From the NCBI RefSeq assembly GCF_007993755.1, contig NZ_CP042467.1:1141501-1205500 (forward strand): DNA of 64,000 nucleotides, given 5' to 3'. The position numbers and the translations under genes are program-made. The notes beneath the pieces are model-generated. The model did no database searches, had not been told where the DNA came from, and saw only the letters and a program-made list of their open reading frames with translations. Source of the DNA: Microvenator marinus (GTDB taxonomy: Bacteria > Myxococcota_A > Bradymonadia > Bradymonadales > Bradymonadaceae). Position 1 is the first letter of the stretch; each line of letters opens with the position of its first letter. Shown here in pieces: positions 1 to 64,000 of this stretch.

Positions 1-1065
1 CGTTTCAATCTCTGGTGGTTCAACGCGGATGGCCCCGTGAACCAGGTGCTCGCCGAGGGTGAGCGCGCGAGTCGTGTTGAGAAAGAGCGTAAAGTCACCA
101 CTCGTCCCGACATCGTTTCGTTCTTCAACCCAAGACCAGACCGCGATGTGACCGGCCTTGAGGATCGAGTCACCTATCTTGCGGCGAGCCGCACGGTTGA
201 GGATGTGTCTCCCTATGCGAAGTACGATGCTGTGGAATACCGCGGGATGTGTACTGAGATTTGCGGAAAGGGCCACTACAACATGTACTTCAGAACCGTG
301 GCGATGACTCAGACAAGCTTCGACCAATGGGTCAAGGACCAACAAACAGGCTCTACTGAGGCTGACGGTGGTGCAATTTATCAGCAAAAATGTGCTTCAT
401 GTCACGGTGCCGACGGCGCAGGCGTTCCCGGTAGCTTCCCTCCTCTCGTCAACGTTCCGTGGACCAATGACGACACGATGAAGGATGCTCACATTGAGGT
501 TGTTCTCAAGGGTAGCGAAGCATCGACACTTCAAGGGCCAACCGAAGTCAACGGCGTAGTGTACAACAGTGTGATGCAGCCATGGCACGACACCATGAAC
601 GATGTGGAGATTGCGGCCGTCGTGAATCACGAGCGTATTTCGTGGGGAAATAAGGGCACCGAGGTCAGCGCGGAAGACGTAGCGCGTGTCCGTGCTTCTC
701 TTGGGCTTCCACCCTTCCCTGCCGGCGGCGCAGAGCCAATTCCTGAGTCCGAGCTTCTGGCTGAAGGCGAGAACCTCTACGCAGCTTGCGCGTCCTGCCA
801 CGGAGCGGATGGCAAGGCAATGAACGGAGTTCCAAGTCTCGCGGGCAACACGACCGTGCTCAGCGATGTCAAAGGAACCGTTGCTTCATTGGTCAACGGC
901 CAGGACAAAGAACAATGGCCTGGAGTGAAGTCTCCGATGGGACGATCCATGACAGACCGACAGCTTTCGGCCCTGATCACCTACATGCGTAAGTCATGGG
1001 GCAATGAAGGCGGTGTCGTCCTGCCGGATGAAATCCAGCGCCTAAGAAACGAAGTACAGAAATAA
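1..1065 (+). CDS. ctaC: Cytochrome c oxidase subunit II with two fused cytochrome c domains (5' partial)
   Basis: Periplasmic electron-entry subunit of a caa3-type terminal oxidase. The open frame already runs at base 1, so the N-terminal membrane anchors and the first CuA histidine lie outside the window; 354 residues remain. The CuA loop CTEICGKGHYNM (residues 84-95) supplies two Cys, the Glu, His and Met ligands. Two CASCH heme c motifs at residues 131-135 and 263-267 mark two class I cytochrome c domains in tandem, where most caa3 enzymes have one. Between the LWWF strand and the CuA loop lies a charged stretch of roughly 60 residues that is longer than in typical subunit II. It is followed by subunits I, III and IV on the same strand. 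The family call is secure; what the second heme domain and the insertion do is unknown. Confidence 0.93.
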   Translation, partial: RFNLWWFNADGPVNQVLAEGERASRVEKERKVTTRPDIVSFFNPRPDRDVTGLEDRVTYLAASRTVEDVSPYAKYDAVEYRGMCTEICGKGHYNMYFRTVAMTQTSFDQWVKDQQTGSTEADGGAIYQQKCASCHGADGAGVPGSFPPLVNVPWTNDDTMKDAHIEVVLKGSEASTLQGPTEVNGVVYNSVMQPWHDTMNDVEIAAVVNHERISWGNKGTEVSAEDVARVRASLGLPPFPAGGAEPIPESELLAEGENLYAACASCHGADGKAMNGVPSLAGNTTVLSDVKGTVASLVNGQDKEQWPGVKSPMGRSMTDRQLSALITYMRKSWGNEGGVVLPDEIQRLRNEVQK

Positions 1066-1105
1066 GAGACCTTGTGCAGCTCCGGCTGCCGATATGAGGA
1101 ACGAT

Positions 1106-2779
1106 ATGGCTAGCCATACTAAAGAAGAATTTGACCTTGGGTTCCTTGCACCTTTGAACGAGGCCGCAAGAAAATCCAAACTCGTAAACTTGATGCAGTG
1201 GTTTGGGTCGACCGACGCAAAGCGCATCGGCATCATGTACATCACATTCGCGGCACTAAGCGGTGTCTTGGGTACGATTCTCTCATTGATGATCCGCGCC
1301 GAACTTGCGGCGCCAGGCCTCAACCTTATGAGTGATGATTTCTACCTGACCCTGCCGGGAATGCACGCGTCGGCGATGATTTTCTTTTTCATCATTCCGA
1401 TGTACGCCGGGTTTGCGAACTTCATCCTGCCTATTCAGGTAGGCGCTCCAGACATGGCGTTTCCAAAGCTCAACTTGGCTGCGTTCTGGTTGCTGCCACC
1501 GGCTGCAATCATCGCATTCTCAGGGTATCTCATTGATTCAGCCCCACAGTTCGGTTGGACCGGATATCCTCCACTTTCGAACTCGGTGTACTCACCTCAG
1601 ATCGGCGCAGACCTTTGGCTTCTCGGTTTGGTCATCGTGGGTACGAGCTCAACGATGGGAGCTGTGAACTTCCTTTCAACAGCTTTCAACATGCGTTGCA
1701 AAGGCATGACCCTCTTCCAACTCCCGCTCTTCACATGGTCCGTAATCGTGATGAGCTTCCTTGTCCTCGCGTCGACCCCTGTTCTGACAAGCGCGCTCTT
1801 GATGCTTAACCTCGAGCGACTCTTCCCGAACACGTTCTATTTCTTCGCACCTGAGGGCGGTGGTGACCCCATCCTCTACCAACACCTCTTCTGGTTCTAT
1901 TCGCACCCGGCGGTGTACATCATGATCCTGCCAGGGTTCGGAATGGTTTCCGAAATCATCCCTACGTTCTCACGCAAACCAATCTTTGGTTATGCAGTCA
2001 TGGTTTGGTCCATGATCGCCATCGCGTTCCTTGGATTCTTGGTGTGGGCTCACCACATGTTCACCAGTGGTATCGGGCTTACGGTTCGGATGGTCTTCAT
2101 GTTCCTGACCATGCTCATTGCGGTTCCGACCGGTATTAAGATCTTCTCTTGGATCGGCACCATATGGGGTGGAAGTCTAAAGTTTTCGACATCGATGATG
2201 TTTTCGCTCGGATTCATCGCGATGTTCACCATCGGCGGTCTCTCGGGTGTGGTGTTGGCTGCTGTGCCGGTCGATATCCAACTCCACGACACCTACTACG
2301 TGGTGGCACACATCCACTACGTTTTGGTGGCCGGTTCTGTGATGACCATCTTTGCTGGATTCTATTTCTGGTATCCAAAGATGACCGGACGCATGCTCAA
2401 CGAGAAGCTAGGTCATATCCACTTCTGGGGAACGTCCATCTTCATCAACGTGACGTTCTTCGTGCAGCACTACTTGGGCGTCAAAGGTATGCCGCGACGT
2501 TACGCCGACTATGATCCGATTTTCGCAGACCTCAACTTGGTTTCGTCTGTCGGCTCATTCGCGCTCTTCGCATTCCAGTTCGTCTTCTTCTTCAATCTCT
2601 TTTACAGCCTGAAGAAGGGCGCTGTGGCTGGACCAAATCCTTGGGAAGATGCACAAACTCTCGAGTGGACGATTGCGTCACCTCCAGATCACCATCAGTT
2701 CCATCATCCCCCAGTGTGGACGCCGATTGACAGAAGCCATGGACACGACCACGGTCATGACCTTGCTGCGGCAGAATGA
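1106..2779 (+). CDS. ctaD: Cytochrome c oxidase subunit I, A2-type (caa3)
   Basis: Catalytic heme a/a3-CuB subunit that reduces oxygen and pumps protons in the inner membrane; 557 residues, about 12 membrane segments. The start at 1106 is preferred over an in-frame ATG 12 bases upstream because AGGA sits 5 bases before it. Visible landmarks are MHASAM (heme a ligand), GAPDMAFPK (D-channel Asp), the CuB histidines in AHHMFTSG and YSHPAVY, PTGIKIF (K-channel Thr and Lys) and HDTYYVVAHIHYVL (heme ligands). The A1-type glutamate of the HPEVY motif is missing; the Tyr-Ser before HPAV is the known A2-family replacement. A His/Asp-rich C-terminal tail is present. Part of the ctaC-D-E-F transcription unit. 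Confidence 0.97.
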   Translation: MASHTKEEFDLGFLAPLNEAARKSKLVNLMQWFGSTDAKRIGIMYITFAALSGVLGTILSLMIRAELAAPGLNLMSDDFYLTLPGMHASAMIFFFIIPMYAGFANFILPIQVGAPDMAFPKLNLAAFWLLPPAAIIAFSGYLIDSAPQFGWTGYPPLSNSVYSPQIGADLWLLGLVIVGTSSTMGAVNFLSTAFNMRCKGMTLFQLPLFTWSVIVMSFLVLASTPVLTSALLMLNLERLFPNTFYFFAPEGGGDPILYQHLFWFYSHPAVYIMILPGFGMVSEIIPTFSRKPIFGYAVMVWSMIAIAFLGFLVWAHHMFTSGIGLTVRMVFMFLTMLIAVPTGIKIFSWIGTIWGGSLKFSTSMMFSLGFIAMFTIGGLSGVVLAAVPVDIQLHDTYYVVAHIHYVLVAGSVMTIFAGFYFWYPKMTGRMLNEKLGHIHFWGTSIFINVTFFVQHYLGVKGMPRRYADYDPIFADLNLVSSVGSFALFAFQFVFFFNLFYSLKKGAVAGPNPWEDAQTLEWTIASPPDHHQFHHPPVWTPIDRSHGHDHGHDLAAAE

Positions 2780-2817
2780 ATAGATTAATTGGGCATTAAA
2801 AGTACTAGGAATCTCTC

Positions 2818-3453
2818 ATGGGTAATGTAGCAATCGGGCCGGGCGAAGAGTCTCTCGGCGTATCAAATGGGAAGGTCGGAATGTGGACCTTCCTCGTCAT
2901 GGACGCCATGACCTTCGCCGGTTTCCTGGCAGGGTATGCGCGCCTGAGATGGAAGGAGCCCTTGATCGAAGGAACGGCCTGGCCGAATCCTTACGAGACA
3001 TTTGGCACCGTGGGTATCCAGCTCACTGCATTCAACACCTTCGTGCTAGTTTGTAGTTCTGTGACCATGGTGCACGCGCTTGCTGAAGTGATGCGCGGCA
3101 ATATGGAGCGGGCTCAAAAATGGATGTTGGCGACCATTGTCGGTGGCCTCTTCTTCCTTGGAATCCAGGGCTTTGAGTGGACCCACCTTATCCTCGATGT
3201 TTGGCCGTATATCTTCGATCCCAATCATTCGGTGGACTACAACCTGAACTTTGCTGCAACCTTCTTTTCTCTCACCGGGTTCCACGGCGGCCACGTGTCG
3301 GTGGGTGTGATGTACAACATCATTCTCTACCTTGGGATGTCGCGCGGAAAGATTACCGCAAATCACGGAGATTTCGTTGAGATCGCCGGGTTGTATTGGC
3401 ACTTCGTGGACCTTATCTGGATCCTCGTTTTCACCTTCGTTTACCTTATCTGA
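2818..3453 (+). CDS. ctaE: Cytochrome c oxidase subunit III
   Basis: Membrane subunit that binds subunit I and stabilises proton pumping. At 211 residues it is the short form with about five membrane segments, lacking the first two helices of the seven-helix mitochondrial type, as is usual in caa3 operons. Family features include GFEWTHLI, LTGFHGGHVSVG and the C-terminal YWHFVDLIWILVF block. It follows ctaD by 38 bases with AGGA upstream of the start, and ctaF begins 11 bases after its stop, so it is expected on the same mRNA. Confidence 0.95.
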   Translation: MGNVAIGPGEESLGVSNGKVGMWTFLVMDAMTFAGFLAGYARLRWKEPLIEGTAWPNPYETFGTVGIQLTAFNTFVLVCSSVTMVHALAEVMRGNMERAQKWMLATIVGGLFFLGIQGFEWTHLILDVWPYIFDPNHSVDYNLNFAATFFSLTGFHGGHVSVGVMYNIILYLGMSRGKITANHGDFVEIAGLYWHFVDLIWILVFTFVYLI

Positions 3454-3464
3454 CAGGACCTGAC

Positions 3465-3773
3465 ATGGCACACAAAGAAGCCAAGTGGTACGGGGTATTT
3501 CACGTCCAATATATGGTCATCTGGGCAGTATTGCTTTTCTTGACCATCGTCGAAGTGTATATCCCGGAACCGTCATTGATTCCGCTTTTCGGCATCGAAC
3601 AGTTTCCAAGAACTTTCGTCATCATTTCGCTGATCGTTCTCGCTCTGGCGAAGACACTTTTGGTGGCCGGTTACTACATGCACCTCATTGGCGACAAACC
3701 GGCAATGATTGCAATTGCCTCGGCTCCCTTTATATTCTCCATCTTCCTAACCGTGGGTCTTTTTCCGTACTAA
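3465..3773 (+). CDS. ctaF: Cytochrome c oxidase subunit IV (prokaryotic, CtaF/CyoD-like)
   Basis: Small accessory subunit of the oxidase, 102 residues with three hydrophobic segments. The start at the MAHKEAKW methionine is chosen because an upstream in-frame ATG lies deep inside ctaE, and AGGACC stands just before this one. The sequence VAGYYMHLIGDK in the second half resembles the conserved VxxxFMHLK region of bacterial subunit IV. It is the last gene of the first oxidase transcription unit; a strong intrinsic terminator lies 50 bases downstream. Confidence 0.9.
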   Translation: MAHKEAKWYGVFHVQYMVIWAVLLFLTIVEVYIPEPSLIPLFGIEQFPRTFVIISLIVLALAKTLLVAGYYMHLIGDKPAMIAIASAPFIFSIFLTVGLFPY

Positions 3774-3822
3774 GTGAGTACCGGAATCCTTTGACACCAC
3801 CGGTGGAGTTCATTAGAAGGTG

Positions 3823-3855
3823 CGCGGCAATCAAGGTTGCCGCGTTTTCTTTTTT
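3823..3855 (+). terminator. Rho-independent terminator after ctaF
   Basis: A perfect 8-bp stem, CGCGGCAA (3823-3830) with TTGCCGCG (3837-3844), closes a 6-base loop and is followed by TTTTCTTTTTT. This is a textbook intrinsic terminator. It also argues that a GTG at 3820 in frame with ctaB is not the real start, since translation from there would cover the hairpin. Confidence 0.9.
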
Positions 3856-3912
3856 GGAAATGTTTGTCGTTGCTGCGGTGTTTTCTCCGCGGCCCGAACC
3901 CGCGAACTGACT

Positions 3913-4974
3913 ATGAGTGCCATTGTAGAATCCACAACTCGCCCCTCTCTTCTGAGCACGATTCGGGCCTACAACGAGCTCACAAAGCCCGGTATTATTC
4001 GGCTTTTGGTCTTAACGACCATTTGCACCATGCTTGTGGCGGAGAAAGGCGTACCCCCACTCGAATTGATGTTTTGGACTCTCATCGGGACCGCAATGGT
4101 GTGCGGCTCCGCTAACACCATCAATATGGTCTGGGACCAAGATATCGACATCATCATGAGCCGGACCGCGCATCGGCCCATTGTGCGCGGCGATATCTCT
4201 CCACGAAACGCCCTTATCTTCAGTGGTGTTATTGGTTTCCTCGGTGTTTTGATCCTCACCTACTTCGCCAATCCACTCGCGGCGCTCATGGGCATCGCGG
4301 GACACGCTTTTTATGTGGTCATTTACACGATGTGGCTTAAGCGTCGGACCCCACAGAATATCGTGATCGGCGGAGCTGCCGGAGCCTTCCCTCCGCTGAT
4401 CGGTTGGGCGGCAGTAGCTGGGGAGCTTTCGCTGACAGCATGGTTGATATTCGCCATCATATTTCTTTGGACCCCGCCCCACTTCTGGGCATTGGCGCTC
4501 TACAAGGACGTTGAATACGGCAAGGCCAATGTGCCTATGATGCCAGTCGTCCGCGGCAAAGAAACCACTAAGTTTCAGATGATGGTTTACATGATGCTCC
4601 TTTTGGGGGCGACCACTCTGCTTACCGTCACCGGCGTTATGGGTTTGGTTTATTTTGTGGCCGCAGTCTTCCTGGGCATTGCGTTCACCTACTTCTGTGT
4701 TCGTACAGCATTTGATACCGACCCGGCCGAGCCGTATGCAAAGAAAACGTTCGCATTCTCAATTCTCTATCTAGGTCTACTCTTTGGTGCCATGTCAGCC
4801 GATTCATTGGTCGAGTTGCATTTCACACAGCGAAACGAGCTCACCAGTATTGCCCATGAAGCCGACAGAATCCGAATGAGACAAACACAAGAGGAGTTGC
4901 AGCGTATTCACAACGATGACTCTGCTGCAGCAATTCCTGGCCTTGAAATCACCGATTCCGAGCGTGGATACTAA
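3913..4974 (+). CDS. ctaB: Protoheme IX farnesyltransferase (heme O synthase)
   Basis: Transfers a farnesyl group to heme b to make heme O, the precursor of the oxidase heme A. It is an inner-membrane UbiA-family protein of 353 residues with about nine membrane segments. The prenyl-diphosphate-binding motif NMVWDQDIDIIMSRT carries the expected Asp residues, and FLWTPPHFWALAL is the second conserved loop. The ATG at 3913 is chosen because an upstream GTG would translate the terminator. The C-terminus extends about 50 residues past the last helix as a charged, probably helical tail. Its position after the structural oxidase genes and before ctaG and SURF1 fits an assembly role. No heme A synthase (ctaA) is seen in the window. 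Confidence 0.95.
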   Translation: MSAIVESTTRPSLLSTIRAYNELTKPGIIRLLVLTTICTMLVAEKGVPPLELMFWTLIGTAMVCGSANTINMVWDQDIDIIMSRTAHRPIVRGDISPRNALIFSGVIGFLGVLILTYFANPLAALMGIAGHAFYVVIYTMWLKRRTPQNIVIGGAAGAFPPLIGWAAVAGELSLTAWLIFAIIFLWTPPHFWALALYKDVEYGKANVPMMPVVRGKETTKFQMMVYMMLLLGATTLLTVTGVMGLVYFVAAVFLGIAFTYFCVRTAFDTDPAEPYAKKTFAFSILYLGLLFGAMSADSLVELHFTQRNELTSIAHEADRIRMRQTQEELQRIHNDDSAAAIPGLEITDSERGY

Positions 4975-4976
4975 TT

Positions 4977-5570
4977 ATGAGCGAAGAGAAACTCACGGTT
5001 GAGCAGTTTGGCAGCGTGAACCAAAAGAACAGCAAATGGTTCGTCGGAATCATCGTTGGCTCTTTCATATTCGCTTTCGCATCTATCCCACTCTACCGAA
5101 TCGTCTGCAAACAATTCGATCCCGGTGGCTCCTCCTACTTCAACGGCGTGACGCAATCGTATGAACCAACAGCGCCAGTCGATGAGTCCAGACAAGTCAG
5201 AATTCGTTTCACCACGAATGTAGAGCGACAACTGCCCTGGCGATTTAAGCACGGGCAGGAGTTTGCCACTGTAAATCCAGGAGCAAAGACCAATGCTTCT
5301 TTCCAAGTGACAAACACGAGCGATCGTCGGGTCACAGGCAAGGCAGTCTACGATATCAATCCACCTCAGGCAGGAGCCTACTTCAAGAAGGTTGAGTGCT
5401 TTTGCTTCAGGGAGCAGGAACTCGCGCCAGGCGAAACAATGGACCTTCCTCTGGTCTTTTGGTTTGAGAGTGACCTTCCTGAAGACATCAAGGACATTAC
5501 GATCGCCTACACGTTCTTCAACATGGAGAACTCCTTCGAACGTGATGCTCAAGAGAGAGCGAGCCGATGA
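4977..5570 (+). CDS. ctaG: Cytochrome c oxidase assembly protein CtaG (Cox11 family)
   Basis: Copper chaperone that delivers copper to the CuB site of subunit I. The protein has 197 residues: a short cytoplasmic N-terminus, one membrane anchor (about residues 23-42) and a periplasmic immunoglobulin-like domain. The copper-binding CFCF motif is present in KKVECFCFREQ, and YRIVCKQF after the helix is the third conserved Cys. It starts two bases after ctaB stops, and its stop overlaps the next small gene in an ATGA junction, so these genes are almost certainly co-translated. Confidence 0.95.
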   Translation: MSEEKLTVEQFGSVNQKNSKWFVGIIVGSFIFAFASIPLYRIVCKQFDPGGSSYFNGVTQSYEPTAPVDESRQVRIRFTTNVERQLPWRFKHGQEFATVNPGAKTNASFQVTNTSDRRVTGKAVYDINPPQAGAYFKKVECFCFREQELAPGETMDLPLVFWFESDLPEDIKDITIAYTFFNMENSFERDAQERASR

Positions 5571-5695
5571 GCGAGAAGCCTTGGACAACGGATGAGGAGA
5601 CTCAAAAGCGTACCAAACGCTTCGGGCTTATCGTCTTAAGCCTCATCATCCTCATGATGGTTGTTACAGCGGTGTCGCGATTCTACGGCTGGTGA
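5567..5695 (+). CDS. 42-residue single-pass membrane peptide in the oxidase assembly cluster
   Basis: A very small frame of 42 codons starting in an ATGA overlap with ctaG and ending 4 bases before SURF1. The product has a charged N-terminus (MSEKPWTTDEETQKRTKRFG), one hydrophobic helix (LIVLSLIILMMVVTAVS) and ends RFYGW. Tight coupling on both sides and clear membrane-peptide composition support a real gene. By position it could be a small assembly factor or a minor oxidase subunit; I do not recognise a named family. Confidence 0.7.
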   Translation: MSEKPWTTDEETQKRTKRFGLIVLSLIILMMVVTAVSRFYGW

Positions 5696-5699
5696 GACC

Positions 5700-6434
5700 A
5701 TGCCAAAGTTCAAGCCTAAACTCGTCCCTACCCTTGCCACGCTGGTGGGTTTCGGGCTTCTAATCGCGCTCGGCACCTGGCAAGCCCAACGTTACTCATG
5801 GAAGCTCGACATCGAAGAACGGCGCGACCAGAACATGGTTTCGGCGCCCATTGAAGTCTCCTCTCTCAAGGAGATCAAAGACCTCGACTACCGCAAAGTA
5901 CACGCCAAGGGAAAGCTCCTCACAGAGTACTCGGTTTTCTTCAAGTTCCGGATGATCGACGGAAAGTCAGGCTACTGGGTAGCCTCCCCGATGGTCTTTG
6001 ATGACGGAGCAATTCTGGTCCAGCGCGGCTGGAGTCCCATCGAGCAAAAGCCAGAGAACCTTGACCTCAAAGAGGCCGATAGCGTGGAGGGACTAGTCTA
6101 CGCGCTCGACAGGGTAATCGCCGACGCAGACACGCGCGACGCGGTCAAAGAACTCGATAAGGATACACTTCAGGGCTGGAACACACTGGATTTGGATGCG
6201 GTTTATGAAAGACTCCCGTTTGAACGCCCTCAGAGGCCTGCTCTGCTCGTTTTGGATAAGAACGTTGACGCTGACCTAGTCGCATCTCTAGAACACATTA
6301 CACAGCCTTACATGACGTCTGAGAAGCATCTTGGCTACAGCATCACGTGGTACACTTTGTCGGTGGGGCTTCTTATGCTCTGGCTTGCGTCGTGTTTTGG
6401 AAAGATTGGCGGACACGCACCTCGTAAGAGATAA
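5700..6434 (+). CDS. SURF1 family cytochrome oxidase biogenesis protein
   Basis: SURF1 (Shy1) proteins help insert heme A into subunit I. This one has 244 residues with a membrane helix near each end (about residues 7-24 and 215-233), the normal two-anchor topology. Family hallmarks are LGTWQAQRYSWK after the first helix, the DYRKVHAKG strand, and YWVASPMVF followed by VQRGW. The start at the MPKFKPKL methionine follows the small membrane gene by four bases. It closes the assembly part of the oxidase cluster and its stop is one base from the end of radA on the opposite strand. Confidence 0.92.
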   Translation: MPKFKPKLVPTLATLVGFGLLIALGTWQAQRYSWKLDIEERRDQNMVSAPIEVSSLKEIKDLDYRKVHAKGKLLTEYSVFFKFRMIDGKSGYWVASPMVFDDGAILVQRGWSPIEQKPENLDLKEADSVEGLVYALDRVIADADTRDAVKELDKDTLQGWNTLDLDAVYERLPFERPQRPALLVLDKNVDADLVASLEHITQPYMTSEKHLGYSITWYTLSVGLLMLWLASCFGKIGGHAPRKR

Positions 6435-6435
6435 C

Positions 6436-7824
6436 TCAGCGGTCGCCGAAGAGCAGACGCCTTGCCTCGGCTACATGCTGCGCGCCGAGAAGCGCCGATT
6501 CCTTGAGCTCATCCTTCACCTCCTGGATATTGGCTTTCGGACCGAGAACGCGTTTAAACCCGAGCTTTCTCGTCTCGGCCACACGCCGAGCCGCTTGAGC
6601 CACCGCTCGCACCTCGCCTGTCAGTCCCAACTCTCCAAAAATCGCCAGGTCGGACGGAACCGCTCGCTCGTAGAATGACGAGAGAATTGCCATCGCAATC
6701 GCTAAGTCAGCGGCAGGCTCCATGAGCTTCAAACCACCGGCGACATTGATGAAGACGTCCATTCCCGCAACCTTAGCGCCCGTCCTTTTCTCAAGAATGT
6801 TCAGGAGCAAGATCACGCGATTGGTATCTACACCCACTGCAGTGACCCGAGGGGGCCCGTAGTTTGTGGGTGACACGAGCGCCTGCACCTCCACCATCAA
6901 CGGTCGAGTGCCCTCCAGAATGGGCACCACGACGCTTCCGGGAGCGTCGGTAGGCCTGCCCTCCAAGAACGCCGCAGATGGGTTTCCAACTTCATGTAGG
7001 CCGTCTCCGCGCATCTCAAAAATACCCACTTCGTTGGTGGACCCAAACCGGTTCTTCACGGCGCGAAGTAATCGAAACGCACCGGCATTCTGAGACTCGA
7101 AATAGAGGACCGTGTCCACCATATGCTCAAGAACTTTCGGCCCGGCGATTGCGCCTTCCTTGGTCACATGGCCCACCAACACGATTGGAATGGAAAAACC
7201 TTTTCCAATCTGAGTGAGTCGACTTGTCACCTCTCGGAGTTGAGCAACGGAGCCAGGCGCCGAGGTTAGCGACTCACTTTGCAAGGTCTGAATAGAGTCG
7301 ATCACGGCAAGCGCTGGCCGCTTCTCGGAAAGCAACTTCTCGACTCGCTCTACACTCGTTTCGCCCACAACCCAAAGTGCCTTTGAATCCACACCCAGAC
7401 GGTTCGCTCGAAGACGAATCTGGGTCAGACTCTCTTCGCCCGAAATGTAGAGAACTTCGAGCCCCTTGGAAGCAAAATGACCTGCCACTTGAAGTGAGAG
7501 CGTGGATTTGCCAATCCCGGGATCACCGCCCAACATCACGATACCACCCGGCACAAACCCTCCACCGAGAACCATGTCGAGCTCTGCGATATCGGACTTC
7601 ACTCGCTCCTCGGCGAGCATCTCGATGTCACCAAGGCGAATTGGCTCGCCCCCCGCCGCAGCCCCGTAGCCAGAACGGGCGGACGCCACAGACGGCGGGC
7701 CCTCAGGCTCGCGAACCTCTTCGACCATCGTGTTCCACTGCAAACACGAGGGACAACGCCCAAGCCATCGCGGACTCTCATGTCCGCACTCCTGGCAGAC
7801 GTGCATCGTCTTTATCTTGGCCAC
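6436..7824 (-). CDS. radA: DNA repair protein RadA
   Basis: RecA-like ATPase that acts as a branch-migration motor in recombinational repair. The 462-residue protein has the full-length bacterial layout: a four-Cys zinc finger (C10, C13, C24, C27), a RecA-type ATPase core with Walker A GDPGIGKST (100-108), the RadA-specific KNRFGSTNEVG motif, and a C-terminal Lon-like domain ending after the GELGLTGEVRAV segment. It lies 12 bases downstream of the OmpA-family gene on the same strand and may share its transcript. Confidence 0.96.
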   Translation of the reverse strand: MAKIKTMHVCQECGHESPRWLGRCPSCLQWNTMVEEVREPEGPPSVASARSGYGAAAGGEPIRLGDIEMLAEERVKSDIAELDMVLGGGFVPGGIVMLGGDPGIGKSTLSLQVAGHFASKGLEVLYISGEESLTQIRLRANRLGVDSKALWVVGETSVERVEKLLSEKRPALAVIDSIQTLQSESLTSAPGSVAQLREVTSRLTQIGKGFSIPIVLVGHVTKEGAIAGPKVLEHMVDTVLYFESQNAGAFRLLRAVKNRFGSTNEVGIFEMRGDGLHEVGNPSAAFLEGRPTDAPGSVVVPILEGTRPLMVEVQALVSPTNYGPPRVTAVGVDTNRVILLLNILEKRTGAKVAGMDVFINVAGGLKLMEPAADLAIAMAILSSFYERAVPSDLAIFGELGLTGEVRAVAQAARRVAETRKLGFKRVLGPKANIQEVKDELKESALLGAQHVAEARRLLFGDR

Positions 7825-7836
7825 CGAGGCCCCCTT

Positions 7837-9921
7837 TTATTGTTGGAGTCTAAACTCGACGCGTCGATTGATGCTTCTATTTCGGTTCGAGGTGTTCGGA
7901 AGAATCGGTCGATTCTCACCATAGCCTTCGGCTGTAAGTCTTTCGGAGCTGATTCCCTGGTCGATCAAGTGTTGACGCACGGCCTGCGCACGTCGCTTCG
8001 AAAGGTCCAAATTGAAGTCATCAGGCCCCACATCATCTGTGTGCCCCTCGATTTGTACCTTCTTGATCTGAGGGTTTTCTACCAGAAGCGACGTCACTTG
8101 TTGCAGGAGTGGGAACGACCGCTGTTGAATCGTCGCTTCACCGTTATCAAAGTAAATCGTCTGGCGTATCTCGATCTTGTCATCTCTCAATTCTACCAAA
8201 TCCTCTTTCGGTGCCGGACTCAAGACAAACATCAACTCGAGCGTTTTATCGCCGACCACCTCGATATCGCGTCCACGAGACAGGAACCCAGGGGCAGTAA
8301 CGCCCACGGAGTACTTCCCTGGCTTGAGTTCCTGCGCATAGTCTCCCGCTGCGCCCACAGGAATCTGCTTCTCTTCGGAACCCGTAAACCGCACGCTTGC
8401 ACCCGCAATCGGATTACCTGCCTCGTCTCGTACATCGCCGCGAACCGTACCGGCCTTTGGAAGCGCCTTCATTTGCACGGCGAGCGGATGCTCACCTGGC
8501 TCGCCTGGAAGAGTTCGTTCAACCTCGATGGGCTCGTAATCAGGATGTTCAATGGCGAACGTCACCCGCGACCCAGGCATGAACTCGTACGATCTAAACT
8601 TTCCGTCGGCACCGGTAGCTTGAGCGGTCTCGCCGCCAAGAGGATACCGCACAATCGCGCCGGAGATCGGCTCACCGGACTCTTGATCCCTCAAGGACCC
8701 TGCGACCCATGCCACCGGAGCGGCTTCTGGAGTCTTGGACTCTCGCTCTACGTATTCAATCTTTGGTGTCGGATCGATGGTCCACTGAACCCCGACGACC
8801 AACTCCCATGGAAGCGTCACAGGCAGTCCCGCTGCGTCCTCCGAGGTCAGGCCGATGTCCACACCAGCGTGCAAACCGAGGTTCTCAATAGGCTCGGACT
8901 TCACACCAACCGAAAGTACGTTCGGGAACGCCGGAAAACCGAGGTCCGAAACACATGGGAGATTGGGTTGGTCACACACACCATCTGCGCCAGAGACGGG
9001 AATCGCCATGCTCCACGCAAGGAACGGCGAGACGTATGGGAACTCGTATTCGATTCCTGTTCCGATCTCCACCGCGTCATAGGCGGAGAGTTGGTAAGCA
9101 AATCGTTCTACTCGCGTCGGTGTGAGGCCATCGGGCACGAGGTTTTCGGACCCGTCCATTCGGTAGCCGATATTGAGGTGCGCATTCAGATGCATTTGGT
9201 CGTCGCTAAGCTCCGAACCCTTCATCGAAACCAGCAATCGTGGCCGAATGCCGAAACCCGAGAAGTCCACACCCGTTGAGCCGAAGCCCGTAGGTACAAA
9301 GAAGGTCGAATCGAGGCCGAGGTAGAATCCCGGGGCGACGTCGAAATAGCCTTTGAGTCCAAGTGCCGCATCCCCTTGTGAAAGCATGGCTTCCGGACGT
9401 CCAAAACTATTGACGTTCGACTGAAAACGCAGGCGCAAATTGGCAGAAAAATACTTGAAAGGACTCGCTTCGATCAGGAGGTTTCCTGCGAAGAAGTCGT
9501 TCGTGTCGTTGAAGCGTATGGTGTTTGAACCGGTGTAGAACTGACTCATGAGGGCAATTCGGTAGGTATGTGGTGCACCACCCCACGCGGAGCTCAAGTT
9601 TTGCAATCCGACACTACCTTCTAAGTTGAGCATCGCGCTGACAAGCCGCGAGTCGCCCTCGTCCTCAGTCTCTTCCTCAGTCGGCACCACCGCAGTGGCA
9701 CTTACGCCCGGCGCAATCTCAACTTCCGACCCTTGATCTGTCTCTCCGGTTGCGTCTTCGGCCTCCTCAGCTGGGGCTGCCCCCTCAGTCACAGGTTCAG
9801 TAGCTGCGGGCTCGGCCGCGTCATCTGTAGATCCCGTCTCCCACGGCATATCCTGAGAAAATGCAGAAAATGGCAGGCCCGTAACGAGTAGCGCAACGGC
9901 TACTCTCTGTGAAAACAACAT
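7837..9921 (-). CDS. OmpA-family outer-membrane protein with carboxypeptidase-regulatory-like repeats
   Basis: Large envelope protein of 694 residues. It has a signal peptide ending near FSAFSQ, an acidic Ala/Glu/Thr-rich linker (about 25-80), a region that looks like an outer-membrane beta-barrel (about 95-390), two CarboxypepD-regulatory-like beta-sandwich repeats (VAGSLRDQESGEPISGA and VRGDVRDEAGNPIAGA) and a C-terminal OmpA peptidoglycan-binding domain with IEGHTDDVG and NRSINRRVEF. The likely role is anchoring the outer membrane to peptidoglycan. CGGAG lies 6 bases before the ATG. A long open frame on the opposite strand is only a coding shadow. Confidence 0.88.
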   Translation of the reverse strand: MLFSQRVAVALLVTGLPFSAFSQDMPWETGSTDDAAEPAATEPVTEGAAPAEEAEDATGETDQGSEVEIAPGVSATAVVPTEEETEDEGDSRLVSAMLNLEGSVGLQNLSSAWGGAPHTYRIALMSQFYTGSNTIRFNDTNDFFAGNLLIEASPFKYFSANLRLRFQSNVNSFGRPEAMLSQGDAALGLKGYFDVAPGFYLGLDSTFFVPTGFGSTGVDFSGFGIRPRLLVSMKGSELSDDQMHLNAHLNIGYRMDGSENLVPDGLTPTRVERFAYQLSAYDAVEIGTGIEYEFPYVSPFLAWSMAIPVSGADGVCDQPNLPCVSDLGFPAFPNVLSVGVKSEPIENLGLHAGVDIGLTSEDAAGLPVTLPWELVVGVQWTIDPTPKIEYVERESKTPEAAPVAWVAGSLRDQESGEPISGAIVRYPLGGETAQATGADGKFRSYEFMPGSRVTFAIEHPDYEPIEVERTLPGEPGEHPLAVQMKALPKAGTVRGDVRDEAGNPIAGASVRFTGSEEKQIPVGAAGDYAQELKPGKYSVGVTAPGFLSRGRDIEVVGDKTLELMFVLSPAPKEDLVELRDDKIEIRQTIYFDNGEATIQQRSFPLLQQVTSLLVENPQIKKVQIEGHTDDVGPDDFNLDLSKRRAQAVRQHLIDQGISSERLTAEGYGENRPILPNTSNRNRSINRRVEFRLQQ

Positions 9922-9984
9922 GATGACTCCGGCGGCAAAAGGCCTAGATCGCTTTGTAAAATCCCGGTCTTTGCTAGGTCAATC

Positions 9985-10398
9985 TCACACAGGTGTCAAG
10001 ATTCCGGCCATCTCTAGACCGACCCGGACAAGCCCAAACACCACTGCGCACAAGAGGGCCAGGGGCCAGAAATAACGACCAATTCGGCCTTCGAACCACG
10101 TGGAGAGTCCAGTTTCGCCTTTGTAGAGCTCCCAAGCGCTCACCAGCGCAGCGACAAGGCAGGCCAAGATCATAAAGATGCCAAACGGATGAAAGTGTAC
10201 CGACGCCGCGAAATCTCCGTGCAGCGCGTGAGTCCAACTTCGGGTCATCCCACAGCCGAAACATGAATACCCAGTCACCATGCGGATTGGGCACTTCCAA
10301 AGTGAAACGCCGCCCGATGCCAGGATCCCCGTGTAAACGAGGGCCCCGACATAGGCGGCGATAAAAAACACTCTTCGGTTTCGGCTTGTAGCCTTCAT
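9985..10398 (-). CDS. DUF2752 family small membrane protein
   Basis: A 137-residue integral membrane protein with about three hydrophobic segments. The DUF2752 signature, a Cys-Pro followed by a C-x-G-C-G-x-T-R box, is seen as CPIRMVTGYSCFGCGMTRS. The family function is unknown. It begins one base after the DUF4234 gene stops, a pairing that suggests a shared job, and the two probably form one transcript. Confidence 0.85.
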   Translation of the reverse strand: MKATSRNRRVFFIAAYVGALVYTGILASGGVSLWKCPIRMVTGYSCFGCGMTRSWTHALHGDFAASVHFHPFGIFMILACLVAALVSAWELYKGETGLSTWFEGRIGRYFWPLALLCAVVFGLVRVGLEMAGILTPV

Positions 10399-10399
10399 C

Positions 10400-10771
10400 T
10401 TAGAAACCGCCAGCAGCTCCGCCTGGTGAACCGTTTTCCCACGCCTCGTTCAAGCCTTGCTGGATAAAGAAAGGTCCTACTCCAATAAGCAAAAGCACAA
10501 AGAGAATTGGAGCGTCAAACTGGGGCTTAACTCCCCAGGTGTTTTGAATTTCCACAACTGAATTGCAGAGTCGCCAGCTAAACCAAATACCCCAAGCCCC
10601 GCAGGTGACTATCGAGAGGAGAATCTCTTTTACGAAATTGTACTCCTCGCGGCCAAGGCCCTTGTTGATGTCGTCCACGACCCCATACATCCAAATGAAC
10701 CCGTAAATACCGCACGTCAACATCGGTAGAAAAAGTACCATCAACGGGTTTCTAACTTCGCCTCTTTGCAT
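10400..10771 (-). CDS. DUF4234 family small membrane protein
   Basis: A 123-residue membrane protein. The region RNPLMVLFLPMLTCGIYG and the later ILLSIVTCGAWGIWFSW match the twin hydrophobic pattern of DUF4234. The downstream ATG is chosen as start because GGAG stands 7 bases before it; an in-frame ATG 12 bases upstream lacks this. A 7-bp inverted repeat (GGTTGAG/CTCAACC, 29-base loop) lies upstream at 10796-10838. Function is unknown. Confidence 0.8.
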   Translation of the reverse strand: MQRGEVRNPLMVLFLPMLTCGIYGFIWMYGVVDDINKGLGREEYNFVKEILLSIVTCGAWGIWFSWRLCNSVVEIQNTWGVKPQFDAPILFVLLLIGVGPFFIQQGLNEAWENGSPGGAAGGF

Positions 10772-10795
10772 CGAACTCTCCATTTGTAGTTAACT

Positions 10796-10838
10796 GGTTG
10801 AGGGTCGACACTCTCACACTCAGACGGGGATCTCAACC
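10796..10838. repeat. Inverted repeat upstream of the DUF4234 gene
   Basis: The arms GGTTGAG and CTCAACC are perfect over 7 bp with a 29-base loop and lie just ahead of the start codon. No T-run follows on either side, so it does not look like a terminator. It could be a leader hairpin or chance. Confidence 0.3.
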
Positions 10839-10874
10839 ATCCCAAGCATCCAAGACGCGAAACTTCAGGTTCTT

Positions 10875-12620
10875 TCAGACGCTTAGGAGACCCTCACGCT
10901 GTTTCTCGATCAGTCGATGATAAACGCCTTCTTTACCCACCAACTCTCGGTGCTCACCGGTCTCCACTACCCTTCCCCTCTCCAAGACTACCAACTTGTC
11001 GGCGCCGGCCACGGTGGAGAGACGATGCGCGATGATCAGTGTCGTCCGACCGCGCATCAACTCCTCGAGAGCCACCTGAACGAGTGACTCACTCTCCACA
11101 TCGAGCGCGCTCGTCGCTTCATCCAAAATCAGAATACTTGGGTCCTTCAGTACCGCACGGGCAATGGCGATGCGTTGTTTTTGACCACCAGACAATCGCA
11201 CACCACGCTCGCCAATCAAGGTTTCCAAACCCTCGGGAAACTCATTGACGAAATCCCATGCATGGGCTGCACGTAGTGCGTCTTCGACCTCGATCTCAGA
11301 CGCATCAGGACGGGCATAAAGCACGTTTTCACGCACGCTCCCCGAGAAGAGAATCGGCTCCTGTGAGACCACCCCGATCCGTTCCCGAAGGCGGTCAGGG
11401 TGCAAGCTTCGGATATCCACGCCGTCGATGAGAATCCGCCCGTCCACGGGATCGTAAAACCTCAGCAATAGTGCGGCAATCGTAGACTTACCCGCTCCAG
11501 AAGCCCCTACAAACGCCACCTTCTCCCCTTCTTTGACCTCAAAACTCGCCTCTTGCAGCGCATTGACGTCCGTTCGAGTTGGATACGCGAAGGTCACGTT
11601 TTCGAAACTGATATTCCCTTTGATCACGATGTCTTCAGTGCCTGAACTCTCGATCTTTGGCACGCGGTCTATCAAGTAGAAGACCCGCTCCGCCGCACCC
11701 GAAGCCTTCATGAAGTCCGTCCAAAGACCGCTCAAAACTCCCAGAGCAAAAGCGACCATCAAGGTATAGAGCAAGAATGCGGTCAACTCACCGGCACTCA
11801 TGCGTCCTTCCATCACCAGGTGTCCGCCGTACCCGAGAATCACCGCGACCGCGCCGTAGCCGAGCAGGGAGACGGCTCCACCAAAAATCGCACCGACCAT
11901 GCCGCGTTCGCGCGCCGCATCGAACGATGCCTCCACGGCGACTTTGTACTGACTGAGGGCAAAAGCTTCGGCAGCAAAACTGCGCACCGTACGAATCCCG
12001 GCAATGGATTCATCTGCTATCGCCGTGGAATCCGCCAGCGTGTCTTGCACGCGGCGTGAGAGTGCGCGGACTTTTCGCCCGTAATACACGGCGAAGCCCA
12101 CCACTGCAGGAACCGCCACGACCATCACCATAGAGAGTTCCAGGGACGTGAAGAAAAGCACGATGATCCCGCCAAGCGCCTGCGTGAGATACCTCAGCGA
12201 CATCGATAGATTCGTGGTCACAGCACTTTGTAAGACCTGCGTGTCATTGGTCAATCTGCTGGTCAACTCCCCGGTCTTCTCAGCGTCGAAAAACCCGATT
12301 TCCTGGCGAAGAATTGCGCTGAACAAACCCTGTCTTAGGTCCGCTACAACCCGCTCACCCACTAAGGTGAATAGATAGTAACGAAGGCTCACAAACACGG
12401 CCTGAAACACAAAGAGGAAGACGAGCGCGCCACCAACCAGTGTCCAGTCGTACTTAGCGCCTTCACCCAATAGGTCATCTACGCCGATGCGGGCAGCCTG
12501 AGGGTATAAGAGGCCCATTCCGCTCGCCGCAAAGAGCGCAAACGTGGCCACGATCAGGACCTTCAAATGCGGGCGTGCGAGGCCGACGATGCGGCGAAGT
12601 GTGATTTTTGTCTCTGCCAT
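10875..12620 (-). CDS. ABC exporter, fused permease and ATPase (MsbA/LmrA type)
   Basis: Half-transporter of 581 residues that should work as a homodimer to export a lipid, drug or peptide. The N-terminal ABC membrane domain has six hydrophobic helices (about 1-310). The ATPase domain has Walker A GASGAGKST, signature LSGGQKQR, Walker B ILILDEATSAL and the switch His in IIAHRLST. No Q-loop or signature defect is seen. It is divergent from the phospholipase D/VTT gene with 69 bases between starts. The substrate cannot be told from sequence; a lipid exporter is plausible given the lipid-related neighbour. Confidence 0.93.
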   Translation of the reverse strand: MAETKITLRRIVGLARPHLKVLIVATFALFAASGMGLLYPQAARIGVDDLLGEGAKYDWTLVGGALVFLFVFQAVFVSLRYYLFTLVGERVVADLRQGLFSAILRQEIGFFDAEKTGELTSRLTNDTQVLQSAVTTNLSMSLRYLTQALGGIIVLFFTSLELSMVMVVAVPAVVGFAVYYGRKVRALSRRVQDTLADSTAIADESIAGIRTVRSFAAEAFALSQYKVAVEASFDAARERGMVGAIFGGAVSLLGYGAVAVILGYGGHLVMEGRMSAGELTAFLLYTLMVAFALGVLSGLWTDFMKASGAAERVFYLIDRVPKIESSGTEDIVIKGNISFENVTFAYPTRTDVNALQEASFEVKEGEKVAFVGASGAGKSTIAALLLRFYDPVDGRILIDGVDIRSLHPDRLRERIGVVSQEPILFSGSVRENVLYARPDASEIEVEDALRAAHAWDFVNEFPEGLETLIGERGVRLSGGQKQRIAIARAVLKDPSILILDEATSALDVESESLVQVALEELMRGRTTLIIAHRLSTVAGADKLVVLERGRVVETGEHRELVGKEGVYHRLIEKQREGLLSV

Positions 12621-12689
12621 TTAGGACTTCATTTTCGCGGGTCAAACTTCTATCGCTACATGTTAGCATGATGCGAAGGGAGACGCGTT

Positions 12690-14753
12690 GTGGACATTTT
12701 CAAACCAGGAGTCAATTGCCTTGATGTCTACGAGGATATTGAGGTCAGTATCTTTCGAGATTCGAAATCCTATTTCGATGAACTCGTCGAAGCACTCAAA
12801 AATGCCCGTCAGACCATTTATATTGCCGGTTGGGAAATGGAATCCCAAATGTGGCTCCAGCCTGACTCGCCATCGCCAAAGACGCTAGAGTCGCTCCTCA
12901 AAGAACTTCTTTCAAGCCGACGAGACCTGCAGATCTACTTGCTCATCTGGGATATGAGCGAGGTCAAAAGGATGGCGAACAATCCTATAAAGATGCTCAG
13001 ACCCGCGTGGTTTCCTCACCGCAGACTCAAGCTTCGACACGACGACCACTACCCTTTTGGGGGCTGTCATCATCAGAAGTTCGTCGTGATCGACGACCAA
13101 CTTGCCTACTGCGGCGGCATCGACCTTACGGTTGGACGCTGGGATACCCCGGAACATCGCCCTGTGGACTCGAGACGTAGCGACGCATTTGGTGTTGAGC
13201 ATGGTCCTATCCACGACTTCCAGCTCCGAGTTGACGGCGAGCCAGCAAGAAAGATGGGAGCACTCTTTCGTGAGCGTTGGCTGAGGGTTTCGAGGAGACC
13301 ACCGCGAACTCCGCGCGTCGCGCCTTACCCTACACCTTTCGAGAGCACCTTGAGGGCAAAAACACTGGCTCTGGCACGCACAGACCCAGCTGTGACGCCG
13401 TCGATCCGGGAGATCGAGAGGCTCTTTCTCGACACGATCGCCGCGGCAAAGTCCTATATCTTCATCGAGAACCAATATCTAACCTCGCCGATCATTGGGG
13501 ATGCCCTCTCGAAGCGCCTTGAAGAAGCCAATGGCCCTGAGATCGTGATTATTGGCCCACGAGAACCCGCTGGATGGCTCGAGGAAATCACGGTTGGGAT
13601 GCTGCGCTGGCGGGTGATTGAGCGCCTCCGAAGAGCCGATTCATCTGGAAGACTCCGTATCGTCTACCCCATGGCATCGGTCGAAAATGACGTCACCCTC
13701 TACGTGCATTCAAAATTCATGATTGTGGACGACGCGTTCATTCGCGTGGGGTCTGCAAATATATCTCAACGATCGTTCCGAATCGATTCTGAACTCGATA
13801 TCGCGGCTATTTCCGAAGATCACGAGACCCTGCGTCGCCTCCTTTGTGAGCTGCTTGCCGAACACACAGCGCTTCCCCTTGACCGTGTTCAAGACGCTCT
13901 TCGCGACTCAATTGCCAAAGGCTTGGACGCTCTGATGCTCGAAGGCGAGAGCTCAGACCGAAGACTCGTGACGCTAGGGAATGCACCACAGGCTGCGTGG
14001 CGAAAGTTCGCCCATGACGGCGACATCCTTTTCGACCCGGATAGACCACGCTCCTTGGCCCAGATTGCGGATGTCGTGCTTGGCGCAAAGGCTCGCAAAC
14101 GGTTTTTGAAGCGAGTACCAAACGGCCTAATCTCCACCATCGTCTGGACCGCTCTCTGCCTGATTTCAGCCAAAGTCTTGCATTTATCTTCTGTAGACGT
14201 GCTCCAAATCGATGCGTTCTTCGCGAGCTGGCAAGCGCTGGTCGCTATCACGTTGGGATGTCTGGTCTTGCTCTCGTTTGGCGCGCCCATCTTTGTGGTT
14301 TTGGTCTTTCTCAATCTGGTATTCGACGGCATCACCTCAATCCCTGCCGCACTCCTTGTAACCACAGGTGCTGCGGTGGTTTCCTACAGATTGGGCCAAA
14401 GAGTCGGAAGAAGCGTGCTCAATCGAATATGGGGTTTGAAAGTCAAAGACGTCCAAAAAGAACTCTTTAGGCGAGGAGTCTTTAGTATTGTGGCGCTACG
14501 CTTTTTGCCTATCTCCACATTTGCGGCTGTGGGTTTAGCCGCCGGCGCCGCCTCACACCCCTTTAAACCCTATGTCATTGGCAGCGTTCTGGGCATGGTA
14601 CCGAACGTGTTGCTGCTTTCTCTCACCGCCATGTTCATCGCTCGATACGCGCGTTATCCAAACCCGTTCGAACTCGCGCTTGTGGCCACTTCGCTAGCTT
14701 TCATCGCCCTGGTGATGAAAGCCGTTTCGAGGCACCTTCAAAGAAAGAGTTAG
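12690..14753 (+). CDS. Phospholipase D-like protein fused to a VTT (TVP38/TMEM64, DedA-like) membrane domain
   Basis: 687-residue fusion. The N-terminal two thirds is a phospholipase D/cardiolipin-synthase-like domain with two complete HKD motifs, HHQKFVVIDD and HSKFMIVDD, each H-x-K-x4-D, followed by GGIDL and GSANIS. The C-terminal 200 residues form a membrane region with about five helices and the VTT-type segment RFLPISTFAAVGLAAGA. The start is GTG, supported by AAGGGAG about 8 bases upstream. It probably acts on phospholipids at the inner membrane, possibly coupling head-group transfer to lipid flipping, since VTT/DedA proteins can act as lipid scramblases or transporters. The coupling is inference. 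Confidence 0.88.
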   Translation: MDIFKPGVNCLDVYEDIEVSIFRDSKSYFDELVEALKNARQTIYIAGWEMESQMWLQPDSPSPKTLESLLKELLSSRRDLQIYLLIWDMSEVKRMANNPIKMLRPAWFPHRRLKLRHDDHYPFGGCHHQKFVVIDDQLAYCGGIDLTVGRWDTPEHRPVDSRRSDAFGVEHGPIHDFQLRVDGEPARKMGALFRERWLRVSRRPPRTPRVAPYPTPFESTLRAKTLALARTDPAVTPSIREIERLFLDTIAAAKSYIFIENQYLTSPIIGDALSKRLEEANGPEIVIIGPREPAGWLEEITVGMLRWRVIERLRRADSSGRLRIVYPMASVENDVTLYVHSKFMIVDDAFIRVGSANISQRSFRIDSELDIAAISEDHETLRRLLCELLAEHTALPLDRVQDALRDSIAKGLDALMLEGESSDRRLVTLGNAPQAAWRKFAHDGDILFDPDRPRSLAQIADVVLGAKARKRFLKRVPNGLISTIVWTALCLISAKVLHLSSVDVLQIDAFFASWQALVAITLGCLVLLSFGAPIFVVLVFLNLVFDGITSIPAALLVTTGAAVVSYRLGQRVGRSVLNRIWGLKVKDVQKELFRRGVFSIVALRFLPISTFAAVGLAAGAASHPFKPYVIGSVLGMVPNVLLLSLTAMFIARYARYPNPFELALVATSLAFIALVMKAVSRHLQRKS

Positions 14754-14841
14754 TATTTGCCTTGCTCAACTCGAATTCGTGACTACAGTTGCCGCGTTCA
14801 TATCCGGGCGCAACGCCCAAACCAAAGTTTACTAAGAAGTT

Positions 14842-15948
14842 ATGAGTAAAAGAGACTATTACGAAGTTCTAGGACTGGGTCGAGACGCCGACGAACGCGC
14901 CATCAAGAAGGCGTACCGCGAATTGGCAATGCAGTTCCACCCGGACAGAAACCCGGGTGATGACGTCGCAGAAGCCAGCTTCAAGGAAGCCGCCGAAGCT
15001 TATGAAGTTCTCTCCAACCCTGAAAAGAGAAAACTCTACGATCAGTTTGGTCACGAGGGCCTAAGCGGCCGCGGAGCAGGTCCTGGCTTCGGCAGCGTAG
15101 ATGATATCTTCTCTCAGTTTGGAGACATCTTCGGAGACTTCTTCGGTTTTGGACGTCAGCGAAACCCCAACGGCCCAAGGCCCGGGGCGGATCTAAGACT
15201 CGATATCGAACTCACCTTTGAAGAAGCCGTTCGCGGCACACAAAAAGAGGTTGAAGTTCGCAGACACGCTGAGTGTGAAACGTGCAGCGGCTCCGGGGCA
15301 AAACCCGGTACCGAGCCCGTGGTTTGTTCAACGTGCGGCGGACGCGGACAAGTCCATCACTCACAGGGCTTCTTTACCCTCTCTTCAACCTGCCCGCATT
15401 GCCGTGGACAAGGCAAAGTCGTCAAAGATCCGTGTGAAGACTGCTCCGGTGCTGGAGTCACTGAAGAGAAGAAAATGGTCACCGTGAAGATCCCGCCAGG
15501 GGTTGACCACGGAACCAGACTTCGAATCCGAAATGAAGGAGAAGCAGGCCGCAAAGGGGGACAACGCGGAGACCTCTACGTTTTCCTTCACGTTGAGCCG
15601 AGCGAGATTTTCGAGCGCGACGGAGCCAACATTCACCTCAAGGTTGGAATCTCATTCGTGCAGGCCGCCCTTGGTTCGGAACTTGAAATCCCGACCCTCG
15701 ATGACCCAAAGAAGATCACCATCAAGCCGGGAACACAGTACGGGGACACTCTGGTCCTAGAGAACCACGGCATACCTCACGTCAACAGGCCCAACGCGAA
15801 GGGCGCACTCATCGTTCACTTTGACGTTCGGATCCCCACAAAGCTGGACTCAAAACAACGCGAACTTCTGGAAAAATACGCCGAGATTTCAAACATCTCG
15901 ACCACAGAAGCGAGCTTCTTCGACAAGCTCAAAGAGAAGATTCTCTAA
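14842..15948 (+). CDS. dnaJ: Molecular chaperone DnaJ
   Basis: Hsp40 co-chaperone that stimulates DnaK ATPase and holds unfolded proteins. The 368-residue protein is a complete type I DnaJ: J-domain with HPD at 33-35, Gly/Phe-rich stretch with [15 protein letters not shown], four CxxCxGxG zinc repeats ([32 protein letters not shown]) and the C-terminal beta-sandwich domains. dnaK and grpE are not next to it. Its last four bases overlap the tail of the convergent reductase gene. Confidence 0.97.
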
Positions 15949-16679
15949 AGGTTGAGTCGCTTGAAAAGTGCTTCAGGCATCACCTTGATCACACCCATGA
16001 TTCCTCGCCAAAATCGCGGGTAGTACATCTCGTTTTCTCCACGCGATGCCGCTCGCTTAATTGCAAGTGCAGCGTCAGCAGGGTCAGCCACTGGAATTGC
16101 GGTTTCCATGCCGTAGGTCATGCGGGTATCCACAAAGCCAAGCTTGACGGTCAGGACATGCACACCTGACCTAAAGCACCGATTTCTCAGGCCTTGCAAA
16201 TAAAGGGCGAACGCACCCTTAGCGCTTCCGTAGATATAATTTGATTGCCGTCCACGATCTCCTGCCACGGAACTCAGCCCGATAATCGTGCCCGAGCTTC
16301 GCTCGATCATCTTTTGAGCCACCAACTCTGAAACACTCACCGAGCCGGTGTAGTTGATATCGATAACCCTTCTAGCCGCGCTCGGGTCTGTCTCGGACTC
16401 CTCTTGTTCCCCCATGTCCCCAAAGGCAACCAGAGCAACTTCGATGGCGCCGAGCTCGGACTCGACTTGCTCGACCAGCGCGGCGTGCGCGTCGAGGTTC
16501 GTGGCGTCAAAAGCCCCAAAGCCTGTCCGCACACCAAATCTCACCTTCAAATCTGCGGCGATCCTTTCGGCCTCCGCCACGTCTCTTGCCGCAAGATAAA
16601 CCGCGTGCCCTTCCTCGGCATAAACACCCGCAATGGCGCGAGCGATGGGCGATGTCGCACCCAGTATCAAAACGCTCAC
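15945..16679 (-). CDS. Short-chain dehydrogenase/reductase, DprE2-like
   Basis: 244-residue NAD(P)-dependent reductase. The Rossmann motif [12 protein letters not shown] resembles the DprE2 form rather than the classical TGxxxGxG; the active-site Ser is in GLSSVAGDR and the YxxxK pair in YGSAK. The start is a GTG preceded by GGAGGTG and overlapping the stop of the upstream oxidase gene as GTGA, so an upstream in-frame ATG is rejected. In mycobacteria DprE1 and DprE2 together epimerise decaprenylphosphoryl ribose to arabinose by oxidation then reduction. The same gene pairing here suggests a two-step epimerase acting on a polyprenyl-phosphate sugar; the sugar is unknown. Confidence 0.82.
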
Positions 16680-18043
16680 TTTGCACCTCCCACAAGTCCA
16701 AGGCGACGCCCCAACTCGGACTGGAAGATATAATTCGGATCCCATTCATCACGAACGGCTTTCCACTTTTCCCACTCCGGGTACATCTGCCGAAACTTCG
16801 CTTTGCTCAGCCGAGCATCTTTTCCGAGATAAACTCGGCCACCGCTCGCGATGACGATATCGTCGAGTCGCTCCATCATGTCCAACAAAGGTGTCCCAAA
16901 ATTCGGGAAGTCGAGCGCCAATGTGGTCCCTCGAGACGGAAACGATAACCCGCCGTGATCTCTGTCCCCAAACTCCTTTATCACCGCGAGAAAACTAGCC
17001 ATCCCCGAGTTTGAAATTACTTCCAAAATCTCACGAACAGCATCCTTCTCTGGAACCACCATCTGATACTGCAAAAAGCCACGCGACCCGTAGAGATAGT
17101 TCCAGTTATCGACAGCATCCAAAGGAAAAAAGAACGGCACGTAGTGTACCGAACTCGACGTGGTACCTGCCGGGGTTTTTCTAAAATATGCTTCATTAAA
17201 GAGCTTGATCGTTGCCTTGTTGAGCCAGAGATTCGACTCCAAATCGCGCACGTTCAATATGCGTTGTGCAAAGGATGCCAGGGCATCAAGAGGCGACGCC
17301 CCGGTCTGCACATCAGCGGGGGCGTGGCGTCCTCTCATAAAGATACCGCGCCCCATGGAAGCACCTTGTTTGACGCAATCCACCCAGCTCACAGTATGAG
17401 TAAAATCCGCGCTATCGGCGCTGACTTCAAAGAACTCGTCGAGGTTGTTGACCCTGACCGACTCCATCAAGATGCCCGGTGACTCCACACGTTCCAGCTT
17501 GACTTCCAAGCTCAAAATCACGCCCGTCATGCCCATCCCGCCGACGGTCGCCCAGAAGAGCTCAGGTTCGCGTTCACGGTCACAAATCACGATATCGCCC
17601 GACGCAACAAGGAGCTCGACGCGCCGCACATGATCTCCCCAGCACCCATCCACGTGGTGATTTTTTCCGTGGATATTGCACCCGAGCGCACCTCCAACTG
17701 TGACGAATTGAGTGCCGGGCACCACAGGTGGAAAAAAGCCTCGCGGCAAGAAGGTATCGATGATCTCCTTGAGGCTCACGCCTGACTCCACGCGCAACCA
17801 ACCGGTCTCCGGGTCGAAATCGAGCATTCGATTCAAGCGTTGTGTCAGGACAACCCTGCCGTCTTTGATCAACGCAGCGTCCCCGTAGCTTCTGCCTAAG
17901 CCATAGGCGAGCACGGGATGTCCGTCTCTTTCACTCAGCGCATTCTCGACGTCCTTCATCCTTTCGGGACGCGCCACCCATGCCGAATGCCTCGGATATC
18001 GCCCCCAACCTTCCAATTTGGTTGGCGCCCATTGAGTCTTCAT
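16676..18043 (-). CDS. FAD-binding oxidase, DprE1-like (decaprenylphosphoryl-ribose oxidase family)
   Basis: 455-residue oxidoreductase of the vanillyl-alcohol-oxidase fold. The FAD-binding loop GLGRSYGDA is at residues 48-56, followed by VGGALGCNIHGKNHH. The C-terminal segment KDARLSKAKFRQMYPEW then DPNYIFQSELGRRL closely follows the DprE1 tail. DprE1 oxidises the 2'-OH of polyprenylphosphoryl ribose. It overlaps the partner reductase by 4 bases and begins 3 bases after the metallophosphoesterase, so it belongs to the operon led by the Spy-like gene. DprE1 versus another sugar oxidase of the family is not settled by sequence alone. Confidence 0.85.
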   Translation of the reverse strand: MKTQWAPTKLEGWGRYPRHSAWVARPERMKDVENALSERDGHPVLAYGLGRSYGDAALIKDGRVVLTQRLNRMLDFDPETGWLRVESGVSLKEIIDTFLPRGFFPPVVPGTQFVTVGGALGCNIHGKNHHVDGCWGDHVRRVELLVASGDIVICDREREPELFWATVGGMGMTGVILSLEVKLERVESPGILMESVRVNNLDEFFEVSADSADFTHTVSWVDCVKQGASMGRGIFMRGRHAPADVQTGASPLDALASFAQRILNVRDLESNLWLNKATIKLFNEAYFRKTPAGTTSSSVHYVPFFFPLDAVDNWNYLYGSRGFLQYQMVVPEKDAVREILEVISNSGMASFLAVIKEFGDRDHGGLSFPSRGTTLALDFPNFGTPLLDMMERLDDIVIASGGRVYLGKDARLSKAKFRQMYPEWEKWKAVRDEWDPNYIFQSELGRRLGLVGGAK

Positions 18044-18046
18044 ATC

Positions 18047-19213
18047 TCAATCCTTCGCTTCATCAGAAAACGCTACGTGAAGCACACTCTCTTCTGCTGG
18101 TACACCGATTCTCAGCGGGAATCCATAGTGTCCTAAACCACGATTGACATAGAGCCGCATGCTGCCGCGAGAAAACAGTCCCTGGTCAGGCACCACGCCC
18201 GTGGCGCCGACAACTGTAAACGGTACTCCAAGACTCAGAAGCCCAAGCTGTCCACCGTGGGTATGTCCGCTCAAAACAAGGTCCGCGGACTCGTCCGGAA
18301 GATACCGAAAATGTGAGGGGTCGTGCAGAAGTACGATCCTGTGCGTGGTCTTTCCACCGACGTGATTGAAGACTTTGTCGATATGGTCCTTGACCTTCAG
18401 AAACCGATAATCGATGCCGACGATCTCCACTTCACCAATCGCCGTTTCCACACGCTCCGCGGAGTCGATAAGCCACGAAATACCAAGCTCAGCGCACACG
18501 GTCGCAGGCGTCTCGGGTGCTTCCAAATCGTGATTTCCACGACACGCAAACACCCTGCCCTTCATCGCAGCCAGCGGTTCAAGAGCATACCTCAAGGCCT
18601 CTACATCTCTTTGCGATTCCATGGTCATGAAGTCGCCCGTCAAGAGCACTAAATCAGGGTCCTTAGAAACGATCCTCTCTACCGCCCGCCGCGCTCGCTT
18701 GGCCGAGACAAACGGCCCGAGGTGGAAATCGGTGAGATGGCCAAGCCGCAGACCCTGAATCTCCGCCGGCGCTACGGTTTTTTGCCTCTGAAAACGACCA
18801 GAGTGCACACGACCAATTCCAACCTCAGAAGGTGAGTGAACCAAAGATTGGATCAGCCCAAAGCCAGCCACAACAAAAGGAATCGCGAGAAGCATTGGCT
18901 CGACTCCCATCACCTTCATCGCCGCCCATGGCAGAGCCAAAACAGTCGCTGCCACTAAAAAGAGCGCGGGCCAAGTGATGACCAGTCTCCACCAGAGCGG
19001 GCGAAGCCGCGGTCTAATCAACGAAAGAAAGTGGACATGAACCAGCGCCACCCCTGGGGCAAACCAGAGCTCGTATTCAGGAAAGAAAAGAATCTCCCAG
19101 ATTGCAGACTGCACACCCAGAAGTACCAGTAAAAATACCGCATACACTCGATTGCGCAGCACCAGCGCCAGCAACACGGAGAGCAAAAATGCGCCCCATA
19201 GTGGATATGTCAT
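18047..19213 (-). CDS. Membrane-anchored metallophosphoesterase
   Basis: 388 residues: an N-terminal half with about four membrane helices (to roughly residue 130) and a C-terminal calcineurin-like phosphoesterase domain. Metal-ligand motifs are in order: DFHLG, LTGDFM, CRGNHD and SGHTHGGQ. This layout matches YaeI/YkuE-type phosphoesterases, some of which are linked to lipid phosphate hydrolysis. It lies between the histidine kinase (8-base gap) and the DprE1-like gene (3-base gap), so a role in polyprenyl-phosphate or envelope lipid metabolism is a reasonable inference. Substrate is unknown. Confidence 0.87.
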   Translation of the reverse strand: MTYPLWGAFLLSVLLALVLRNRVYAVFLLVLLGVQSAIWEILFFPEYELWFAPGVALVHVHFLSLIRPRLRPLWWRLVITWPALFLVAATVLALPWAAMKVMGVEPMLLAIPFVVAGFGLIQSLVHSPSEVGIGRVHSGRFQRQKTVAPAEIQGLRLGHLTDFHLGPFVSAKRARRAVERIVSKDPDLVLLTGDFMTMESQRDVEALRYALEPLAAMKGRVFACRGNHDLEAPETPATVCAELGISWLIDSAERVETAIGEVEIVGIDYRFLKVKDHIDKVFNHVGGKTTHRIVLLHDPSHFRYLPDESADLVLSGHTHGGQLGLLSLGVPFTVVGATGVVPDQGLFSRGSMRLYVNRGLGHYGFPLRIGVPAEESVLHVAFSDEAKD

Positions 19214-19221
19214 TAAGACTC

Positions 19222-20550
19222 CTAGTCGGTCTTCAAACAGATGCGCGCAATCAGCCCAGGATGCGTGTTTTCAAATTCCAAGGTCCATCCGTGTACCCGA
19301 CACACTCGACGCGCGATGTTCAGACCAAAACCCTGCCCACCTGGGTTCCTATTCCTCGCGTCATCAGATCGAGCGCCGCGTTCGCCGAGCTCCTCGAGCA
19401 TTTCTTCAGGCACGCCCGGACCATCATCCATCACCTGGACACACCAGACTTTGCCGGCACCTCGGGACTCTTGCTCGAGCAAAACACTGACGTGGCCTCG
19501 CGGCTCGACGTACTGTATCGCGTTCTGCACCAAATTGCTCAGCGCCTGTTCGAGCAACGTTGAGTCAGCCTCAATCTCCACAGCCTCTTCAGGAAACCCA
19601 GCGTTAAACTCCACGTTCTTCCATTGAGCGACTGGCCCGTGCCGCTGAACCACACGCTCCAAAAGCTCGACCAAGTTCACCTGATGTTTGACCACATTTT
19701 CCGACCGTTCAAGGCGCGCCGCAGCCCCCATATTTCTGACAAGAGACGAGATATAATGCGACTCCTGCAGCGCAGCCTCCACGTGCTCTCTCGAATCTTC
19801 ATCGATGGCTCGCACCAGCCTGTGCTGGAGCACCGTCAGCGGAATCGCGAGGTCGTGCGTGGTGTTCGACACAAACTCAGTCAAGGCCTCATCACGAGCT
19901 TTGAGGTCGTCGATGGTCTGTCGAACGCGCGCGCCGAGGCCGGAGAAGGCACGGGCGAGGTCGCCAATTTCGTCTTTGTCCTCGAGGCTCGACTCGACCC
20001 GGAAATCAGCGGCCTCCGCGCTCTCGACCTCTTTTTGCAGCTTCCGAATTCGACGCACAAGCGGACCAGCAATCACCAAACCTGTGAGAAATAGCAAGAA
20101 CGCGAGCGCCACGCTTTGACCGATGATTGGCTTGAGCACAGGCCCGCGTGGTGGCGGCCTCGACCACGTCAAGAGCATGACTTCACATGCCCCTCCCATA
20201 CCAGTTCGCACCGCACTTGCTCCGCTCCGCCGAAAACCGAGATCGTGGACCGGCTCCTCGCTCTGAACCACGTCTTTCAGGCCCGCGGGAAACCTAGGTG
20301 CATTCGGATTCTTCGATTGCAGATTCAGGTCGTAGGCCCAGCCTTTAACGCCCCTTCGCGAGAATTCCCAGGTTTCGGGCCTCTCCAAACACCGAAGCGG
20401 CGGGCGCGCTGAGATTCTAGTCGCCATTCGGTCGCTGACCCTCTCCATCACGTCGTTCCGCTCAGCACCCACTCGCCACAAAGTGAAGAGCGCAACCAAA
20501 GGAACAACCAGCGCCACTATCACGAGCGCGACTTTCAACGGAAGTTTCAT
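19222..20550 (-). CDS. Sensor histidine kinase
   Basis: 442-residue membrane sensor. Two membrane helices (about 5-27 and 142-165) bracket a periplasmic domain of some 115 residues, followed by HAMP, HisKA and HATPase domains. The phosphoacceptor is H232 in NTTHDLAIPL; the N box is NLVQNAIQYV, and Gly-rich boxes are DDGPGVP and GGQGFGLNIA. Its start overlaps the stop of the response-regulator gene as ATGA. With a Spy-like gene at the head of the operon it looks like a CpxA-type envelope stress sensor, though the periplasmic domain is not obviously CpxA. Confidence 0.93.
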   Translation of the reverse strand: MKLPLKVALVIVALVVPLVALFTLWRVGAERNDVMERVSDRMATRISARPPLRCLERPETWEFSRRGVKGWAYDLNLQSKNPNAPRFPAGLKDVVQSEEPVHDLGFRRSGASAVRTGMGGACEVMLLTWSRPPPRGPVLKPIIGQSVALAFLLFLTGLVIAGPLVRRIRKLQKEVESAEAADFRVESSLEDKDEIGDLARAFSGLGARVRQTIDDLKARDEALTEFVSNTTHDLAIPLTVLQHRLVRAIDEDSREHVEAALQESHYISSLVRNMGAAARLERSENVVKHQVNLVELLERVVQRHGPVAQWKNVEFNAGFPEEAVEIEADSTLLEQALSNLVQNAIQYVEPRGHVSVLLEQESRGAGKVWCVQVMDDGPGVPEEMLEELGERGARSDDARNRNPGGQGFGLNIARRVCRVHGWTLEFENTHPGLIARICLKTD

Positions 20551-21221
20551 GCTTTGGTCTTAGGCGAAGAAGCAAAACGGTAGCCGATGCCCCAAACCGT
20601 CTCTAAATGCACCCCAGCATCCCCGAGCTTCTTGCGGATTCTCGAGACGTGTACATCCAGGGTCCTAAACCCGCCCTCGCTCTCCTCATCTAGGACGCGC
20701 TCCACAATCTGTGCACGAGAAACCGACTTATCCAGACGCGAAATCAAAAGGGCCAAGATATCAAACTCCACGCGTGTCAGATCTATCAACTCTCCGTTGA
20801 CCTTAACCTCGCGCTCGTCCTCGAAAAGCGTCAGCGGTCCAATATCTCGGCTCGAACTTATAATCGCTGGGCGCCTGAGCCGCGCATCTACACGGGCGAT
20901 GAGCTCTTCAGGCCAAAAGGGTTTCGTGACGTAGTCGTCCCCGCCCAACGAAAACCCTCGCACCTTGTCGTGGGTGTCCGTCTTCGCTGTCAAAATGATG
21001 ACCGGAACCTCAGATGATTCCCGCCAACGTTTGAGCAAATCAAACCCATGGACGTTGGGCAGCATGAGGTCGAGGATCACCAAATCATACGACTCAATGT
21101 CTTCTCTTCGCGCCGTTGCTCCGTCCGTGCACCAACGCACAACGTGGCCAGCACGCTCAAGCGTGCCGACCACTTCATTTCCGAGGTTCGCATCATCCTC
21201 AACTACCAGGATTTTAGGCAT
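20547..21221 (-). CDS. OmpR/PhoB-family response regulator
   Basis: 224-residue two-domain regulator. The receiver has the acidic pair at D9-D10, phosphoacceptor D51 in ILDLMLPNVHG, the switch Thr in ILTAKTD and K100 in VTKPF. The C-terminal winged helix (about 125-220) includes LTRVEFDILALL and GGFRTLDVHVSRIRKKLG. Its ATG follows the stop of the Spy-like gene directly (TAA ATG), and its stop overlaps the kinase start. The direct repeat in front of the operon is a candidate binding site for it. Confidence 0.95.
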   Translation of the reverse strand: MPKILVVEDDANLGNEVVGTLERAGHVVRWCTDGATARREDIESYDLVILDLMLPNVHGFDLLKRWRESSEVPVIILTAKTDTHDKVRGFSLGGDDYVTKPFWPEELIARVDARLRRPAIISSSRDIGPLTLFEDEREVKVNGELIDLTRVEFDILALLISRLDKSVSRAQIVERVLDEESEGGFRTLDVHVSRIRKKLGDAGVHLETVWGIGYRFASSPKTKA

Positions 21222-21878
21222 TTACTCTCCCTTCTTTGCCTGGCCCTTTCTCTTACCCTTACGGTCGCCTTTGTGCTTAGCCTTCATCGCGTCGAACTTC
21301 GCTGCTTGTTCAGCACTCAGCACCGCACGAATCTTGCCTTTGACCTCTTGCCGATGGGCCTTTAGCTCAGGGCGCGCCTGGCGTCGGTCAGAGTCGTTGG
21401 CTTCAAGAATCAACTCTCTTTCAGCCTTTGCGTCTTCCATAATGGACTTGATTTGATTTCGCTGGGGCTCGGTCAGCTCCAACTCATCGGCCAACTTCTC
21501 AAGCCGAGGTCCCCTCTCACCACGCTTGCCCTTGAACTTGGCCTTGCGCTTTTCCATCTTCGCATCGAGTTTCGCGAGTTGTTGCGCGTCCAAGGTCTTT
21601 GCAAGCTCGGCACGCGTCTCAGCCTTCAAAGCCCTCATCTGCGCCCGTTTTTCTTCCTTTGGCAAATCGCTCTTCTTGAGCTCTTTAAACTTCGCGCGTT
21701 TATCCTCTTGAATGGTCTTGAACGCCTTTTCCTGCGCCGGGGTCAGTTTCAACTCCGCCTTGATCTCTTCAAGACGCTCACCCTTCTTTCCTTGATGTGC
21801 ACCCACGACACCCACCATACCGACGGTGGTCATCAAGAAGGCGCTGGCTACTAAAAGTTTCTTCAGGTTCGTTTTCAT
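21222..21878 (-). CDS. Spy/CpxP-like periplasmic LTxxQ protein
   Basis: 218-residue exported, highly charged all-helical protein with signal peptide ending near GVVGAHQ. Two LTxxQ-type motifs, LKLTPAQEKAF and LELTEPQRNQI, mark the Spy/CpxP family, whose members act as ATP-independent periplasmic chaperones or repress a sensor kinase. It is longer than Spy (about 160) because of duplicated Lys-rich helical stretches. The inner ATG is chosen because GGAG lies 6-7 bases upstream. First gene of the six-gene operon; negative feedback on the adjacent kinase, as for CpxP on CpxA, is inference. Confidence 0.82.
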   Translation of the reverse strand: MKTNLKKLLVASAFLMTTVGMVGVVGAHQGKKGERLEEIKAELKLTPAQEKAFKTIQEDKRAKFKELKKSDLPKEEKRAQMRALKAETRAELAKTLDAQQLAKLDAKMEKRKAKFKGKRGERGPRLEKLADELELTEPQRNQIKSIMEDAKAERELILEANDSDRRQARPELKAHRQEVKGKIRAVLSAEQAAKFDAMKAKHKGDRKGKRKGQAKKGE

Positions 21879-21929
21879 CTCGTTCTCCATATTTGGATTC
21901 TCTCAGACGTCCATCGCCTGACACACTAG

Positions 21930-21962
21930 ATTCTACGAACCGACTCTTAAGAGAGTCTTAAG
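21930..21962 (-). promoter_or_regulatory. Candidate promoter with response-regulator direct repeat for the Spy-like operon
   Basis: On the minus strand a -10-like TAGAAT (21930-21935) lies about 45 bases from the first gene. Just upstream, CTTAAGA occurs twice with an 11-bp period (21945-21951 and 21956-21962), overlapping where a -35 box would be; no good -35 hexamer is present. Tandem half-sites of 10-11 bp period are the usual target of OmpR/PhoB regulators, and the overlap suggests activation at this promoter. The inner CTCTTAAGAG is also a perfect palindrome. Confidence 0.55.
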
Positions 21963-21984
21963 CGATTTCATTTTTTACAAAGAA

Positions 21985-22872
21985 CTAGAAATGCCACGGG
22001 AAATCCTTGTAATCCTGTGGCCTTTTCTCCAAAAACGCGTCTCGCCCCTCTTGGGCTTCATCGGTTCCATACGCAAGCCTTGTGGCCTCGCCCGCAAACA
22101 ACTGCTGCCCAACCAGCCCATCGTCGATCATATTGAAAGCGTATTTCAGCATTCGAATCGCCGTGGGGCTCTTCATGCATTCACGCGCCCATTCAAGCGC
22201 CGTCTCCTCGAGTTTATCGTGGTCAACCACAGCATTGACCATACCCATCTCGTAGGCTTGTTGAGCGGTGTAGGTACGGCCGAGGAAGAAGATCTCTCGA
22301 GCAAATTTCTGACCGACTTGCCGAGCCAAATAGGCCGACCCGAAACCACCATCAAAACTAGCGACATCTGCGTCGGTTTGCTTAAACTGGGCGTGCTCAC
22401 GGCTCGCGATCGTCATATCGCACACCACATGGAGGCTGTGCCCACCGCCCACGGCCCAGCCCGGCACCACGCAAATCACAACCTTCGGCATAAATCGAAT
22501 CAGCCGCTGAACCTCAAGAATATGAAGCCTCCCAAGTCGTGCGGGGTCCACACCCTCAGCTCCCTCATATTTGTAGCCATCTTTCCCGCGAATCCGCTGG
22601 TCACCACCGGAACAAAACGCCCAGCCAGCATCTTTAGAAGATGGCCCGTTTCCGGTCAAAAGTACCACGCCCACGTCCGGCGTCATGCGCGCGTGGTCAA
22701 GGGCGCGATACAACTCATCCACGGTCTTTGGCCGAAACGCGTTTCGGACCTCGGGACGGTTAAAGGCGATACGAACGGTGCCCTGATCCTTGGCACGGTG
22801 ATACGTAATGTCCTCAAAATCGAACCCCTCAACAGCTTCCCAACGTGACTCATCAAAGATTGCAGATACCAT
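21985..22872 (-). CDS. menB: 1,4-dihydroxy-2-naphthoyl-CoA synthase
   Basis: Crotonase-fold enzyme that closes the second ring of menaquinone from O-succinylbenzoyl-CoA. The 295-residue protein has the MenB-specific N-terminal segment NRPEVRNAFRPKTVDEL, the loop SGGDQRIRGKDGY and the oxyanion-hole region VVPGWAVGGGHSLHVVCDMT. The end RPQDYKDFPWHF is typical. It stands alone, divergent from the NERD-domain gene, with no other men gene in the window. Its presence indicates menaquinone as an electron carrier. Confidence 0.95.
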   Translation of the reverse strand: MVSAIFDESRWEAVEGFDFEDITYHRAKDQGTVRIAFNRPEVRNAFRPKTVDELYRALDHARMTPDVGVVLLTGNGPSSKDAGWAFCSGGDQRIRGKDGYKYEGAEGVDPARLGRLHILEVQRLIRFMPKVVICVVPGWAVGGGHSLHVVCDMTIASREHAQFKQTDADVASFDGGFGSAYLARQVGQKFAREIFFLGRTYTAQQAYEMGMVNAVVDHDKLEETALEWARECMKSPTAIRMLKYAFNMIDDGLVGQQLFAGEATRLAYGTDEAQEGRDAFLEKRPQDYKDFPWHF

Positions 22873-22948
22873 GTTCTTCCTCTCGGTTTTCAGACCGCAG
22901 GATGGTAAAGTCTGCCCTCGATTACTACAACCTCATCTGACCTCGCCC

Positions 22949-24337
22949 ATGGCTCAAATCTTTCCCGCCGAACTCCCCGAAGGCGTGCATACGACTCGAA
23001 GCGAACGCGCGATCTTTGAGGCTCTCAAGGCCGGTCTCCCCGACGATTTCTACGTCTACTATGCCCTGCCCTTCGTCTCCGGCGAGACTGCAGCTCAGGG
23101 AGAAGTTGATTTCATCATCCTGCACCCCGAGCTCGGGATGCTCTTCCTCGAGTGCAAAGGCGGCGGCATCGAGCGCGACCACGATGGAACCTGGTATCGG
23201 ATGAAGGGTAAAAAGCGCGAAAAACTCTCGCGTACTCCCGCCGAACAAGCCAAGAGTCAGGTGGAGGCGCTTGTCACGAAGTTTCGCGGCTCGTGTGTAA
23301 GACTGTTTGGCTCGATTTCAGGCCGTTTCCCAATGGTCTACGGCTGGGCAATCGCTTTCCCCTTAAGTGTCTGGGAGAGCCACAATATCCCGCCTGATAT
23401 GGAGCCAGAAATCTTTCTTGACGCCGCCGTCCTGGAAGACACGCATCGACTCGTCGTGGACGCCATGAGCTTTTGGGCCCGAAAGCATGAAACACCTCCG
23501 ACGCTCTCAGCCGATCAATTCGAGACGTTTCGCACCAATGTCTTGAGCCCGGAAATCAAGCTCGTACCACTCCTAGACCGCGTGCTTCCTAGCGGGGCGC
23601 ACCCCATGGTTCGCCTCACAGACAAACAGGCAGCCGTCGCCGAAAGGATTTCCGCCTCCAAACGACTCATGATCAACGGCTCTGGCGGCACCGGTAAGAC
23701 CTTGCTCGCCTTTCACTCGGCACAAATGATGGCCAACGAGGATAAGCGCGTCTTGCTCCTCTGCCATGATCCTGCGCTGGCCGAAAAATTCTCTCTGGTC
23801 ACGACCCAGCTCGCAAGACAGGTCCAGGTGGCACACGAGGCCACCCAAACCCTCACCCTCGACTCATCCTCAACCCTCGCGTTCAAGCGCCCGAGCGAAG
23901 ATGAACGCACCATTGCGATCGGCAAGGTCTCGGACGAGCCTGCGACACAGGCTATCGATTCGGTGGATGAGACCACTGTTCGATTTGCCAAACCCGACCT
24001 CAAACTCAAGTCGCGGCGTTGGTCTGTTCAACTCCCTGGAACCATCGAAACAATCGATTATCCGCGACTTGTTTTTAGAGCTGCGATGCTCCTGAACGAG
24101 TCGCCGCCTCCCCAAGAGAGGAGTGCGCACACCCTTAAAGCTGCCCTCACCCAAGACCTCATCGGCCCATGGGACGCGATCGTGGTGGACCAAGGCGAAA
24201 GCCTCTCCCCTGCCGCACTGGAGGTCTTAGAAAGTGCCCTGACACCCGGGGGACAACTCGTGGTCTTCTACGACCCTGATAAAGCGTCGGGACGGCAGTA
24301 TATGCCAAGAATCGGCCCGGAGATTCCGCTTATCTAG
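22949..24337 (+). CDS. NERD-domain P-loop protein, shortened helicase-like
   Basis: 462 residues. The N-terminus is a nuclease-related (NERD) domain with the PD-(D/E)xK-like core VDFIILHPELGMLFLECKGG. A P-loop follows at 244-251 (GSGGTGKT) as in UvrD/Rep-type NERD helicases. The Walker B position reads VVDQGES (412-418) instead of the usual VDEGQD, so the catalytic Glu is not conserved. The chain ends about 45 residues later, without the second RecA-like half and motifs IV-VI. The start is placed at MAQIFPAEL after the divergent menB promoter region. It may be a truncated or repurposed helicase; a full ATPase cycle seems unlikely. Confidence 0.78.
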   Translation: MAQIFPAELPEGVHTTRSERAIFEALKAGLPDDFYVYYALPFVSGETAAQGEVDFIILHPELGMLFLECKGGGIERDHDGTWYRMKGKKREKLSRTPAEQAKSQVEALVTKFRGSCVRLFGSISGRFPMVYGWAIAFPLSVWESHNIPPDMEPEIFLDAAVLEDTHRLVVDAMSFWARKHETPPTLSADQFETFRTNVLSPEIKLVPLLDRVLPSGAHPMVRLTDKQAAVAERISASKRLMINGSGGTGKTLLAFHSAQMMANEDKRVLLLCHDPALAEKFSLVTTQLARQVQVAHEATQTLTLDSSSTLAFKRPSEDERTIAIGKVSDEPATQAIDSVDETTVRFAKPDLKLKSRRWSVQLPGTIETIDYPRLVFRAAMLLNESPPPQERSAHTLKAALTQDLIGPWDAIVVDQGESLSPAALEVLESALTPGGQLVVFYDPDKASGRQYMPRIGPEIPLI

Positions 24338-24391
24338 CACCAGAAAATCTTTCGTGATAAGCCTCATGACCGTTTTTGAGTGAGAACAGTC

Positions 24392-26713
24392 ATGGCCGAA
24401 GAAATCGAAAGAAAATCCAATTTCATCCGCGATATTATCGACAAAGACCTCGCGTCCGGAAAGCACACCAAGATCGTGACGCGCTTTCCGCCCGAGCCCA
24501 ACGGCTACCTCCACATCGGGCACGCGAAGTCCATTTGTCTGAATTTCGGCCTGGCCATCGACTACCAAGGCCAATGCCATCTCAGATTTGACGACACCAA
24601 CCCGGTCAAAGAAGACATCGAGTACGTTGAGTCCATCAAGAACGACGTGAAATGGCTCGGTTTTGATTGGGGCGAGAACCTCTTTTTTGCGTCGAATTAC
24701 TTCGAACGAATGTATCTCCTGGCCGAAAAGCTCATTCAAAAGGGGCTCGCGTACGTAGACTTTCAGCCTCACGAAGCGATCCGTGAACAAAGGGGCACCC
24801 TGACCGAGCCCGGCGTTGAAGGGCCTTATCGAAACACCTCGCCGGAAGAAAATCTGAAGCTCTTTAGACAGATGCGCCAGGGCAAATACAAAGATGGTGA
24901 GTGCATCCTCAGGGCGAAGATCGACATGACCTCTCCCAATATGGTCATGCGAGACCCTGCACTCTACCGCGTCAAACACGCGCATCACCACAACACTGGC
25001 GATGAGTGGTGCATCTACCCAATGTACGATTATGCGCACTGCCTCGAAGACGCTTTCGAGGGCGTGACCCATTCTATCTGCACCCTGGAGTTCGAAAATA
25101 ATCGCGAACTTTACGACTGGGTGATTCAAACCACGGAAGTTGAGTGCCAGCCAAAGCAGATTGAGTTTGCGCGGCTCAGCCTCAACTACACCGTAATGTC
25201 CAAACGAAAGCTCCTGCAGCTCGTTCAGGAAAAGCACGTCAACGGCTGGGACGACCCTCGGATGTTCACCATCGCTGGTTTGCGCCGACGTGGCGTCACG
25301 CCCGAAGCCATCCGAAACTTCGCGTCGTTGATCGGTGTGGCAAAGGCCAACTCCACTGTGGACATGAGCCTCTTTGAGTTTTGCGTGCGTGACGATCTCA
25401 ACCACCGTGCACCGCGTGTGATGTGTGTGATCGACCCCATCAAGGTCACCTTGACGAACCTTCCAGAGGATTTTTCCGAAACCATCGACGCCCCGCTTTG
25501 GCCATTTGATGTACCTAAGGAAGGCTCACGAGACGTCGTGCTTACGCGCGAGATCTACATCGAACGCGATGATTTCATGAAGGACCCGCCCAAAGGCTAT
25601 TACCGCCTCAAGCCCGGCGGTGAGGCCCGGCTACGATATGGCTACGTCATTCGTTGTGATGAGGCGCTTGAGGACGAATCTGGAAACGTTCTGGAGCTCA
25701 AGTGTTCCATCCACATGGACTCCAAGGACGGACGTGGATTTGAGGGAAAGAAGGTCAAGGGCGTGATTCACTGGGTCTCTGCTACCCACGCATTGCCCGC
25801 AGAGATACGCCTCTACGATCGGCTTTTCTCGCATGAAAAACCTGACGCCGACGGCGATTTCCTGGCCCATATCAACCCAGACTCATTGAAGATTTCTTCA
25901 GGGTTCATCGAGCCAGCGGCTCTCACACTGGACGAAACGCATTTCCAGTTCGAACGAAACGGCTATTTTGTTCACGATTTGGACTCTTCCAAAGACACAC
26001 CAATTTTCAACCGCGTCGTGTCGCTCAAAGACTCGTGGGCCAAAGAAGTCGCAAAAACAGATGCTCCCGAAGAAGCACCGCCCAAACCTGAGCCCAAGCC
26101 TGCGCCGACCGAGAAAGCCGAAGGGACGCCCCAGAAAAGTTCTAGGGTTCTGGAAAGAGAAAAGGCACGAGAACAAGACCCAGCGCTGGCAGCCCGCTAT
26201 GCTCGCTACCTGGAACTCGGAGTGCAGGACGACGAAGCCGACCTCCTCTCCGGCGAGGTCGAAAAAGGCGACTACTTCGAGGAGCTACTGGCGGTCTCGA
26301 GTGCGCCCGCCTCCGCCGCGCTCTGGATGGTCAACGAACTCCTCCCGCAAATCGAGGAAGACGCGCTCCCGAGCCTCAAGTTCACGCCTGCCCAGTTCGC
26401 TGAACTTGTGAAACTCGTGGATGACAATGAAGTTGTTACCGCGGCAGCTCGTGAAGTTCTCCAAGTGATGCTCACGGATGGCGGCAGTCCTGAGGCTATC
26501 GTGGACCAGCGCGGTCTGCGTGTCCTTAAAGACACCTCAAAGCTCGACGCCATCATCGACCAAGTTCTCGCCGAGAACCCCGACGAGCTCGCGCGCTACA
26601 AAGAAGGCAAGACCACGCTCTTCGGCTTCTTCATCGGCAAAGTCATGAAGGCCACAAAAGGCGCGGCGGACGGACACATGGTGCGAGAAAGACTGCAAAA
26701 TCGTCTAGAGTAG
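24392..26713 (+). CDS. glnS: Glutaminyl-tRNA synthetase with C-terminal YqeY domain
   Basis: Charges tRNA-Gln with glutamine directly. 773 residues, versus about 550 for the E. coli enzyme. The class I HIGH motif is PNGYLHIGHAKS and the KMSKS counterpart is VMSKRKL. After the anticodon-binding beta-barrels comes a Pro/Lys/Glu-rich linker and then a GatB/YqeY-like helical domain to the end. The same fusion is known from Deinococcus and several deltaproteobacterial lineages, where the extra domain helps bind tRNA. The ATG is preferred over a GTG 12 bases upstream. Its end overlaps the convergent sirtuin gene by 9 bases. Confidence 0.96.
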   Translation: MAEEIERKSNFIRDIIDKDLASGKHTKIVTRFPPEPNGYLHIGHAKSICLNFGLAIDYQGQCHLRFDDTNPVKEDIEYVESIKNDVKWLGFDWGENLFFASNYFERMYLLAEKLIQKGLAYVDFQPHEAIREQRGTLTEPGVEGPYRNTSPEENLKLFRQMRQGKYKDGECILRAKIDMTSPNMVMRDPALYRVKHAHHHNTGDEWCIYPMYDYAHCLEDAFEGVTHSICTLEFENNRELYDWVIQTTEVECQPKQIEFARLSLNYTVMSKRKLLQLVQEKHVNGWDDPRMFTIAGLRRRGVTPEAIRNFASLIGVAKANSTVDMSLFEFCVRDDLNHRAPRVMCVIDPIKVTLTNLPEDFSETIDAPLWPFDVPKEGSRDVVLTREIYIERDDFMKDPPKGYYRLKPGGEARLRYGYVIRCDEALEDESGNVLELKCSIHMDSKDGRGFEGKKVKGVIHWVSATHALPAEIRLYDRLFSHEKPDADGDFLAHINPDSLKISSGFIEPAALTLDETHFQFERNGYFVHDLDSSKDTPIFNRVVSLKDSWAKEVAKTDAPEEAPPKPEPKPAPTEKAEGTPQKSSRVLEREKAREQDPALAARYARYLELGVQDDEADLLSGEVEKGDYFEELLAVSSAPASAALWMVNELLPQIEEDALPSLKFTPAQFAELVKLVDDNEVVTAAAREVLQVMLTDGGSPEAIVDQRGLRVLKDTSKLDAIIDQVLAENPDELARYKEGKTTLFGFFIGKVMKATKGAADGHMVRERLQNRLE

Positions 26714-27448
26714 TCCAATCGCTTCATTGAGTGCCGGCAAAACTTCCTCGGCCGGCCCCTTCAAGAACACATCTGCATCGGCTGAAAAATGGGACTCGTG
26801 GGTGTTCACTTCCACCACGTAGAGCCCTCGTTCGCTTGCGTACGAGGGAAGCTCAGCGGCCGGAAACACAAGGCCCGACGACCCCACGATCAAACACACA
26901 GAACTTTCCAGCAAAGCTTCGGTCGCGGCATCCACTAGCCCTCTCGGCAAAGGCTCTCCAAACCACACAACATCAGGCCTAAGGAGCTCACCACACCGCT
27001 GGCATCGGTTTTCGAGCCCCCACTCCGCATTCGAATAATCCCTGGTTTTGCAGGCGTCACAGCGCGATATCCGCAATGAACCGTGCAAACGCAGCACTTC
27101 CGCGTCTACATCTTCGTGTTCAAGCGCCTGCTCCAAAAGGCCATCCACATTCTGGGTCGCAAAAACACAAGGTTTGAAAGCAGCCAGCTTGGCCAGCGCA
27201 TAATGAGCGCCATTGGGCCAAACACGGTCAAGCGAAGCGCGCTTTTGGTTGTACCAGGCCAGCATCCGCGCCGGATCCTCGTCGAAGGTCTTGCGCTGTG
27301 TGTACGGCAAAACCTCGGGATGAATGTATTTGCCTTCCTCGTCCCGATAGAGCGGCACGCCGGACGCGGCACTCAACCCGCTTCCGATGAACACAAAAAT
27401 GCCTCGTGCGGACTTTATTCTCTCCGCCACCTGTTCCAAGACATCCAA
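26705..27448 (-). CDS. NAD-dependent protein deacylase, sirtuin (Sir2 family)
   Basis: 247 residues, a normal single-domain bacterial sirtuin. The NAD-binding segment GSGLSAASGVPLYRD replaces the common GAGISxESGIPxFR; TQNVDGLLEQA and the catalytic His in RLHGSL follow. Four zinc Cys occur as CDACK and CQRCG. The VGSSGLVFPAAELP segment is the second NAD-binding loop. It probably removes acyl groups from lysines in metabolic enzymes; the Tyr/Arg pair of CobB-type desuccinylases is not evident. Divergent from the IgGFc-binding-like lipoprotein gene. Confidence 0.9.
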   Translation of the reverse strand: MDVLEQVAERIKSARGIFVFIGSGLSAASGVPLYRDEEGKYIHPEVLPYTQRKTFDEDPARMLAWYNQKRASLDRVWPNGAHYALAKLAAFKPCVFATQNVDGLLEQALEHEDVDAEVLRLHGSLRISRCDACKTRDYSNAEWGLENRCQRCGELLRPDVVWFGEPLPRGLVDAATEALLESSVCLIVGSSGLVFPAAELPSYASERGLYVVEVNTHESHFSADADVFLKGPAEEVLPALNEAIGLL

Positions 27449-27491
27449 GCGCTACTCCCTTAGTGATAAAGCTGTGTTACGCTACGCTCCG

Positions 27492-29285
27492 ATGAAGCTC
27501 ATATCAAGACTAGTCGCTGGTTTCTGCCTATTTCTCTTCGCATGTGACGAAGAAAATGGCCCCCAGCCCATTGCCTTTCCACAAGACCCACCAGATCTCG
27601 GCTTTTCGGATGCCGGAACCCCCGACGAAGTCGCGCGTCTCTGTCAGCCTGGCTCTCGCCGATGTGTCGACGAAACTAGCCCGTTCTACGAAGTCTGTGG
27701 TCCAAATGGCGCCTATTTCGATCTCGAAGCTTGCGAACCTGGCCAGATCTGCCGCGATCGGCGATGTGTAGACTTTGCCTGTCGGGCGTCTGAATCGATT
27801 TGTCTCGGTACGCGCTCGGTCGCAACATGTGCCGCGGACGGCCGCTCGTACGAAAACGAGAGCGAGTGTCCAAACGACTCGGTTTGCCGCGCCGGAACGT
27901 GTGTGGATCTCTGCGCCAACGCCGAAAACGAAGGCTCGTATATCGGCTGCGAATACACCGCAACCCGGCTCTTCAACCTCAGCGAAGAAGACTACGCGTT
28001 CGCCATCGTGGTCGGTAACCCCAACCGATTCCTGCCTCTCAGCGTCTCACTATCTTCAGCTAATCAAGAAATCTTGCTCGCCCAAGGTACGCCCAAGACC
28101 TCAGAGATTATCGACGAATCCGGGGCAACTCTACCCATCGAATCCGTCGAAAACGTGGTCGTTCCGCCGCGAAACATGGCCGTCTTCGTGCTCGATATCC
28201 GCAACAATACACCGATCAAGATCAAGTCAACTCGGCCTGTCATCGCAGCGCAGTTCAACCCCTATTGCTGCAACCAGAACTACAGCAACGACGCGTCATT
28301 ACTCTTCCCAGACTACACACTTGGAACGCGCTACCGACTCACGAATTACCCGGCATTTGGCGAGCTACCTCCGGAAGCCATCGTGATCGCCCAAGACTCA
28401 GACACGACCCTAAGCTGGCGCGACTTGGGAAACACCTACTCTCAGAGCATTGATGCCAATGCCTCATTCACCATCCGTTCCGTCACCCCGGATATCTCAG
28501 GGATTGAGTTGAACAGCTCGCACCCCATCAGCGTATTCTCGTCTCATCCTTGTACCTTTATCCCTGACCAACTCTGGGCATGTGACCACCTGGAATCCCA
28601 ACTCTTGCCCGCCGATTCTCTCGGGTCTCAATACATTCTCTCGCCGATGAGAATTCGAAGTGACGACCCCGAAGACACCACGGAAGGTATCTACTGGTGG
28701 CTGACAGCTGACGAAGACGTACAGGTAAGTTTCGATCCTCCGCTCTCAAGCCTGGACGTTCGGACGTCCTCCTCCACACAAAGGCGACTCTGCCGCGTAC
28801 GCGGCGGCTCCCTCACACTCGAGGCTGGCGAAAGCTGTGAAATTGGACTCTATGAGCCCACCTCGCTCTCGGCGAGCGGTAGGCTAAGCGTAGCGGGCTT
28901 TTTGTCTGGCCAAGAGAGCACGGGCAAACAGTTTTTTGGCACGCAAGCCGGAGATCCGGCCATGTTCCTTCTCCCCCCAATCGATCGCTTAAGGACTGAC
29001 TATTCCTTCATCTCTCCGCCTACTTACGCGGTGAATTACATCACTGTTGCTGCGCCCGCGAACGCGGTGTTTCTGCTCGATGGAGAACAACTAAAGCCTG
29101 AGTCAATGCTTCAAACTCAGTCCGTTCAGGTGAACTCCCAGCGCTGGAAAATCTTTACGGTCCGCATTAGCGCAGGCGTTCATCGCATCGAATCAGCGCA
29201 GCCTTTCCAACTCTTGGTCTACGCTTATGACGACTACGTCAGCTACGCCTACGTCGGCGGATTAGACCTGGGACCAAAACAATAA
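27492..29285 (+). CDS. IgGFc-binding-like lipoprotein
   Basis: 597-residue exported protein. A lipoprotein signal ends LFAC with Cys at 18; Asp follows at +2. A Cys-rich segment (about 50-150) with CxxxxxxC spacing precedes a beta-rich domain resembling the IgGFc-binding N-terminal domain: FAIVVGNPN, FNPYCCNQNYSNDASLLFP and VFSSHPCTFIPDQLWACDH, which match its invariant Cys/His segments. Such domains are frequent in myxobacterial and other predatory bacterial surface proteins; binding partners are unknown. Its last 47 bases overlap the 3' end of the convergent MYXO-CTERM gene. Confidence 0.75.
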   Translation: MKLISRLVAGFCLFLFACDEENGPQPIAFPQDPPDLGFSDAGTPDEVARLCQPGSRRCVDETSPFYEVCGPNGAYFDLEACEPGQICRDRRCVDFACRASESICLGTRSVATCAADGRSYENESECPNDSVCRAGTCVDLCANAENEGSYIGCEYTATRLFNLSEEDYAFAIVVGNPNRFLPLSVSLSSANQEILLAQGTPKTSEIIDESGATLPIESVENVVVPPRNMAVFVLDIRNNTPIKIKSTRPVIAAQFNPYCCNQNYSNDASLLFPDYTLGTRYRLTNYPAFGELPPEAIVIAQDSDTTLSWRDLGNTYSQSIDANASFTIRSVTPDISGIELNSSHPISVFSSHPCTFIPDQLWACDHLESQLLPADSLGSQYILSPMRIRSDDPEDTTEGIYWWLTADEDVQVSFDPPLSSLDVRTSSSTQRRLCRVRGGSLTLEAGESCEIGLYEPTSLSASGRLSVAGFLSGQESTGKQFFGTQAGDPAMFLLPPIDRLRTDYSFISPPTYAVNYITVAAPANAVFLLDGEQLKPESMLQTQSVQVNSQRWKIFTVRISAGVHRIESAQPFQLLVYAYDDYVSYAYVGGLDLGPKQ

Positions 29286-30795
29286 TCGGCAAGAGTGCAC
29301 CTCCGGCCCCTCCCTCACAGCCACATCCGCTATCCGCCAAGACAGGAACATCAACGGACATATCGGCATCCGGAAAACCCAAGTCTGGCTCGGTACTAAA
29401 ACCCAAATCCTCAACGTCCACGTTTGTGCTACCACCACCCAGAATCTGAAATCTGACCGGCGCCCCACTCACCACTTCGGTCTCGTCCACAACGACACGA
29501 CCACGCACGCACCAAGTTCCGGCCTCTAAGCGATCTGCCTCGATCGCCCCTTCGAGCCTCAACGAAGCCCCCGGATAGAACACCGTCTCCCCTAGCGAGG
29601 TCACGTCTTGAGGAAACTCCATACCTTCGGTGCAATTCCCCAAACCGAGCTCAAGATATGCCGCCGAAGCCCCGACCGGGAGACTCCCACGGTTCACCAC
29701 ATTCACACCGATCTCGATGAGATCTCCCGCCGAATAGACCATCTCGCTTGCGCTCAGCCCGGTGAGGAGCAGATCCTCGGGCACACCTTCACCCAATTCA
29801 ATGCCGGAGCTATACCCGGGGGTTCCTGTACCGCCGTGGCCCGCAAATCGATCCACGGCAGCGGGAGCTCGTTCAAGCGGGCCAGATACCCCAACGACCT
29901 CTCGGCTCTCTGCGTCCATCCAATAGACCCGGTGGTTGGTGTTTGGATTCACCCATTCGCCGGGCTCGAACATCGTAAACGCGATGTAGCCGTTCGGAGT
30001 GGTGATCAGCGACCCAAGCTCGCCTCCTAGAAGAGTGATATCTTGGCGCCACTCAAGCTCCAAGGCTGGACTAAAACTGAGGATCTCCCCTGCCGCGCCA
30101 ACGATGAGTCCGCCATCCGTTCGCCCTACGAGATCCCTGATATCAGCCAGATTCTCTGCGACAACCAGTTCCGAAGGTCCATCCGGGTGAGTCCTGTTGG
30201 CGAGCTGCCGATGTGAAGCACCTGAAATGCCAAAGAGATCTACGGTGCTGAGGCTTGCGCTTGGGTAGTTCGTCGCCACCGCAATCTCACCGGTCGGCAA
30301 CAAAACGGCGTCCTCAACCTCGCCGAACGTTCCACTTGGCAAGGTCAACGAGCGATACCAACTGTTCTGATTGCTCCCGAGCTCGCGGATCAGAACCACA
30401 TTCGAGAAGGAATCCGAAAAGAGCACTCTCGAAACAGCGCCCTCAGAATCAAATCCCGCCACTGAGGCCGAGGTCACGCGTCGATATCGCTGGCTCGGGT
30501 CGAGCGTAAACGCTCGCGCGCCGTCGTTCCAAATCGAAAAACCCTCGCCGTTGGATTGCGCCAGAAGCACACCTTCGCCCGTCACCTTCAGGTCGAGCGA
30601 GGCGATGAGCGTTCCTGACGTGGTGGACACGTCCCCGAGATCTGAGACCCGTGTTCCGTCAAAGTCCAAGACGCGCGTGCTCTCGACGCCGCCGTAGAAT
30701 AGAACACGCACGGCATCCACGCCTTGCGCATACGATGTCCCAAGGAATCCGAAGCAAATCAGGGAGAAGAAAAGGGTTTGGTGAAATACTCTCAA
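29239..30795 (-). CDS. Exported protein with MYXO-CTERM-like anchor
   Basis: 518 residues. A signal peptide (cut near GTSYAQG) leads a region of WD/beta-propeller-like strand repeats (about 25-330), then a CARDB-like beta domain (SASEMVYSAGDLIEIGVNVV, a pattern typical of adhesion modules). The end is GCGCEGGAGG, a hydrophobic stretch and RRRRRS, the Cys-hydrophobic-Arg layout of the MYXO-CTERM sorting tail. That tail directs surface display in Myxococcota. Function otherwise unknown. It overlaps the upstream gene's start by 4 bases from below and the convergent lipoprotein by 47 bases at its tail. Confidence 0.68.
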   Translation of the reverse strand: MRVFHQTLFFSLICFGFLGTSYAQGVDAVRVLFYGGVESTRVLDFDGTRVSDLGDVSTTSGTLIASLDLKVTGEGVLLAQSNGEGFSIWNDGARAFTLDPSQRYRRVTSASVAGFDSEGAVSRVLFSDSFSNVVLIRELGSNQNSWYRSLTLPSGTFGEVEDAVLLPTGEIAVATNYPSASLSTVDLFGISGASHRQLANRTHPDGPSELVVAENLADIRDLVGRTDGGLIVGAAGEILSFSPALELEWRQDITLLGGELGSLITTPNGYIAFTMFEPGEWVNPNTNHRVYWMDAESREVVGVSGPLERAPAAVDRFAGHGGTGTPGYSSGIELGEGVPEDLLLTGLSASEMVYSAGDLIEIGVNVVNRGSLPVGASAAYLELGLGNCTEGMEFPQDVTSLGETVFYPGASLRLEGAIEADRLEAGTWCVRGRVVVDETEVVSGAPVRFQILGGGSTNVDVEDLGFSTEPDLGFPDADMSVDVPVLADSGCGCEGGAGGALLPIIVLVPGLIRRRRRS

Positions 30796-31259
30796 CGCTT
30801 TTCCTTGAACCTGTTTTGGATGGAAGCTCCGAGCTCGGACTCGTCTTTTCGCGCGCGCTTGAGCGTGAGTTCATCGGTTGCTTCCACCCACACCTCGGGC
30901 TTCTCGCTTCGATTGAGTCGCTGGTATTCCGATGTGACGTTCAATGCAATTCCTCGACTAAACACGATGATACGCGCGATGACTCGGCGACGAAGTTCTG
31001 AATTTACCTGCTCAAAATCGCTCGCGTTGACGAGATATTCCCGAGAACTCAGCTTGGTTTCAAGTCCGCGTGCCTCGAACTCTTCAACTACCGCGTCAAA
31101 GAGCAAATCGGCTTCACTCGGGGCCTGACTCTGAGTCTCGTTTCGCTTCTGAACTTCTTCAGCCGTGCTGCCACAACCACTACCCCACAAGAGGGTGGTT
31201 GCGATTATGAAGACAAACCAATAATGTACTCTCACGATAACACTCAACGTGGACGACAC
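30792..31259 (-). CDS. Small putative lipoprotein
   Basis: 155 residues with a hydrophobic leader and a lipobox-like WGSGC ending at Cys 29. The mature part is charged and probably helical and beta mixed, with no family I recognise. Start is GTG; a second GTG eight codons later is an alternative, and neither has a strong ribosome site. Its stop overlaps the start of the MYXO-CTERM gene as ATGA, so the two are coupled. Divergent from the TPR lipoprotein gene with 23 bases between starts. Confidence 0.6.
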   Translation of the reverse strand: MSSTLSVIVRVHYWFVFIIATTLLWGSGCGSTAEEVQKRNETQSQAPSEADLLFDAVVEEFEARGLETKLSSREYLVNASDFEQVNSELRRRVIARIIVFSRGIALNVTSEYQRLNRSEKPEVWVEATDELTLKRARKDESELGASIQNRFKEKR

Positions 31260-31282
31260 CTTAACTTAACTGAGGATAACAC

Positions 31283-32071
31283 GTGATTCGAATAATAATC
31301 TTCCTGCTCGCTACATCACTCGTCGCGTGCGGAGGTCCCGAGAAGACAGCCGAAAACGAGACGCCGGTCAAGACAAACGGCATGGTCGCTCAGGAACTCT
31401 TTGTTCAGGGCAATCAGGCGCTTGATGCGGGCGACTACGATAACGCCATCAAAATCTATCAAGACGCCGCAGAACGCCATCCAGAACGCTGGGATATCCC
31501 TATGAATCTGGCCATCGCGTATTCGCGCACGGCCAAGTTTAAGGAAGCCCTCGGCGCAATTGAGGTAGCGTTTCAGAACGGTGGAAAAGAACACCATCAG
31601 GTCTATTTCAACCTCGGCAATATCTACCAGGAACGCGGGATGTACGGCCAAGCGGTCGACGCCTACCGTGCTGCCCTCGCGCTTCAGCCTAAGCCCGAGA
31701 TCGACACACTCGTCAATCTGGGCGCCTCGTACCTCTTCATCTTCAAGTACGACGAGGCTCGCGCAACCTACGACTATATCAACGAACTCTTCCCAGACGA
31801 TCCAAGAGCCATGCACGGCATTGGTTTGATCTACCAAACACAGAGCAACTACCCAGAAGCTCTCGAGTTCTACGAGAACGCGCACCGAATCGATTCAAAC
31901 TTCTCAATGTCGTATTTCAATAAAGCATGGGTCCTCGCGCAACTTGAACGCTACGACGAAGCCGTACAATCGATGCAAACCTACCTTGATCGCGATCCTG
32001 AGGGTCCGTACGTCAAAAGAGCCAAGAATTTGATAAATTCTTGGAAGAGCAAATCTGCGTCAAAATCTTGA
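31283..32071 (+). CDS. TPR-repeat lipoprotein
   Basis: 262 residues: lipoprotein signal with Cys at 16 (SLVACGG), then about six tetratricopeptide repeats over residues 38-250, for example VYFNLGNIYQERGMYGQAVD and MSYFNKAWVLAQLERYDEAV. Such proteins scaffold envelope complexes (compare PilF/Tgl and BamD, which are of similar size), but no specific match can be claimed. GTG start with GAGG about 8 bases upstream. Confidence 0.75.
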   Translation: MIRIIIFLLATSLVACGGPEKTAENETPVKTNGMVAQELFVQGNQALDAGDYDNAIKIYQDAAERHPERWDIPMNLAIAYSRTAKFKEALGAIEVAFQNGGKEHHQVYFNLGNIYQERGMYGQAVDAYRAALALQPKPEIDTLVNLGASYLFIFKYDEARATYDYINELFPDDPRAMHGIGLIYQTQSNYPEALEFYENAHRIDSNFSMSYFNKAWVLAQLERYDEAVQSMQTYLDRDPEGPYVKRAKNLINSWKSKSASKS

Positions 32072-32131
32072 CACCATGCGGGTTTCAGCGCCGTTGACCA
32101 CCAACGTCCTACAAAAAAAGAAAAAAATCCC

Positions 32132-32160
32132 TTGACCATGCACTCTCGAAGGTCTTTAGT
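32132..32160 (+). promoter_or_regulatory. Candidate sigma-70-type promoter of the cold-shock gene
   Basis: TTGACC (32132-32137), a 17-base spacer and TTTAGT (32155-32160) give 5/6 and 4/6 matches to consensus. The transcript would start near 32167 and have a leader of about 80 bases, with an ATTGC...GCAAT inverted pair and a GGAGGAG ribosome site just before the ATG. Long leaders are common in cold-shock genes. Confidence 0.5.
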
Positions 32161-32248
32161 TTAAGACACGAGAAAAAAATTGCATGTCCACGGGGATGGA
32201 AAGCAATGGTGTTGTGCTTGTAATTGTTAGGAACTCGGGAGGAGTAGT

Positions 32249-32464
32249 ATGCACAGGGGATCAGTAAAATGGTTTAATAACGCGAAAGGCTTTGGATTCA
32301 TCACCAAAGGCGACGTGGAAGAAGACATCTTCGTCCACTACAGCCAAATCGCTGGTGATGGCTTTAAGACCCTTCGACAAGGCGAAAACGTTGTCTTCGA
32401 GCTATGTGCTGGTGACAAAGGACTTCACGCAGAAAACGTGGTCCGGGAAGAAGAGAGCGACTAA
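32249..32464 (+). CDS. Cold-shock-domain protein
   Basis: 71-residue single-stranded nucleic-acid-binding beta-barrel. RNP1 KGFGFI and RNP2 DIFVHY are intact, with GSVKWFNNAKGFGF at the start. Size is normal for the CspA family. GGAGGAG lies 4-5 bases before the ATG, an unusually strong ribosome site, consistent with high expression. One stop codon and 5 bases separate it from the end of the convergent FHA gene. Cold induction versus growth-phase expression cannot be told from sequence. Confidence 0.93.
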   Translation: MHRGSVKWFNNAKGFGFITKGDVEEDIFVHYSQIAGDGFKTLRQGENVVFELCAGDKGLHAENVVREEESD

Positions 32465-32469
32465 CGCGC

Positions 32470-33252
32470 TCAGACGTTGATTTCAACGCGCATCAGTTCG
32501 CTTCCGAAGTACACGTAGTCTCCATGCTGGAGACGCTCTTCGTTGGACACGCGGATGAAGGTTCCGTTACGAGAATCGTGGTCTTGAACCACAACTTGGC
32601 CGTCCTTCCACGTGAGTCTGACATGCTTTCGCGAGGCGTGTCGGTCGTCAGGGAAGTTCATATCGCACCCCTCTCGACCAACTAGAACGTCGTTGTTCAC
32701 AGAACAGAATGACGCGCCAGGCTTTCCTCCACGCACGATCTGCGTGACTCGGAACATATAATCTTTAGGAGGGCTGATATACATCAGAGTCTCCTCTCTC
32801 ATCGGATATTCCGCCTTCAAATTCAGGTACTCGATCCGAAGGAGCTGCTCACCCACCAAGATCTCCTGCCCGTCGGCGACTGCTCGCGGACCACGAAGTC
32901 TTAGGAATGTCCCGTTGTGGCTGCCCTCGTCCTTCAGATAGAGAACGTTGTCGCGGTACAAGAAGCTCGCGTGGCGCGGACTCAAGTAGTTATCCTCTGG
33001 AAAGAGAATGGCGCCTTGCTTTCGGCCCGCAACGTGTTCGGTAGCATTGAGATGGTAGCTCAGGCCCTCAAGGCCTTCACCGCGTATCAAGATCAACTTG
33101 GCGCGACCTGGAGCCTGCATAGCCCCAAAGAACATCGTCTCGTTGGCTGCGCCCGATCCTTCATCAAAATAACGAGCCCCACAACGACCACAATAGTGAT
33201 GACCATCTGGAACTACAGCTCCGCACTCTGTACACACACGCGCATTTGGCAT
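32470..33252 (-). CDS. Zinc-ribbon protein with two FHA domains
   Basis: 260 residues. An N-terminal zinc ribbon has Cys at 7, 10, 21 and 24. Two forkhead-associated domains follow, each with Arg, Ser-x-x-His and Asn-Gly: YLSPRHASF with SHNGTFL and RHASRKHVRL with SRNGTFI. FHA domains bind phosphothreonine peptides, so it probably reads Ser/Thr-kinase signals such as those of the Hanks-type kinase near the window end. It lies 84 bases downstream of the TPR/HEAT gene on the same strand and may be part of that transcript. Confidence 0.88.
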   Translation of the reverse strand: MPNARVCTECGAVVPDGHHYCGRCGARYFDEGSGAANETMFFGAMQAPGRAKLILIRGEGLEGLSYHLNATEHVAGRKQGAILFPEDNYLSPRHASFLYRDNVLYLKDEGSHNGTFLRLRGPRAVADGQEILVGEQLLRIEYLNLKAEYPMREETLMYISPPKDYMFRVTQIVRGGKPGASFCSVNNDVLVGREGCDMNFPDDRHASRKHVRLTWKDGQVVVQDHDSRNGTFIRVSNEERLQHGDYVYFGSELMRVEINV

Positions 33253-33336
33253 GAATTTACCCTTTTGAACTAGATAACGACCCGAAGAGTACGACCGATT
33301 GACCTGCTGATCAAGAACCGTTCACCCGTCTTTGAG

Positions 33337-36300
33337 TCAATTTGCAGCCGCTCGCACTCGATAGTCCGGATGTTGCCGATGGCGCGCGACCAATTCCATG
33401 GCCTCAGACGAGGCAATTTTTTTCAACGCCTCAATACACGCCACCTTCATTGCGATAGGCTCGCTCAAGAGAAGCTCCCTCAGCGCCCCTACTGAAGACG
33501 TGGATTTTAGCTCTCCAAGACCCCAAACGGACGCTTCTCGTACCGAAGAAAACTTATCCTTGAGTCCGTTCAAGAGCGCGCGCTCAGCTGCGGGATTACC
33601 TCCCGGCCCAGCCAGGATACCCATCGACTTGGCAGTCTGAACACGTACTTCCCACGACGAATCGCTCATCAACTTGGCCAACTCATCCACGTGCTCGCGC
33701 CCGCCAACTTTCGAGAGCGCAAACACCGCTTGTGTACGTACGGCCGAATTTTCATGCTTCAAGCTTGAAGTCACAAATCCCAGATTTTCCTTATCACCAA
33801 GACCGTGAATCAGCTGCAAGACCGCGAGGCGTTCCGAGTCATTCAAGGTCTCTAGACCTTGCAGCTCACGCAGAGATGCACGGGCAATCGACTTCCAGAG
33901 GTCCAAATCCCCTTCAGGCACACTTGGAATCACCTGGCCCAGTCGAGGTCTTCCACTGGAATCCACAAGATCCGCCACGACCTCGTGCCCTCGCCCAGCT
34001 CGCACCACGTCTACGGCTACCTGTGCGATCGTATCTGCGTGTTCGCCCAGCAACTTTGAAGGATCACCGCGCTTGATAAGCTCGGCCTCCACCCGAAGGT
34101 GTCTCAGAAGACCCTCAACATCGATTTTGCGTTCACGGACCTGAATCAGCCTTGTCTCGGAACGCATTTCCTCCAGCCGTTCTTCTGAATTCTGATCGAC
34201 GCTTCCCCACTGCCCTAGTGCAACAGCCGCCCTTCTACGGGTCGTCATGTCGTCACCCCAAAGCTGCTCAAAGAGTGCAGCCACTGCTGCTTCATTGGCC
34301 ACACGGGAAAGTCCCCATGCAGCCACGGTGCTCGTCTCGGAGTTGCCCTCTTCCAAGGACTTCTTTAGGGCGTCCACAGCCAGTGGGTTTCCAGAGCGCG
34401 CGAGCCCCCAGACCACAGCTACACCCATGTATTCCCCAAAACGCCTCTCACCCAAGGTCTCGTAGAAACTCGCGAGCTCTCGAACAGCCTTGTCACCGCC
34501 AATCCTCCCGAGCCCCAACGCTGCCAGCGTTTGTTCTCGCCAACTTTGCCCGCCCTTTAGGACATCCACAAGTGTGCTCACAGCCTTCTCGCCGCCCACA
34601 CCGCCTAGCGCCCAAATCCCAAGCTCCCTGAGGTTTGGATCGGTGTCCGAAACCAACCGAATCAAAGGCTGCACTGCTCTCGGCTCGCCAAGATGCGCCA
34701 CCGAAATAGCTGCCTCGACGCGCAAATTCTCTGCGGGATTATCCACCAAATTAGCTAGCGCAACCGCTGCATTCTTTTGACGCAAATCCGCCAGGAGTCT
34801 AATCGCTGCGGCACGCACACCAAGGTCAGAAGCTTGAAGCGAATCCACCAAAACAGGCAAAGCACGCGTGCCGATCTCCTTGATTTTACGCGTCGCTTCA
34901 GCCTTGTTGCTCGCAACACCAAATTGGTCTTGGGTCACCAGTGGAAGCGTCAATCGGTCATAAACCTCGACCATCACTCGCCGATAAACCTGCTTTGGCG
35001 GGCTTCGATACACCAGAGGATAAAACTCGGCCTCCACTTCCTCGAGCCTGTCGTCCGCTTCGGCTAAAGACACTGCGCGGCGCGCAGCGTCCAAGATCAG
35101 GTTTTCGTCCTCAGCCTTCTGAACCAAGTCCCTCAAGTACTTCTCGGCCTCTGGAAGCTGCCCCAATTCGATCAAAATCGTGGCCAGCTTCATCTGGATT
35201 TCATAGGCCCTTGGGTCTAAGTCCACCGCCTGCCTGTATTGAACTGCAGCGCTCTCTTTGTTGCCCATCTTCATGTACACATCGCCAAGACGGGCCTGCG
35301 CCATCGCATCATCAGGGTTCAGCTGAACTGCGAGGGTCGCGTAGTGGACAGCCTGGTCGTCTTGATAGAGACGCAAGGATACTTCCGCAATACGGTGAAA
35401 GTAGTCTTTGGAGCGCGCCGGCATGAGCTCGGCGAGCCGCTGGAGCGTTGCAATCGCTTTCTCGAGCTCTCCGGTTTGCTGATAGAGTTTGTCCAAAGAA
35501 ACCAGCGCGTCGATCTCCACCTCTTGTGACTTCTCGCCGGCATCGCCACGCTTGGCAATCGCCGCCAACTCTTCATAAATGGTCTCGGCGTCTGAATACG
35601 CCATCAGCCGAATATGGGACTCTGCTAAGAAGAACCCAGCCTGGATGTCCCGCGGGCGAGACTCAAAAGCCTGTTGGAACTCCCGCATCTTTCCTCGGAG
35701 GCGGTTCGTTCTGCGATAGATATTGATGATCCGGCTTCGCGCCTCATTCGAGGTCAAGGCGTGGTCGGCGTTATCGAGAACATACGTCCACGTGTCGATG
35801 GACTTCTGCCACTGCCGTGCGTGCTCGTAGGCAAGGGCCAAACCGCGACGCACCCCTAAGTCTTCCGGCGAAATCTCCACCGCTTTTTCGTAGTGAGTAA
35901 GGCCGCGCTCGACCATGCCATGCTCGGCGAGCACTTGTCCAAGCTTCGCGTGAGCCTCGGCCGCAGTGAGGTTGGAGTTGAGCAGTTTGGTCCACGTCTC
36001 GACCGCCTTATCCAGCTCACCACTCTGATAATAGAACTCGCCCAGCCCCAGAATAAACGCGTCATTCTTCGGCTCGAGCTTCACCAGTTTTTGATAGATG
36101 CGAAGCGCCTCATCCCTCATTTCAAAACGCATATAGGCGTCCGCGAGGTTCATATGCACATCCAAGTCACGCGAGTACCGGCGCTCAATGCTCTTGAGCA
36201 GGCTCGTAGCCTCGTCTCGACGCGCCGACCGCATGTAGACGCGCACCAGGTCAAACTCGTAGCGCGACTGTCCGCGCGAGACCCTAATCAAGTCTTTATA

Positions 36301-37362
36301 CGCCTTGATCACCTCAGCCTCTTGGCCGCGTCGCTCCAAAATCCGAATCACCTTCAAGCGTGCATCTGCGCTACGGGAGTTTAGCCTCGACGCTCTGCGG
36401 AACATGCCCAGAGCCTCTTCCTCCATCCCCAACTCTTCATAAAGCTCAGCGAGCTCCATCGACTGGTCATAATTGGGGTTTCGCCACTGGTTCTCGTACT
36501 CCTCAACTAGCTCAGAGAGCCTGTTAGTCTTTCGGTAGACGCCGACAATTCTCAATCGAAGCTCTTTGTGCAGCCAATTCGACGAAGACACCAAACGCAT
36601 GGCGCTCCGATACGTCTCAAGCGCGTCGTTGTCGCGCCCCATCATCTCGTAGAGCTCACCCATATCGCGCATCGTGGTGGCTTTGGTCTTCGCGTCGCGC
36701 CCGGCGAGCTTCACAAGCTCTTCGTACTGCTCGAGCGCCTTATCGTAGCGTTTGTAGCGCACGAGAATCTGTGCGTACTCCATCCGCAAGTACTCGTTCC
36801 GAGGCTCCATTTGAACCAGCTGATCGTAGTACTGCTGGGCCTTTTCCCAGTCGCGCCGGTGGAAGGCCAAATCTGAGAGTTTACGCAAGATTTCTTGTCG
36901 TTTGGTCCGGTCAGTCTCGAGCTCCAGCGCCTTCTCAAAGTCCACGGATGCATCGTCCTCGTGCTGCAGCATGAGGTGCGCCGTTCCTCGACTCATCCAC
37001 GCCAGGGAGGAGTCTGGACTGAGCTCAACCGCCTTATCATATTGCTCAAGCGCGCTTGTATACTCGCTCTTTGCCTTGAAAAGGTGCCCGAGTATGAGCC
37101 GGAAATTGACCTTATCGGGATTATCCTCAACCTTCTTTTCATACTGGGAAATAAGGTTATCCAGGCCCTTTCCCTTGCCCACGTAATCGAGCAATTTCTG
37201 AAAAGCAAAGCCTTCGGTCGGCGTGCGCTCAAGCAGTTGCTGATAGCGCCGAACGATCTCTTGCGTGCGGTCCGACTGCACATCCCAGTCCTGAGCATGC
37301 GCAAAATCACCAGCCATAACACTCAAAAAAAGTGCAAAACCGAAGGCGTATATTCTCTTCAT
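33337..37362 (-). CDS. Large exported TPR/HEAT-repeat protein
   Basis: 1341 residues. A signal peptide (ends near FAHAQ) is followed by an extended array of tetratricopeptide repeats (about 30-830; examples KAVELSPDSSLAWMSRGTAH and QYRQAVDLDPRAYEIQMKLA) and, after a short linker, HEAT repeats to the end (about 870-1341; examples LRELGIWALGGVGGEKAVS and VRTQAVFALSKVGGREHV). The combination is a scaffold for several partners in the periplasm or outer surface. Its start overlaps the stop of the upstream membrane-protein gene as ATGA. No known complex can be named. Confidence 0.85.
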   Translation of the reverse strand: MKRIYAFGFALFLSVMAGDFAHAQDWDVQSDRTQEIVRRYQQLLERTPTEGFAFQKLLDYVGKGKGLDNLISQYEKKVEDNPDKVNFRLILGHLFKAKSEYTSALEQYDKAVELSPDSSLAWMSRGTAHLMLQHEDDASVDFEKALELETDRTKRQEILRKLSDLAFHRRDWEKAQQYYDQLVQMEPRNEYLRMEYAQILVRYKRYDKALEQYEELVKLAGRDAKTKATTMRDMGELYEMMGRDNDALETYRSAMRLVSSSNWLHKELRLRIVGVYRKTNRLSELVEEYENQWRNPNYDQSMELAELYEELGMEEEALGMFRRASRLNSRSADARLKVIRILERRGQEAEVIKAYKDLIRVSRGQSRYEFDLVRVYMRSARRDEATSLLKSIERRYSRDLDVHMNLADAYMRFEMRDEALRIYQKLVKLEPKNDAFILGLGEFYYQSGELDKAVETWTKLLNSNLTAAEAHAKLGQVLAEHGMVERGLTHYEKAVEISPEDLGVRRGLALAYEHARQWQKSIDTWTYVLDNADHALTSNEARSRIINIYRRTNRLRGKMREFQQAFESRPRDIQAGFFLAESHIRLMAYSDAETIYEELAAIAKRGDAGEKSQEVEIDALVSLDKLYQQTGELEKAIATLQRLAELMPARSKDYFHRIAEVSLRLYQDDQAVHYATLAVQLNPDDAMAQARLGDVYMKMGNKESAAVQYRQAVDLDPRAYEIQMKLATILIELGQLPEAEKYLRDLVQKAEDENLILDAARRAVSLAEADDRLEEVEAEFYPLVYRSPPKQVYRRVMVEVYDRLTLPLVTQDQFGVASNKAEATRKIKEIGTRALPVLVDSLQASDLGVRAAAIRLLADLRQKNAAVALANLVDNPAENLRVEAAISVAHLGEPRAVQPLIRLVSDTDPNLRELGIWALGGVGGEKAVSTLVDVLKGGQSWREQTLAALGLGRIGGDKAVRELASFYETLGERRFGEYMGVAVVWGLARSGNPLAVDALKKSLEEGNSETSTVAAWGLSRVANEAAVAALFEQLWGDDMTTRRRAAVALGQWGSVDQNSEERLEEMRSETRLIQVRERKIDVEGLLRHLRVEAELIKRGDPSKLLGEHADTIAQVAVDVVRAGRGHEVVADLVDSSGRPRLGQVIPSVPEGDLDLWKSIARASLRELQGLETLNDSERLAVLQLIHGLGDKENLGFVTSSLKHENSAVRTQAVFALSKVGGREHVDELAKLMSDSSWEVRVQTAKSMGILAGPGGNPAAERALLNGLKDKFSSVREASVWGLGELKSTSSVGALRELLLSEPIAMKVACIEALKKIASSEAMELVARHRQHPDYRVRAAAN

Positions 37363-37853
37363 CTCTTTTCCTTATCGAGACTCAGGTAGTCCATGATTTC
37401 TCTCTCGAGCCCTTGAGCTTCGTCCAAACTATTCGCCTGAGCAAGGGCCTCGCGCTCACCGTTGGTCCACTCGATCTCAAGCATCCGCTCATTGCAACGA
37501 ACCCTGGCCAAATCCTCAAGCGGAAAGGTCACGCTCTTTAGGGCGGTTCCAATCGACCTCGATTCCCAGACCAAACTCTTTTGGCCCTTGTCGAAGATCC
37601 ACATATCTTCCCTACCAAACCGCGCGATCGCGCTAAGAATTCCGAAAAGTCCTCCGAGAATAAGCGCGCTCAAAACTTGGAGTTTCCAGTCGACTGGATT
37701 CGGCCCCAGAAACGATGCCAGAAAGAAGAGCAGAGAAAGACCGCCCACGCCGCCTCCAACCAAAAGCCCGCGCTGAAGTCCCTCGCGCACTCGGCTCGCA
37801 CGCGTCGGCTTCATCAGGAGGACGCCGGATTGACGCTCCAATTCCCAATTCAT
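37359..37853 (-). CDS. Small membrane protein of unknown family
   Basis: 164 residues with two hydrophobic segments (about 30-47 and 57-77) followed by a soluble domain of some 80 residues with beta-strand pattern (WIFDKGQKSLVWESRS, LARVRCNERMLEIEW), loosely like a bacterial PH-type domain. It overlaps the upstream GNAT/nitrilase gene and the downstream TPR/HEAT gene by 4 bases each, so the three are translated together. No function assigned. Confidence 0.65.
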   Translation of the reverse strand: MNWELERQSGVLLMKPTRASRVREGLQRGLLVGGGVGGLSLLFFLASFLGPNPVDWKLQVLSALILGGLFGILSAIARFGREDMWIFDKGQKSLVWESRSIGTALKSVTFPLEDLARVRCNERMLEIEWTNGEREALAQANSLDEAQGLEREIMDYLSLDKEKR

Positions 37854-39388
37854 GCTTCGAACTCCTGATCACCGCTACGATAGCGCACCACGTAGAGATC
37901 TTTTCTTCGGTCGAATACGGTCCGCACGGCACCCGTTCGTTTTGTGCGCCGCAAAAGATCGAGGTCCAAGTCGTGGACCAACATCGTCTCCACGTTCGGA
38001 GTCGCCTCGGCCGCCACACCGTCCCTAGCAAACGCGATATCAGAAGGCGTCAAAATCGCCGATTGTGCGTAGTGAATGTCCGAACCATCGACCTCGGGAA
38101 GGTTGCCAACGGCACCACTCAAGATCACGTACACATGATTTTCAATCGCGCGAGCCTGCGCGCAAGAGCGCACCCTTAGATACCCGGACCGAATATCGGT
38201 GTTAAACGGCACAAAGAAGAGATTCGCCCCTTTGGCCATCGCGATACGGGAAAGCTCCGGGAACTCGATATCGTAGCAAATCAGGATCGCGATTTTTCCA
38301 CAGTCGGTATCGAACACCTCGACGTCATCGCCAGGTGAAATCCCCCACCATTGCGCCTCTGACGGCGTCACGTGAACCTTGTATTGCTTGGAAATCGTAC
38401 CATTTCGGTGAAAGAGATAGGCGATATTGTAAAGTCGCTCTCCTTCCACGCAGAGGTGCGTCCCAGCAATAATGTTCACGTTGTAGCGAATCGCGGACTT
38501 CTGAAAAAACGCAATGTATTCATCCGTATACTCGTTGAGCCGTCTGGCCACTTTACCCGGCGATTCCGAGGGCACCAAGGACATCAACTGGTTTGTGATG
38601 AGTTCTGGGAAAATCACAAAGTCCGACCGGTAGTCCGACGCGGTATCCAAAAAGAATCGGCATTGTTGGGCAAAATCCTCAAAACTATCCAACGCCCTCA
38701 TCTGGTACTGAACCGACGCCACACGCACACGGCTCGGAAGCTCATCGTCGATAGGGACGTACTCAGGATTGAGCCACTCCATCAACACACCAAAACCTTT
38801 GGACTCATCGTCCTTAGGCAAGTAGCCGCTCAAGACACGCTTCGCCGTGAATTTATTCGAGCGCTGAGCATTGAGCACCGGATCGTCGATCTCCGAGCGA
38901 AACACTCGCCGAACGTACTCTGGAGCTTTGAGCTTATCGGCCCAGAGGTGATAATTCGGCAGGCGCCCAACGATTAGAATTCGCTGCAAATTGAGCTCTT
39001 TGACCAAGTCCTTTCGCGCGTCGTAAATACGCCTGGCGAGCCGCATCCCACGGCATTCAGGGTCAACGGCGATATCGATCCCGTAGAGAGAGTCGCCCGT
39101 TGGATCATGCGTTGAGAGCATGCCCTTTCCAGTCACCTGATCGTAAGTGTGGTCGCCGATATAATCTTCTTCGTGCACGATCAGACTGCTCGAAGTCGCA
39201 ACGAGACGACCGTCGAGTTCGATACCGATTTGCCCCTCAGGAAAAATCCGAAGATGGCTCTCCAGCTCGTGTCTAAGCCATGGAACCATACCGGGAAAAC
39301 ACCGGTGATGCAGGTCTTGGATCTCATCCAAGTCCTCTAAACTTAGTGGCCTAATCAATAATCGTGCGCTCGAATCCTGTGATGACAT
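37850..39388 (-). CDS. GNAT acetyltransferase / carbon-nitrogen hydrolase fusion
   Basis: 512 residues. The N-terminal part (about 5-200) is a GNAT fold with the acetyl-CoA region VDPECRGMRLARRIYDARKD. The C-terminal half (about 225-500) is a nitrilase-type amidase with the catalytic triad: Glu in FPELITN, Lys in YKVHVTP and Cys in ILICYDIEFPE. The same two-domain fusion is known from several bacteria, with unknown substrate; an amide or N-acyl compound is expected. The inner ATG is chosen because GGAG is upstream. Divergent from the tandem deacetylase-like genes with a 73-base shared control region. Confidence 0.87.
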   Translation of the reverse strand: MSSQDSSARLLIRPLSLEDLDEIQDLHHRCFPGMVPWLRHELESHLRIFPEGQIGIELDGRLVATSSSLIVHEEDYIGDHTYDQVTGKGMLSTHDPTGDSLYGIDIAVDPECRGMRLARRIYDARKDLVKELNLQRILIVGRLPNYHLWADKLKAPEYVRRVFRSEIDDPVLNAQRSNKFTAKRVLSGYLPKDDESKGFGVLMEWLNPEYVPIDDELPSRVRVASVQYQMRALDSFEDFAQQCRFFLDTASDYRSDFVIFPELITNQLMSLVPSESPGKVARRLNEYTDEYIAFFQKSAIRYNVNIIAGTHLCVEGERLYNIAYLFHRNGTISKQYKVHVTPSEAQWWGISPGDDVEVFDTDCGKIAILICYDIEFPELSRIAMAKGANLFFVPFNTDIRSGYLRVRSCAQARAIENHVYVILSGAVGNLPEVDGSDIHYAQSAILTPSDIAFARDGVAAEATPNVETMLVHDLDLDLLRRTKRTGAVRTVFDRRKDLYVVRYRSGDQEFEA

Positions 39389-39461
39389 AACTCTCCGTAG
39401 ACTTCGTCTTGTTGGTGCACCTTCTAGCACAAATCCGTATTGTCGGTTATCACTTCTGCCG

Positions 39462-41351
39462 ATGGACCTACGAAGAAAAAACCGAGCTCATATCCCGTGG
39501 AGAATTGTTCTCTGGTCACTGGTCTTAACGGTCTTTGTGCTCGACATCTTGAACGACACGCCATTGCACGCAAGTGTCGAATTTCCCGCCGAAACTCCAG
39601 TGGAGCTCACACGCGACGTCGCGTCAGACGTGCTTTTGGTACTCGACTACGATGCGATTCGCGCGAGCGGTGATTCATTTTCCCAGCGCGACTTCAGTGC
39701 CGCCTGGATCAACACCTTCGAACAAGAACTTGGCCCGGTTCGAATCGCCACGCCCAAGACGCTGACTCGAAAATCGATCGAAGAATCGTCCGTGGTGGTG
39801 CTCACCTCCAGCGTCTCTAAGTCCGTGCCCGATGCTCTTATCTCCATTCTTAGAGAGAACTTGCTAGACGACAGGCTGCTGGTGGTTGTGGAGCGCCCCG
39901 AAGGCCTGCTCAGGGAACGGTTTTCGGCCGATGGAAAGGTCGGCAAACAAATGGGGCAGACCTTCACCTTCGTCCGGGATCTCCAGGACCCATTCAAACA
40001 AGAACTCTTGCAAATGCCCGTGGATATCGAATTCATCGGCTCCACCAGCGCACGTGAAGGCGCACAAACATGGCTCTCCATTGACGGAGCTCCGGCCATC
40101 TACGAAACCCCTATCGGCAAAGGCAAAGTCATCACGTTGGAGTTCGATTTCGGCGAGCTCATGGTGGCCACGCAACAAGGTCAGCCAAAGGACGACTTCT
40201 CCATCGCACGACCGGAACCCCGAACTTGGGACCTCATTCGAGACCCTCGACTCAAACAAAATGCGATCCCCTTCGCGGACCTCCTCGAGCGCTACGTCGT
40301 TCACACGGTCATCGGCTCAAACCGAGTGCTTCCCTTCTACTGGCCGTTTCCGGCTGGCAAAGACGGTGCACTAGTCGCCGTCCATACCGATAGCGAACTA
40401 GGCAACGGTGCCGCATGGATGCTTCGCCACGAGGCCGAGAACAAGCGCGCCTCCACCCTCCTGAGCACCTCTGACAACCTCATCGATGCAGACACCGCGC
40501 AGTCCGTAGACCAATTGGGTGGCGACCTCGGCCTGCTCTGGCGCCTGCAATCTACACCTCACGAGATCTTGGACCGATTTGGCCTCGGGTCCATCAAACC
40601 TTTCGCAAAAGCCGTCGTCCTCGAAACTCAACTGGAGAACTTGAGGAAAAAGGCCAGCGGCCCCGTTAACACCTCCATGATTTATGATAACTGGTGGACC
40701 ACGGATTGGGAGACACCACTCAGCGCGCTCGCTTCAAAGGGCGTTCGCGTCGACCTCTCCTACTCACAAGATCAACAAAGTGGGTTTGCTTTCGGCACAG
40801 GGCTCCCGTTCTTAGCCCTCGATAGAACCGGACTACCTCTCTCGATTCGCGAGTTCCCAGTAACCTTTCCGCACGGCTACAGAGCTGGCCCGAACGAAGA
40901 AAAGCTGCTCCAAAACAGCAAGAATGGGCACCATCAAGCTCTCGTACACGTCAGCGCTCCGGTCGCTTTCGCGGACTTCCCCGACATCCAGAAGTTCAAC
41001 GCCTGGCTTGAGCTCACAGAGCTCGCCGAATCCTTCGACCACGCCTACCTGAGCGTCAACCAATTCGACGCGTTCCAACGTGCCCGAAGGTCAGGCACCA
41101 TCAACTCTGCACGAAGTGAACGCGAGCAAGAGTTAGTCATCGAACTCACAGTTGAGGCAAAAAGACGAGACCTAGAGCTCGGAATCCCTGAAGTCGTCGA
41201 CTCCAAAGTATTCAAGCTCGCGCGCCCCAAAGGCAGTGAAAGCTTCGGAAGTACAGAGTTTGAAACTCGAGTCGTCAACTACTCCGGCAAAACCGTCCGA
41301 CTCATCCCGCTGAACTCCGGATTCACCACTATCGAGGTAGTTTGGCAATGA
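39462..41351 (+). CDS. Degenerate polysaccharide-deacetylase-like membrane protein (paralogue 1)
   Basis: 629 residues: N-terminal membrane anchor (about 13-31), a GATase-like alpha/beta region (about 55-230), then a region recalling a NodB-type barrel (about 290-560) where GALVAVHTDSELGNG sits at the first metal-motif position and GDLGLLWRLQ at the second. The Asp-Asp and His-x-x-x-His metal ligands of active deacetylases are not kept. It is followed by a paralogue with the same architecture (shared AWxNxxxxEfG, GKGxVxTxxF and GLPLxxxxxP blocks). Role unknown; a carbohydrate-binding or regulatory role at the envelope is inference. Confidence 0.6.
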   Translation: MDLRRKNRAHIPWRIVLWSLVLTVFVLDILNDTPLHASVEFPAETPVELTRDVASDVLLVLDYDAIRASGDSFSQRDFSAAWINTFEQELGPVRIATPKTLTRKSIEESSVVVLTSSVSKSVPDALISILRENLLDDRLLVVVERPEGLLRERFSADGKVGKQMGQTFTFVRDLQDPFKQELLQMPVDIEFIGSTSAREGAQTWLSIDGAPAIYETPIGKGKVITLEFDFGELMVATQQGQPKDDFSIARPEPRTWDLIRDPRLKQNAIPFADLLERYVVHTVIGSNRVLPFYWPFPAGKDGALVAVHTDSELGNGAAWMLRHEAENKRASTLLSTSDNLIDADTAQSVDQLGGDLGLLWRLQSTPHEILDRFGLGSIKPFAKAVVLETQLENLRKKASGPVNTSMIYDNWWTTDWETPLSALASKGVRVDLSYSQDQQSGFAFGTGLPFLALDRTGLPLSIREFPVTFPHGYRAGPNEEKLLQNSKNGHHQALVHVSAPVAFADFPDIQKFNAWLELTELAESFDHAYLSVNQFDAFQRARRSGTINSARSEREQELVIELTVEAKRRDLELGIPEVVDSKVFKLARPKGSESFGSTEFETRVVNYSGKTVRLIPLNSGFTTIEVVWQ

Positions 41352-43291
41352 GGATTCGTCGAAACTCCAGCGTCCTCCACGCATTGCGGTGGGACTTGCT
41401 CATTGCGGTCGTTATCCTCGGTGTGTGGTGGTTCTTCTCGGCCTTCGAAGAACCCACGCTCAGGCCGGCAACGAGCCCCGAGTCGTATGGAAGTCGCCCA
41501 CCCGACCGGGCCGAAGGAGATATCCTACTCCTGCTTCCAGATACCCCGTCAGCTGCCGCGAATTCCATCGATGAGCTCGACTGCTCTTACGCGTGGTTCA
41601 ACGCACTCTGGCGCGAGTTCGGCTCGTTCTCAACGGCCATGACGCGCGACCTTAGCCCGGAAGTTCTGGCGGGAAGGCAAGTCGTCATTCTCCCAGCACG
41701 TGTGGTGCGCTCCATGCCGCCGGCTGGCGTTCAACTCCTCTCCGATTTTGCCAACGAAGGCGGCCAGGTCGTGCTGGAGATGCCGAACGAAAACTGGTCG
41801 CTGATCTCCGGTGTACTCTCCGATAAGAAGGTGAGTCGAGCACAACAGATCACATCGGTGGACGGACTCAACGTCCACGGCACGCTCAGAAACGAACTCA
41901 CCGGCATCCCATTGAGGGGAAACCTGATTCAAGCTCCTCCGCTTGAACCCTACCCGACCGGCCCCGTGCTCCTCGAGGTGGACTCACAGCCAGGATGGCT
42001 CCAGCTGCCCACCGGCAAGGGCCAAGTGCATACCTTTCTCTTCAATGTCGGTTGTTCGTTGACCGCGCTGCAGCAAGGCACGCCCGCCAAAGACATGAGC
42101 TTCGTGCCGGGCGACGAGCCGATTAAGTCGAGCCAGCGCGCAAACTCCGCCCTACTTAAGGCACGCGCCCCGCTGGCCGATCTTCTGGTCCGCAGCATCT
42201 TTGAGCGTCTTCGCCATTTCCGCCCCATCCCCCGACTCTGGCTTTTTCCAGGCGCCTCATCGGGGGCCATGATGATGACGCATTCTGCGAGCCGTGACCC
42301 AAGAGCCGCGTTTGCATTCGCAGAATCCGCCAAGAACGCCGGGGGCACGGCGACCATCTTCGCGGCGAGCGACCGCTTCACCAAAGTTCATGCGGAGCTC
42401 GCCGAGAAGCTCAACGTCGAGATCGGCTTGCACTGGATTCAGGGATTCACACGCCCGCCAGTGGTCGATCCCGTGGGGCTCGGGGCCGTTCGCCCAATCG
42501 AAGAAGAACTCAATATCGACCAACAATTTATGCGCCTCAATCTGAACCTCCCAGCAGAAAGGGCGCTGCGCGTGGTCCGCCTCGAAGACATGCGGGTTCA
42601 GAACAATTGGGCAGGCACCTTTAAACAGCTCGCGGCCTCGCGCGTTAGGCTCGATTCGAGCTTTGGCCCCACCGAGCCCGACCAGTGGGGATATATCTTC
42701 GGCTCCGGGTTTCCCTACTATCCTCTGGACGAGACGGGGCTGCCTCTCCCACTCCTTGAACAACCTTTTGTGCTGCATTCCGACAACATGTCTCAGACGC
42801 GCCTGAACACGTTGCTCAAGGATTCTCAGGCGCTCTATCACCAACCTATCGTCATCAGTCTTCCTTCCAATGCGATGAGGTCAAATCCTTCGGCCGGCAT
42901 CCTCATGGCCTTTGACCAGGCTTTTGAGCTCGCCAAAAAGCACGACCATTGGGTCACCAATCTCGGCGAGTTCATGGATTTCCTCTCCACCCGCCGTCGC
43001 TCAATTCTAACGAGCCGTTGGAACGCCGAGGAACGCACCTTAACCGTGACGCTAAATCTCGTCGGCACCACGTCATCCACCCTCGAAAAGGGTGCGTTTG
43101 CGGGACTCGCCGTCCCCCGGACCTTCGAAAACCAAGAGATCATCTCGGTCTTTGTGGATGAAAAAGAAGTCCCGCTCAAAGATGTGGCCACAAACGGAGC
43201 AAACACCGACCGCATCATCAGCGTCCCCGGTGGCCGACACACCATCGACGTCATCTACGCCGAGCCCCTACCACCGACTCTTGAGCCCTAA
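41348..43291 (+). CDS. Degenerate polysaccharide-deacetylase-like membrane protein (paralogue 2)
   Basis: 647 residues, starting in an ATGA overlap with paralogue 1. Same layout: a membrane anchor (about 16-33), GATase-like region, then a barrel with SGAMMMTHSASRDP and VEIGLHWIQGF; the His-containing second motif is better kept than in paralogue 1, but the catalytic Asp of the first motif is still not evident. The C-terminal beta domain (from about 545) begins TSRWNAEERTLTVTLNL. Overall identity to its neighbour is low but the order of conserved blocks is the same, pointing to an old duplication. Confidence 0.6.
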   Translation: MRIRRNSSVLHALRWDLLIAVVILGVWWFFSAFEEPTLRPATSPESYGSRPPDRAEGDILLLLPDTPSAAANSIDELDCSYAWFNALWREFGSFSTAMTRDLSPEVLAGRQVVILPARVVRSMPPAGVQLLSDFANEGGQVVLEMPNENWSLISGVLSDKKVSRAQQITSVDGLNVHGTLRNELTGIPLRGNLIQAPPLEPYPTGPVLLEVDSQPGWLQLPTGKGQVHTFLFNVGCSLTALQQGTPAKDMSFVPGDEPIKSSQRANSALLKARAPLADLLVRSIFERLRHFRPIPRLWLFPGASSGAMMMTHSASRDPRAAFAFAESAKNAGGTATIFAASDRFTKVHAELAEKLNVEIGLHWIQGFTRPPVVDPVGLGAVRPIEEELNIDQQFMRLNLNLPAERALRVVRLEDMRVQNNWAGTFKQLAASRVRLDSSFGPTEPDQWGYIFGSGFPYYPLDETGLPLPLLEQPFVLHSDNMSQTRLNTLLKDSQALYHQPIVISLPSNAMRSNPSAGILMAFDQAFELAKKHDHWVTNLGEFMDFLSTRRRSILTSRWNAEERTLTVTLNLVGTTSSTLEKGAFAGLAVPRTFENQEIISVFVDEKEVPLKDVATNGANTDRIISVPGGRHTIDVIYAEPLPPTLEP

Positions 43292-43358
43292 TTCGGTGTG
43301 GCCTTGACTATTAGCGCGCGAAAGACTCCAATAGAGCGACAGATCTCAGGAGTTGAAC

Positions 43359-44144
43359 ATGGAAACCGATCCATTCGCCCAGCAAAATAGAGTCGGGCTG
43401 ACCACAGCCTATACACCGCAGTTCGATGACGTCGTTCATAACTTGCAGGTCATGTTCAAAAGCATCACCCCGGCCATGTGGACGCTTATCGCTGGCGTGT
43501 GCGGACTCCTGGGACTCGCAGAGATTGTGCAGACGGCAGGGATCATCCTCTTTGCTTCGGTTCCCGTGCTTTCCTTTGTCGCAGCGCCTGTACTTAACTT
43601 CCTGGAATTCGTAGTCATTCTCATCTGCGGCGGTGTTCTCTTTTCGCTCTTCGCCCCGCTCAAACTCAGAATGCTCGGCATCACCCAGGGCGACCAAACC
43701 ATCGCAGAGCTCATCGACGCGATGAAACCCGTGTTCCTCTACTCACTGGGCTCCTACACCATCTTGGTTTTTGGCACGATGATCGGGAGTCTCTTCTGCA
43801 TCATCCCAGGCTTCTTGGCACATGGCGTACTCTGCCTCGCGCCCTACTATTCAAGCCAGGGCACCTCGCCAATTACGGCCGCTCAAGACTCATTTGAAAC
43901 CGCAAAGAATCACATTCCACTCGTCGCCATGGCCACGGGCATCCTGATCTTCGCTGGCCTTTTTTCCTTTGGATTCACGCTCGGCGTCGCGTCACTGCTC
44001 GGCGGTGGAACCATCCAGCTCATCATCAGCAAAGTGCTCGCCATCCTCGTTCAATGCGCCATGTTTCTCCTCGGCTGGTTTGCGGTCGGCTCTGTTTCCC
44101 TGACCATCGACACCGCCCAAACCGGTGAACGCGTAAAGGCTTAG
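43359..44144 (+). CDS. Multi-pass membrane protein of unknown function
   Basis: 261 residues with about five to six hydrophobic segments (around 35-60, 65-100, 120-150, 180-215, 220-245). AGGAG 7 bases upstream supports the ATG over an in-frame TTG. The topology recalls Yip1 or DUF975-type proteins but no diagnostic motif is present. It follows paralogue 2 after 67 bases and may have its own promoter. Confidence 0.65.
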   Translation: METDPFAQQNRVGLTTAYTPQFDDVVHNLQVMFKSITPAMWTLIAGVCGLLGLAEIVQTAGIILFASVPVLSFVAAPVLNFLEFVVILICGGVLFSLFAPLKLRMLGITQGDQTIAELIDAMKPVFLYSLGSYTILVFGTMIGSLFCIIPGFLAHGVLCLAPYYSSQGTSPITAAQDSFETAKNHIPLVAMATGILIFAGLFSFGFTLGVASLLGGGTIQLIISKVLAILVQCAMFLLGWFAVGSVSLTIDTAQTGERVKA

Positions 44145-44161
44145 GCGATAATTGCCGAAAA

Positions 44162-44180
44162 CATGATGCACTGCGTCATG
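44162..44180. promoter_or_regulatory. Imperfect 19-bp palindrome upstream of the FadL-like gene
   Basis: CATGATGCACTGCGTCATG is a dyad with one mismatched pair per arm, centred on C44171, about 90 bases before the predicted start. No T-run follows, so it reads as a candidate operator for a dimeric regulator rather than a terminator. No protein can be named. Confidence 0.4.
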
Positions 44181-44263
44181 CGAAGCTACTGGAATTTCAC
44201 GGAAAACCTGATATACGCCGGGGGTACCTTCTTGAATTGTTCACTCGAACCAAGGCGAATTTC

Positions 44264-45709
44264 ATGATGCTTGGAAGAACTTGTGCTCTGTCTGTGACAC
44301 TTGGTGCCACCATCGCATTAACCTCTAGCGCGGCATTTGCTGGCGGATTCGCAAGCGCGAGATTCGGCGGCGAGCGCGGAAACCCGACCGAAACCAACCC
44401 GTCCACGCTTTACTACAATCCCGCGGGAATCGGCATGTCCGAAGGCACCCAGCTGATGATCGATGTCAGCACCGCCTTTCGTACGGCCAGTTACGACCGC
44501 CCAGTTTCGGCGATCGACGACCAAACGCCATTCCCCGACGACCCGGAAAAGAATGCAAGGGCGCTGGCGGCAAACTCCGGCCAAGGCACGCTGAACAATA
44601 TCATCGCCTCGCCGATGTTCGGTATCTCGTCAGATCTCGGGCTCGATACGCCCCTGAGGCTCGGATTTGCCTTCTACGTGCCTTTTGGCGGCCAAGCAGC
44701 TTGGGACGAGCAAAGCGCAAGCGACGAGTTCCCTGGAGCCTCTGACGGCTCTCAGAGGTGGTACGCCATCGACGGAAGCATCCGGACCATGGCCCTCACC
44801 GGAGGCGTCGCCTACCATATCGAACCCGCAAGGCTCTCGCTCGGCTTGACCGGCAACGTCTATCTCTCATCCATCGAGACGCTCAGGGCCAGAAACACGG
44901 ACGGATCCGACGACCTCGAAGCCGGTGGAAACCTCAAAGAGGGACGCTCACTGGTCAAAGGTGAATCCACAGATTTCGGTCTCGGAGCCGGTGTACTCTG
45001 GGAGGTCTGGCGCAGAAAAGCCTGGCTCGGCGCAAGCTACCAATCCATGCCGAACTTCAACGGTGATATCGAGTACGAAGGAACCCTTCAAAACTACCTC
45101 GGACCCGCACCGGGCAATGAGGCAGATATCAAGCTCACCTCAAGCTTGCCGGACGTGTTCCGACTCGGCATTCGCGTGCGTCCAAAGGCGCGCTACGAAT
45201 TCCGACTCTTCGGCGACTACACCCGCTGGAGCGTCTTTGAGAACCAATGTCTGGTCAACTCGACCATCGAAGACGCGGCAGCCGCTTGTGCGGTTAACGA
45301 CGACGGATCGTTCGCAAGCACCGACGCCGACACCGGCCGTGTGATCCAAAACCTTCCTAGAAATTACACCGACAGCTTCGGCGTCCGCGCTGGCTTTAGC
45401 TACTGGTTCAGCGCCGATCTTGAGATGCTTCTCGGAGGTGGCTACGATTCGAATGCAGTACCTGACGAAACCATCGACGCATCGCTCATGGACATGGACA
45501 AGTTTACAGCATCACTCGGCGTAGATTACCGATTTACCAAATGGTTCAGCGGCGCGCTCACAGCAACCAACGTGTTCTACCTCGAGCGAGACACATCTGG
45601 CTCGGACGGCAACAACGACCTGCGTTTGCCCTCAAGACAGCCCGGAAATCAGGGCGTCTACAACCAGAATATTTTCCTTATCAACACAAACTTGAACTTC
45701 TCGTTCTGA
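44264..45709 (+). CDS. FadL/OmpP1-like outer-membrane protein
   Basis: 481-residue outer-membrane beta-barrel that probably transports hydrophobic compounds such as long-chain fatty acids. Signal peptide ends ...AAFAGG; the family N-terminal block NPSTLYYNPAGIGM is followed by alternating strands up to a C-terminal Phe (LNFSF). AAGG about 8 bases before the tandem ATG supports this start over an upstream TTG. It is 16 bases ahead of the next lipoprotein gene and probably co-transcribed with it. Confidence 0.85.
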   Translation: MMLGRTCALSVTLGATIALTSSAAFAGGFASARFGGERGNPTETNPSTLYYNPAGIGMSEGTQLMIDVSTAFRTASYDRPVSAIDDQTPFPDDPEKNARALAANSGQGTLNNIIASPMFGISSDLGLDTPLRLGFAFYVPFGGQAAWDEQSASDEFPGASDGSQRWYAIDGSIRTMALTGGVAYHIEPARLSLGLTGNVYLSSIETLRARNTDGSDDLEAGGNLKEGRSLVKGESTDFGLGAGVLWEVWRRKAWLGASYQSMPNFNGDIEYEGTLQNYLGPAPGNEADIKLTSSLPDVFRLGIRVRPKARYEFRLFGDYTRWSVFENQCLVNSTIEDAAAACAVNDDGSFASTDADTGRVIQNLPRNYTDSFGVRAGFSYWFSADLEMLLGGGYDSNAVPDETIDASLMDMDKFTASLGVDYRFTKWFSGALTATNVFYLERDTSGSDGNNDLRLPSRQPGNQGVYNQNIFLINTNLNFSF

Positions 45710-45725
45710 TATAAAAGGTATGGCA

Positions 45726-47306
45726 ATGCATAACTTACGACCACTTGCGCTATCTTCGCTCATGCTTGCAAGCGCCTTCCTCGTCGCATGCCCCAACCCT
45801 CAAGGTCGCTATGACGAGTTTGGGGAAAAAACCGAGGAGTTCCGCGGAGGAAGCACCAATAACGGGCAGCCAAACAACACCGTGCAAGTAGACTTCTCCG
45901 GACGCTACTTCATGGCTCTCGCAACCGTGACGGCTCCTTCTTTGCCGATCTATTTTGACACCACAGTCACGGTAGACGAGAACTTCCTCGTGGACTTCAG
46001 CTTTCAGCCTCTCAAAACGGACTTTGACGCCGACGGAGCGGCCCGGCCTGACGCCAGAACACCAGTGGGCGACGCGATCGTAGTCGAAAACGTTCAGCTT
46101 ACGGAAGAGGGCACCTTCACCCTCTCCCTCGTAGATGCGAGCGTAGAAGGAGAGGCTAATCCGCTCAGCGGAGCAGAAATCCTCGCAACAATAGAACTCC
46201 AAGGTTTTGTCACGAGCTCCACTAGTTGGTGCGGTTTGGCGGGAGGCGCAGCTACCCTTCCCACCATGCTCGACCTGACGGGCTCAACATTTGGCGCGGG
46301 AGTCGTAACCGACGAAACACTGGCGGAGTTTGTTCCCATCCCTAAGTGCGAAGGAAACATCGTGCCCGAACCCGATATGGGGGAAACGGACATGGGTGAT
46401 ATGGATGGCGACATGGGACCTGAAGCTGAAACACGTTGCCCCGGCGGCCTAGAAGGCGAGTATCTACTTACCTTCCACGCCAGCGGTCAGTCAGAAAGAC
46501 GGCAGGTGGCGCTCACCCTTGAAAGCAATGGGGACAGCGAAGTCTGCTATGCTGGAACCGTCAACTCTCTTGTCGACGATTCCCAAATCGGCACCGTTGA
46601 GTTCGGGATTGAGCTCGACGATGTATTGACCATTGTCGTGCCTGATTTCGCGATTCCTCCCGGAGCTACTCCGATTCTTCCAGATGGAGGCGAAGCTAAA
46701 CTCATGTTGGAGGCGTCACACTGGACCACTGAAGGCGCCTGTGGTGATCTGACCTTCTCACTCGAGTCAGCAGGCATCAGCCTTCCTGGAGACTTCGCGA
46801 TGATCAGGGCGGAATCTCAAGACTTCACAATTCAAGATGCAACCACCTCCTCCTCTTGTTCTGTCATCATTCCCAATGAAGACTGCGGTTTGGCACCATT
46901 CGCGGGCACCTGGGATCTGAAGTTTGAGACGCAGAGCTCGCAAGGAAACCCAACGTTGGTGACTCTTGAAATGGCAACGCATCCGCTGACCTGCCTCACA
47001 GGTGCCTGGATCGCCAAATCTGATGGCGAGACCGTGCTCGCCACGCTGCAACAAGCATCCGCACGGCCTGACGGCCAGGTCGAACTGCAAATGCGCAACT
47101 TCCGCATTCCACCAGGGGCAAACCCGCTCCTTGCTAACGGTGGCACCGCTGACGTGGAGATAGTCTCCACTGAGGCTGACTCCGCTGCCGGAACCATGTG
47201 CGGAACCGTATCAGTCAACCTCTTCGATCCATTCCCAACGGCATCAGCCGGTACGTTTGCGGCGAGCAACTCCGGTGAACCCGCCGAATCCTCATGTCCT
47301 GAATAG
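45726..47306 (+). CDS. Lipoprotein of unknown function
   Basis: 526 residues. A lipobox ends LVAC with Cys at 22, followed by a Gly/Asn linker (GGSTNNGQPNN). The mature part holds two or three related beta-rich modules, recognisable by FxIPPGAxPxLxxGG (FAIPPGATPILPDGG and FRIPPGANPLLANGG), separated by an acidic Asp/Gly/Met stretch. The second ATG is used as start because AAAGG is then 7 bases away. Directly behind the FadL-like gene, so a partner in outer-membrane function is possible but unproven. Confidence 0.7.
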   Translation: MHNLRPLALSSLMLASAFLVACPNPQGRYDEFGEKTEEFRGGSTNNGQPNNTVQVDFSGRYFMALATVTAPSLPIYFDTTVTVDENFLVDFSFQPLKTDFDADGAARPDARTPVGDAIVVENVQLTEEGTFTLSLVDASVEGEANPLSGAEILATIELQGFVTSSTSWCGLAGGAATLPTMLDLTGSTFGAGVVTDETLAEFVPIPKCEGNIVPEPDMGETDMGDMDGDMGPEAETRCPGGLEGEYLLTFHASGQSERRQVALTLESNGDSEVCYAGTVNSLVDDSQIGTVEFGIELDDVLTIVVPDFAIPPGATPILPDGGEAKLMLEASHWTTEGACGDLTFSLESAGISLPGDFAMIRAESQDFTIQDATTSSSCSVIIPNEDCGLAPFAGTWDLKFETQSSQGNPTLVTLEMATHPLTCLTGAWIAKSDGETVLATLQQASARPDGQVELQMRNFRIPPGANPLLANGGTADVEIVSTEADSAAGTMCGTVSVNLFDPFPTASAGTFAASNSGEPAESSCPE

Positions 47307-47309
47307 GAC

Positions 47310-47720
47310 CTAGGACTTCGGCAACGGAGGGGGTGTGACGATCTCAACTTCAAAAACGTGGTCGTCAAACCCCTCCAAATCACACTCCAAAAGACCTATC
47401 AATCGGCGGATGAACTGACTCTCTTTGATGTCGTGGATTCCGTCCGACTCCGTGACTCTCGCTACCCGCGCAACCACACCCTGCCTCTCGCGTGGGCTCA
47501 AGCCTAGAAGCGGTTTGCAAGCTTCTTTCAGGTCAAAATCTTCCTCGTCAAAAGAGGCCAGACGCATCGATAGCTCAGTCGAGAACTCGCCCACGATATC
47601 GTGCAAGATATCCGAGATCTCGCCAGCCTCCATGCCATCGAACTCATCGTCTGCGTGAGCCGCCCCCATCAAGATATCAGCCAGAGCCAACACTTGAACT
47701 GTATTCAACTTGATCTCCAT
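47310..47720 (-). CDS. TerB-like helical protein
   Basis: 136 residues, mainly helical and acidic. The segment LADILMGAAHADDEFDGMEA resembles the aDGe/E motif of TerB-like domains, which bind metal with conserved acidic residues and appear in signalling and stress proteins. GGAG 6 bases upstream supports the inner ATG. It is convergent with the upstream lipoprotein gene with only three bases between stops. The assignment to TerB is tentative. Confidence 0.55.
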   Translation of the reverse strand: MEIKLNTVQVLALADILMGAAHADDEFDGMEAGEISDILHDIVGEFSTELSMRLASFDEEDFDLKEACKPLLGLSPRERQGVVARVARVTESDGIHDIKESQFIRRLIGLLECDLEGFDDHVFEVEIVTPPPLPKS

Positions 47721-47807
47721 TTTTTCTCCAATTTGTTGATTCCTGAACGAAACCCGCGGTAAACTTTGCACTCAACTTAATGAAACTTCATGAATGCGAG
47801 GTGTGTG

Positions 47808-48620
47808 ATGAAACTACTTTTTTTAGCTTTAGTGGCCCTTTCGATTTCCTGTGGCGAAGAGAGTGGAACAGCTCCCAACCCAGACCTCAACAACACGAAT
47901 AACACCAATAACCAAACGACTTCGAATAATTCCAATTCTGCGTCGAACAACGGCACGCAAAGCAATAACGCCACGAATGCCACGTCGAACAATCAGACAA
48001 ACACGAACAATACCAATAACACCAACAACACCAACAACACCAACAACACCAACAACACCAACAACACCAACAACGGGAACCCTCAAACCTGTAACCCCGA
48101 TTTCGGCGAAACCGAGGCGTGTGGAGGTGATGTAGTTGGTACTTGGAATGCTTCGGATATCTGCGGCGAATACGACTTCACGCAGTTGTTGCAGCAGTGT
48201 CCCAACGCCACGGTCTCTGACCAAAATTACGAAATGACTGGGACTCTGGAGTTCGACGACCAGGGAAATGTTGAACGAGACGTCACCGTCACGGCTTCCG
48301 CTACTGTCCTAGTTCCCCAAGAATGCACCACAGGGGCTGGAATTGCTCGTTGCACGCTTCTGCAAACGGCGATCAACACCCAACCTGGCGCAAGTGGAAC
48401 TTGCACCGCTGTGGGCAACGATTGCGAATGTGACATCACCTATACGGACACCACAAACAACACCTCAACGTACACAGTCAATGAAGGAGTGCTTTCTGTT
48501 AGCCGACTCGGAAACACCGCGACCTATCACTACTGTGTCTCCGGTGGCACGCTGCAGGCAAAGGAGTTTGGGCAAAATGCACAAGAGGATGATTTCACAC
48601 AACTCTACTCCGCTGAATAA
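47808..48620 (+). CDS. Lipoprotein with Asn-rich linker
   Basis: 270 residues. Lipobox SISC places the lipid on Cys 15. A linker of about 75 residues is almost only Asn and Thr, followed by a beta-rich C-terminal domain with eight Cys that looks disulfide-bonded. The start is the ATG with GAGG 6 bases upstream, not the earlier in-frame ATG. Asn/Thr linkers of this type recur in four lipoproteins of this window. A near-perfect intrinsic terminator follows the stop. Function unknown. Confidence 0.72.
   Translation: MKLLFLALVALSISCGEESGTAPNPDLNNTNNTNNQTTSNNSNSASNNGTQSNNATNATSNNQTNTNNTNNTNNTNNTNNTNNTNNTNNGNPQTCNPDFGETEACGGDVVGTWNASDICGEYDFTQLLQQCPNATVSDQNYEMTGTLEFDDQGNVERDVTVTASATVLVPQECTTGAGIARCTLLQTAINTQPGASGTCTAVGNDCECDITYTDTTNNTSTYTVNEGVLSVSRLGNTATYHYCVSGGTLQAKEFGQNAQEDDFTQLYSAE
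48021..48074 (+). repeat. Tandem repeat, six perfect 9-bp units
   Basis: ACCAACAAC is repeated six times without error, preceded by one variant unit, inside the lipoprotein gene. It encodes Thr-Asn-Asn repeats. A 9-bp unit keeps the frame, so slippage would change linker length without breaking the gene. Confidence 0.9.
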
Positions 48621-48652
48621 CCCCTGCACAAAAATCCTCAGCCCTTACGACT

Positions 48653-48685
48653 AACGCTTCGGACCAACAGCCCGGAGCGTTTTTT
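48653..48685 (+). terminator. Intrinsic terminator that contains the next gene's ribosome site
   Basis: AACGCTTCGG (48653-48662) pairs with CCGGAGCGTT (48672-48681) over 10 bp with one G-U, a 9-base loop and a T-run that runs directly into the ATG at 48686. The only ribosome-site candidate, GGAG at 48674-48677, is inside the 3' arm and would be masked when the stem forms. Confidence 0.75.
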
Positions 48686-49300
48686 ATGAAATGGATTACA
48701 CTACTTACTCTTTTGTTTGCGGCCTCGCCTGCGTCTTCACAGGAGCTGAACCTACACGAGAAGTCTGAAACCTCTCTTGAGCCTGCGGTGGAGCTAGGTC
48801 TCGGCGCTAGAATCGGCGGATACGGATTTCGACACGTCAACGAAGAGGGAAACCTCGACTGGGATAATTGCCGCATGAACGGTACAGGCGCGTTCCTGAC
48901 CGTCGAATACAAGAACTTCTATTCCGAGGCCGCGCTCGACCTCTACCATGCCGTCGCGGAGCCTGTGAAATCCGGCATCGACCGCATCTCTTTACACTCC
49001 ACCCTGGCCGTTGGCGCACGTTTCCGAAAAGACAAACTCATCTCTCCACTCGTCACTCTCGGCGGCGGCGCCGAATTCTCAGACGTCGAAGTCTACGGCA
49101 CACAAGCCTTTGTGATTGCCCCCGTAGCCTTTGTAGGCGCAGGCGGAGAACTCAACTTCTCGGGACTGAAACTCGGCATGATGATCCGCTCCAATGCCAT
49201 GCAATTGCCTGTCTACAACTCAACTCGCCCAGACGAGATCGAATGGGAAACGGAGATTAGTGGGCAAGCACTCTTCACCGCCCGCTACGTCTTTCAATAG
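48686..49300 (+). CDS. Outer-membrane beta-barrel-like protein
   Basis: 204 residues with a signal peptide cut after ASSQ. Alternating hydrophobic strands and a C-terminal Phe (YVFQ) suggest a small outer-membrane barrel, roughly eight to ten strands, similar in size to OmpW or OmpA N-terminal barrels, but without a family signature. The tail overlaps the convergent TPR gene by 7 bases. The start lies at the end of a terminator hairpin (see that entry). Confidence 0.6.
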   Translation: MKWITLLTLLFAASPASSQELNLHEKSETSLEPAVELGLGARIGGYGFRHVNEEGNLDWDNCRMNGTGAFLTVEYKNFYSEAALDLYHAVAEPVKSGIDRISLHSTLAVGARFRKDKLISPLVTLGGGAEFSDVEVYGTQAFVIAPVAFVGAGGELNFSGLKLGMMIRSNAMQLPVYNSTRPDEIEWETEISGQALFTARYVFQ

Positions 49301-52300
49301 CTCCGACTTGCCAGGCCCAAGCCTAACTCGCGTCGCATCTCTACGTAGAGTGGAGACGCCGCGAATCTGGTCAATTCGCGCAGGCACTCCTCCGAGTTCG
49401 CATCGGAGAAATGCGTGGTTCCGTATTTGATCAAGCTCGCGCTCAACGCCAAATCTCCGCAGAGAAGGAGCCCAATCCGGTTCGCGGTATGCTCCGTACC
49501 TCGAAGCCAACGCACAATATCAACCTGCCCGCCGCGACGCTTGTATTCGGCCACCAGAGTCCTCAAGGATAGACTCATCTGGTCAGGGATTTTGCGCATT
49601 TCCTTGACCGCCTTCGCAAAATTCGGATCGCGACTCTGGGCCGAGAAACCAAAACTCGGATCTACCGACTCCAAAGTAGCCAAGAACATGGTGTAGATCA
49701 CTGAAGCATCAAAACTGAGCGCGCCAAGATACGTCTCGGGACGCGTGGCGTAGAGCATGCGCGCCACCAAGAACGCATTCTCCCTATCATTTTCGCTTTC
49801 CAGGCGGTCAGCTCCAACCCCCAACGCAGGCCGCTCCGCATTCAACGCCACGAGGCCCCTCTCACGAATGCGATACAGCTCCGGAAGTGACACAAGCCCC
49901 AGGGTCTGCCCCGCGTAATCATAGAGTTTGCGAAAGACGCCCTTCCCTTGCGGAATGAGGTCTTTCTTTGGGTCCACAACACCCTTCAGGTTTTCTGAAT
50001 ACATCGGCCTCAAGGCCTGAGAGGCATACGACAAAATGGCAGAGATCAACGGGTCTTGGTCGGGGTGCACCACTCGTCCCATCGCCTCATGGTTCAGCCT
50101 GCCTTTCGCGAGCTTGAGATTCTTACCCAGATATTCTTGATAAAACTGCTCTTCGGCCGGCATCGAGACGCGCAGAAACGATAGAATCGCCGCCATACTC
50201 CACGCTTCGTCAAAGCGCTCGTTAGCCATATAGAGGTCAAAGAGCGCGCTATAACTCTCCACCCTCAAGGGATCCTGCAGCAGGAGCTCCCTGTGGATTT
50301 CCTGACCACCCGCCACATCTCCCGTCTTCCCATAAAGATCGGCGAGTATCAGAGCGGTGCCTTCTTCTTCGGGGTAGCGAGACCTCAGCACCTCAAATAC
50401 ACCGAGAGCCGACTTCAAGTCGCCGAGTCGCGTGCGATAAATCTCGCCCAAGCCTCGCAACAACATCCGCTCCACGCTCCCAGACTTGCCAATATCGGCA
50501 AGCCTCTTGAGCATCCGTCGATACGCTATCTCGAGCGCGCGCCAATCCTTGGACTCGGTTAAAATGCGGTCGATCGCCTCAAATGCCTTCAAAAAACCCG
50601 AATCAGAATCTAAAGCCACGTCAAAATGCCTAAGCGCCGCGCCACGATCGCCGATATGGTCTCGGTAGAGTACAGCAGCCGTGTAATGAAGCTTTGCTTG
50701 CCGGCCGCTATCAGACTCTCGCTCGATCAGCCTCTCCAAGACCTTCACGGCCAGTGGGTACTTCTGAGTCTTGGTGTAGAGATCGAGGAGCTTGCGCAAA
50801 ACCACGATGGATTCTGGGTCGATATCGATCGCTCCGCGATAGGCTTGCATCGCCAAATCAGGACGGTTGAGCTTTTCGTGGCATACTTCGCCCAGGCGAC
50901 AGTACTGCCGAAACCTCACCAGGGCCTCCGACTCGGCACGAATCCGCGCCTCGGCCAAGGGTACCCATCGCCCCCAATCCTCCCTCGCCTCATAATGTTC
51001 AACCAAGAATCGAATCGCATTCAGGTGCCCGGGATTTAATGCCAACACGCGCTCGAAGAACTCCACCGCTCGATCATTCTGCCCAAGGCTCTTGAAGGCC
51101 AGCCCCGACATGTAAAGCACACCGAGGCGCTCGTTAGGCGCGAGCGACGTATCAAAGTCCTCCAAAAGCCTCTGAAAGCCCCTCAAAGCTGCGCTGTGGT
51201 CACCCAACTCGAATTGCAGCCTAGACAGACCCTTGAGAGTCCGAAAGTCACGAGGATTGAGCTCAAAGGCTTCTCGATAGGCCTGGGCCGATTGCGCCTT
51301 TCGCCCAAGCCTCTCGGACGCCAGAGCGATCTGCAACCATCGCTTATGAAGCCACATCGAATCTCGCTCATCGCGATACCTCCTCACCAATGTCTCTAGA
51401 AGCCCCAGGGCCTTCTCCCACGCCTCATCCGCCAGATATGCGTCGGCGAGCGGCTCGGCCGCGTCCAAAACCTGAGAGTCCGCTGAAATCGCCTGCTCAT
51501 AGAAATGAAACGCCGCCAATGGCTCCTTCAAACTCCTTGCGTATATATGACCGATTTCGGCCAGGAAGCGCGCGCGCGGGCCAGCCTCAGCGGTCTGCGC
51601 CTCGGCACGCAAGGCCTGCACGAGATCACGAGGATCCGGGTGCGCCGCCTTGAGCCTCGTGACGGCCGCATCGATCTCACCGAGTTTCGCCAGAACCCTG
51701 CCGATTTTCGACTCCAGCCTCACACGCTCCTCGGGCGCAACCCCAAGCGCTCGTCGTTTCAAAACTTCCAGAAGATCCGCCCACGATTCCTTGTCCTCAT
51801 AGATCGCCTCGAGCGCCATGCTCGCCGCGCCATGCGTAGGCTCGATGAGCAAAACTTGTTCGAAGGCCTCGGCTGCGGTTGATGAATCGTCCAAAGGTCC
51901 TTGCGCAAGGCGCGCGAGCTCAAACCAAATCTCGACTTTCTTAGTGGGGTTCGACTCGATTTCGGCCTTCAGAATCAGGAGTTCGGCGAGCTTTCCGAAC
52001 TGATTGCGCTTTCTGTAAAGCGCGTCCAGCTCGCCCAAAGCCTCACGGTCTTCAGGGGCCAGCTCCAACACCTGCCAGAGCAGTTCCGCTCCCCTCACCT
52101 CGTCTCCGGCAAATCTCACGGCCCACTTGGCTAGCCGCTTCAAGACGTTGACGCGATCAACACCTTGGGCCTCTTGGCCCGCAGACATCACGGCTGAGAC
52201 AATCTCGCTCCACGAGCCAGTCTTTTGCCCCAAACGCTCCAAATCATCCAGAATCTGAGGCTGCCCAACCACGTCGCTCCCAAGCGACGAGAGCAAGACC

Positions 52301-52656
52301 AAGAGCGCATTCCCCGCCTCTCCCAGTCGTTCTTCGAAAATCCGCGATGAAGCCCGTCGCGCCTTTAAAAAGCCTTGTACATCCGTCGAAAGCCGCTCAG
52401 ACCTGTCCAAATAGAGGGCGGCCAGAGACTTCCAGGCTTCGTGATCGCCTGATTCCCCCATCTGGAGATAGAGTTTCTCGAGCCTCGGCTCCGCAAAAGC
52501 CGTCCAGTCTTCACGCCCCGAATGCATCATCATCTCAAGCACCGAGACCATCTCCCCTTGGACCTCAGACCCATGAATGGAGCCGAGACGCTCAAGATGA
52601 ACCACAAGTTCTTTCCAAGCCTCGCGACGCCTGAGGTCTTCTCGTATCTCGTCCAC
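49294..52656 (-). CDS. Large cytoplasmic TPR-repeat protein
   Basis: 1120 residues, no signal peptide, almost entirely helical TPR-like repeats; typical units include FRTLKGLSRLQFELGDHSAAL, here cut as FRTLKGLSRLQFELGDHSA, and SIVVLRKLLDLYTKTQKYPL. The last 250 residues (from about 860) are less repetitive and may be a separate alpha domain. GTG start with GGGAG 6 bases upstream. Likely a scaffold; similar large TPR proteins are common in Myxococcota and Bradymonadia. No function can be assigned from sequence alone. Confidence 0.75.
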   Translation of the reverse strand: MDEIREDLRRREAWKELVVHLERLGSIHGSEVQGEMVSVLEMMMHSGREDWTAFAEPRLEKLYLQMGESGDHEAWKSLAALYLDRSERLSTDVQGFLKARRASSRIFEERLGEAGNALLVLLSSLGSDVVGQPQILDDLERLGQKTGSWSEIVSAVMSAGQEAQGVDRVNVLKRLAKWAVRFAGDEVRGAELLWQVLELAPEDREALGELDALYRKRNQFGKLAELLILKAEIESNPTKKVEIWFELARLAQGPLDDSSTAAEAFEQVLLIEPTHGAASMALEAIYEDKESWADLLEVLKRRALGVAPEERVRLESKIGRVLAKLGEIDAAVTRLKAAHPDPRDLVQALRAEAQTAEAGPRARFLAEIGHIYARSLKEPLAAFHFYEQAISADSQVLDAAEPLADAYLADEAWEKALGLLETLVRRYRDERDSMWLHKRWLQIALASERLGRKAQSAQAYREAFELNPRDFRTLKGLSRLQFELGDHSAALRGFQRLLEDFDTSLAPNERLGVLYMSGLAFKSLGQNDRAVEFFERVLALNPGHLNAIRFLVEHYEAREDWGRWVPLAEARIRAESEALVRFRQYCRLGEVCHEKLNRPDLAMQAYRGAIDIDPESIVVLRKLLDLYTKTQKYPLAVKVLERLIERESDSGRQAKLHYTAAVLYRDHIGDRGAALRHFDVALDSDSGFLKAFEAIDRILTESKDWRALEIAYRRMLKRLADIGKSGSVERMLLRGLGEIYRTRLGDLKSALGVFEVLRSRYPEEEGTALILADLYGKTGDVAGGQEIHRELLLQDPLRVESYSALFDLYMANERFDEAWSMAAILSFLRVSMPAEEQFYQEYLGKNLKLAKGRLNHEAMGRVVHPDQDPLISAILSYASQALRPMYSENLKGVVDPKKDLIPQGKGVFRKLYDYAGQTLGLVSLPELYRIRERGLVALNAERPALGVGADRLESENDRENAFLVARMLYATRPETYLGALSFDASVIYTMFLATLESVDPSFGFSAQSRDPNFAKAVKEMRKIPDQMSLSLRTLVAEYKRRGGQVDIVRWLRGTEHTANRIGLLLCGDLALSASLIKYGTTHFSDANSEECLRELTRFAASPLYVEMRRELGLGLASRSY

Positions 52657-52748
52657 GTTCGCTCCCGGGTTTCAGACTCTTTCAGGGGAGTTTATCCACC
52701 TTCTGATATATGCTTCAATATAGATTACATGCTTCAGGAGCTCGAATT

Positions 52749-55442
52749 ATGTGGAAGTCTAATTTTTGGATGGCGCCTCTAGTGCTTTTTCTCGCGGCTT
52801 GCGGAACCGATGATATCAAGAAAGGGCCACCGCAAGGCAACAATACGGACCCGAACAATTCAAACAACGGGTCGAATAACCTCAACAATTCCAACAACAC
52901 TCAGACCACCGGTTCCAATAATCAGGTGGATATGCCTCCAGACATGCAGGCCGAGTGTTCGGATGGTGTGATCTCCGGCGACGAGACCGATGTGGACTGC
53001 GGCGGATCTTGCGCTCCTTGTGAGCTCGGACAGGCCTGCACCCAGCCGTCCGACTGCTCAACCAACGTCTGTGAAGACGACCTCTGTGCACCCGAGAAGC
53101 TCGAAGTTGGAGCTGCCTGTTTGGAAGCCTCGGAGTGCCTGAGTGGCCAATGTGTGGCTTTTGGTGACGTGCAGATCTGTACCGATGCATGCGCCAACGG
53201 CTGCGCGCCAGGAACCACCTGCTTCGATGACCTCTGCGCCCCAGACTCCTATTGTGAGTCCGAGAACGGCATCGGATTCGGACCGGGATGTGAGAATACA
53301 CCCTGTGGCATCTGCGACGAGGTCGCAGAGTGTGTGGAAGAAGGAAATACCTTCACTTGCGTTTGCCCTGAAGGATACGCGGGAGACGGCACGTCTTGTG
53401 CCGACGTCAACGAATGCGACACTAACCCGTGCGACCCCAACGCAATCTGTTCCAACAATGAAGGCGGGTTCGAGTGTGCATGCCCTGCGGGTTATAACGG
53501 CGATGGGTTTGCGTGTACCGAGATCAACGAATGCGACCTCGGATTGGACAATTGTAGCCCTAATGCTGCTTGCGCCAATACCCCTGGCTCCTTCTCGTGC
53601 ACATGCCTCGCTGGTTTTGAGGGCGATGGCGTCCAGTGTGTGGACGTCAACGAATGCACCAATGGCACCGACGCGTGCCATACGAACGCAACCTGTAATA
53701 ACACGCAGGGCAGCTATACGTGTTCATGCAATCCTGGCTTCCAAGGCAATGGCACCACATGCACGGACATCAATGAATGCTCGAATAGCACCCTGAACAA
53801 CTGTCATTCGAATGCCTCATGCGCCAACACTCCGGGCTCGTACACATGCACCTGTGACCCAGGCTATCAGGGTAACGGCACTACATGCTCAGACATCAAT
53901 GAGTGCGCAAGCAATCCTTGCCCTAACAACTCAACCTGCACCAATTCGGCCGGTTCGTACTCCTGCGCTTGTGCGCCAGGCTACCGATTCAACGCGGCTA
54001 CCAATTCTTGCGACAATATCAACGAATGCGCCGAAAACACTGATAACTGCAGTCCCCTCGCGATTTGTGTGGACCAACCCGGAACGTTCGTGTGTGCCTG
54101 CAGCCTCGGCTACCAAGGAAACGGCGTGACATGCACCGATGTCAATGAGTGCACAGCTGGTACCGATAACTGTTCAGACAACGCCACCTGTCTCAACACC
54201 ACGGGTTCCTACACGTGTGAATGCAACACGGGTTACACCGGCGACGGAGTTAACTGTGCAAACGTGGATGAATGTGCCGACGGAACCGACCTTTGCTCTC
54301 AGTACGCGACATGCTCCGATACTGTCGGCTCTTACGATTGTACCTGTAACACCCCTTTCTATGGAGATGGCTTGAGCTGCGCGCGTAGCGGAGACACCTG
54401 CGGCGACCCATTCACACTCGTAGACCTCTCTACGTACACGGCCACCAACGTTGACTTCCAAAATCAGTACACCGTGACCCAATCGTGGTGCCCACAGCTC
54501 GACTTCTCGGGTGGAAACGGAGCCGACAACGTTTGGATGTTCACCCCTGACACCACCGGGTTCTATCATCTTCGCGTTCAGTCCGATTATGACGTGACGA
54601 TCGCCATCTACACCGATTGCGCCACCCCAGAATCCACCTGCGTTGGAGGAATGGACGACGACACCGGCTCCGGCTCAAACACCGAACTCATCGACGTCGA
54701 GCTCGTTGCGAACACCCCTTATTTCATCGTCGTTGATGCATACTCGTCGACCGGATCGGGCACGTATTCCATCGATATCCAGCCCAACGAGTGTCTCAAC
54801 GGTACCGATGCATGCTCCGATATCCAGACCTGCGAAGTCGACTACTTTGGATCGATTTGCACCTGCCCTGAGGGCTATGAACCTGACGGAACAGGAGGGT
54901 GCGCGGACATCAACGAATGTGATCTATCTCCGTGCGGTGACGGAACCTGCGTCAACACCGATGGCTCCTATGAGTGTACCTGTGACGCACCTTCTGTGCC
55001 GCTCGATGATGTTTGCATCATTCCAGCGCTTGGTGACCACTGCTCAAATCCGTTCGTTGTTGGAGCGGTCCCGTACAACAACGCCTCGAACAACTCGGCC
55101 GCCAATGCCTTCTACAGGTTTACAGATACCAGCCAGTGTGATGGTGCAGCCTACTCGCCATTGAGTAGTAGCCGGGAAGAGGTGTACGCCTTCACTCCGA
55201 CAGTCGCAGGGAACTACACGTTCACAATGACGCCGGGATACGATGCCGTGCTCTACATCGCTGAAGATTGCGAAACAATTGAGACCACATGCCTTGCGGG
55301 CGCCGATGATTCCGTGGGCCAGGGAGTCGAAACCATCACGGTAGACCTTCTCCAGGGCCAAACATACTACATCTTCGCAGACGCTTACGGCTCGGGCACA
55401 GGAACCTACAGCCTGGACATCATCTGCAATAACTGCCCGTAG
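52749..55442 (+). CDS. EGF-repeat lipoprotein with two pre-peptidase-like domains
   Basis: 897 residues. Lipobox LAAC (Cys 18), an Asn-rich linker, then a Cys-rich segment with the DETDVDCGG motif seen in many myxobacterial surface proteins. About nine EGF-like modules follow, most of the calcium-binding DxNEC type with CxCxxGYxGxG ends, then a beta-sandwich of PPC type (YTVTQSWCPQLDF), two more EGF modules and a second such sandwich. The Asx-hydroxylation pattern C-x-N-x4-F/Y-x-C occurs in several modules. AGGAG supports the start. An adhesive or surface-binding role is likely; partner unknown. Confidence 0.83.
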   Translation: MWKSNFWMAPLVLFLAACGTDDIKKGPPQGNNTDPNNSNNGSNNLNNSNNTQTTGSNNQVDMPPDMQAECSDGVISGDETDVDCGGSCAPCELGQACTQPSDCSTNVCEDDLCAPEKLEVGAACLEASECLSGQCVAFGDVQICTDACANGCAPGTTCFDDLCAPDSYCESENGIGFGPGCENTPCGICDEVAECVEEGNTFTCVCPEGYAGDGTSCADVNECDTNPCDPNAICSNNEGGFECACPAGYNGDGFACTEINECDLGLDNCSPNAACANTPGSFSCTCLAGFEGDGVQCVDVNECTNGTDACHTNATCNNTQGSYTCSCNPGFQGNGTTCTDINECSNSTLNNCHSNASCANTPGSYTCTCDPGYQGNGTTCSDINECASNPCPNNSTCTNSAGSYSCACAPGYRFNAATNSCDNINECAENTDNCSPLAICVDQPGTFVCACSLGYQGNGVTCTDVNECTAGTDNCSDNATCLNTTGSYTCECNTGYTGDGVNCANVDECADGTDLCSQYATCSDTVGSYDCTCNTPFYGDGLSCARSGDTCGDPFTLVDLSTYTATNVDFQNQYTVTQSWCPQLDFSGGNGADNVWMFTPDTTGFYHLRVQSDYDVTIAIYTDCATPESTCVGGMDDDTGSGSNTELIDVELVANTPYFIVVDAYSSTGSGTYSIDIQPNECLNGTDACSDIQTCEVDYFGSICTCPEGYEPDGTGGCADINECDLSPCGDGTCVNTDGSYECTCDAPSVPLDDVCIIPALGDHCSNPFVVGAVPYNNASNNSAANAFYRFTDTSQCDGAAYSPLSSSREEVYAFTPTVAGNYTFTMTPGYDAVLYIAEDCETIETTCLAGADDSVGQGVETITVDLLQGQTYYIFADAYGSGTGTYSLDIICNNCP

Positions 55443-55504
55443 AGGAGGGCTCTGTTCAAAATGCAGAGCAGATATCCATAAAGCAGTTAATCTTCACGAA
55501 GTCC

Positions 55505-55585
55505 TGACCATCGACTTTTTATGGGTCTCGCAATCGACTCTCTATGGGTTTCGCGATGACCATCGACTTTTTATGGGCCTCGCAA
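55505..55585. repeat. Three imperfect direct repeats of 23-29 bp
   Basis: Units at 55505-55533, 55534-55556 and 55557-55585 share the core tcgactttttatgggtctcg with small changes; units 1 and 3 differ by one base and the middle unit is shorter. They lie between two convergent genes and do not code. Function unknown; possible regulatory or recombination remnant. Confidence 0.7.
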
Positions 55586-55614
55586 TGACCATCCATGTGA
55601 GACGGAGCCCTCAT

Positions 55615-56187
55615 TTACTTGGAGACTTGCTTGCGAATGTGCTTGATGAGGTCCGGAAGGGTATCCTTCTGGGCCTTTTTGATGAGTGCATCAGGAACCG
55701 AGAGGTCGGGAACCGCGTGCACCTTGTAGACCACAAGGGAGCGCGTGTTCTCGATATCAAAGCTCTGAATGCGCCAAGAGCCTACGTTGGACTCAAAATC
55801 GCCTTCGATGAGCTGCCACTCGCGACTCCACACGGGCGGGCCGACCTTATGAGTGGCCTTGGTCTTGGCCGTCAGGTCTGAGATCGGCCACGGCATCGCC
55901 GTGGTCACCTGGCAAACGACTTCTTTGCCATTTCGGCTAATCTCCTGGGCTTTCGCCACGCGGATCATGGTCTTCTTGTAATTCTTACACTCAGAAATCA
56001 GGTCCCAGACTTTTGAGGGTGGCGCGTCGATCACCGCTGTCACGGTAGCTTCCGGGATATCTGAGCCTTTGATCGCTTTGGTTTCAACGATGATCTCACC
56101 CTTCGACAATCGACCATGGTACGTCTCTTGAGCGTGTACGGATGACACCAAAAGCCCCAACACACACACAAACATCACCTTCTTCAT
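55615..56187 (-). CDS. Periplasmic START-like (SRPBCC/Coq10-type) protein
   Basis: 190 residues with a signal peptide cut near VHAQ. The pattern VTAVIDAPPSKVWDLISECKNY and the C-terminal helix SVPDALIKKAQKDTLPDLIK fit the helix-grip START/SRPBCC fold that binds lipids or polyketides in a central cavity. Exported members are uncommon but known. Convergent with the EGF-repeat gene. The terminator at 56270-56299 ends transcription of the gene behind it. Confidence 0.72.
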   Translation of the reverse strand: MKKVMFVCVLGLLVSSVHAQETYHGRLSKGEIIVETKAIKGSDIPEATVTAVIDAPPSKVWDLISECKNYKKTMIRVAKAQEISRNGKEVVCQVTTAMPWPISDLTAKTKATHKVGPPVWSREWQLIEGDFESNVGSWRIQSFDIENTRSLVVYKVHAVPDLSVPDALIKKAQKDTLPDLIKHIRKQVSK

Positions 56188-56269
56188 TCATAACTCCAAT
56201 TTCACATGGCCGCTGAAACTCGCTCGAGTCAAGCAGGATAGCAGGCTCAACTAGACACGCAACCCAACG

Positions 56270-56299
56270 AAAAAAGCCGTCCCTTTGTAAGGACGGCTT
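56270..56299 (-). terminator. Rho-independent terminator of the Cys-rich lipoprotein gene
   Basis: On the minus strand AAGCCGTCC pairs with GGACGGCTT over 9 bp around an 8-base loop and is followed by TTTTT. It lies 24 bases after the stop of the upstream minus-strand gene. Confidence 0.85.
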
Positions 56300-56323
56300 A
56301 GCATACACAAAATTCACGAACGC

Positions 56324-57286
56324 CTAGTTGAAGATCACCACGCAACACCCTTGGGAGCAGTACTCATTGCTCGCGGCGCATGGAATCGTCGCCGAGCAAA
56401 CCTGCTCCCCATCATCGCATGTGTACGGAGGGTCGTTTGGATCGGGGTCCGGGTTGTTCGTACCCGGTGTATTGTTTGTGCCGGGCGTGTTGTTTGTCCC
56501 GGGATTTGGGTTATTTGTCGTATTGTTCGGGTCCTCGTAACAAGAGGCAGGAAGGTCAGCAACGGTTTTGCCACCACACAATTCGCATTCGCCGCAAGTG
56601 TTGATGCACTGCTCGGTCTGCTCACAGGTCGTGCAAGACTCGATATCACTCAGCGAACAATCACTGCCCGTCACCACAAAGACCGGACCGCTGCCATCAT
56701 TAGGATAGACTTCACAACAACCGAAACAATCACATCCGTTCGGCGTATAGGGGCGGCAGAAGTCGATGCATCGCTGAGACACCGTACAATCCGGATGATC
56801 CGCTGGAAGATCGCCTGTCAAACAATCCGTCTTATACCGACACCCATCATCGCCCTGCCCTGAGTTGCCATCAAAGAAACAGTCTTGCCAAATGGGGTCC
56901 ACGTTATCGCCAGGAATTCCCGTTGCGAAGCTGCCCTCGTCATTATCGTAAGGTCCCGTGCACTCAGCATCAAAACCGTCCGTGACACCATCGCCGTCGT
57001 TATCGATCCCATCGGAGCATTCACACGCCACATCTCCGCAGAGAACTTGGCCCTGCTCGTTCGTATCGAACGGAGAAGTCCCGGTATTGGATCCGGCGTT
57101 GGTCCCGTTGTTCGAGGCGCCACCATTGTTCGGTCCCGTCGTTCCAGTTCCAGTGCCATTGTTGCTCTGAGTCGTGTTATTCTGATTATTATCCCCACCA
57201 TTAGGTCCCTGACTGGTGCTCGAATCATCCGAACACGCCAAGCTCAATGAAGCTCCCAAACAAATCAACCACATCTTCGCGCGCAT
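56324..57286 (-). CDS. Cys-rich lipoprotein with Asn-rich linker
   Basis: 320 residues. Lipobox LSLAC (Cys 18); then an Asn/Gly/Thr linker of about 55 residues. [13 protein letters not shown] segment resembles calcium-binding thrombospondin type 3 repeats, followed by a Cys-dense domain with about 20 cysteines and a second linker with PGTNNT repeats. The inner ATG is chosen for GGAGG 4 bases before it. A 7-bp inverted repeat (TGCGGCA/TGCCGCA, 57300-57327) lies in the leader. Function unknown. Confidence 0.7.
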
Positions 57287-57299
57287 AGTGCCTCCGATT

Positions 57300-57327
57300 T
57301 GCGGCAGGTGTATTCCAAGATGCCGCA
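57300..57327. repeat. Inverted repeat in the leader of the Cys-rich lipoprotein gene
   Basis: TGCGGCA (57300-57306) and TGCCGCA (57321-57327) form perfect 7-bp arms around a 14-base loop, 14 bases from the start codon. No T-run follows. It may be an mRNA leader hairpin. Confidence 0.4.
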
Positions 57328-57347
57328 TTTGGTCATAAAATCACGTT

Positions 57348-57481
57348 CTCCCGTTAGAGGCCCTAGGATAACCATTCTAGCATCGCACAACAAGTTTACC
57401 GCGAAGACCAATGCCGAATCTCAAGATAAAAGTGTATTCTGACTTACTTCGAGGCCTTTTCGTGTTAAACTCCCGTTAGAG
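57348..57481. repeat. Two 12-bp direct repeats in the shared upstream region
   Basis: CTCCCGTTAGAG occurs twice, at 57348-57359 and 57470-57481, in the intergenic region between the divergent Cys-rich lipoprotein and TIGR02147 genes. The spacing (122 bases) suggests regulator sites at either promoter, but chance is possible. Confidence 0.4.
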
Positions 57482-57525
57482 CAAAGCTGCCCAAGACAAC
57501 CCAATACCTAAAGGCGTCATTGCAT

Positions 57526-58368
57526 ATGAACTCCTGGAAGCCTGACATCTTCGCGTATCTCGATTACAGGGCATATCTAAGGGACTTCTACGACCGAGCG
57601 AAAGAGCATTCTCGCGTCTATTCATTTCGCTACCTCGCTCGCCGCGCAGGCTTCAGCTCTCCAAACTTCATTAAGCTCGTCATGGACGGCAAACGAAACC
57701 TCGGCGACGCGAGCATCGAACCCGTCGCGAGAGCCCTTGACCTCGACGAAGACGAATCGAGCTTCTTCCATTCTCTTGTCATCTTCGATCAGGCCGCAAC
57801 CGCCGAGCAAAAAAACGAGGTCTTCGAGCAAATCGCAGCCAGCAGACGCTTCCGAAACGCAAGGCGCATCGACCACAACATGTTCGAGTACCTCTCGCAC
57901 TGGTATTACCCAGCGATCCGAGAACTCTCTGCGCGCCCCGATTTCAAACCCGATCCGGCCTGGATATCGCCCAGACTCCACCCGAAAGTCCCTGAAGCGC
58001 AAGTCGCTCGAGCCCTTGAACTACTCTATGAACTTGAGGTCTTAATCCCAGACGAAGACGGCACGTGCTCACGAGGACAACCAAGTCTGACGACTGGACA
58101 TGAAGTCGGATCTCTTGCTATCGGAAACTTTCACCGACAGATGATGTCAAAAGCTGCGGAGTCGATCGAGTCGACCCCACGAACCCTGAGGGACATTAGT
58201 GGTTTGACAGTATGCGTCTCAGAAAGCCTCATCCCCGAGATCAAGAATCGGATTCATCAATTTCGTGAATCTCTTTTGGAACTTTGTGATAGTGATGAAG
58301 GACCTGAAGTTGTCTATCAAATCAATTTTCAACTTTTTCCGCTGACCAAGAACGAGCCAGAAGAATGA
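57526..58368 (+). CDS. TIGR02147-family protein (DUF4423)
   Basis: 280 residues with the family block KPDIFAYLDYRAYLRDFYD at the start, then FSSPNFIKLVMDGKRNLG and a C-terminal ESLLELCDSDE region. The N-terminal part is likely a helix-turn-helix-like regulator; the family is expanded in Fibrobacter and in Deltaproteobacteria. Its stop overlaps the next lipoprotein gene as ATGA. Start chosen as ATG; a TTG 6 bases earlier has a better-spaced AAGG and remains possible. A regulatory role is inferred from other members. Confidence 0.78.
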   Translation: MNSWKPDIFAYLDYRAYLRDFYDRAKEHSRVYSFRYLARRAGFSSPNFIKLVMDGKRNLGDASIEPVARALDLDEDESSFFHSLVIFDQAATAEQKNEVFEQIAASRRFRNARRIDHNMFEYLSHWYYPAIRELSARPDFKPDPAWISPRLHPKVPEAQVARALELLYELEVLIPDEDGTCSRGQPSLTTGHEVGSLAIGNFHRQMMSKAAESIESTPRTLRDISGLTVCVSESLIPEIKNRIHQFRESLLELCDSDEGPEVVYQINFQLFPLTKNEPEE

Positions 58369-59045
58369 AACGTCTTATCCCTATCCTAATTTTGGCGTCC
58401 GGATGCGTGGGGACTGATGTCGGAAACCCTCAGGACAAGAACGACGTTGATGTGACCATTACGCTCGAAACAGATTTTCAAACTACAACCCAGACCTTAG
58501 AGGCAGAAGGTTTTAGTATCATTGAAGCCAACGCCACGCTTTTTGCCGTTGAAATGTCCAACAACTGTGATGTGGACGAGTCTGCACTAACACAGGGTCC
58601 CTTCGCCGTTGACCTGCTCGTCACGGAGAGCATCCCTGTCAAAACTCAGGGCCCAGGTACCTATTGCAAGGCCACTTTCAGTTTTGGAGAAGCAAACAAG
58701 CCTCTCGAAAACTGGCTAGAGATTTCCGGGACTCTGCCCGACGAGCGTGAATTCAGAATTGAGGCGAAAAGGTCAGAAAAACTCATCTTCAACGGGCGAG
58801 ATTCGTTTGTTGTGGATGATGACGGTGCGAGCTTCAATTTGAGCTTCGACGCACTCAACTGGCTTAAAGACGCGGCCCTCCCAGACGAAAACCCGGTCAT
58901 TATCTCCGACAATTCCAACGCCGCCCTCTACAATCAGTTCCGTCAATACTTCCGAGACCAGAGCAGGCTCTACAAAGACTCAAATCGGGACAATATCATT
59001 GGCCCTGACGAGCGGAACCCGATTGCCGACCTCATGGCGAACTAG
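58365..59045 (+). CDS. Lipoprotein paired with the TIGR02147-type gene
   Basis: 226 residues. Lipobox ASGC (Cys 14) followed by GTDVGNP, a motif seen after the lipid site in lipoproteins that occur next to TIGR02147 genes. The mature part is beta-rich with two Cys and ends in a short helical region with a possible metal-binding DSNRDNIIGPDE loop (EF-hand-like). It overlaps the TIGR02147 gene by 4 bases. Its tail overlaps the convergent gene by 14 bases. Function unknown. Confidence 0.68.
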   Translation: MKRLIPILILASGCVGTDVGNPQDKNDVDVTITLETDFQTTTQTLEAEGFSIIEANATLFAVEMSNNCDVDESALTQGPFAVDLLVTESIPVKTQGPGTYCKATFSFGEANKPLENWLEISGTLPDEREFRIEAKRSEKLIFNGRDSFVVDDDGASFNLSFDALNWLKDAALPDENPVIISDNSNAALYNQFRQYFRDQSRLYKDSNRDNIIGPDERNPIADLMAN

Positions 59046-59544
59046 TCGGCGAACTAACCCTCACCTCTTGAATCTCAAACACCGGGCGGCCATCGCAACT
59101 TCCCCTGACGTGCCTCCACGCTCCGGGAGTCTGCCAGACCACCAGACATCGCTGTTCTCCGAACTCAATCTCCAACGTCATCGGGCGCAACGTCTCAGCT
59201 TCGAGCTCAATCGCCAACTTTGCCGAAGCATATCGGTAGACGATAACATCCTCTTGAGCGTCAATAAGCCGTATCCCAACAAATCGGACTCCACCCAAAT
59301 TCGACTGCCATTTCAGGCTCAAAAGATGCTTCAGGAGCCGATGCCCGACATCTGTCGACGGAATCTTCGACACATCATACGACACCCGCGACACGCCCTC
59401 GCCCACCAGATCAGCGGCAACTTGCCCCTTGACCTCGTCGAGGATCATCCACGTGCTCAACTTTTGAGGAGGCACCTGGCTGATGCCACTACTCGGGATC
59501 ACTAAGACCCCGAGCAGGACCAGAATCAGGTGAGCGAAGTGCAT
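59032..59544 (-). CDS. Small exported protein of unknown function
   Basis: 170 residues with a signal peptide ending near SSGISQV. The mature part is a mixed alpha/beta domain with two Cys and no family motif that I recognise. It overlaps galU by 19 bases at its start, so both may be co-transcribed, and its end overlaps the TIGR02147 partner gene. Confidence 0.6.
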   Translation of the reverse strand: MHFAHLILVLLGVLVIPSSGISQVPPQKLSTWMILDEVKGQVAADLVGEGVSRVSYDVSKIPSTDVGHRLLKHLLSLKWQSNLGGVRFVGIRLIDAQEDVIVYRYASAKLAIELEAETLRPMTLEIEFGEQRCLVVWQTPGAWRHVRGSCDGRPVFEIQEVRVSSPTSSP

Positions 59545-60404
59545 GTCTTCTTCAGGAATTCGAGCACACCATCACGCAATTCAGGACGCTCAAGCGCGAA
59601 AGAAACGTTCGCTGTAATCAGTCCGAGACGGTCGCCGATATCGTGCCGCACGCCGTGGAATGATGCGCCAATAAGTGCGCGCTCTCGACTCAGGCGAGCC
59701 AATGCGTCTGTCAGTTGGATCTCACCGCTTTGGTCTGATCGCACGTCTTCAAGATACTTGAAAATAATCGATGGCAAGACGTAGCGACCAATCACGGCAA
59801 GGTTGGAAGGCGCGAGGTCTTGGGCGGGTTTCTCCACGAGCATACGCACGCGCCAGAGTCCCTCACCCCATTGCTCTCCGTCCATAATGCCGTATCGGCT
59901 AACCTCTTCGCGAGGCACTTCCATCACGCTGACCACGCCCTCACCATACTTCTCGTAGACGTCGAGCATCTGGCGCGATGCCGTAGGTTCAGCGGAGATG
60001 ATGTCGTCAGGAAGCAAGACCAAGAACGGCTCGTCCCCAACCACATCTTTTGCACAGAGAATCGCGTGACCAAGCCCCAGTGGCTTCTTCTGACGCACAG
60101 AAATTGTGCGAACCATGCGGCCGATATTGCGTACGACTTCAAGTTCCTGGGTCTTTCCTCGTTCCTCTAGGATTCCCTCGAGCTCATAGCTAAAGTCGAA
60201 ATGGTCCTCGATCTGGCCCTTGCCACGGCTCGTGACCAAGATGACCTCTTCGATGCCCGATTTGATACACTCTTCAACGATGACCTGAATCGCCGGAACA
60301 TCGACGATTGGAAGGAGTTCCTTCGGTACTGATTTTGTAACGGGAAGGAGTCGCGTCCCAAGTCCCGCTACGGGGATAACTGCCTTTCTTACTTTCTTAT
60401 GCAT
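59526..60404 (-). CDS. galU: UTP-glucose-1-phosphate uridylyltransferase
   Basis: Makes UDP-glucose from glucose-1-phosphate and UTP for envelope polysaccharides. 292 residues, normal length. The nucleotide-binding motif PVAGLGTRLLPVTK and the substrate block LLPDDIISAE are intact, and VEKPAQDLAPSNLAVIGRY is the conserved second-substrate region. AGGA about 8 bases upstream supports the ATG; a TTG directly before it is ignored. Follows lgt after 26 bases. Confidence 0.95.
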   Translation of the reverse strand: MHKKVRKAVIPVAGLGTRLLPVTKSVPKELLPIVDVPAIQVIVEECIKSGIEEVILVTSRGKGQIEDHFDFSYELEGILEERGKTQELEVVRNIGRMVRTISVRQKKPLGLGHAILCAKDVVGDEPFLVLLPDDIISAEPTASRQMLDVYEKYGEGVVSVMEVPREEVSRYGIMDGEQWGEGLWRVRMLVEKPAQDLAPSNLAVIGRYVLPSIIFKYLEDVRSDQSGEIQLTDALARLSRERALIGASFHGVRHDIGDRLGLITANVSFALERPELRDGVLEFLKKTCTSLT

Positions 60405-60430
60405 CAATCCATTCCTTGTTTTCTAAACGT

Positions 60431-61300
60431 TTACTTCTTAGCTTTGGGGTCGCTTTCAACCGCTTTCGGCTCGTACTTCTTCCATACGATCGGCTCGCCC
60501 TTCCTGACTCGATTGAAGAAGTAGAGCGAGACGAGGAAGAGCAGGATCGACATGTACTGCCCCGGAGTCAGGCCGAAATAGCGAATATCGCCTCCCAGCT
60601 CCGGTGGCACTCTCAGGAAGTCGAGCGTAAAGCGAGCTGGCGCGTACATCATACCAACCAACGTCACGAAGAAGTACGTCGGCCGCGGCTTTTTGTCCGC
60701 AATCATCACGGTGGTCACAATCACAATCCACCAAATCGACTCGTAGAAGCCCAGATCGTGGCGGATCGTTCCGTCCGTCCATTGAATTCCGAGGAAGAAA
60801 TCGGTCTCAGCACCAGGGTGGTCGTGAACCGACGCACACCCGAAACGCCCGAACATCCAGCCAAACGTCAATCCATACGCAGCGAGATCGACCATCTGCG
60901 GAAAGTCGATGTGGGGGTGGCGCCACCTGTAGATCCACGCCCCCAAAATACCGCCCAGCAATCCACCAAAGCTCGAGATCTGTCCCCAAACCTTAAAGAG
61001 AATCAACGGGTCTTCGAGGATTTTCTCAGGCGTGTAGAAGACGACGTCAAAAACGTGCGAAAACACCCACCCAATCGCCACCAGGTAGATTCCAAAATTC
61101 TGAAACTCTTCGCCTGATATCCCAAGCTTTTCTTCAGCCCTTTTGCTCGACATATGAAAGGCGAGCATCAAGCCTAGTGCCACCAAAAGGCCAAATGAGT
61201 GGATTTCAAGGGGTCCAATACCGCCCAGAGTAAAATCGCCCAGCGGCTTGAAGGGCCCAAAGGTAAAGGCGTCGTATGGGATTGAGGCTAATAAATTCAT
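60431..61300 (-). CDS. lgt: Prolipoprotein diacylglyceryl transferase family protein
   Basis: Transfers diacylglycerol from phosphatidylglycerol to the lipobox Cys of prolipoproteins, the first step of lipoprotein maturation in the inner membrane. 289 residues, about seven membrane helices. The family RxxGCxxxHD segment reads FGRFGCASVHDHPG, and YESIWWIVIV and ARFTLDFLRVP are also typical. GGAG 6 bases upstream supports the start. The many lipoprotein genes around make this gene's product central to the region. The catalytic Arg/His residues appear present, but the Lgt HGGL motif is not obvious. Confidence 0.85.
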   Translation of the reverse strand: MNLLASIPYDAFTFGPFKPLGDFTLGGIGPLEIHSFGLLVALGLMLAFHMSSKRAEEKLGISGEEFQNFGIYLVAIGWVFSHVFDVVFYTPEKILEDPLILFKVWGQISSFGGLLGGILGAWIYRWRHPHIDFPQMVDLAAYGLTFGWMFGRFGCASVHDHPGAETDFFLGIQWTDGTIRHDLGFYESIWWIVIVTTVMIADKKPRPTYFFVTLVGMMYAPARFTLDFLRVPPELGGDIRYFGLTPGQYMSILLFLVSLYFFNRVRKGEPIVWKKYEPKAVESDPKAKK

Positions 61301-61429
61301 TCAGAACTCCAATGCACTTGCCGAATTCAGCCGGTGGAACGTACACAGAGTCCAAGATTCTAGCAACTTGGGGAACATTCCTGCGGCTCGGATGTCGAAC
61401 TTCATACAACCGACTACCGAGGCCTACGC

Positions 61430-61807
61430 ATGAAGATGACTCTCGCAAAATCCCTACTCATCTTGGTTTTCACGTCTTCCACAGCGTGTGGATTCCTCGA
61501 TGAAGACATCTGGATCGACGAAATTGATTTCGAGGAATCGCTCTCAATCTCCGGCTACTCATCCTTTGGGATCTCGTCATGCGGTGGATACAGGCTCTAC
61601 CGAAGGGCGAGCGTGACGTCGTTGGACCCGATGATTATCAGGGTTCCGATTCGTCGCCCCAGGCCGATCGACTCCGAACAAGAATCGATGATTCAACACG
61701 AAACCAACGCAACACACGCGCAGCTGGCGTCGTCCAATACCCGCACTCAAACGCCTGATTGGCTCATTCCCTTTGTAGAGGCATCCGAGCTTGAGCTCAG
61801 ACCATAA
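61430..61807 (+). CDS. Small lipoprotein
   Basis: 125 residues; lipobox SSTAC at Cys 20. The mature part has a short acidic region, two further Cys (about residue 50) and a basic Arg/Pro segment, with no family signature. Divergent from lgt with 129 bases between. A second ATG two codons downstream is also possible. Low-complexity tail; the gene could be an orphan surface lipoprotein. Confidence 0.55.
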   Translation: MKMTLAKSLLILVFTSSTACGFLDEDIWIDEIDFEESLSISGYSSFGISSCGGYRLYRRASVTSLDPMIIRVPIRRPRPIDSEQESMIQHETNATHAQLASSNTRTQTPDWLIPFVEASELELRP

Positions 61808-61926
61808 TCCTTGGCACCACTTCTGGTTGGTGTTAGGCTCTCACTCATTCAGAACAATAAGACTTGTACAAAGTGCCTTTGCGAAACATGCAAAACTGAG
61901 AGACAATGAAGGCCTGAGTGAGAACC

Positions 61927-63354
61927 ATGTCGGCTACGGAGACTACCATCACGCCACCACTCCATGACGTCGCCCCAGACGCGTTTCCCCAACCCGGGGA
62001 AGTTTTCATGGAGAAGTACCGCATTGAGAAGATTCTCAATCGCGGAGGATTTGGTTGTGTGTACCGTGCGAGCCAGACTGAATTGCAGCGAGCCGTGGCC
62101 ATCAAGGTCCTCCAACCTGCATCACGCATCGGCTTCCAAGACGACAGCGAAGCCGAAGCCAAGAGACTCCAGGTGGTCACCCGACGGTTTGAACGCGAAG
62201 CCCAGCTGGTTTCCCAACTGCGTGACCCCCACACCGTCATGGTCTACGACTTCGGCCACACGCCCTCTGGCCTCCTCTACATGGTCCTTGAGTACGTTGA
62301 CGGCTTGCCCCTCAACGAAGTCTTGGAGCGCGAAGGTGCGCTTGGCGCCGAACGGAGCGTCAAAATCATCGAGCAAGTGCTCTCGAGCCTTCAAGAGGCT
62401 CACGCCTTCAACATGCTTCATCGCGATATCAAGCCCGCCAATATCATGCTCTTTGACCATGTGGGCCGGCGCGACCAGGTCAAAGTGCTCGACTTCGGGC
62501 TAGCAAAGGCAATCGATGATCCCCATTTTACGGCCGACAACCCGGACCTGACGGATGCTGAGGTTCTGATTGGAACCCCCCGTTATATGTCGCCCGAACA
62601 GATTCGCGGCCACAGACTCACTCCGGCGACAGATATGTACAGTCTGGGGCTCGTCTTCTACGAGCTTTTGACCGGCGAGAAAGCGGTGGATGCTAAGTCC
62701 ACGATGAATACCCTCGCACGTCACGTTAACGACGAGCCCATTCAACTCCCGGCTGAGATCAATATCCCCAATGGCCTCCGAAGCATCGTCAATCGCATGC
62801 TCGACAAGGACGCCAAGAGGCGCCTGAGTTCGTCCGAAGACATTCTCAAACTCCTAGACTCTTGGAACTCCAAAGAAGTCCTCGTCCCTTTGCCGGCGAG
62901 CGCACTTGCCGACGAGATCGAAGTCGTCAAGGTCGTCACTCCGCCAACTTGGTTTCTTGCCGGAGCTTCGGCGCTGGTCGTCGCGTTGGTTTTGGGATCA
63001 CTTTGGACGATCACTTCGCTCTTCAATAATCCTGAGCCAAAAGACGTGTCTCTCGAAACCTCTTCCCCAATGGAAGCGCAGGTAGCGAAGAGCGAGCCCG
63101 CCATGGCGGAACCTGAGCCCAAAGAGCCTGAGAAGAATGAACCTGAAATGGTTTTCGACTCCCCTCCTGAAGTCGCAGCCGAAGAGGCTCCTCTCGAGGA
63201 AATCGCTCCCGAAGAGACCCCGCCTGAGCCTCTTGAGGAGGCTGAAGTTAAGGTCGAAGAGCCCAAAGACGCGCCAAAGGTCCGCAAGACTTCCAAACCC
63301 AAGACAGACAAGAATAAACTCGACTTCCTGAGAACCCTGGATTCCGCCAAATGA
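61927..63354 (+). CDS. Hanks-type serine/threonine protein kinase
   Basis: 475 residues. The kinase domain (about 30-290) has the Gly loop GGFGCVY (40-46), Lys 60 in AIKV, HRDIKPAN (165-172) and the DFG motif at 189-191. A membrane helix (342-362) follows and the C-terminus is a Pro/Glu-rich extracytoplasmic region of about 100 residues, a layout common to myxobacterial STPKs that sense at the envelope. Its stop overlaps the next gene as ATGA, which suggests that gene works with it. Targets are unknown; the FHA protein in the window is a candidate reader. Confidence 0.93.
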   Translation: MSATETTITPPLHDVAPDAFPQPGEVFMEKYRIEKILNRGGFGCVYRASQTELQRAVAIKVLQPASRIGFQDDSEAEAKRLQVVTRRFEREAQLVSQLRDPHTVMVYDFGHTPSGLLYMVLEYVDGLPLNEVLEREGALGAERSVKIIEQVLSSLQEAHAFNMLHRDIKPANIMLFDHVGRRDQVKVLDFGLAKAIDDPHFTADNPDLTDAEVLIGTPRYMSPEQIRGHRLTPATDMYSLGLVFYELLTGEKAVDAKSTMNTLARHVNDEPIQLPAEINIPNGLRSIVNRMLDKDAKRRLSSSEDILKLLDSWNSKEVLVPLPASALADEIEVVKVVTPPTWFLAGASALVVALVLGSLWTITSLFNNPEPKDVSLETSSPMEAQVAKSEPAMAEPEPKEPEKNEPEMVFDSPPEVAAEEAPLEEIAPEETPPEPLEEAEVKVEEPKDAPKVRKTSKPKTDKNKLDFLRTLDSAK

Positions 63355-64000
63355 TTCGAGTCAGGCTTCATCTACTCTTTGCCGGCATCGTTACATGCTG
63401 CCTGGGATTCGCCACAGAAGTAAGCGCTCAAGGCGCAGAAACCATCGTCAAAGTTCAAACACACTTTGAAAAAGGCGCGGAGTTCTTCCAAAAAGGGGAG
63501 TACGAGGCAGCCATCGCCGAGTTTGAAGCAGGAAACGGCCTCCTACCCAATCCGATTTTCCTCTACAATATCTCACTTGCTCACGGGAAACTCGGCAGAG
63601 TCGAGCAGTCCCTCGCGGTTGCAAGACTCGCCGAAGCCACAGGGCTCGACGAACCAGACGCCACACAGAACCGAGCTCGCATCTCCGCGCTCGTGACTGC
63701 TCAACAGGCGCTGACACTCGCGAATGCCATGGAACCCGTGCCCAAGCCCGTGCCTCCAGTGGAAGCACCGCTCTTCTCCACACTTGGCTGGATCGGAGTC
63801 GCGAGCGCCTCCCTCGGCGTGGTTAGCCTTGTGGGTGCCACAATTATGGACGCGAGCATCGGCACGACCGTTGAGAACTACGAGGAAGCCGCAGCATCCG
63901 GAGACGAGACGAACTACCGTCTCCTCAAGTCTAAAATCGAATCCGACCAAGTCCTCACACGTTCCCTCTTCTTCATCGGCATTGGCCTCTCCGCCGCTGG
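63351..64000 (+). CDS. TPR-type protein downstream of the kinase (3' partial)
   Basis: The frame is open to the window end (216 codons visible). It has a signal peptide (ends near EVSAQG), a TPR-like region (KGAEFFQKGEYEAAIAEFEA) and then a hydrophobic helix around residue 150-165, followed by a second hydrophobic stretch at the end. The start overlaps the kinase stop by 4 bases. It may be a substrate or scaffold of the kinase. The C-terminus is not in the window. Confidence 0.8.
   Translation, partial: MIRVRLHLLFAGIVTCCLGFATEVSAQGAETIVKVQTHFEKGAEFFQKGEYEAAIAEFEAGNGLLPNPIFLYNISLAHGKLGRVEQSLAVARLAEATGLDEPDATQNRARISALVTAQQALTLANAMEPVPKPVPPVEAPLFSTLGWIGVASASLGVVSLVGATIMDASIGTTVENYEEAAASGDETNYRLLKSKIESDQVLTRSLFFIGIGLSAA

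Follow-up and report, generated by a model that had tools for sequence, protein, structure and literature searches.

The DprE1/DprE2-like epimerase pair of Microvenator marinus is encoded at the end of a six-gene run headed by a Spy-like two-component system of the envelope-stress type. Our preferred reading, which we hold with about even confidence, is that one lineage has brought a known epimerase pair into an autoregulated two-component operon of the Spy type, such that the supply of arabinofuranosyl donor would go up under envelope stress. The genes lie on the minus strand at 15945–21890 of the window (the whole 64,000-nucleotide stretch of DNA that was analysed), behind a putative regulator box:

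21930–21962, minus strand: putative response-regulator box and −10, CTTAAGACTCTCTTAAGA-N9-TAGAAT, an 11-base direct repeat upstream of the Spy-like gene
21222–21890, minus strand: Spy/CpxP-like periplasmic LTXXQ protein (PF07813, 7e-12), with a hydrophobic N terminus
20547–21221, minus strand: OmpR/PhoB-type response regulator (PF00072 and PF00486; Response_reg and Trans_reg_C)
19222–20550, minus strand: sensor histidine kinase with two transmembrane helices by hydropathy (PF00672, PF00512 and PF02518; HAMP, HisKA and HATPase_c)
18047–19213, minus strand: metallophosphoesterase (PF00149, Metallophos) with about five N-terminal membrane helices and a YaeI/LpxG-like catalytic domain
16676–18043, minus strand: DprE1-like FAD oxidase, a polyprenylphosphoryl-ribose 2′-oxidase homologue (FAD_binding_4 and ALO; NF053785, 444 bits; tree; residues)
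15945–16679, minus strand: DprE2-like SDR reductase, whose GTG start overlaps the oxidase stop (adh_short; NF005489, 285 bits; PDB DprE2, 4e-33)

The six genes are tightly packed. The Spy-like and regulator genes abut with 0 bases between them (21222/21221), the regulator and kinase genes overlap by 4 bases (20547–20550), gaps of 8 and 3 bases separate the phosphoesterase gene from the kinase gene (19214–19221) and from the oxidase gene (18044–18046), and the oxidase and reductase genes share a 4-base GTGA overlap (16676–16679) when GTG is taken as the reductase start. The more likely start of the Spy-like gene is position 21878, its second ATG, with GGAG ahead of it. A sequence scan found no terminator-like site at any of the operon junctions and, in what is a weak test, no σ70 promoter-like site in 15700–22200. 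A preliminary description of this DNA had proposed six abutting genes of these families in a single operon and had named a promoter and terminator between the kinase and phosphoesterase genes as evidence to the contrary. The open reading frames, the junctions and the Pfam matches confirm the genes and their families, the tight junctions and the lack of junction terminators support a single operon, and neither a promoter nor a terminator was found by the scan between those two genes. Downstream, a dnaJ-like gene is convergent with the operon and overlaps the reductase stop by 4 bases.

The first three genes encode a periplasmic LTXXQ protein, an OmpR-type regulator and a sensor kinase, as in Cpx-like systems, and by analogy this system would be induced by envelope stress. 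The periplasmic domain of the kinase contains a cysteine pair that is conserved in an alignment of seven genomes. Upstream of the Spy-like gene, CTTAAGACTCTCTTAAGA forms an 11-base direct repeat located 9 bases before TAGAAT (21962–21930). The box consensus, CTTMAGA-N4-CTTMAGA-N9-TAnnnT, was partly drawn from this promoter, which is also the sole perfect match to CTTMAGANNNNCTTMAGANNNNNNNNNTANNNT in the 5.85-Mb genome. The same box layout precedes Spy-like or regulator genes in G043, G146, G008, G048, G112 and G082, and five relatives together contain nine box sites at one mismatch or fewer, mostly before Spy-like or regulator genes, compared with one for the reversed pattern. The putative box is likely the site of the operon's own OmpR-type regulator; its position and spacing would suit an activator of the OmpR/PhoB type that overlaps the −35 region. 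The earlier assignment of an envelope-stress type two-component system is supported, with the putative box conserved in front of the operon. A box with a weaker −10 also lies before a MacA/MacB efflux operon. The remaining sites with two mismatches look random and were rejected as a wider regulon, and the fetched synthase loci (see below) contained no box.

The full six-gene order is present in two of the 57 genomes sampled from the class, and wider conservation of this order across Bradymonadia and Myxococcota was not found. The second locus belongs to another genus (G043, the L009 genome, JAUIBR010000012.1; L009/L047) and shows 43–69% protein identity; because the order is intact at this distance, it reflects more than chance. 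In G043 a GC-rich hairpin with a brief T-rich run behind it (z −2.5) separates the Spy and regulator genes and may cut read-through; in the M. marinus operon these two genes abut. Elsewhere the parts occur separately. Five more genomes of the family encode kinase orthologues (41–49% identity), each accompanied by its own regulator and, in four, by a nearby Spy-like gene, and the stress systems of G008, G048, G146, G112 and G082 are unlinked to the oxidase. Some 30 oxidase-orthologue loci (57–71% identity) have the reductase adjoining in nearly all cases. Since Spy-regulator-kinase, phosphoesterase and oxidase-reductase are separate in other genomes, they are three independent units joined in one lineage. 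The restriction of the order to two genomes and the unlinked stress systems of five relatives count against our preferred explanation, as do the hairpin in G043 and the finding of no box near oxidase genes in the fetched loci of other genomes.

These data also fit a serious if tentative alternative, in which donor synthesis by the epimerase pair is a housekeeping function and the pair happened to end up downstream of a stress operon in an ancestor shared by the two genera, expressed from its own or basal promoters and with stress control that has no glycan function. Indeed, outside the six-gene order the two-gene pair is kept in about 28 other genomes (57–71% identical) amid unrelated neighbors, with no conserved third partner upon neighbor clustering, and the stress system stands on its own in five relatives. 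No box was found near oxidase genes in the fetched loci outside the operon genome and the second-genus genome, and the hairpin after the Spy gene in the second genus points the same way. However, with overlaps and gaps of 3–8 bases there is hardly space for separate promoters, the weak promoter test found none in the region, and the order has been retained in two genera that are 43–69% identical to each other. Given the operon anatomy and the box, it is plausible that the epimerase is under stress control, a reading with two genomes as its basis.

The oxidase matches the PDB structures of mycobacterial DprE1 with E = 1.7e-88, and its best NCBIfam model is the DprE1 equivalog NF053785, on which it scores 444 bits, below the cut-off of 500. 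In a maximum-likelihood tree that took in 29 close relatives, further homologues, both mycobacterial enzymes and six aldonolactone-oxidase (ALO)-type proteins, a 100/100 branch parts the oxidase and both mycobacterial DprE1 enzymes from the six ALO-type proteins. The equivalents of Y60, H132, K134, Q334, Q336, K367 and K418 are all present and are invariant across 30 orthologues, and the ALO-type outgroup lacks Y60, K134, Q334, Q336 and K367. By tree and residues, the DprE1-clade assignment is firm, and placement outside the clade, which the preliminary description had set against its own reading, is therefore not what was found. As the enzyme is within the clade yet outside the equivalog, we call it DprE1-like; its putative activity would be oxidation of polyprenylphosphoryl-ribose at C2′. 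The pocket differs from that of the mycobacterial enzymes by S228V, Y314F, N385T and C387A, and position 387 is alanine throughout the orthologues. Benzothiazinones attack C387, and mycobacteria with alanine or serine at this position are naturally resistant (PMC6015584). The orthologues provide a set of DprE1 proteins without the cysteine that covalent benzothiazinones target. No paper about DprE1 from Bradymonadia or myxobacteria turned up in a literature search.

The reductase scores 194 bits on the DprE2 equivalog NF053786 (cut-off 250) and 285 bits on the broader SDR model NF005489 (cut-off 267), and its top PDB match is mycobacterial DprE2 (4e-33). That oxidase and reductase both score under their equivalog cut-offs counts against our preferred explanation. 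The pairing of reductase with oxidase that had been proposed holds up, as the two genes adjoin via a 4-base overlap and the pair is intact in about 25 of 30 orthologous loci. DprE1/DprE2 enzymes of Gram-negative bacteria have been described before; what is new is their coupling to an autoregulated Spy operon, and a literature search under those terms found no paper making such a join for LTXXQ/Spy two-component systems.

The 5.85-Mb genome, a single contig, encodes six UbiA-family proteins, one of which (G000:C1:2313046-2313948) passes the cut-offs of both NF008977 and NF008978 (decaprenyl-phosphate phosphoribosyltransferase). Thus the pathway's first enzyme, DPPR synthase, is encoded in the same genome, though unlinked, 1.15 Mb from the operon. 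The synthase gene is divergent from a GT2 gene, which is followed by a GT-C gene; the synthase–GT2 arrangement recurs in 11 fetched relatives, with a GT-C match adjoining in 8 of the 11. The GT-C protein is without a family match in Pfam or NCBIfam, and its predicted model confirms the GT-C fold, resembling PimE, ALG3 and ArnT with Z up to 22. The fold does not reveal the donor, since its matches include enzymes for mannose, glucose, aminoarabinose and arabinose alike. A motif scan near the pair and near the synthase found no PAP2-type (Rv3807c-like) phosphatase, and inspection by eye around the synthase and around the operon turned up no recognizable MATE or SMR flippase; that neither a 5′-phosphatase nor a flippase was found near these loci counts against our preferred explanation.

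Across 284 genomes of the phylum, 166 encode both oxidase and synthase, 4 the oxidase only, 85 the synthase only and 29 neither (Fisher p 2e-9, ignoring shared ancestry). Within the class alone the oxidase/synthase table is 34/2/10/10 (p 2e-4, again with shared ancestry ignored), and one family of the class lacks both enzymes. These tables were transcribed by hand from searches of sampled genomes. The co-occurrence bears on the possibility that a different lipid-linked or nucleotide sugar is the substrate of this oxidase and reductase and that the DPPR synthase serves ribofuranose transfer only. We consider this unlikely: both enzymes do fall under the DprE1/DprE2 equivalog cut-offs, the pocket carries the four changes listed above and 85 of the 284 sampled genomes encode a synthase and no oxidase, but the key residues are all retained in the 30 orthologues and the pair co-occurs with the synthase.

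The phosphoesterase scores 101 bits on the YaeI model (cut-off 188) and also falls under the LpxG cut-off. Its five N-terminal helices are predicted by hydropathy and by an AlphaFold2 model of low confidence in the membrane part, and the model has an Mre11/Rv0805-type fold with intact metal motifs; from the charge distribution, the catalytic domain is probably cytoplasmic. Relatives (~40–51% identity) occur in 70 other genomes of the phylum, and in the readable loci they adjoin neither the oxidase nor a two-component system of the operon's type. In G236, a relative lies ~6 kb from the reductase gene. Over the 284 genomes, with ancestry ignored, the phosphoesterase is associated neither with the synthase (p 0.52) nor with the oxidase (p 0.33); 10 genomes carry it without either partner, and most oxidase-bearing genomes lack it. 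Because it shows no co-occurrence with the pathway, the dedicated polyprenyl-phosphate role proposed earlier is doubtful, and neither co-occurrence nor neighborhoods support it as the pathway phosphatase. That it is the 5′-phosphatase acting on polyprenyl-phosphoribose-5-phosphate to yield the substrate of the oxidase, which would make a single metabolic cassette of phosphatase, oxidase and reductase, is the least probable reading and very unlikely: it adjoins the oxidase in two genera, has a membrane anchor, intact metal motifs and a catalytic domain that is probably cytoplasmic, and unrelated phosphatase families perform this step in different bacteria (PMC11127046), but elsewhere, as in G236, it does not adjoin pathway genes, and the distribution above speaks against it. 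The phosphoesterase is best seen as a passenger that has a role of its own.

Collectively, the preliminary reading is supported as to one operon, a DprE1-clade oxidase with its paired reductase and a stress-type system, to which the analysis adds a putative box and a synthase gene, and is not supported as to conservation of the gene order and the role of the phosphoesterase. For our preferred reading, that the pair was captured by the stress operon, we infer the following sequence of events. The six genes would be transcribed from a promoter with the 11-base direct-repeat box, probably bound by the operon's own OmpR-type regulator. The kinase would sense envelope stress and the Spy-like protein would damp it, as in Cpx-type systems; stress would raise the Spy-like protein and the two-component system, and read-through would raise the phosphoesterase and the epimerase pair. 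The unlinked UbiA-family Rv3806c-type synthase would make the ribosyl lipid, from which a phosphatase would remove the 5′-phosphate, and the pair would oxidize and then reduce the 2′-OH, converting polyprenyl-phosphoryl-ribose to polyprenyl-phosphoryl-arabinofuranose. The GT-C protein encoded next to the synthase is a candidate user of this donor on a periplasmic glycan. By raising the epimerase pair, stress would move the balance of pentofuranose donors away from ribose and toward arabinose. A further step, that envelope stress switches a surface glycan from ribofuranose to arabinofuranose decoration, with the 2′-epimerase under the Spy two-component system and the synthase encoded separately, is speculative and on balance doubtful. 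A functional coupling would offer a natural example of pentofuranose chemistry under stress control in the envelope of a Gram-negative bacterium, in which box, regulator and enzyme pair are all defined.

Kelly et al. described Gram-negative pentofuranose systems in which DprE1/E2 homologues are present where arabinofuranose is present (PMC11127046). The M. marinus genes share with these three-component systems (Citrobacter O1/O2, Pseudomonas pilin; PMC11127046) a polyprenyl-phosphoribose synthase, an epimerase (DprE1/E2 where Araf is found) and a GT-C protein. In contrast to them, the M. marinus genes are in two loci, the synthase lacks a fused phosphatase domain, the epimerases are in a stress operon and no MATE flippase was recognized nearby. 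Mycobacterial DprE1/DprE2 (Rv3790/Rv3791), which produce arabinose donors for the mycobacterial cell wall, and Rv3806c are matched by the side-by-side oxidase and reductase, the DprE1-clade residues and the Rv3806c-type synthase in the genome. Here, however, the synthase is unlinked, C387 is alanine, the pair lies behind a two-component system and the host is Gram-negative; the GT-C gene by the synthase encodes a protein outside the Pfam and NCBIfam families, with a fold closest to PimE/ALG3/ArnT. The phosphoesterase resembles YaeI/LpxG-type membrane enzymes in its calcineurin-like catalytic domain and intact metal motifs and differs from them in its approximately five N-terminal membrane helices and in scoring under both cut-offs. 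CpxP–CpxRA and similar systems combine a periplasmic LTXXQ protein, an OmpR-type regulator, a two-helix kinase and a box before the Spy gene, all of which have counterparts here. The box here, CTTMAGA repeated at 11 bases, is not the CpxR box, and, unlike in CpxP–CpxRA, the Spy, regulator and kinase genes are codirectional in an operon that runs on into the phosphoesterase and epimerase genes.

In the genome of M. marinus (G000), the GT2 and GT-C genes at L014:10029-13956 (G000:C1:2313028-2316955) are divergent from the gene for the DPPR synthase, a protein of the decaprenyl-phosphate phosphoribosyltransferase type, and this divergent layout is conserved within the family. No Pfam or NCBIfam family matched the GT-C protein beside the DPPR synthase, despite its clear GT-C fold.

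The box, the putative site of the operon's OmpR-type regulator before the Spy-like gene, also occurs elsewhere. The copy CTTCAGATTCCCTTAAGA (G000:C1:1454546-1454578; L189:5547) is followed by a weak -10 element with the same spacing as at the Spy-like promoter, and directly downstream lies a MacA-like, ATPase, MacB-like efflux operon (L189 genes 5579-8777), which the regulator may control as a second target. In G146, a relative in which the stress system is unlinked to the oxidase, a box (G146:C1:5578579-5578611; L219) is located upstream of a gene for a small secreted lysine/histidine/alanine-repeat protein.

The periplasmic domain of the sensor kinase (window 19222-20550) contains two cysteines, invariant in seven orthologues, that possibly form a disulfide or a redox- or metal-sensing site. 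In the second genus, the Spy-to-regulator interval harbors a GC-rich hairpin, GCCCCCG...CGGGGGC, followed by TTTCT (L009:6722-6797); it may be an attenuator specific to that genus.

Elsewhere in the window, two further features were assigned by eye: a 687-residue phospholipase-D-like protein with a fused C-terminal DedA/SNARE-associated-like membrane domain (12690-14753), and an overlapping tandem gene pair (39462-41351 and 41342-43291) encoding similar membrane-anchored products of ~630-650 residues.

In the oxidase (window 16676-18043), A376 occupies the position of C387 in mycobacterial DprE1. Because this residue is alanine in 30 of 30 orthologues, these oxidases are predicted from their sequences to be insensitive to covalent benzothiazinones.
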